IMG/VR virus record: IMGVR_UViG_3300018426_000210 | Span: 1 to 20,256 of that record | Source: a virus | Length of the DNA stretch: 20,256 bases | Direction: 5' to 3' (one strand) | In this document: positions 1 to 20,256 of the stretch, in pieces | Layout: every line of letters starts with the position of its first letter | Numbering within the stretch: the first letter of the stretch is position 1 | Position numbers and translations under genes: made by a program | Notes under the pieces: model-generated | Seen by the model: the letters and a program-made list of their open reading frames with translations, nothing else | Told to the model about the DNA's origin: nothing | Database searches by the model: none

Positions 1-1
1 A

Positions 2-2677
2 TCAGGTGGAGAGGACTTCATATTCCGTGATGGTGGATTCGGCGGTTCTTGGAATCAGATTATTCGTGGTAACGGTCATGTATTAGTATCGTCAAGATTC
101 GATACACCTATCATGTATGATAGGAATAATACTGGTTACTATGTCAATCCAGCCGGTGCTTCACAATTCTCATCTGTTTATGCAAATGACTGGTTTAGAC
201 CACAAGGTGGAACTGGTGTTTATTGGCAGGATTATGGTTATGGTATACGTTCAGCAGGTGGTGAAGGAAACCCATACGGAAACATCGCAACTTACAACAC
301 TGGTAGAAATGGTTGGAGTGGTTATGGTATAGGTACTCGATGGACTCTGATGTCCACAGAGGGTAACAACTGGGGTATGCATGATAATTCTCGTGGTTGG
401 AACTACTACTATAACGGTTCATATCATAGATTCTATTATGGATATGTTTATTCAAGTGAATCTTTCCGTGCTCCAATATTCTATGATTTAGATAACACTG
501 GTTATTATGGAAACTTTGCTGGCGATACTAACTGGCAAGGTCTAACTGCTCGTGGTCAAGCAATGATTGGATTGCCTGGTCATACAAGAAGTGGTGCAAT
601 AAGTAACTACGGTAGAAGACCTAATATTACAGGTGACTCAAACTATTGGACAGGTTCCAAAGGTTGGGGTAGAGTAAATATGAACACAGTCGGTGACTGG
701 GGTTCAGGCTTCTTCGATTCATGGTCAAACCCACCTAACCAACCTTCAGGTACATCTCACTGGGTTGGTGTTCAAGCATATCACTACACTAATGGTTCAG
801 CAAGGTATGGTTGGCAGTTAGCGGGTGGTCCAATTGCTAACTTAAGATTTAGAAATACTTGGTCAGGATTCTCAAGTTGGAAAACTGTTCCAATGTTGGA
901 TGTTAACAGTTCCAACGGTGGTTCAATGTATGCTGGTCGTTATTATGATTCTAATAACACAGGATATTATGGAGACTTTGCATCTACATCGAGAATGAAT
1001 GTCATTGACATCAATGAAGGTTATAACTACGGTTGGTGGAGAAATAGAAACGCAGGCCAAGGTTTATATAACCAATCTACAGGTCGACACTTCTATAGCC
1101 CAGGGTCAACATATTGGCATCTAGACGGTGCAAGTGGCTCAGGTGGATTGATTATATATGACCGCTATCAAGGTTCTCAAGGAAGTAGTACAGGTCGTCG
1201 TGGTTATCTTTACTATAATAGTTCAGGTTTTGGATTATTAAACAGTTCAGGAAACTGGGGTGTAAGACTTAACCCAGGCAATTCATATACTGAGATTTAT
1301 AACATCACATATATGAATGATGCAAGAGCTAATATTTACTATGATAGAGGCAATACTGGTTACTATGCTAATCCAGCTGGTACTTCATTATTCAATGAAA
1401 ACAGAAACAACCAAACACACTTTGGTAGAGATTCAAGGTCTGGTTATGGTGGTCAATACGGAACATACAGCTCATACTTCAAGCGTATGGCCTATATGTC
1501 ATTCGACTGGAATGCTAACTATGATTATTACTACTATCACGGTCTTGCTTCAACAGACATTAATGGTTCGTTCACAGATTCGATGTCACTTAACTCGTTT
1601 AATGACATTAACTTAAGACTTGACTCGAATAATAATAACGGAAACTCTTACGTACGTATTCACGATAATGGTTATACCAATGCACAAAACGTAGCATATA
1701 TCGGTAGAGAAGGTGGAAACGCAATCGCATACTTCTATAACAGAGTATATGGTGCAATCTTCTATGATAGTAATGATGGTGGATATTACTTAGACTTAAA
1801 CAGCACATCAAACTCAGCACAGAGAATGAGAGGTGGTGTACTCCACGGACCTAACCCAACTTGGGGTAGATACTTATATGTTGGTGGTAATGGTCACTGG
1901 ACAAGTTCATACGCATCGGTTGCAACAACTAACGGTAACCTTCACTTAGATTGTCAAGGTGGACGTAGTACATATATTAACTGGTACGTTGGTGGAACAA
2001 CTTACATTAATGGTACACTACAAGTTAACTTCATCTATGATAGAGATAATACTGGTTATTATGTAAATCCAGCAAGTACTTCGAGGTTTAATGCAATAGA
2101 AGTATTTGGAAATGCTGCTTACATAAGAGGTAGCTCACCTACACTATACTTTAGAGATACAAACCATCGTTCAGCGATGATACACAACAACTCGAACTTA
2201 TTGTATATTCTTAGAGGTTCTGGTAATGATAGTACATCTTGGTCTTCATACGCTGGATACTGGCCTGTATATTGGAACTTAGGAAATAACGATGCGACAT
2301 TCGGTGGTTCTATCTGGGCACGTACTAACATCACTGCATACTCTGATGAAAGATTAAAAGAGAATGTAGAAACAATTGATGGTGCTCTTGATAAAGTTCT
2401 AAACTTACGTGGTGTTTACTACAACTGGAAGTCAGATGAAGAGAAGACAAGAAAAGTTGGTGTAGTAGCTCAGGAAGTAGAACCAGTATTACCTGAAGTT
2501 GTTATGCTTCACCAAGATGCCGAAGATAAAGAAGGTACTCTTGCGGTTGATTATGGAAATATAACAGCAGTTCTTATTGAAGCCGTTAAGGAACAACAAG
2601 AACTAATAAATAACCAGAAAGAAGAAATCAGCGAACTTAAAGAGATGGTTTCTGCATTGATGGATAAACTTAACTAA
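2..2677 (+). CDS. Tail fibre/adhesin with C-terminal S74 chaperone domain (5' truncated)
   Basis: The frame is open from base 2, so the gene begins upstream of the window. 891 codons are visible; the Met at 113 lies inside a repeat and is not the real start. The protein is rich in Gly, Tyr, Asn and Ser, as expected of a trimeric beta-structured fibre. Six copies of a motif close to FYDxxNTGYYxNPAxTS punctuate it. The last ~110 residues match the Peptidase_S74 intramolecular chaperone family: the motif YSDERLKEN has the candidate self-cleaving Ser at codon 2342-2344, then a GVVAQEVEPVLPEVV segment, then a helical, coiled-coil-like tail. In this family the domain trimerises, guides fibre folding and usually cuts itself off. 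The T4-like neighbourhood suggests a tail fibre or a gp12-type receptor-binding protein. The exact adhesin identity and the missing N-terminus are unknown. Confidence 0.88.
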   Translation, partial: SGGEDFIFRDGGFGGSWNQIIRGNGHVLVSSRFDTPIMYDRNNTGYYVNPAGASQFSSVYANDWFRPQGGTGVYWQDYGYGIRSAGGEGNPYGNIATYNTGRNGWSGYGIGTRWTLMSTEGNNWGMHDNSRGWNYYYNGSYHRFYYGYVYSSESFRAPIFYDLDNTGYYGNFAGDTNWQGLTARGQAMIGLPGHTRSGAISNYGRRPNITGDSNYWTGSKGWGRVNMNTVGDWGSGFFDSWSNPPNQPSGTSHWVGVQAYHYTNGSARYGWQLAGGPIANLRFRNTWSGFSSWKTVPMLDVNSSNGGSMYAGRYYDSNNTGYYGDFASTSRMNVIDINEGYNYGWWRNRNAGQGLYNQSTGRHFYSPGSTYWHLDGASGSGGLIIYDRYQGSQGSSTGRRGYLYYNSSGFGLLNSSGNWGVRLNPGNSYTEIYNITYMNDARANIYYDRGNTGYYANPAGTSLFNENRNNQTHFGRDSRSGYGGQYGTYSSYFKRMAYMSFDWNANYDYYYYHGLASTDINGSFTDSMSLNSFNDINLRLDSNNNNGNSYVRIHDNGYTNAQNVAYIGREGGNAIAYFYNRVYGAIFYDSNDGGYYLDLNSTSNSAQRMRGGVLHGPNPTWGRYLYVGGNGHWTSSYASVATTNGNLHLDCQGGRSTYINWYVGGTTYINGTLQVNFIYDRDNTGYYVNPASTSRFNAIEVFGNAAYIRGSSPTLYFRDTNHRSAMIHNNSNLLYILRGSGNDSTSWSSYAGYWPVYWNLGNNDATFGGSIWARTNITAYSDERLKENVETIDGALDKVLNLRGVYYNWKSDEEKTRKVGVVAQEVEPVLPEVVMLHQDAEDKEGTLAVDYGNITAVLIEAVKEQQELINNQKEEISELKEMVSALMDKLN
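110..2074 (+). repeat. Six copies of a YDxxNTGYYxNPA protein motif
   Basis: In-frame copies lie at 110-154, 476-520, 941-982, 1334-1378, 1757-1801 and 2030-2074. The first, fourth and sixth are closest to each other (YDR, then NTGYY, NPA and TS). The fifth is the most diverged (YDSNDGGYYLDLN). Spacing between copies is 274 to 462 bases and the intervening sequences are unlike one another, so the motif looks like a joint between different fibre modules rather than a simple tandem repeat. Similar motifs occur in large tail-fibre proteins of marine T4-like phages (recalled, not searched). Confidence 0.85.
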
Positions 2678-2682
2678 ACTAG

Positions 2683-2711
2683 TTGACATTACAAGATACT
2701 TGTGATATAAT
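2683..2711 (+). promoter_or_regulatory. Consensus sigma70 promoter with extended -10
   Basis: TTGACA at 2683-2688 and TATAAT at 2706-2711 are separated by exactly 17 bases, and a TG lies one base upstream of the -10 (TGATATAAT). This is a full match to the bacterial housekeeping promoter. It sits in the 87-base gap between the tail-fibre stop and the first small paralogue, so it should drive 2765 onward with host RNA polymerase. Confidence 0.8.
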
Positions 2712-2725
2712 TAGTTGGTTATTAA

Positions 2726-2733
2726 TATAAATA
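2726..2733 (+). promoter_or_regulatory. T4-type late promoter TATAAATA
   Basis: An exact match to the T4 late promoter element TATAAATA (NATAAATA in T4-like cyanophages), which is read by the gp55 sigma factor. It lies 31 bases before the start codon at 2765 and just downstream of the sigma70 -10, so the gene may be read both early and late. Confidence 0.6.
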
Positions 2734-2738
2734 ATATA

Positions 2739-2752
2739 GTAATTTAAATTAC
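2739..2752 (+). promoter_or_regulatory. 14-nt perfect palindrome abutting the ribosome binding site
   Basis: GTAATTTAAATTAC is its own reverse complement and is followed at once by GGAGAAAA, the ribosome binding site of the gene at 2765. It could be an operator or an mRNA hairpin next to the Shine-Dalgarno. It is A+T-rich, so chance is possible. A second 14-nt dyad occupies the same position before the gene at 3627. Confidence 0.35.
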
Positions 2753-2764
2753 GGAGAAAATAAA

Positions 2765-3193
2765 ATGGCACTTACATACGAATGGAAAGTCACCGGTGTT
2801 AGAAAAACTGACACTGTGAATAGTGAAGGCGCTTCTTTAGAAGGTGCAGTTGTTCAAACATATTGGGAAGTCCACGGAACTGATGAGAATGGTAACAAAG
2901 CTCATTTTTCTGGTGCAACTCCTTTCAGTGCAGCAAACACACCTGCGGGTTCATTTGTTGCTTTTGAGGATTTGACTGAAGAAACCGTTCTTAGTTGGAT
3001 TAAAGCAGTAGTTGAAAACGACCAACCTTATAAAGAACATATCGACGAACGTATTCTTTACCAAATTGGTCAAGATGCAGTACAAGATGCACCTATGCCT
3101 TGGGCTCCAGAAGATGACCCATTAGTGGCATCGGTCCCAGCAGAAAGTGAAACTGTCGAATTAGCCAACACAGACCCAACTGACTCTGAGTAA
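2765..3193 (+). CDS. Small conserved phage protein, tandem paralogue A
   Basis: 142 aa with a GGAG ribosome binding site eight bases before the ATG. I do not recognise a function. It starts ALTYEWKVTGV and carries the blocks GTDENGN, SFVAFEDLTEE, VLSWIKA and DERIL, all of which recur in the next gene, so the two are tandem paralogues. A tail beyond residue ~110 is acidic and absent from the second copy. No signal peptide or membrane segment is seen, so it is probably soluble. The shape (short beta-rich N-terminus, then a helical LTEExVLxW block) resembles small hypothetical proteins common in marine T4-like phages, recalled from memory only. It has its own sigma70 and late promoters. Confidence 0.8.
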   Translation: MALTYEWKVTGVRKTDTVNSEGASLEGAVVQTYWEVHGTDENGNKAHFSGATPFSAANTPAGSFVAFEDLTEETVLSWIKAVVENDQPYKEHIDERILYQIGQDAVQDAPMPWAPEDDPLVASVPAESETVELANTDPTDSE

Positions 3194-3209
3194 TCCCAGG
3201 AGATAAGCA

Positions 3210-3542
3210 ATGACTTACACCTGGGAAATACTCTGGCTCGATACGAAAGACGTTGTTGACCCCAACGGGGTTACGCTGTCGAAAGCAGTTTTAGAAGTTC
3301 AATTCAAGAGAGTCGGAACAGATGATGATAGCAATAGATTTGCTATAGGCGGTGTTGCAGCTTTAAATACTGACGCTTTAGAATCATCTTCATTTATCGC
3401 ATTTGAATCACTCACAGAAGAACAAGTTCTTAATTGGGTAACAGCTGAAATAGGTCAAAATAACGTTGATGATTTTGATGCTAGGATTTTAGCTAAGAAA
3501 GAAAGATACGGTAAAGTAATGACCGAGGTTCCTTGGTCTTAA
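3210..3542 (+). CDS. Small conserved phage protein, tandem paralogue B
   Basis: 110 aa, 16 bases after paralogue A, with an AGGAG ribosome binding site in the gap. The alignment to A runs the whole length: TYTWEI, VDPNGVTLSKAVLE, GTDDDSN, SSFIAFESLTEEQVLNWV, then DARIL and a final PW. It lacks A's acidic tail. Function is unknown. It is probably cotranscribed with A from the promoters at 2683-2733. Both copies keep a Trp near residue 5 and the LTEExVLxW core, which suggests a shared fold and perhaps dimer formation between copies (inference). Confidence 0.8.
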   Translation: MTYTWEILWLDTKDVVDPNGVTLSKAVLEVQFKRVGTDDDSNRFAIGGVAALNTDALESSSFIAFESLTEEQVLNWVTAEIGQNNVDDFDARILAKKERYGKVMTEVPWS

Positions 3543-3547
3543 AAAAT

Positions 3548-3555
3548 CATAAATA
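3548..3555 (+). promoter_or_regulatory. Possible late promoter CATAAATA
   Basis: A match to NATAAATA in the 84-base gap before the carbohydrate cassette, ending five bases before the -35 box of the sigma70 promoter. The start codon at 3627 is 71 bases downstream. Confidence 0.45.
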
Positions 3556-3559
3556 ATAG

Positions 3560-3588
3560 TTGACATTTACATAAAACTGTGTTATAAT
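3560..3588 (+). promoter_or_regulatory. Consensus sigma70 promoter with extended -10
   Basis: TTGACA at 3560-3565 and TATAAT at 3583-3588 are spaced by exactly 17 bases, with TG one base upstream of the -10 (TGTTATAAT). It should drive the three-gene cassette at 3627-6665. It has the same architecture as the promoter at 2683-2711; the spacers differ apart from a shared TT at the start and TGTG near the -10. Confidence 0.8.
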
Positions 3589-3603
3589 AACACGTAGAAT
3601 AGA

Positions 3604-3617
3604 ATGATTTACATCAT
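3604..3617 (+). promoter_or_regulatory. 14-nt dyad directly before the ribosome binding site
   Basis: ATGAT, TTAC, ATCAT can form a five-base-pair hairpin with a four-base loop. It is followed directly by GGAGAAAA and the ATG at 3627. This mirrors the palindrome at 2739-2752, and the shared layout is the main reason to report it. Confidence 0.35.
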
Positions 3618-3626
3618 GGAGAAAAT

Positions 3627-4667
3627 ATGCATGATTTGCGCCGTCACGGTTTAGTACATTGGGCACTTAAAAGAGGTGCCTCAATTAAACCTATAATCCT
3701 ACCAAAAGAGCTTACTGGCGAAACAGGAATTATGAATCCCTCTATATTCATACATAGAGGGAAAATTTTATTAAACGTTCGTCACGTAAACTATACACTA
3801 TACCACTCAGAAGGTAAAAAGTTCCCGCATACTTGGGGACCACTTCAATATATTCACCCAGAAAACGATGTATCTTTAACAACACACAATATTATGTGTG
3901 AGCTTGATACTGACTTTAATGTGATTCCTACTTCACCTCATCGTATTAAAATGAATTTAGATACAGGTGAACCCACATGGAATTTTATCGGACTTGAAGA
4001 TGGAAGATTATTTTCATGGGAAGATAGATTATTCTTATGTGGTGTAAGAAGAGATTGTTATGATGACCAAGGTACTGGTCGAATGGATATGGCTGAAATA
4101 GAATTTATAGATGGTATATGGCAAGAAGTATCTCGTAATCCCGTTCCAGCTCCTCCACCAGACAAAACATTCTGTGAAAAGAACTGGATGCCAATTGTTG
4201 ATATGCCTTGGCACTTTGTGAAATGGTGTAATCCAACTGAAGTTGTAAAATATGATATTGATACGAGAACAACTGAAACAGTTCATCTTGACGAGACAAA
4301 AAGAATTGACATAAAACGTGATTTACGTGGTGGTACTCAAGTGTATCCTATTGGTGATGGAAGGCATATGTGTCTTACTCACGAAGTTGATTTAGGTAAA
4401 GATATTTTTGCAAGAAAAGACGGACATTATAACCATAGAGTAATCATTTGGGATAAAGATTGGAATATTATTAAGTATACTGATGACTTTCACTTCTTAG
4501 GGACTCAGAAGGACCCTACGACAGGTTACGATTACAATATTGAATTTGCTACGGGTATGACCTTTCTAAATGGAGAAGTTATTATCGTATTTGGATACCA
4601 AGATAACGGAACGTTCTTATTAAGAATGCCGGATAAACTTTGGTGGGAATTTGTACAGAGAGGATAA
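3627..4667 (+). CDS. GH130/GH43-like five-bladed beta-propeller protein
   Basis: 346 aa, with GGAG five bases before the ATG. The sequence reads like a five-bladed propeller of the glycosidase/phosphorylase type: MNPSIFIHRGKILLNVR at 36-52, GLEDGRLF at 122-129 (comparable to the GxEDxR block of GH130 beta-mannoside phosphorylases), CEKNWMP at 183-189, LRGGTQ at 233-238, THEV at 251-254 and EFATGM then FGYQDN at 306-327. These are likely active-site loops. If so it would cleave or phosphorolyse a glycan, but the substrate and even catalysis are not provable here. No signal peptide is seen, so it acts in the cytoplasm or as part of the virion. It is first in a cassette with a methyltransferase and a cytidylyltransferase-cupin gene. 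Confidence 0.65.
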   Translation: MHDLRRHGLVHWALKRGASIKPIILPKELTGETGIMNPSIFIHRGKILLNVRHVNYTLYHSEGKKFPHTWGPLQYIHPENDVSLTTHNIMCELDTDFNVIPTSPHRIKMNLDTGEPTWNFIGLEDGRLFSWEDRLFLCGVRRDCYDDQGTGRMDMAEIEFIDGIWQEVSRNPVPAPPPDKTFCEKNWMPIVDMPWHFVKWCNPTEVVKYDIDTRTTETVHLDETKRIDIKRDLRGGTQVYPIGDGRHMCLTHEVDLGKDIFARKDGHYNHRVIIWDKDWNIIKYTDDFHFLGTQKDPTTGYDYNIEFATGMTFLNGEVIIVFGYQDNGTFLLRMPDKLWWEFVQRG

Positions 4668-4668
4668 G

Positions 4669-5916
4669 ATGCACCAATTACAAGAACTATTAGAAACTCA
4701 TATACTGGACCCAAAAAATCCAGAGAAATTATTTGAGTTAGCGAAAGAATACGATAGATTAGGTCAAGGTGCTATGTCAGTATCTTTGTTTCTTAAGACT
4801 GCTGATTTAACAGAAGATAGATTATTACAATATAAATGTCTATGTGGAATTGGTTTATCTTATGAGAGACAAGGAGGAAGAACATTTACTGTTGAAGGTG
4901 CTTTCTTAGATGCAGCTGCTTTAATGCCAGACAGACCAGAAGCTCATTACTTTTTAGCAAGGATGTATTCTGAACAATCACGACATAAACATTCTTTATA
5001 TCATTCAAATGCTGGACTTAAAGCTGAAACAGTATTACCTAAACTTGATTATATTGGTGACCAATATCCTGGAAGAACCTATATGGCTTTTTATAATACT
5101 ATTGCAACATGGTATATTGCTGGTCAACAAACTGGAAAGCATAAACTCTTTGATTTAAAATATAAAGTTTGGACTGATGATTTTGTTTCTGGAAAGGTAG
5201 ATAAGATGTTAAGTCAAATATTCTATCCAGATACTATTCCTTATAAAAAGCATGATGAACCTAGATTTAAATATCCTTTCCCAGGCTTACAAGGCGTAAT
5301 GAGAAATTATTCTAAACACTTTCAAGACCTTTTTGTACTTACTGCTTTTAAAGGAAAGAGAAATGGTACTTATTTAGAGATTGGTTCAGGTGAACCTATT
5401 ACACATAACAATACATACTTACTAGAATCTGGATTTGGTTGGAAAGGTATTTCAATCGATAATGACCCAGGATTGTGTTGTGCTTTTAAAGAAGAAAGAA
5501 ATAATACAGTAATTTGTGCTGATGCTACAGACATAGGTTTTGAAGACTTATTTGCAAAACACTGTATTGACCCAGTTATAGATTATTTACAAGTTGATTG
5601 TGATGATGTTTCATTACAGATATTAGAAAATATTCCTTTCGATAAACATAGATTTGGAGTGATTACATTTGAACATGACGCTTATAGATTAGGAAATGAT
5701 AACAGAGATAGAGCTCGTGAATTACTAAAGGAGCATGGATATGTTCTAGTAGTAAGTGATTTAGGATTCCATCCCGAACATGCCTATGAAGATTGGTATA
5801 TTCACCCAGCCGTTGTAGAGTTTCCTAGAGCAATGGCAACCCCTCAAGATAGAATAAATTTTGTGTGGGATTATTTTATGGAACCTTTAACAGAGGAGAA
5901 TAGTTTAGAGATATGA
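4669..5916 (+). CDS. TPR-like protein with FkbM-type methyltransferase domain
   Basis: 415 aa. I chose the ATG at 4669, not an upstream in-frame TTG at 4651, because AGAGAGGA lies five bases before it and the TTG overlaps the previous gene. Residues ~1-125 are helical, TPR-like (AKEYDRLGQGAMSVSLF, then EAHYFLARMYSEQ). Residues ~205-400 look like an FkbM-family SAM-dependent methyltransferase: GTYLEIGSGEP at 233-243 is motif I, ISIDNDP at 261-267 carries the acidic residue expected to bind SAM ribose, and VIDYLQVDCDDVS at 303-315 with FGVITFEHD at 329-337 follow. FkbM enzymes commonly O-methylate sugars or natural products. Together with its neighbours this suggests capping or modification of a sugar. 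Its stop overlaps the next start (ATGA). Confidence 0.75.
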   Translation: MHQLQELLETHILDPKNPEKLFELAKEYDRLGQGAMSVSLFLKTADLTEDRLLQYKCLCGIGLSYERQGGRTFTVEGAFLDAAALMPDRPEAHYFLARMYSEQSRHKHSLYHSNAGLKAETVLPKLDYIGDQYPGRTYMAFYNTIATWYIAGQQTGKHKLFDLKYKVWTDDFVSGKVDKMLSQIFYPDTIPYKKHDEPRFKYPFPGLQGVMRNYSKHFQDLFVLTAFKGKRNGTYLEIGSGEPITHNNTYLLESGFGWKGISIDNDPGLCCAFKEERNNTVICADATDIGFEDLFAKHCIDPVIDYLQVDCDDVSLQILENIPFDKHRFGVITFEHDAYRLGNDNRDRARELLKEHGYVLVVSDLGFHPEHAYEDWYIHPAVVEFPRAMATPQDRINFVWDYFMEPLTEENSLEI

Positions 5917-6665
5917 TTACAGTGATAGTGACAGGTGGATTTGACCCAATACATTCGGGCCATGTTGCTTATTTAAAAGATGCATCATGTTATGGTACAC
6001 GTTTAGTTGTAGGTGTAAATTCAGATGATTGGTTAAGAAGAAAGAAAGGAAGAGAGTTCATGCCTTGGGAAGAACGCTCTGAAATTATAAAAGGATTAGC
6101 AAGTGTAGATGAAGTAATCGCATTTGATGATTCAGATGGCACAGCAATTGATGCTATCAAACAAGTTAAAGAAAAATATCCTAACGATAAGATTATATTC
6201 GCTAATGGTGGTGATAGAACAAAAGATAACATACCAGAAATGGTGTTCGATGATGTTGTCTTTGAATTTGGTGTAGGTGGTGAAGATAAAAAGAACTCAA
6301 GTAGTTGGATTCTTAAAGAATGGTCTCAACCTACAGTACAAAGAGCATGGGGAACATATACTGTTTTAGATACAAATGGTTCATGGCAAGTTAAAGAACT
6401 CGCATTTGACGTAGGAAATAGTCTTAGTGACCAAAGACACTTCGATAGGTCAGAACACTGGCATGTCGTACAAGGTGAAATTGAAATGAGATTAGAATTT
6501 GCTAATGGCGATAAAGAAATTAAAACATATCGTAAAGGTCAAAGTATAGATATTCCAGTAAATACGTGGCATAAAGCAATCAATGTAGGTACAGAAACTG
6601 CTAAAGTAATTGAAGTTTGGTTAGGAGATAATCTTACAGAAGATGACATCGAACGTCGTGATTAG
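5913..6665 (+). CDS. Cytidylyltransferase fused to a mannose-6-phosphate-isomerase-like cupin
   Basis: 250 aa, overlapping the previous stop by four bases, so translationally coupled. Residues 1-~125 are a nucleotidyltransferase of the TagD/HldE-C type: GGFDPIHSGH with the HSGH nucleotide-binding motif at 14-17, WEERSEII near 52-59 and GGDR at 99-102. Residues ~140-250 are a cupin resembling the C-terminus of type II phosphomannose isomerases: RHFDRSEHWHVVQGEIE at 175-191 with candidate metal ligands, GQSIDIPVNTWHKAINVG at 209-226, and WLGDNLTEDDIER. The likely job is to activate a polyol- or sugar-phosphate with CTP (or ATP) while the cupin binds or isomerises a related sugar. The combination in one chain is unusual. 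Exact substrates cannot be read from the sequence. Confidence 0.75.
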   Translation: MITVIVTGGFDPIHSGHVAYLKDASCYGTRLVVGVNSDDWLRRKKGREFMPWEERSEIIKGLASVDEVIAFDDSDGTAIDAIKQVKEKYPNDKIIFANGGDRTKDNIPEMVFDDVVFEFGVGGEDKKNSSSWILKEWSQPTVQRAWGTYTVLDTNGSWQVKELAFDVGNSLSDQRHFDRSEHWHVVQGEIEMRLEFANGDKEIKTYRKGQSIDIPVNTWHKAINVGTETAKVIEVWLGDNLTEDDIERRD

Positions 6666-6673
6666 TATAAATA
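6666..6673 (+). promoter_or_regulatory. T4-type late promoter TATAAATA
   Basis: An exact TATAAATA directly after the stop codon of the cassette and 47 bases before the ATG at 6721. It probably drives the structural run that starts there in the late phase. Confidence 0.7.
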
Positions 6674-6720
6674 GACTTATATAAAATTAAGTTTAACACG
6701 CTAATAGTCAGGAGACGAAG

Positions 6721-7668
6721 ATGGCGATTAAAGTCGGCGGTACTACTATTATTGATAATAGTAGAAACATATCAAATTTAGAAGGTTTTTCAGGCTCGTT
6801 CGGAGACTTTAGACCTGAACATTCAGATTTAGGCAATATAACAGGAACTGCAACACTAGATTTTTCTGGTGCTCGTGTTAGTAAAGCCACTATGACTGGG
6901 GATACAACATTCTCAGAATCAAACAAAATAATTGGTAGAGATAAAGTACTTTATATCGATACCAGCGCATCTGGTTATACACCAACATTTTCATCTAACG
7001 TAGAATTTCCTAATGGTACACCAACGTGGTCTGGTTATAGACACTGGGTAATATCATTTATATGCTGGGGTAACACAGTTGTAAGAGCAACAGCACTAGG
7101 TTTTACAGATGCTGGTACACCACAGTCAAACGTTCCGCAACAATTCCTATTAGATTCTAATTTTGAAACTTTTAATTTCTTTTCATCCCCAAATTACGCA
7201 GAATGTTGGTGCGCAGTAGATTTCGAAAGAGATGATGTAAACAACAGAATTAAAATAGGAGCTTGGAGTGGTGATTCAAGTGCTATGTCATCAACACAAT
7301 ATACGTACTTAAATTATACTGGGTTAACTGGAATTGATGCTACTACGGGAGTTCAAGTACAATATAATGTACAATCACAGTCATGTGGTGGTTCTGAATG
7401 TAATGCTAACCAATATAGTTTTGGACCAACTCCAGTGAGTGACGGATACAATTCTGGTACTTATTATAACATGTCAGGATACGTAAGATTTGGTTGGTCT
7501 GCGATGGCATTAAATGATGGTGACGACACATACGTATCGGGGAATATGCAATCAGCAAACCCAGATTTAAGAATTAAAATTGTTGCTAATGAAGGAACTT
7601 TCTATTCAACTTGTGAAATGGGAAATATTACTTTGCGAGCTCAAAATGCTGACCAACCTACAAAATAG
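6721..7668 (+). CDS. Virion-like protein, MAIKV-module paralogue 1
   Basis: 315 aa, GGAG six bases before the ATG. The first ~130 residues form a module shared with the genes at 7678 and 8683: MAIKV, then an LYIDTSASGYTPTFSSNV block, TPTWSGYRHWVISF and a VRATALGFT block. The rest is beta-rich, Ser/Thr/Asn/Gly-rich and not shared. A cysteine-containing stretch occurs near residues 220-230 (QSCGGSECNANQ). No signal peptide or membrane helix is seen. The composition, late promoter and position before gene 13, where T4 has genes 12 and wac, suggest a tail-, neck- or whisker-associated fibre or adhesin. No named family is recognised. Confidence 0.7.
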   Translation: MAIKVGGTTIIDNSRNISNLEGFSGSFGDFRPEHSDLGNITGTATLDFSGARVSKATMTGDTTFSESNKIIGRDKVLYIDTSASGYTPTFSSNVEFPNGTPTWSGYRHWVISFICWGNTVVRATALGFTDAGTPQSNVPQQFLLDSNFETFNFFSSPNYAECWCAVDFERDDVNNRIKIGAWSGDSSAMSSTQYTYLNYTGLTGIDATTGVQVQYNVQSQSCGGSECNANQYSFGPTPVSDGYNSGTYYNMSGYVRFGWSAMALNDGDDTYVSGNMQSANPDLRIKIVANEGTFYSTCEMGNITLRAQNADQPTK

Positions 7669-7677
7669 GATATTAAT

Positions 7678-8484
7678 ATGGCAATTAAAGTAGACACAGT
7701 AGAAGTATTATCAAACGGATATGCATTAAGTAATATTGTTAATGCTACTGGAGTATACAGTGATTTATTTCCAGATGGACAAGCTATTGGAACTACTATC
7801 GACATGGATGTACCTCTACAAACAAAGGTACTAGGTGCAGCAACTACATTTACATTTTCAAATATTGCAACAGGAAAACAATGTGTATTACTTTTAGATT
7901 TAAGTTCTGATGGGTATGCACCTACTTTTCCTTCGGGGACAGGGTGGCCAGAAGAAACTGAACCTTCTTGGACAGGAACAAGATATTGGCAAGTTTGTTT
8001 TACTGCATGGGATAACACAACTGTAAGAGCGATTGCAACAGGATATTCGGGTGCTGGAACAAATGCGGCAAATGTTGATTTAGGAGCTAACTTTACCTCA
8101 TATGTAAGTGCTTCAGGTCAATTCGCAGAAGCAGTATGTAGATTTAATATGAACAATGATGGTACTATGAACACTAACAGTAGTGGTAGTACTGGTAGCG
8201 GTGGTTCTTCTGGATTAATAAGTAGGACGTGGTTAGCTTCAGGAAGTGCTTCAGATTATGACATTAAGTGGGACGGAACAGGCGCTACAAGTAAATTAAC
8301 AACGAATCCTGGACTTGGAACCTGGTTAAATTTAGGTACTACGAGAACTTGGGTAATAGAAGATGATGATATAGGTGAAGGAAATGTTCACTCAGTTTCA
8401 GGTACTCTTTCAATTAGAGACGCTACAACCCAATCTGTTATAGACACATGTACTGCGACATTAAGCGTCGATGCACTATTTTAA
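7678..8484 (+). CDS. Virion-like protein, MAIKV-module paralogue 2
   Basis: 268 aa, nine bases after paralogue 1, with TAGGA as ribosome binding site. The N-terminal ~125 residues repeat the module: MAIKV, VLLLDLSSDGYAPTFPSG, PSWTGTRYWQVCF, TTVRAIATGYSGAG. A Ser/Gly linker at ~160-182 (NTNSSGSTGSGGSSG) separates it from a C-terminal beta-rich domain of about 85 residues (RTWLASGS to VIDTCTATLSVDALF). The layout is conserved mount plus linker plus variable tip, as in many phage receptor-binding or decoration proteins (inference). No enzyme motif is seen. Confidence 0.7.
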   Translation: MAIKVDTVEVLSNGYALSNIVNATGVYSDLFPDGQAIGTTIDMDVPLQTKVLGAATTFTFSNIATGKQCVLLLDLSSDGYAPTFPSGTGWPEETEPSWTGTRYWQVCFTAWDNTTVRAIATGYSGAGTNAANVDLGANFTSYVSASGQFAEAVCRFNMNNDGTMNTNSSGSTGSGGSSGLISRTWLASGSASDYDIKWDGTGATSKLTTNPGLGTWLNLGTTRTWVIEDDDIGEGNVHSVSGTLSIRDATTQSVIDTCTATLSVDALF

Positions 8485-8494
8485 GGAATAAAGA

Positions 8495-8683
8495 ATGGAT
8501 ATACCAACACCAAAACACGACGTAATACAACAAGGCGGAGTGGTTATAAGGCAATTCTATACAAAGAATGCTAATAACGAGATTATTGAAGTATTCAAAA
8601 CAATGCCTTATCATGCAAATAACGAACTAGATACTGCAGAGTGTCAGAATTTTATTACAAATGTATTAAGAGGAAGTGAATAA
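8495..8683 (+). CDS. Small hypothetical protein, 62 aa
   Basis: The ATG at 8495 has AAGGA seven bases upstream, and its stop shares one base with the next start (TAATG), so it looks like a real gene in the operon. The protein begins MDIPTPKHDVIQQGG and has no membrane segment. It lies between two paralogues of the MAIKV module and has no resemblance to either. It could be a small accessory or chaperone for the neighbouring fibre-like proteins, but nothing in the sequence shows this. Confidence 0.6.
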   Translation: MDIPTPKHDVIQQGGVVIRQFYTKNANNEIIEVFKTMPYHANNELDTAECQNFITNVLRGSE

Positions 8684-9519
8684 TGGCTGTTAAGATTTCT
8701 AACACAACAGTAATTGCTGATGACTTTCAGTTATTAAACGTTGCCGATACCATTGGTAAATATACTGATTTGCATGCAGTTGCAACTGATACTACGAACA
8801 ACATCAACTTCACTACGACTATGATGACGTGTACTATGACTCAAAATGAAACATTCACCGAGTCGAATGGTGCACCTGGTTTAACTGCGACTTTACTTTT
8901 AGATACAACAAATTCTTCACATACTCCAACATTTTCAAGCAATGTAAATTGGGAAAATAATACTACACCAACTTGGAGTGACTTTCAACACTGGCACATT
9001 ACATTCTTTTACGCAGATAGTAATGATATACGTGCAGCTGCAGTAGGTTACACTGATATAACTCCTTCAGAATCGGTAACTCTTCATGGAACTTCTAGTA
9101 GTCCACAAAGTACGTTTATGACTACTATGCCAGCAAGTGCAGATTGCATTTACGGATATCAGTTTACTAGTGATGGTAACATAAAAAGATATACAAATGG
9201 TTCTGTTTATGGTAATACTGGTTTATGGACTTGGAGTACATCTAAGTGGAATAATATTACACCATCACAAACATATTACATAAGATTCAGTAACCACGAT
9301 ACTTCACAAGGTGTGGGATTAGATACGAGTGCGAGTGCTCCATTAAATACTTGGAATGCATTAACTTCATCTAGATATGCTAGATACGATGTTGCTGGAC
9401 CACGAAATTCGGTAGGTACGCTTATTTCAGTTTTTAAAGTTGAAATTGCTTCTGATTCAAATGGTTCGAACATAGTTGCTACTGGGTACTATGAATGTGA
9501 AATTAACGGAACAGCATAG
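8683..9519 (+). CDS. Virion-like protein, MAIKV-module paralogue 3
   Basis: 278 aa, start overlapping the previous stop by one base. The N-terminal module is again present: MAVKIS, ATLLLDTTNSSHTPTFSSNV, TPTWSDFQHWHITF, IRAAAVGYTD. The C-terminal ~150 residues (from SESVTLHGTSSSPQ) are unlike those of paralogues 1 and 2 and are rich in Thr, Ser and Trp, with SKWNNITPSQTYYIRF and a final GYYECEINGTA. Paralogue 1 is the closer relative in the TPTFSSNV block. The likely role is a virion surface or fibre component; it is not recognised as a named family. Confidence 0.7.
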   Translation: MAVKISNTTVIADDFQLLNVADTIGKYTDLHAVATDTTNNINFTTTMMTCTMTQNETFTESNGAPGLTATLLLDTTNSSHTPTFSSNVNWENNTTPTWSDFQHWHITFFYADSNDIRAAAVGYTDITPSESVTLHGTSSSPQSTFMTTMPASADCIYGYQFTSDGNIKRYTNGSVYGNTGLWTWSTSKWNNITPSQTYYIRFSNHDTSQGVGLDTSASAPLNTWNALTSSRYARYDVAGPRNSVGTLISVFKVEIASDSNGSNIVATGYYECEINGTA

Positions 9520-9527
9520 AGGATAAT

Positions 9528-10295
9528 ATGGGATTACCACATACACAAAATTTAATTATCGGAAGTAAGAATACTGCCGGCAGTGGAGGTGTTGGAGGAA
9601 ATGATTATCCAACATCTGGTGAATCAATTTTAGATAGAGAATCACCTTCAAAAACTGTTATAACAGACTTCTTTGGGTTTAGACAAGACCAACCAGCGAG
9701 TGCAGATTCAGATGTTATTTTAGACTTTTTCTATGATACAATTCTTGGTGGATTGAGTGTTAGAACAACTAACAACGGAAGTGGTGCAACTGGTTCCAAT
9801 ACCACTACAACTTTCCAATATTATACGACTGCAAACGTAGCGGGTAATATTGCAACTAATAGTTCTCGTATTCATTATTCAAATGATTCTGCAGTATCAG
9901 GTGAAACTTATCCAGGTCCCGCTGACCAAATTAAAGTTGTTCATAGTTCTTCTACATTAGCAGATATAGGTGTCACCACGCGCACTTTCACCATGAATAC
10001 ATACCATTATGCTGGTACAGGAGCTCCTGCAACAATTGCTTCTTACACGAATGATACTTGGACTACTTTACATAACATTGGTGGTCAGTCAGGAATCGAT
10101 GTACCAACAGATAGTGTTGGAATAAGAGTAAGAATGAACAACACCTGTAATGCTCAACCAGGTGGAACTGAAACTTCAAGATTAAACACAAGAGAAACAA
10201 TTGAGTGTTGGGTTAAAGCGATTGGTGGTTACGATGATACATTATTGTTCAAGTATGACGTTGAAAACAAAGCAAGGGCGGAAGCAACTTATTAA
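9528..10295 (+). CDS. Beta-rich virion-like protein of unknown function
   Basis: 255 aa, GAGGA about five bases before the ATG. It lacks the MAIKV module of its neighbours. The N-terminus is Gly/Ser-rich (GSKNTAGSGGVGGNDYPTSG, residues 12-31), the middle is Thr/Asn/Ser-rich and the C-terminus ends in a charged segment (FKYDVENKARAEATY). There is no signal peptide, membrane helix or catalytic motif. It is the last gene before the neck gene 13, the place of fibritin (wac) in T4, but it shows no coiled coil and is not a wac homologue as far as I can see. Probably structural by context. Confidence 0.6.
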   Translation: MGLPHTQNLIIGSKNTAGSGGVGGNDYPTSGESILDRESPSKTVITDFFGFRQDQPASADSDVILDFFYDTILGGLSVRTTNNGSGATGSNTTTTFQYYTTANVAGNIATNSSRIHYSNDSAVSGETYPGPADQIKVVHSSSTLADIGVTTRTFTMNTYHYAGTGAPATIASYTNDTWTTLHNIGGQSGIDVPTDSVGIRVRMNNTCNAQPGGTETSRLNTRETIECWVKAIGGYDDTLLFKYDVENKARAEATY

Positions 10296-10310
10296 AGGAT
10301 AAATATTAAT

Positions 10311-11054
10311 ATGTCAATACCAAATACAAGAGAGCTTTTTAAAGATTATATCCTCCGAAAAATTGGTGCGCCTGTTATCGAAGTAAATGTGTCGGACGAA
10401 CAAGTTGAAGACCGTGTTGATGAAGCAGTTTCTTTCTGGAGAGATTATCACTACAATGGAAGTCAGCTCGTTTACTTAAAGCATCAGATTACACAAGAAG
10501 ATAAAGATAATGGATATATTTCTTTACCACAAGGTCTATTAGGTATTTCAGGCATTTTCCCACTTACAACAAACCTTTCTACTGGTTCTGGTATTTTTAA
10601 TGTTCAGTATCAGTTTGTATTAAACAATATACAAGACATTACAGGATATAATGTTCAGAACTATTATATGGCAATGTCACATCTTCAATTCTTACAAGAA
10701 ATCCTTGTAGGAAAACCGATGATTCGATATAACAAACACGTTAATAGATTACATATCGATGTTGATAACGAATTTATGACAGTAGGTGAATATGTTATTA
10801 TTGAAGCATACGATGTTATTGACCCAGCTACTTACTCAGATGTTTGGGGAGACAGATGGTTGCAAAACTATGCGACTGTTTTAGTGAGGGAGCAATGGGG
10901 ACTCAACTTAACTAAATTTACCAACATGCAATTAGTTGGTGGTGTATCATTTAACGGAGAACAGATTTTATCAGAAGCACGAGAAGAAAGACGAAATATG
11001 GAAGAAGAAGCGATAAGAGCTTATCAGCCTCTCACCTATAACTTTATTGGGTAA
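10311..11054 (+). CDS. 13: Neck protein gp13
   Basis: 247 aa, shorter than T4 gp13 (309 aa). The N-terminus NTRELFKDYILRKIGAPVIE followed by NVSDEQVEDRVDEAVSFWRDYH is characteristic of T4-type gp13. The C-terminal part has WGDRWLQNYATVLVREQWG and an acidic-basic helix. In T4 this protein forms the neck ring with gp14 below the portal and closes the packaged head before tail joining. The order 13-14-15 downstream supports the assignment. AAAGGA upstream is the probable ribosome binding site. Confidence 0.88.
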   Translation: MSIPNTRELFKDYILRKIGAPVIEVNVSDEQVEDRVDEAVSFWRDYHYNGSQLVYLKHQITQEDKDNGYISLPQGLLGISGIFPLTTNLSTGSGIFNVQYQFVLNNIQDITGYNVQNYYMAMSHLQFLQEILVGKPMIRYNKHVNRLHIDVDNEFMTVGEYVIIEAYDVIDPATYSDVWGDRWLQNYATVLVREQWGLNLTKFTNMQLVGGVSFNGEQILSEAREERRNMEEEAIRAYQPLTYNFIG

Positions 11055-11061
11055 TGTTTAA

Positions 11062-11751
11062 ATGGCAACAAATGTATTCTTCAGAAATTACGATAACTTC
11101 AACGAGCAACAATTAATTGATGACCTCGTAATTGAAAGTATCAAAATGTATGGTGTCGATGTTATATACATCGCTAGAGACTTTGGTGCTATTGATAGAG
11201 TTTTCAATGAAGATGATTTACCATTATATAATAAAGTCTTTCAATTCGAAGCTTATGTTAAGAGTGTTGATGGATTTGAAGGTGAAGGTGATTTCCTTTC
11301 TAAATTCGGTTTACAAATCAGAGACCAAGTTACATTCTCAGTAGCAAATCGTACGTTCGAACGTTTCGTCACCCGCGAGACAGAAGATATTATTCGACCG
11401 CGTGAAGGTGATTTAATTTATTTCCCTCTCAACGAAAAGATGTTTGAAATCAAATTTACAGAACACGAAAGCGTATTCTATCAAAACGGTTCTTTACAAG
11501 TATTTGATATGAGATGTGAATTAATCGAATACTCTGGTCAAAGAATGGAAACCGGATATGAGAACATTGATGATTACTTCGATAAGATTGACACTACAGG
11601 TACTACAACATTACAAGCACTCGCAAATACAGAAGCTGATGGTAGTGATGCATTAGCGAGGAACTACACTTTTGAAACGGAAGGAGATAATATTCTTGAT
11701 TTCTCAGAGAGTGACCCATTCACTGAAAACATTAATATTAGCGACACATAA
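11062..11751 (+). CDS. 14: Neck protein gp14
   Basis: 229 aa (T4 gp14 is 256 aa). Diagnostic stretches are ATNVFFRNYDNFNEQQLIDDL near the start, the MYGVDVIYIARDF block at ~29-41 and REGDLIYFPLNEKMFEI around 112-128, then a SGQRMETGYENIDDYFD segment. It partners gp13 in the head-tail connector. There is no convincing Shine-Dalgarno before the ATG; the gene starts seven bases after gene 13, so coupled translation is likely. The last ~30 residues are acidic. Confidence 0.87.
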   Translation: MATNVFFRNYDNFNEQQLIDDLVIESIKMYGVDVIYIARDFGAIDRVFNEDDLPLYNKVFQFEAYVKSVDGFEGEGDFLSKFGLQIRDQVTFSVANRTFERFVTRETEDIIRPREGDLIYFPLNEKMFEIKFTEHESVFYQNGSLQVFDMRCELIEYSGQRMETGYENIDDYFDKIDTTGTTTLQALANTEADGSDALARNYTFETEGDNILDFSESDPFTENINISDT

Positions 11752-12566
11752 TGGCAATTGCAAATTATTTTTATAACGCAACTTTAAGAAAATACGTAGC
11801 ACTATTTGGTACGTACTTTAATCAACTTGAAGTGAAGCGTGTAGACAATGGTGGAGTAACACAACAATCAATGATTGTTCCTATCTCTTATGCACCATTC
11901 CAAAAGATACTTGCAAGGTTAGAACAGAATCCAGATTTTAAAGCAAAGTCTGCGATTACTCTTCCTCGTATGTCGTTTGAAATGACAGGAATGAGTTATG
12001 ATGCAGAACGTAAAATATCTCCTATTACTAAGATAAGAAAAAATGTAGTATCTGATGATATAAGTGGAAGAAAGTTTCACTATGCTGGTGTTCCTTATAA
12101 CATGGAATTTCAGCTTTATATTATGACAAAATACCAAGAAGATGCGGTAAAAATAATGGAACAGATTTTACCTTTCTTTAATCCAGATTACACCAGAACT
12201 GCTCGAATTATTACCGGATTAGAACCAATAGACATTCCTTTAATATTAAACGGAGTGACTACAGAGGACATCTATGAGGGTTCTTTTGAAGAGAGACGTT
12301 CTATATTATATACTTTAAGCTTTACAATGAAAGGTTGGTTCTTTGGACCAGAAAAAGAGAAAGGAATTATCAAGTTTATCGATACTCGTTATCATACTGA
12401 TGTTACTTCAAATACAACTCCTGAGGAGTTCCAAACAATTCAACCTGGAATGACTGCTAATAACGAACCAACAACAGACCCTGAATTGACTGTTGATTAT
12501 AGTTTAATTGATTTTGATGACGACTGGGATTATATCAAACAAATATCCGATACTGAACCCAGCTAA
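11751..12566 (+). CDS. 15: Tail completion / sheath terminator protein gp15
   Basis: 271 aa, almost the T4 length (272 aa). The N-terminus AIANYFYNATLRKYVALFGT, then VPISYAPFQKILARL and LPRMSFEMTGMSYD, match T4-type gp15. In T4 a gp15 hexamer caps the top of the tail tube and sheath and binds the neck. The start codon overlaps the gene 14 stop (TAATG) without a clear Shine-Dalgarno, so it should be translated by coupling. Confidence 0.9.
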   Translation: MAIANYFYNATLRKYVALFGTYFNQLEVKRVDNGGVTQQSMIVPISYAPFQKILARLEQNPDFKAKSAITLPRMSFEMTGMSYDAERKISPITKIRKNVVSDDISGRKFHYAGVPYNMEFQLYIMTKYQEDAVKIMEQILPFFNPDYTRTARIITGLEPIDIPLILNGVTTEDIYEGSFEERRSILYTLSFTMKGWFFGPEKEKGIIKFIDTRYHTDVTSNTTPEEFQTIQPGMTANNEPTTDPELTVDYSLIDFDDDWDYIKQISDTEPS

Positions 12567-12585
12567 ATTTTAGGAATACAATATT

Positions 12586-13032
12586 ATGAAAATTGGATTT
12601 ACATGTAGTACATTTGACCTGCTTCATGCTGGCCATGTACAAATGTTAAGAGATGCAAAATCTCAGTGTGATTATTTAATGGTAGGATTACAGATTGACC
12701 CATCAATAGACAGACCAAAAGAAAAGAACCCACCTATACAATCAGTAGTTGAAAGATATACTCAACTCAAAGCTGTAAGATATGTTGATGAAATTATTCC
12801 TTATAAAACAGAACAAGACTTGATAGATATATTAGAGCTATATACAATTCACGTTCGTATTTTAGGTGAAGAGTATAGAGATAAAGAATTTACAGGAAAG
12901 GATATTTGTCGTAAAAGAGATATAGAATTGTTCTTTAATAAACGTGACCATAGGTTCAGTACATCTGGTTTACGAAAAGCTTGTGCTTGGGTAAATAATG
13001 ATGGTGATTGGAAAATGACTAAGGAAGGATAA
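12586..13032 (+). CDS. Glycerol-3-phosphate-cytidylyltransferase-like protein
   Basis: 148 aa, a little longer than TagD (about 130 aa). It is a single nucleotidyltransferase domain: GFTCSTFDLLHAGH at 4-17 with HAGH at 14-17, VVERYTQLKAVRYVDEIIP at 54-72, GEEYRDKEFTG at 94-104 and FSTSGLR at 124-130, which corresponds to the C-terminal substrate-binding ISTT-type motif. It should transfer CMP to a polyol phosphate such as glycerol-3-phosphate. It differs clearly from the cytidylyltransferase at 5913, so it is not a recent duplicate. Its place between genes 15 and 16 interrupts the T4 order. TAGGA precedes the start, and its stop overlaps the gene 16 start (TAATG). Confidence 0.8.
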   Translation: MKIGFTCSTFDLLHAGHVQMLRDAKSQCDYLMVGLQIDPSIDRPKEKNPPIQSVVERYTQLKAVRYVDEIIPYKTEQDLIDILELYTIHVRILGEEYRDKEFTGKDICRKRDIELFFNKRDHRFSTSGLRKACAWVNNDGDWKMTKEG

Positions 13033-13490
13033 TGGCGAAGAAAGATAAAATAGCAGAAACACTTGATATAAGACCTATTGAAGAGGCACAAGAGGAGTTG
13101 CCTGCAAATTCTTTTTCAACTAATGATGATGTAGAGAGCTTACCAGTTGTAAGACAAGAAAATCTACCCGCAGTTGCTGAACAACAAGCTGAAGAGAATT
13201 TAAAAGACATAGAATTAGCGAAAGCAAATATTGAGAATATTATTAATCTCGGTGATGATGCAGTAAAAGAAATGGTTGAGATTGCAAAACAATCAGAATC
13301 ACCAAGAGCATTTGAAGTTGTTTCGACTTTAATGAAAACACTATTAGATGCTAACAAAGATTATGTTGATATGTCAACTAAAAAGAGATATGCGAAAGAA
13401 GAACAAACAACGCAAACTCAAGTGACTAATAATAATCTTATCGTATCAACTGCAGACTTATTGAAAATGATTAAAGACGGAAACGAATAA
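13032..13490 (+). CDS. 16: Small terminase subunit gp16
   Basis: 152 aa (T4 gp16 is 164 aa). The central helical region KDIELAKANIENIINLGDDA, then MVEIAKQSESPRAFEVVSTLMKTLLDANKDYVDM and KKRYAKEE, is typical of T4-type gp16, whose central coiled coil forms the oligomeric ring that regulates gp17 and recognises DNA. The N-terminal 45 residues are acidic and poorly ordered. Both ends overlap their neighbours by one base in TAATG junctions, so 12586, gene 16 and gene 17 form a coupled unit. Confidence 0.88.
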   Translation: MAKKDKIAETLDIRPIEEAQEELPANSFSTNDDVESLPVVRQENLPAVAEQQAEENLKDIELAKANIENIINLGDDAVKEMVEIAKQSESPRAFEVVSTLMKTLLDANKDYVDMSTKKRYAKEEQTTQTQVTNNNLIVSTADLLKMIKDGNE

Positions 13491-15097
13491 TGCCAGTTGG
13501 GTACTTAGGTAACACTTACCTCAAGAGAGCGAATGAGGTACACGAGTTTACACCTGAACAAATTAAGGAGTATATGAAGTGTGCAGAAGACCCAATATAT
13601 TTCGCAGAAAATTATATTAAAATCGTACATGTTGACAAGGGGTTTGTTCCCTTTGAAATGTATGATTATCAAAAAGACATTACACAAAAGATTACAAACA
13701 ATAGACGTGTTGCAGTTTTAACCGCTCGTCAAAGTGGTAAGACAACAACTGCAACCGCAGTTATATTACATTATATTCTATTTAATGAATTTAAGACCGT
13801 TGCGATATTAGCGAACAAGGGTGATGCTGCTCGAGAAGTTCTTTCAAGAGTTCAACTTGCTTATGAAGCATTACCTAAATGGATGCAACAAGGTATCGAA
13901 GAATGGAATAAAGGTAATATTACACTAGAGAATGGTTGTAAAATATATGCAGGTACAACGACATCTTCGGCAATTAGGGGTAAATCAATATCGTTCCTAT
14001 ATCTCGATGAGGTTGCGTTTATTGAAGGATTCGATGAGTTCTTCGCTTCTGTATATCCTACAATCTCTGCTGGTGAAACTACAAAGTTATTAATGACTTC
14101 AACACCAAATGGATTAAACCATTTTTGGAAAACATGTAAAGGTGCTAGAGAAGGTACTAATGGTTATGAATTCGTTGAAGTTATGTGGAATGATGTTCCA
14201 GGGCGTGATGAAAAGTGGAAAAACGAAACACTTGAAGCTTTGGATTTTGACGAAGAAAAGTTTAGACAAGAATACTGTTGTCAATTCTTAGGAAGTTCTG
14301 GTACTCTTGTTGATGGTTCCAAACTTAAAGAATTAGCATACAGTCGTCCTATTGCAGAAAACCAAGGGTTAACTCAATATGAAGCTGTTCAAGAAGGTCA
14401 CGCTTATGTGATGACTGTTGACGTTTCAAGAGGAAAAGGACTAGATTATAGTACTTTTAATGTAATCGACGTAACACAAATGCCTTATAAACAGGTTTGT
14501 GTCTATCGAGATAACATGGTTGCTCCTGTCGATTTTGCATCTATTATATATAGAATAGGACTAATGTACAATGAGAGTTCTGTCCTAATCGAAATCAATG
14601 ATATTGGTGAACAGGTTTCGGACGTACTCTTAATGGACTATGGTTATGAAAATCTTCTTTATACAGAAAATGCGGGACGTTCCGGAAAAAGGATTTCAGC
14701 AGGTTTTGGAAAAAGAGTAGATAATGGAATACGTACAACTAAGAGTGTAAAATCAATTGGTTGTACAATATTAAAAATGTTGATTGAACAGAATCAACTT
14801 ATAGTACAAGACTATAATACAATACAAGAGTTATCACGTTTTAGTAAAAAGGGTTCTTCTTATGAAGCAGAATCTGGTTCCCACGATGATTTGGTTATGA
14901 ACCTGGTCATATTTTCGTGGTTATCAGACCAAACTTTCTTTAAAGACCTCACTGACATAAATACGTTATTAAAGCTTCGACAAAAAACTGAAGAACAAAT
15001 TGAAGAAGAATTATTACCGTTTGGATTTATAGATGATGGAAGTGAACTGCCAGATTCAGACGGATTCGAAGCTGTACGAAACGCATGGGAGATATAA
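13490..15097 (+). CDS. 17: Large terminase subunit gp17 (packaging ATPase-nuclease)
   Basis: 535 aa (T4 gp17 is 610 aa). ATPase domain: Q motif region YDYQKDI at ~58-64, Walker A RQSGKT at 80-85, Walker B FLYLDE with D173 and E174, and coupling motif TSTPNG at 203-208. Nuclease domain: acidic residues D311 in TVDVSRGKGLDYS, D371 in EINDIGEQ, and D466/D467 in SHDDLV, the RNase H-like metal triad. It translocates DNA through the gp20 portal and cuts the concatemer. The reading frame is continuous, with no intron or intein. The start overlaps the gene 16 stop. Confidence 0.96.
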   Translation: MPVGYLGNTYLKRANEVHEFTPEQIKEYMKCAEDPIYFAENYIKIVHVDKGFVPFEMYDYQKDITQKITNNRRVAVLTARQSGKTTTATAVILHYILFNEFKTVAILANKGDAAREVLSRVQLAYEALPKWMQQGIEEWNKGNITLENGCKIYAGTTTSSAIRGKSISFLYLDEVAFIEGFDEFFASVYPTISAGETTKLLMTSTPNGLNHFWKTCKGAREGTNGYEFVEVMWNDVPGRDEKWKNETLEALDFDEEKFRQEYCCQFLGSSGTLVDGSKLKELAYSRPIAENQGLTQYEAVQEGHAYVMTVDVSRGKGLDYSTFNVIDVTQMPYKQVCVYRDNMVAPVDFASIIYRIGLMYNESSVLIEINDIGEQVSDVLLMDYGYENLLYTENAGRSGKRISAGFGKRVDNGIRTTKSVKSIGCTILKMLIEQNQLIVQDYNTIQELSRFSKKGSSYEAESGSHDDLVMNLVIFSWLSDQTFFKDLTDINTLLKLRQKTEEQIEEELLPFGFIDDGSELPDSDGFEAVRNAWEI

Positions 15098-15149
15098 ACC
15101 TATGCTTTTTATAAATAAAACAGTGATAACTATAATTAAGACTAGGTTT
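15096..15149 (+). terminator. Weak possible hairpin with T run after gene 17
   Basis: AAACCTA at 15096-15102 pairs with TAGGTTT at 15143-15149, which continues into a run of T. The loop is about 40 bases and contains the late promoter, so the stem is weak. It could reduce read-through from gene 17 into gene 18, but chance is a real alternative. Confidence 0.2.
15110..15117 (+). promoter_or_regulatory. T4-type late promoter TATAAATA for gene 18
   Basis: An exact TATAAATA in the 81-base gap between genes 17 and 18, 61 bases before the ATG at 15179. A dedicated late promoter fits the high demand for sheath protein. Confidence 0.75.
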
Positions 15150-15178
15150 TTAAATAGATAATATTAAAGGAGAATAAT

Positions 15179-17101
15179 ATGGCTTTTTCCGTAAGTCCTT
15201 CCGTAATAGTTCGCGAAGTGGACGCAAGTGCAGCGGTACCAGCCATCGCAACACCACCTGCCGCTATCGCAGGTGTTTTTAGATGGGGTCCTGTAGGCGA
15301 GGCAGTTCTAGTTTCTTCTGAGAATGATTTAGTAAATAGATTTGGTACACCAACCAATAATAATTACGAAACATTCTTTGTAGCAGCAGACTATCTTTCT
15401 TATGCAAATGCTCTTTACGTGGCTAGAGTAGATAACGGTGCAGTTAAAGCATCTGCATCAGATACATCAAGTGCAAATACACAACTACATACTTTCGGTG
15501 CGTTCGACGCTTTATATCCTGGAGAGTTAGGAAACTCTATTGACGTTGCTTACGTTAAGGGTTCAAGCTTCTCAAACGATGTACTAAGTGTTGGTGATAT
15601 TACTGCTTCTCAATTAACTGGTAACACTCAAATTCAACAAACACTAAACTTTAATGATAGTGATGTTGATTTCGAAGTAGCACCTGCTAATAGAATCACA
15701 TCAGGATTAATTGATGCTGGTGATATTCTTGTAATCGGAAACGATTCAGTAGGATACCAAGAGTTAGAAGTAAGTTCAATCACAGAAACAGCGAGAGACA
15801 CATTAGGAGATGAAACTGCAAATACTTCATTAATCGTAGCATACGATTATAATATTGTATTCGGTTCATCTTGGAGATTAGCAGAATCTGACTTGAACAA
15901 ACTTTCTATTGTAAGAAAGTGGAAATACTCAAGCTGGTTTGGTAAAGCACCTCAAACTGCTAACTATCACATCGCAGTAATCGACAATGATGGTACTATT
16001 TCTGGTGAAGCTGGAACAGCACTGGAACTTTATACCGATGTTTCAACTACGTCAACCGCTAAACTATCAGACGGAACAACAAATTACTACGTAGATGTAA
16101 TCGACAATGGCTCTTCATGGGTTGCAGTCGCAAATACATCGCATTTCGAATCAGGCGCACAAGACAGTTCTTATGAAACTCTTGCAAATGGTACCGATGG
16201 TACATCAGAAACTGCAACAGCATTAGGACCTATCGCGGGTGGTTACGATTTATTCAAGAATGCAAACGAGATTGACGTCTCATTTGTTCTACAAGGTAAG
16301 GGTGACCAAGCCGGAACAGTTGCTAACTACATCATTTCTAACATCACAGATTACAGAAAAGATGCAGTCGCATTCTTATCACCTTCTAAGGCTGATGTCG
16401 TAGACGAAAACAAAACAAACGCAAAACTTAACAACGTCATTGCATATCGTAATAAGTTACAAAACTCTTCATACTGGTTTATGGATAGTGGATACAAATA
16501 CAGATATGACAAGTACAATGATACCTACCGTTATGTTCCACTAAATGGTGATACTGCAGGTCTAGCTTCAAGAGTTGAACCTTTCGAATCACCAGCTGGT
16601 TTCCGTAAGGGTGTAATTAAGAATGTTGTAAAACTTGCTTTCAACCCTAACAAAACACAAAGAGACCAATTATACTCTTCAGATGTTAACCCTGTAATGA
16701 GTCAAGTAGGACAAGGAATTGTACTATTCGGTGATAAGACAGGTCTTGGTTTACCAAGTGCATTTGACAGAATCAATGTAAGAAGACTCTTTATTGCGGT
16801 TGAGAAAGCAATTGCTAATGCAGCACAATCTTTCTTATTCGAACTTAACGATGAATTCTCACAGACTCAGTTCAAAAATATCGTTGAACCTTTCTTAAGA
16901 GAAATTCAAGGTAGACGTGGTATTATCGACTTTAGAGTAATTTCTGATACAACAGTAAATACTCCTGAAATCGTTGATGCTGGTAAGTTTAGAGCAAATA
17001 TCTTTATTAAACCTGCTAGAAGCATTAATGTTATTGAATTAACATTTGTTGCAACAAGAAGTGGTGTTGAATTTGAAGAAATTGTTGGCTCAATTGGTTA
17101 A
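15179..17101 (+). CDS. 18: Tail sheath protein gp18
   Basis: 640 aa (T4 gp18 is 659 aa), AAAGGAG before the ATG. The N-terminus SPSVIVREVDASAAVPAIAT with FRWGPVGEAVLV is the canonical sheath start. The C-terminal domain has GLPSAFDRINVRRLFIAVEK, then FLFELNDEFSQTQF, REIQGRRGIIDFRVISDTT and the final beta strand VIELTFVATRSGVEFEEIVG, the conserved tail-sheath core that forms the interlocking mesh. The middle (about residues 120-400) is the surface-exposed variable part. It builds the contractile sheath around the gp19 tube. Confidence 0.96.
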   Translation: MAFSVSPSVIVREVDASAAVPAIATPPAAIAGVFRWGPVGEAVLVSSENDLVNRFGTPTNNNYETFFVAADYLSYANALYVARVDNGAVKASASDTSSANTQLHTFGAFDALYPGELGNSIDVAYVKGSSFSNDVLSVGDITASQLTGNTQIQQTLNFNDSDVDFEVAPANRITSGLIDAGDILVIGNDSVGYQELEVSSITETARDTLGDETANTSLIVAYDYNIVFGSSWRLAESDLNKLSIVRKWKYSSWFGKAPQTANYHIAVIDNDGTISGEAGTALELYTDVSTTSTAKLSDGTTNYYVDVIDNGSSWVAVANTSHFESGAQDSSYETLANGTDGTSETATALGPIAGGYDLFKNANEIDVSFVLQGKGDQAGTVANYIISNITDYRKDAVAFLSPSKADVVDENKTNAKLNNVIAYRNKLQNSSYWFMDSGYKYRYDKYNDTYRYVPLNGDTAGLASRVEPFESPAGFRKGVIKNVVKLAFNPNKTQRDQLYSSDVNPVMSQVGQGIVLFGDKTGLGLPSAFDRINVRRLFIAVEKAIANAAQSFLFELNDEFSQTQFKNIVEPFLREIQGRRGIIDFRVISDTTVNTPEIVDAGKFRANIFIKPARSINVIELTFVATRSGVEFEEIVGSIG

Positions 17102-17107
17102 TAAATA
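17100..17107 (+). promoter_or_regulatory. Possible late promoter AATAAATA for gene 19
   Basis: A match to NATAAATA that overlaps the gene 18 stop codon and lies 25 bases before the ATG at 17133. Plausible because the tube protein is also needed in many copies. Confidence 0.45.
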
Positions 17108-17132
17108 ATTAGTAAAATAGGAGAACTAACAA

Positions 17133-17666
17133 ATGGCATTTAATATTAATGAGTTCAAATCCCAGCTAGTTGGTGGTGGTGCTCGACCTACGTTATTCCA
17201 ATGTCAAATCTTAAACCCTGTTGCTCCTGAAGCCGACTTTAAAGTTCCTTTCATGGTAAGAGCTGCGGGTATACCCGGCTCTTCCTTAGGTTCTTTCACA
17301 GCACCATACTTTGGTCGTCAGGTCAAGTATGCAGGTGATAGGGTATTTGAAGATTGGACAGTGACTGTTATTAACGATGAAGATTTCATTGTTAGAAACG
17401 GTTTGGAAGCATGGTCAAATGCTATCAATACACATGATGGTAATTTACGCTCACTTCCATCTGATTACAAATCAAATGGTTTAATTACACAATATAGTAA
17501 AGACGGAGACGCAATTAGAACTTATGTGTTCGAAGGTATGTACCCAGTGACTATTGACCAAATCCAAATGGATTGGGGTACAACCGATACAATTGAAGAA
17601 TTCTCAGTGACCTTCCAATATGACTTCTGGAGAGTCGAAGGTTCAACTGGAATTCCAACTACATAA
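17133..17666 (+). CDS. 19: Tail tube protein gp19
   Basis: 177 aa (T4 gp19 is 163 aa), TAGGAG before the ATG. Family features are FNINEFKSQLVGGGARPTLF at the start, PFMVRAAGIPGSSLGSF, YFGRQVKYAGDRVFEDWTVTV in the middle and VTFQYDFWRVEG near the end. It forms stacked hexameric rings of the inner tube through which DNA passes. It sits between sheath and portal, as in T4. Confidence 0.95.
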   Translation: MAFNINEFKSQLVGGGARPTLFQCQILNPVAPEADFKVPFMVRAAGIPGSSLGSFTAPYFGRQVKYAGDRVFEDWTVTVINDEDFIVRNGLEAWSNAINTHDGNLRSLPSDYKSNGLITQYSKDGDAIRTYVFEGMYPVTIDQIQMDWGTTDTIEEFSVTFQYDFWRVEGSTGIPTT

Positions 17667-17683
17667 TAATAGGAATTTAAATA

Positions 17684-19216
17684 ATGAAGATTTTTGGCTT
17701 CGAAATTAAGAGGCCTGAAGATGAGATAAAGAATGCTCCTATCTCATTTACAGAACCTCAAAATGATGATGGTGCGATTACCGTATCAGGTAACTCGCTA
17801 GGGGGCTTTTATAGTACTCTATTAGATATGGAAGGTTCAGCTAAGTCTGAATCCGAACTTATCACAAAGTATAGGAACATGGCCCTTCAGCCTGAGATTG
17901 CTCAGGCAGTTGATGATATAGTGAATGAAGCTATCTCGATTGAAATGGACGAAAGTGTCGTTAGCATAAGTTTAGGTGAAACTGATTTACCTGATAAAGT
18001 TAAAGACAAGATTGTAGAAGAATTTGATAACGTCGTATCTATGTTTGATATGTCAAACCAAGGATACGATATGTTCTATAAGTTTTATATCGACGGTCGA
18101 TTGAATTATCATATTATAATCGACCCCGATAACCTTAAAAGAGGTATTATAGAACTACGTTATTGTGACCCTCGAAAACTAAAACTAATTCGAGAGTTGG
18201 ACAAGAAAAGTAAAGACAAGCACTCAGGTGCTCCAGTCAAAAAGATTAAGAATGAATACTATATGTATTCTGAAAATGGATTTGGAGCTACTAGTGCAAG
18301 CGGTTCAACTGTTGGTTTTAAAATTGCGAAGGACTCTATTGCTAGAGTAACTTCAGGATTGATGAATGAGAATAATAGTTTAGTATTATCTCACTTACAT
18401 CCAGCAATTAAACCTTTAAATCAGTTGAGAATGCTAGAGGATGCTACAGTCATTTATACATTGACTAGAGCTCCTGAAAGAAGAATTTTTTATATTGATG
18501 TAGGTAATTTACCTAAGAATAAGGCGGAACAATATCTTAGAGATATGATGACTCGCCATAAGAATAAACTTCAATATAATTCGTCAACAGGTGAGATTAC
18601 AGATTCTCGTAAAATGTTGACAATGACTGAGGACTTTTGGTTCCCACGTCGAGGCGGTGAGCGTACCACAGAGGTTGATACATTAGCAGGTGGTAGTGCT
18701 CAAGGTTTAAGCAACGACGAAAACATGACGTATTTTCAACGTAAATTATATAAAGCGTTGAAAGTACCTTTAACGCGTTTAGAGCCTGAAACAATGGCGA
18801 ACTTTGGTAGAACATCTGAAATTACCAGAGACGAGTTAAAGTTTGGAAAGTTTATTAAACGTATCAGATCACGTTTTTCTTGGATATTTACTATTATGCT
18901 AGAAAAACAATTGGTACTTAAAGGTATTTTAACACCTGAAGAGTTCGATGAAATTAGAAATGATATTCGTTATGATTTTGCTAGAGATAGTTATTATGAC
19001 GAATTGAAAAATGCTGAAATTTTAAGAGAAAGATTAAATACTCTTAGAGATGTTGAAGAACAAATTGGAAAATATTATTCAAGAGAATGGGTAATAAGAA
19101 ATGTTCTTCAAATGTCAGAAGAAGAATTTAATGAAATGACGGATCAGATGGAAGCAGAAAAAGCGGCGGCACCTGATGAAGGCGACGAAGATATGGACTC
19201 AGGTAATCCATTTTAA
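17684..19216 (+). CDS. 20: Portal protein gp20
   Basis: 510 aa (T4 gp20 is 524 aa), AGGA about nine bases before the ATG. Recognisable segments are SELITKYRNMALQPEIAQAVDDIVNEAI, YDMFYKFYIDGRLNYHIIID, LRYCDPRKLKLIRE, then PAIKPLNQLRMLEDATVIYTLTRAPERRIFYIDVGNLPK and FWFPRRGGERTTEVDTLAGG, and YKALKVPLTRLEPE. The dodecameric portal starts head assembly, is the channel for gp17-driven packaging and later binds the neck. The last ~25 residues are acidic. The 3' part, from about 18,867, contains GATC sites that are absent from the rest of the window upstream, suggesting a recombination junction within the gene. Confidence 0.96.
   Translation: MKIFGFEIKRPEDEIKNAPISFTEPQNDDGAITVSGNSLGGFYSTLLDMEGSAKSESELITKYRNMALQPEIAQAVDDIVNEAISIEMDESVVSISLGETDLPDKVKDKIVEEFDNVVSMFDMSNQGYDMFYKFYIDGRLNYHIIIDPDNLKRGIIELRYCDPRKLKLIRELDKKSKDKHSGAPVKKIKNEYYMYSENGFGATSASGSTVGFKIAKDSIARVTSGLMNENNSLVLSHLHPAIKPLNQLRMLEDATVIYTLTRAPERRIFYIDVGNLPKNKAEQYLRDMMTRHKNKLQYNSSTGEITDSRKMLTMTEDFWFPRRGGERTTEVDTLAGGSAQGLSNDENMTYFQRKLYKALKVPLTRLEPETMANFGRTSEITRDELKFGKFIKRIRSRFSWIFTIMLEKQLVLKGILTPEEFDEIRNDIRYDFARDSYYDELKNAEILRERLNTLRDVEEQIGKYYSREWVIRNVLQMSEEEFNEMTDQMEAEKAAAPDEGDEDMDSGNPF
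18170..18866. other. Compositional junction: end of GATC-free tract
   Basis: The last Asp-Pro pair spelled GAC-CC before the change is at 18167-18172, and the first GATC in the window is at 18867-18870. Further GATC sites follow at 19142, 19327, 19338, 19389, 19423, 19447, 19573, 19648 and 19681. The interval between the two landmarks is where the change must lie. It is read by eye, not computed. Confidence 0.6.
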
Positions 19217-19224
19217 TATAAATA
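19217..19224 (+). promoter_or_regulatory. T4-type late promoter TATAAATA
   Basis: An exact TATAAATA directly after the gene 20 stop and 33 bases before the ATG at 19258. It probably starts the transcript for the head-assembly genes expected further right. Confidence 0.7.
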
Positions 19225-19257
19225 AAAAATAATATCAAATAAAATAGGGACTTAACA

Positions 19258-20256
19258 ATGAAAAACTTTAAAGATATTCTCTCAGAAATCGCCCAGCCGA
19301 AAAGTGGCGACGAGAAGAAATTTAAAGATCTACATAAGATCGAATTGATTAAACACCCAGTCGCTCCTGATAGTCAATTTACAGGTGAGATCGAAGGTGT
19401 AGAGCGTAAACCAAGACCAGCCGATCAAGAGGGCGATACTAATTACGATCCTCATTTAGAAAAACAAGACAAGCCATTTAAAATGCCAAGAGATATTGGC
19501 GGCGGTGCATTAAGAAAAGAAAATACTCAAGTTTCTTTTAAAGATTTAATGAACAAAATCACTTCAGAAGAAGATCTTCTTGAAAGTCCCCAAGAAGAAA
19601 TTCCAATGATGATGAAGCAACTTCATTATATCTGTTATGCAGCAGAAGATCTTATGGAATTTTTAGCAACAGACGATTTAGATCCAGAAGAATGGTGGCA
19701 AAATAAATTAGCACAAGTATTCGGTAATGTTAAATCATTACATGCTTATGCAGTAGGTTCAAAGAAAGCAGCAGAAGCTGAAAAAGATATTGATGTCGAT
19801 GACGATGATATGGAAGAAACATACGAGTCTGTTGACGAAGAAATTGCAAGCCTTCTTCATGAAGAAAAATGTGAATGTTGCGGAAATGAAATTACTAAAG
19901 AAGGTTGTGGATGTGATGAAGATTGTCCACATTGTGGCGGCAAAGGAAAAGTAGCCGAAGCTTATGATAGAGCTGCTGTTAGTGCAGCAGTAAGAAAAGC
20001 TGCCGAAAAAGAAAATATGAAATCAAAGCGTGATGTAGAGCGTTTCTTTGATTATGATGGTGGCGATATTATCTTTAGAATGGTTAAAGATGAAGACGAA
20101 GCAAATGTTCTAATGAGTCAACTCAAATCTCAATATAAGCAAAAGTTTAAAGAAGAAGTAGAAAACGTTGAAGAAGCAGCTTTTAAACCAGTGGTAGTAA
20201 AGCCTGGGTTTATGCAATTAAATAATAAAAAGAGAGTAAGAGTTACTCCACAAGAT
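19258..20256 (+). CDS. Acidic head-region protein with Cys-rich motif (3' truncated)
   Basis: The frame is open from the ATG at 19258 to the window edge, 333 codons without a stop; an AGGGA-type site lies eight bases upstream. Residues 1-100 are charged and probably disordered. Residues ~115-165 are a helical block (MMMKQLHYICYAAEDLMEFL, then DPEEWWQNKLAQVFGNVKSLHAY) similar to one I recall from head-assembly proteins of marine T4-like phages. Residues 205-226 hold seven cysteines: C205, C207, C208, C217, C219, C223 and C226 with a CPHCGGKGK end, resembling a zinc ribbon or DnaJ-like knuckle. T4 has the prohead core and protease genes 67, 68, 21 and 22 here, so a core/scaffold role is plausible but unproven. 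Gly codon GGC is commoner than in the genes to the left. Confidence 0.8.
   Translation, partial: MKNFKDILSEIAQPKSGDEKKFKDLHKIELIKHPVAPDSQFTGEIEGVERKPRPADQEGDTNYDPHLEKQDKPFKMPRDIGGGALRKENTQVSFKDLMNKITSEEDLLESPQEEIPMMMKQLHYICYAAEDLMEFLATDDLDPEEWWQNKLAQVFGNVKSLHAYAVGSKKAAEAEKDIDVDDDDMEETYESVDEEIASLLHEEKCECCGNEITKEGCGCDEDCPHCGGKGKVAEAYDRAAVSAAVRKAAEKENMKSKRDVERFFDYDGGDIIFRMVKDEDEANVLMSQLKSQYKQKFKEEVENVEEAAFKPVVVKPGFMQLNNKKRVRVTPQD

Follow-up and report, generated by a model that had tools for sequence, protein, structure and literature searches.

The window analysed here, the full 20,256 nucleotides of IMG/VR virus record IMGVR_UViG_3300018426_000210, contains three open reading frames (A, B and C; Table 1) arranged head-to-tail and contiguous or overlapping, as the initial annotation had described them, with a gap of one nucleotide between A and B and a four-nucleotide overlap of B and C (5913–5916) formed by the TGA of B and the ATG of C. 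The ATG of gene B is preceded by a good Shine–Dalgarno sequence (GAGAGGATAAG), and ORF calling also allows a TTG start at 4651, overlapping A. Two DUF7936 genes, which are constant neighbours of the cassette by synteny, intervene between A and the tail-fibre gene, so that the fibre is close to the cassette, as had been noted, but does not adjoin it. The order fibre, two DUF7936 genes, A, B, C and, further downstream, gp13 is repeated in dozens of IMG/VR contigs. Because of this recurrence the trio is not a chance arrangement, and the possibility that the three genes never co-occur in relatives was checked and is not borne out. In the window and its relatives the locus lies between the tail-fibre genes and the neck genes gp13 and gp14, the position that defines the host-recognition cluster of T4-like phages (PMC7029224); it belongs to such a cluster in a marine T4-like phage. 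This setting, with its glycan genes, is already known; the unclassified family of A and the domain combination of C are new.

Table 1. Features of the A–B–C locus (window coordinates).
Feature	Position	Strand	Remarks
Two DUF7936 genes	2765..3542	+	PF25590, 2.8e-13 and 2.3e-12; directly 5' of A
Late-promoter-like CATAAATA	3548..3555	+	One mismatch to the T4 late consensus TATAAATA; ATAAATA at 3549
Predicted sigma-70-type promoter, TTGACA-17-TATAAT	3560..3588	+	12/12 consensus match; 5' of A
Gene A	3627..4667	+	346 residues; GH130/GT108-fold five-bladed propeller
D125 codon (gene A)	3999..4001	+	GLED.R aspartate, predicted to be catalytic; aligns with the Asp in GLEDPR of Teth514_1788
Gene B	4669..5916	+	415 residues; TPR and FkbM-like methyltransferase
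Gene C	5913..6665	+	250 residues; nucleotidyltransferase–cupin fusion
Nucleotidyltransferase domain (gene C)	about 5928–6230	+	PF01467, Pfam 7.2e-14
ManC-type mannose-6-phosphate isomerase cupin (gene C)	about 6333–6656	+	PF01050, Pfam 1.9e-22, over the cut-off
T4-type late promoter TATAAATA	6666..6673	+	Directly 3' of the C stop; start of the following unit and limit of the cassette

The three genes had been assigned one strong shared promoter. The sigma-70-type site upstream of A is real as a sequence, perfect sites of this kind being expected by chance 0.017 times per window on the + strand, and is predicted to drive the trio. It is not unique, however: the late-like CATAAATA also lies upstream of A, and a second 12/12 site at 2683–2711 precedes the DUF7936 pair, which has a dual promoter (2683–2711 and 2726–2733) like that of A. 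The upstream regions of 62 A homologues, which are not all independent, include 18 with a site resembling the one ahead of A. The canonical late promoter TATAAATA occurs four times in the window, each time intergenic and on the + strand, and its presence right after the stop codon of C suggests that A–B–C apparently form a transcription unit of their own.

Neither A nor B has a Pfam match of its own, A falling below every Pfam threshold (including the curated cut-off of PF04041) and B below that of PF05050; profile and fold evidence is therefore needed for family names. With the AlphaFold2 model of A (pLDDT 89.3, pTM 0.90), the top 44 Foldseek matches in the PDB are all GH130/GT108 structures or putative glycosidases resembling GH130 (E 2.8e-10 to 3.6e-7), with TM-scores of only 0.43–0.57, and nothing better than the mannoside phosphorylases and mannosyltransferases of GH130/GT108 is found among the matches. 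A profile of the A family matches only GH130-type PDB entries (best 1.4e-4), and hhalign comparison of the family with GH130 gives 98.7%, in agreement with the GH130-like propeller initially described. Bacterial relatives are needed for the profile matches in the PDB, as a sequence-only profile built from phage A proteins alone matched no PDB entry. PF04041 is matched weakly by 11 of 30 A relatives (best E 2.3e-5).

Gene A shares with the GT108 mannosyltransferase/phosphorylases MPT-1/2/4 of Leishmania (PDB 6q4w, 6q4x and 6q50) and with the GH130 β-mannoside phosphorylase Teth514_1788 (PDB 9fj8) the five-bladed propeller, the N-P and GLED.R motifs, the final aspartate of the mannose subsite and the +1 arginine. 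It differs from both in its low identity (11–15%), in scoring under the Pfam threshold, in its own motifs EKNWMP and R/S-G-G/S-Q, and in having a methyltransferase partner or a glycosyltransferase fusion. It belongs to an unclassified enzyme family. The −1 subsite of Teth514_1788 is formed by Asn28, Asp92 (the proton donor) and Asp281 (PMC4264767). N37, D125 and D326 of gene A align to this protein and are predicted to be the corresponding mannose ligands; all three, the +1-site arginine and a histidine are invariant in 30 of 30 diverse phage and bacterial relatives. In a partly successful hhalign alignment with Bacteroidota GH130 proteins, His252 falls on the consensus phosphorylase-type histidine, where the glutamate of the hydrolases is not found; the other positions that distinguish phosphorylases (three basic phosphate-binding residues) from hydrolases (two catalytic glutamates) align without confidence. 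In bacteria, relatives of A form fusions with glycosyltransferases of families GT2 (L188 and L185) and GT25 (L204), or lie within a GT2–TPR–A–GT(DXD) chain (L195). Viral proteins structurally close to A, 806–1297 residues long, include ones named as fucosyltransferase, LicD/FKTN or WcaK-like pyruvyltransferase, which likewise favours synthesis over degradation. Because the sugar-binding residues are kept, the phosphorylase-type histidine is aligned and relatives are fused to glycosyltransferases, gene A is predicted to be a mannose-type sugar transferase or phosphorylase acting in synthesis, and the trimming role suggested earlier is disfavoured.

Gene B consists of an N-terminal TPR domain (residues ∼1–200) and a C-terminal FkbM-like S-adenosylmethionine (SAM) methyltransferase domain (∼203–415). 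The AlphaFold2 model (pLDDT 94.9) has its best fold match with the TPR part of O-GlcNAc transferase, and methyltransferase-fold matches with 4qtt and 3eey. A profile of the methyltransferase domain matches a bacterial FkbM protein (L188:12660–13346, E 6.9e-6) that is itself a member of PF05050 (1.4e-10). The TPR–FkbM description was thus upheld, and the domain is, as judged by its profile, homologous to FkbM proteins, with which it shares the SAM-binding Rossmann domain; it differs from PF05050 proteins in the TPR domain placed in front and, for the copy in the window, in scoring under the family threshold.

Both Pfam matches of gene C agree with the cytidylyltransferase-like and cupin parts recognized before. 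The nucleotidyltransferase domain reaches 52.6 bits, the PF01467 cut-off being 21, and the HxGH motif is present in the alignment as H14-S-G-H17; the protein lies far under the equivalog cut-offs of HldE (TIGR02199, 70.2 versus 181.5) and TagD (TIGR01518, 39.9 versus 165.4). With the bifunctional mannose-1-phosphate guanylyltransferase/mannose-6-phosphate isomerase ManC/AlgA it has in common a type II isomerase cupin with an identical Q.H..R.EHW motif, His220 and the terminal E.DIER. It lacks, however, the N-terminal guanylyltransferase domain of ManC (TIGR01479, 71.5 bits versus a cut-off of 373), the place of which is taken by the unrelated, HldE/TagD-type PF01467 domain. The cupin residues Q174, H176, R179, E181, W183 and H220 are identical in 54 of 54 phage and nine of nine ManC cupins. 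Loss of a metal ligand at position 178 (the second histidine of an HxH-like motif) was considered as a sign of a dead cupin and rejected, since Q174, H176, E181 and H220 are kept in comparison with the QxH(x)4E(x)6G motif and ManC. A cupin of the ManC type points to mannose and not to the polyol phosphates mentioned initially. A type II isomerase cupin is also borne by cyanophage S-SCSM1 and 267 metagenomic relatives, but these proteins have a single domain (PMC9602691), whereas C is fused to a nucleotidyltransferase. The full-length domain combination was not found in the isolate phages and plasmids searched, and the fusion is seen here in uncultured phages only. At other loci, gene C adjoins GT8 and TylF-type methyltransferase genes, and the clusters around it in L044 and L162 include GT2, GT17, GT25 and FkbM genes.

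Among 73 distinct phage A proteins, B is adjacent in 61, fused in nine, within four genes in one and absent in two. The fusions include a single A–TPR–methyltransferase chain of 738 residues (L050 and L051) and A–methyltransferase chains of 570–581 residues. Pairwise distances of A correlate more closely with those of B (0.90) than with those of gp14 (0.78) or gp13 (0.61). Gene C is present at 48 of 49 A loci in the clade of the window but at only two of 18 outside it. Thus, A and B are the core unit, to which C has been added in this clade, and the trio holds as a unit for its first two members only; an obligate trio was rejected. At the 16 outside loci where C is missing, A and B must therefore obtain their sugar otherwise, and the recurrent pair could act on something other than mannose.

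The pair also occurs in cyanophages. Cyanophage S-SCSM2R encodes an A homologue (43% identity, named 'MGP protein') followed by a CcmH/NrfG-like B homologue (34% over 95% of B), and cyanophage DSL-LC02 one of 41% ('beta-mannosyltransferase') followed by an 'FkbM' protein similar to B in the TPR part only. Unlike the cassette in the window, these pairs have no C alongside and have extra DUF6445 or radical-SAM domains. A nucleotide-level search of isolate phages gave only one match, of 176 bp, and no paper on the A–B pair was found in the literature on FkbM or GH130 genes in phages.

The repeated adjacency and fusion of A and B support the joint sugar-modifying pathway suggested initially, and on balance it seems somewhat probable that A–B–C form a cytoplasmic glycan-building and capping module. 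The cupin of C would convert fructose-6-phosphate to mannose-6-phosphate or a closely similar compound. Once a host mutase had acted on it, the sugar phosphate would be charged by the nucleotidyltransferase domain of C, which has no relation to the one in ManC. Gene A would then move the mannose-type sugar onto a growing glycan, and gene B, tied to A either through the TPR domain or because the two are fused, would O-methylate the product as a cap. The direction of the A reaction, the identities of the sugar and nucleotide, and the order of the steps are what we infer from these features, as is the acceptor, for which a host-surface glycan and the tail fibre appear about equally likely.

There is a nearly even chance that the module serves to alter an envelope glycan of the infected cell, such as lipopolysaccharide or capsule, for instance to keep out further phages. 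Bacterial A relatives adjoin acyltransferase and FkbM genes of the sort usual in clusters for surface polysaccharides (both in L188), and the perfect sigma-70 promoter would permit early expression, although only some members of the clade have such a site ahead of A (18/62) and the window contains no lipid-linked step, flippase or transporter. The same proposal has been made for the glycosyltransferases and rfaE of the pelagimyophage cluster (PMC7029224). That cluster, in pelagimyophages and cyanomyophages, resembles the window in having glycosyltransferase and rfaE-like genes among tail fibres and beside gp14, whereas FkbM, mannose or cytidylyltransferase genes are not mentioned in the text (PMC7029224).

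It is plausible, if somewhat short of an even chance, that the module glycosylates and methylates a structural protein, such as the nearby tail fibre, and so protects it or adjusts receptor binding. Across the clade the cassette sits between fibre and neck genes, the A–B pair of DSL-LC02 lies between tail-fibre genes, and large fibre-like genes lie 5' of A in L048, L049 and L051. TPR domains are frequent protein binders, and it is the TPR part of O-GlcNAc transferase that B matches best in fold. Against this, the host-recognition region is hypervariable and glycan genes adjoin fibres there anyway (PMC7029224), and a promoter of the early type misfits a purely late substrate. Collagen-like (Gly-X-Y) ORFs near A in 12 loci, and in no C-only locus, suggested a link that was dropped after a matched control of 80 relatives of the L048 sheath gene, in which such fibres accompany one of seven with A and 17 of 39 without (Fisher p = 0.22).

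A degradative role, in which A would be a β-mannosidase or phosphorylase trimming a host glycan, the mannose-1-phosphate released would enter metabolism and C would be an auxiliary metabolic gene, is improbable. GH130 holds both hydrolases and phosphorylases, the latter reversible (PMC4599007, PMC8950772), and the cyanophage type II isomerases have been interpreted as genes of carbon metabolism (PMC9602691), but the glycosyltransferase and methyltransferase fusions of A, the absence of the hydrolase-type glutamate at His252 and the lack of any other catabolic gene nearby argue otherwise. It is similarly doubtful that A is a catalytically inactive sugar-binding or scaffold platform for B and glycosyltransferases: A is highly divergent from all classified members and always paired with another enzyme, but the catalytic aspartate and the other residues invariant in all 30 relatives, together with a lower divergence than that of B (mean distance 0.28 versus 0.46), are as expected of an active enzyme.

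Within the glycan-building interpretation, a more specific and rather unlikely version is that A represents an unclassified GH130/GT108-fold glycosyltransferase family of phages, bacteria and giant viruses that works with C, a phage-specific ManC analogue making mannose activated other than by GDP, so that mannosylation would be GDP-independent and its product methyl-capped by B. If the glycan-building interpretation is right, A would define a propeller family of this function missed by current domain libraries, annotation could be extended immediately to its bacterial and giant-virus relatives, and C would be a second way to build ManC, with phages recombining sugar-activation domains. The cassette would also allow a test of whether marine T4-like phages place glycans on their own fibres or change the surface of their hosts, a choice that applies to many glycan genes of host-recognition clusters.

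The window, a virus record of 20,256 bases, belongs to a T4-like myophage, with matches to gp13–gp20 downstream of the cassette and a large terminase whose nearest relatives (∼60%) are those of the Sinorhizobium phages phiN3 and phiM12. The three contiguous genes described in the initial annotation are borne out at their positions, with a 1 nt gap between A and B and a 4 nt overlap between B and C. Perfect sigma-70 sites such as the one preceding gene A are expected 0.017 times per window strand. The consensus of T4 late promoters, TATAAATA, has exactly four copies (at 2726, 6666, 15110 and 19217), always in intergenic positions on the + (coding) strand, and is absent from the opposite strand of the window; the copy at 6666 lies immediately 3′ of gene C. 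Since A–B–C is preceded by the perfect sigma-70 site and followed directly by TATAAATA, it is likely to be a transcription unit of its own, with a predicted early-type promoter and a late-like site. The upstream DUF7936 pair (PF25590; 2765–3542) shows the same dual arrangement, a late promoter together with a perfect sigma-70 site of its own. This pair adjoins the cassette constantly throughout the clade of the window.

Genes and promoter-like sites of the cassette
Feature	Position	Strand	Remark
Gene A	3627-4667	+	ORF
Gene B	4669-5916	+	ORF
Gene C	5913-6665	+	ORF
Sigma-70 consensus site, perfect match	3560-3588	+	upstream of A-B-C
Late-like site CATAAATA	3548	+	upstream of gene A

Gene A matches no Pfam or NCBIfam model and has a single weak match in PHROGs. 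Its AlphaFold2 model, built with 44 homologues, is confident (pLDDT 89.3), and the top 44 PDB matches of this model are GH130 mannoside phosphorylases, synthases and hydrolases, GH130-like putative glycosidases and Leishmania GT108 mannosyltransferases. A profile of phage and bacterial A relatives retrieves only GH130-type PDB entries (best E 1.4 × 10−4), PF04041 is weakly matched by 11 of 30 A relatives, and a profile–profile alignment against Bacteroidota GH130 proteins gave 98.7%. As the protein falls outside GH130 in the Pfam definition, it is filed as 'GH130/GT108 fold, unclassified'. The mannose ligands in the −1 subsite of the GH130 β-mannoside phosphorylase Teth514_1788, Asn28, Asp92 and Asp281 (PMC4264767), align with Asn37, Asp125 and Asp326 of A, the equivalence of Asn37 being drawn via the Teth514_1789 alignment. 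No variation occurs at these three positions, or at Arg52 and His252, among the 30 phage and bacterial sequences aligned. The nucleophile site of GH130 is occupied by basic residues in phosphorylases and by glutamates in hydrolases (PMC4599007); because His252 aligns with the GH130 consensus histidine in the profile alignment, hydrolysis by A appears mildly disfavoured.

The model of gene B (pLDDT 94.9) has a Rossmann methyltransferase C-terminal to a TPR domain; the methyltransferase profile retrieves bacterial proteins classed as FkbM by Pfam. Seventy-three distinct phage A proteins had sufficient downstream sequence: B adjoins A in 61, is represented by domains fused to A in nine, lies up to four genes away in one and is absent nearby in two. 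The fusions take the form of A–TPR–methyltransferase (738 aa) or of A–methyltransferase (570–581 aa) with a B-like protein encoded separately after it, and locus L047 carries another A joined to a different FkbM domain. Over 37 non-redundant loci the distance-matrix correlation is 0.90 for A–B, compared with 0.78 for A–gp14 and 0.61 for A–gp13. A and B belong together. Some cyanophage B proteins have added domains: FkbM, radical SAM and SPASM in DSL-LC02 (L002:12947–15097) and DUF6445 in S-SCSM2R (L001:15965–17827).

In the window's clade, gene C follows A–B at 48 of 49 loci, compared with two of 18 elsewhere; in two divergent phages (L044 and L162) glycosyltransferase and methyltransferase genes are inserted ahead of it. 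Both PF01467 and PF01050 exceed the Pfam cut-off, and the cupin residues Gln174, His176, Arg179, Glu181, Trp183 and His220 are identical across 54 phage and nine ManC proteins. IMG/VR holds 459 stretches encoding C relatives, and the best 80 of these span all or nearly all of C; no isolate-phage or plasmid record matches at least 80% of C. Across ∼300 Pseudomonadota genomes, the top-scoring listed matches extend over the cupin part only, in ORFs of ∼480 aa (the size of ManC), apart from the full-length fusion in a single MAG (contigs C48, C81 and C116), where A is also present. In the loci fetched from that MAG, Rhodobacteraceae Water_Bin34 (L178, L180 and L181), phage genes surround the cassette, a hint that the hosts are Rhodobacteraceae and that contigs of phage origin were binned with a bacterial genome. 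A second, stand-alone TagD/HldE-like nucleotidyltransferase lies between gp15 and gp16 (12586–13032), with 79% identity to a gene of several Vibrio phages and matches in 134 isolate-phage records.

Bacterial relatives of A are rare (4/299 Pseudomonadota and 1/198 Bacteroidota genomes sampled; both counts include the MAGs on which the searches were centred, in which the matches look phage-derived). They are fused to GT2 (L188 and L185), arranged as GT2–TPR–A–GT with a DXD motif (L195) or fused to GT25 (L204), and the L188 relative also adjoins FkbM and AT3–SGNH acyltransferase genes. Among predicted viral structures, the closest come from phages, from pithoviruses and from large proteins of giant viruses, the last named as fucosyltransferase, LicD/FKTN or WcaK-like pyruvyltransferase. 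A is thus linked with the building of glycans in three settings that are unrelated to one another. The BFVD matches A0A481Z9G3, A0A3G5AFP7 and A0A1V0SDN7, from pithoviruses and Solivirus/Indivirus, are GH130-like propellers close to A; the Solivirus and Indivirus proteins with this propeller (1279–1297 aa) are annotated as fucosyltransferase or LicD enzyme.

The three proteins of the cassette probably work together: C would isomerise and activate a mannose-type sugar, A would transfer it and B would methylate it. The analysis shows the anatomy, folds, conserved ligands and A–B coupling; that the sugar is of the mannose type is inferred from the subsite of A and, independently, from the cupin of C. 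Phage type II mannose isomerases (PMC9602691) and GH130/GT108 enzymes (PMC8950772) are known, and the literature searched yielded no description of the A–B pair, of the A family as a glycan-building propeller or of the domain combination in C. The closest earlier annotation is the DSL-LC02 pair, labelled 'beta-mannosyltransferase' and FkbM by its depositors.

The site among the tail fibres does not discriminate between a virion and a host-envelope target, because T4-like marine phages are already known generally to gather glycan genes in the host-recognition cluster (PMC7029224) and because a link between A and collagen-like fibres was rejected when the association was lost in a matched control. 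Very long collagen-like (Gly-X-Y) fibres do occur immediately or a short distance upstream of A in divergent phages (L048, L049, L051, L044 and L002), and are not specific to A. The window itself encodes an S74-chaperone tail fibre (113–2677) with a repeated (Y/F)D..NTGYY..PAG motif, and in L033, which represents the same phage in a longer contig, this ORF has a length of at least 3016 aa. The ORFs u6721, u7678 and u8683 (6721–9519), probably small virion proteins, have similar N-termini and interchange in number and order among relatives.

Follow-up and report, generated by a model that had tools for sequence, protein, structure and literature searches.

Does the viral contig recorded in IMG/VR as IMGVR_UViG_3300018426_000210 carry the DNA of one phage, or of two? 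We analysed a stretch of 20,256 nucleotides (positions 1 to 20,256 of the record), hereafter called the window, in which GATC sites are very unevenly spread. Not a single site is present in positions 1-18866, where 54.6 were expected from the trinucleotide content (Poisson probability about 2×10−24), and ten are then found in the last 1390 bases, at positions 18867, 19142, 19327, 19338, 19389, 19423, 19447, 19573, 19648 and 19681. A first-pass annotation had reported this switch from GATC-free to GATC-rich DNA, and its limits turned out to be exact to the base (0 sites in 1-18866, 10 in 18867-19681). In a change-point test, the log-likelihood gain was 26.8, a value equalled in none of 1000 uniform placements; the computed GATC count is therefore not uniform over the window.

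Codon usage was examined on both sides. The reversal announced for Asp codons placed before a C is complete, as GAC is used in 34 of 34 cases before position 18446 and GAT in 7 of 7 after 18651 (Fisher test, 4×10−8), and the announced rise of the Gly codon GGC, from 30/492 on the left to 9/29 on the right, is significant as well (p = 10−4). The claim that GTAC disappears holds as far as the last site is concerned (18914), albeit as a weak signal: 3.7 sites were expected on the right at the rate of the right-hand parent described below, giving P(0) = 0.024, and the whole long contig of that parent (137,426 bases) has 384 GTAC sites for 453 expected. In the left part of the window, other motifs gave observed/expected counts of 59/62 for GANTC, 77/74 for GTAC, 67/60 for TCGA, 42/63 for CATG and 29/40 for CTAG. 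Of the motifs counted, GATC alone is thus lost, CATG and CTAG being mildly low. When an 18.8-kb contig of the left-hand lineage was included together with the left part of the window, the other four-base palindromes were likewise near or mildly below expectation.

The window is T4-like, with neck, terminase, sheath, tube and portal genes of the T4 type in their usual order (features are listed in Table 1). Pelagibacter phage HTVC008M has the same gene order, with other genes interspersed. Two cytidylyltransferase-like genes (5913-6665 and 12586-13032) lie among the structural genes, the first being fused to a cupin domain of the mannose-6-phosphate isomerase type. For the reading frame that follows the portal gene, neither PHROGs nor Pfam gave a match at E 0.001.

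Table 1. Coordinates of the parts, genes and junction features of the window
Feature	Position	Strand	Basis
GATC-free part of L type, from the tail fibre into the 5′ half of the portal gene	1..18445	+	18 mismatches with the long L contig (107,852 bases)
Portal protein gene (T4 gene 20), 510 aa, open across the junction	17684..19216	+	Portal_T4 PF07230, E 8e-157; phrog_213 portal, E 2e-184
Stretch identical in both parents, with the join inside	18446..18651	+	206 bases; no differing site between L005 and L001
Older exchange patch common to the L and R lineages	18446..18811	+	366 bases with 2 L-R differences
GATC-bearing part of R type, with the 3′ part of the portal gene and the reading frame that follows	18652..20256	+	diagnostic sites, identity with R contigs
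Cluster of ten GATC sites	18867..19684	+	computed site map
Reading frame downstream of gene 20, still open where the window ends	19258..20256	+	ORF

Relatives were collected by comparing the portal protein with viral contigs, and the best 80 of the 517 found were used. They include two sister types, called L and R. The L type is a GATC-free lineage. A long contig of this type, 107,852 bases, was found by a separate search with a protein encoded upstream, and holds 1 GATC for 353 expected. This T4-like contig (IMGVR_UViG_3300023105_000011; G026, loci L176-L181) has the strongest GATC loss that we met, judged by the expected count. Three other L contigs, L005, L006 and L007, have 1, 1 and 0 sites, the one of L005 and L006 being 4.6 kb past the portal start. 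The R type is represented by a contig of 137,426 bases with 434 GATC for 533 expected, at 7 to 24 per 5 kb. About 71 kb of the long L contig aligns with the long R contig, at a mean identity of 78%. The gene content of the two contigs is uninformative, as many of the one-sided genes fall outside the region covered by the other contig.

The window follows one type and then the other. Compared with L005, L006 and L007, its identity per 250 bases is 99-100% up to about 18680, and 76-85% from 18934. Compared with the R contigs L001, L003, L004 and L020, whose GATC content is normal, it is 70-96% over 10434-18433 where aligned, and 98-100% afterwards. At the diagnostic sites that distinguish L005 from L001, the window has the L base at 1239 of 1243 positions between 10291 and 18445; between 18652 and 19960, it has the R base at 207 of 209, the L base at one and neither at one. 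Over the right part (∼1605 bases), we counted 3 differences from L001, 2 from L004, 2 from L082 and 4 from L020, and none from L003 over 710 bases. Each of the window's ten GATC sites is present in L001, and at these places L005 has GACC (5), GACT (2), GGTC, AATA and GATT. The bases at 12095 and 19431 are private to the window among the L and R contigs compared. Two positions within the L part, 12951 and 16552, show the R base in the window and the L base in three L contigs, owing either to chance substitution or to very small conversions. L-R identity is raised a second time (92-96%) in the sheath gene, at 16430-17180, which is possibly another exchange patch.

Trees of the portal gene were built with 75 of the 80 loci (L020 and L030, which have partial portal genes, and L035, L042 and L080 were left out). 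With the 5′ part of the gene (17684-18297), the window groups with L with a support of 100, and holding it with R was rejected (AU test, p = 0.006, for groups that were named after the data had been seen). With the 3′ part (18812-19190), it groups with R, with a support of 96.9. The separate trees that the first-pass annotation had proposed are thus incongruent. Its breakpoint in the portal gene is borne out and can be narrowed: the last base specific to L is at 18445, and the first one specific to R at 18652. The donor that it had postulated, a phage not under GATC selection, corresponds to a lineage with near-normal GATC. We conclude that two closely related phages, joined in gene 20, make up the window.

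What is shared by the two types at the place of the join? No L-R difference exists over the 206 bases in between, apart from one private base of the R contig L020, at 18529. The long L and R contigs have 415 exact runs in common that reach 20 bases. The run at the join is the longest of them, and one of only 4 with 127 bases or more. Its share of the room available for a crossover depends on the length of identity needed. With 20 identical bases, it offers 187 of 5853 places, with 30 bases 177 of 3278, with 50 bases 157 of 1478, and with 127 bases 80 of 219. This amounts to 3-11% at 20-50 identical bases and 37% at 127 for the long contigs; within positions 10291-19990 of the window, the share is 14-37% at 20-50 bases and 100% at 127.

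The identical run is the beginning of a longer patch in which L and R are nearly the same. At third codon positions, L-R identity is 99.2% in the patch (122 sites) versus 60.5% elsewhere in the portal gene (389 sites), and L or R compared with four other lineages is only 62-68% identical at the third positions of the patch. This contrast goes beyond conservation, and records a past exchange between the ancestors of L and R. The patch is carried by contigs that are L on both sides as well as by contigs that are R on both sides, therefore it is no product of the window contig. Neither parent has a GATC in it. The direction of the exchange cannot be read from this absence, because 366 site-free bases are ordinary at the mean spacing of R (∼317 bases).

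We next consider how the two parts came to be joined. In our opinion, the window most likely arose as a chimera, a metagenome contig assembled from two T4-like sister phages, a reading to which we give a probability of roughly 55%. The older exchange would have made 206 bases of the portal gene identical in L and R, and an assembler whose words or reads are below this length could have been led from the left part of L onto the right part of R. The scenario supposes that both phages were present in the sample of the window, and that the join was made by the assembler, not by a phage. Both parents were indeed found unjoined in other assemblies, and the join lies inside a long exact repeat. Ten other contigs span the junction, 6 of them R on both sides, 4 L on both sides, and none mixed. 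Nine of these came from a scan for junction patterns, and the tenth (L-L), missed there, was found separately; the scan is thus incomplete, and records very near to the window may also be absent from the count. The six R-R contigs are perhaps not independent, L002 being a duplicate of L001 (99.99% identical). A further L contig, 2,871 bases long, terminates at 18483, inside the shared stretch.

The change-point test was also applied to relatives. Out of 84 sequences, it could be run on the 75 that have four or more sites and in which a split was admissible; some of these overlap or are near-copies. A clear GATC step was found in the window alone among the 75, with its gain of 26.8 followed by a next best of 6.2. 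Five other sequences had p < 0.05 (lowest 0.018, for the gain of 6.2), which is about the chance level for 75 tests. Our leaning towards an assembly chimera comes from these three observations: no mixed contig among ten, a join in the longest shared run, and no comparable step in 74 other sequences. The prior for a chimera is modest, since the chimera rate is under 5%. Several points speak against a chimera. The contig names place the two lineages together in no sample (5 samples have L-type contigs, 7 have R-type ones, and the overlap is 0), the portal frame is open, and the join is exact, as homologous recombination would leave it. Moreover, L and R have exchanged DNA earlier at the same gene, and the window has bases of its own. 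The two unmatched bases (12095 and 19431), together with the R bases at 12951 and 16552, argue that the window is a strain of its own.

The first-pass annotation had preferred a recent homologous recombination, with a chimeric contig as its main alternative. The mosaic in gene 20 stands, a natural exchange is one possible cause of it, and the alternative fits somewhat better, for the place of the join and the lack of mixed spanning contigs. A real and very recent recombinant nevertheless keeps a substantial chance, somewhat short of even. An R-type phage would then have supplied an L-type phage with the genes from the 3′ part of gene 20 onwards, by a crossover in the 206-base stretch. The incongruent portal trees are what such an event would leave behind (supports of 100 with L and 96.9 with R, AU p = 0.006), as is the intact portal reading frame. 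The two lineages have previously exchanged DNA at this very site, their samples do not overlap by contig name, and the window differs by few bases from the contigs compared. That none of the other ten spanning contigs is mixed speaks against it, although a very young recombinant could sit in one sample. So does the position of the join in the longest L-R shared run, and so does the rarity of the step, matched in none of the 74 other sequences even though the GATC class switches between low and high along the tree. Such a genome would also bring GATC into a lineage that had lost these sites.

In a variant that we regard as rather doubtful, the window would be a newborn true recombinant, in which a lineage purged of GATC acquired GATC-rich head genes from its sister. 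GATC content would then hinder gene flow from one sister phage to the other, recombinants being normally removed by a host nuclease. Such a barrier would explain the lack of a similar step in the other relatives tested.

Two explanations remain. In a single lineage, selection against GATC may have been relaxed in the head genes, and codon choice does shift together with GATC. This very improbable reading is already refuted, as 207 of 209 diagnostic sites assign the right part to another lineage, and the L copy of the same genes is nearly GATC-free (one site each in L005 and L006, one in total in the 107.9-kb contig). Finally, a chance clustering of GATC has a negligible probability and is likewise refuted, with 0 sites for 54.6 expected, followed by 10 in 1390 bases.

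Whatever the origin of the join, the GATC loss of the L lineage is real. With 1 site for 353 expected in 107,852 bases, GATC is under-represented in the way known for restriction-site avoidance; this loss is extreme, specific to the lineage, and of a known kind. On the portal tree, built with the same 75 loci, the GATC class changed at least 5 times among the 71 rows that were classed (39 low and 32 high), the 4 rows between the two classes not being counted. Among cultured relatives, based on 15-49 kb of each phage, the observed/expected ratio is low in Pelagibacter phage HTVC008M (locus L109, 0.22), Mosig (L110, 0.09) and Methylophilales phage Melnitz (L112, 0.12), and higher in cyanophage P-TIM68 (0.80), Sinorhizobium phage phiM19 (0.98) and Caulobacter phage Cr30 (0.89). 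Other motifs are low in some of them: in 40 kb of HTVC008M, GANTC is at 12/87 and TCGA at 2/25 (observed/expected), and 16 kb of Melnitz has no GGWCC (0/11). The pattern of GATC classes across relatives fits selection by some hosts.

Inferring from established knowledge, we take cleavage at GATC by a host enzyme as the likeliest cause of the loss in L. In PMC6286503, GATC is reported as under-represented in 46 of 46 phages whose hosts encode the matching nuclease; PMC5014478 describes phiX174 as devoid of GATC, with mismatch repair as one proposed cause. We asked whether R tolerates GATC thanks to a protection encoded by the phage. The methyltransferase family MethyltransfD12 (PF02086) was found in 0 of 26 and 0 of 4 records, both long parents included. 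Phage Dam (PF05869), N6_N4_Mtase (PF01555) and QueC (PF06508) were each found in 0 of 16 records, a set with the long R contig and without the 107.9-kb L contig. The idea of such a protection was rejected, though missing genes weigh little, because the records are fragments. Among genome contigs, only three relatives were found, in one binned Rhodobacteraceae assembly, at 71-77% identity and with normal GATC (0.78-0.94); this match identifies the host of neither L nor R. Among the paper titles listed, we recognised no report of GATC loss in these phages, which is no proof of absence.

The lineage contrast and the older exchange patch are real under either reading of the join, and both are of known kinds. 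If the window is an assembly artefact, it means that a restriction-site signature specific to a lineage can reveal chimeras of sister phages, and that claims of mosaicism made from such contigs deserve to be discounted. The contrast between L and R (1 GATC in 108 kb versus 434 in 137 kb) allows tests of the host factor behind the GATC loss in this group of T4-like phages.

How does this locus compare with known systems? T4-like phages are mosaic through homologous recombination in conserved head genes. The window resembles them by its breakpoint in a conserved structural gene with the frame kept, with the difference that its junction is seen in the window only. In virome assemblies, chimeric contigs arise from similar viruses that co-exist, according to PMC5610896; here too, two genomes are joined at a highly similar region, and what sets this case apart is the restriction-site signature that exposed the join. 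As in the restriction-site avoidance of phages described in PMC6286503 and PMC5014478, one palindrome is lost and synonymous codons are used instead. What differs is the scale of the contrast, with 1 site in 107.9 kb for L, and 434 in 137.4 kb for a sister that is about 78% identical over 71 kb. A published parallel is found in pelagiphages, which are separated by clade through GANTC depletion (PMC9516812): in both cases, the depletion of a site divides related marine phages by clade. The motif is GATC here, however, and GANTC is not depleted in L (59 for 62 expected).
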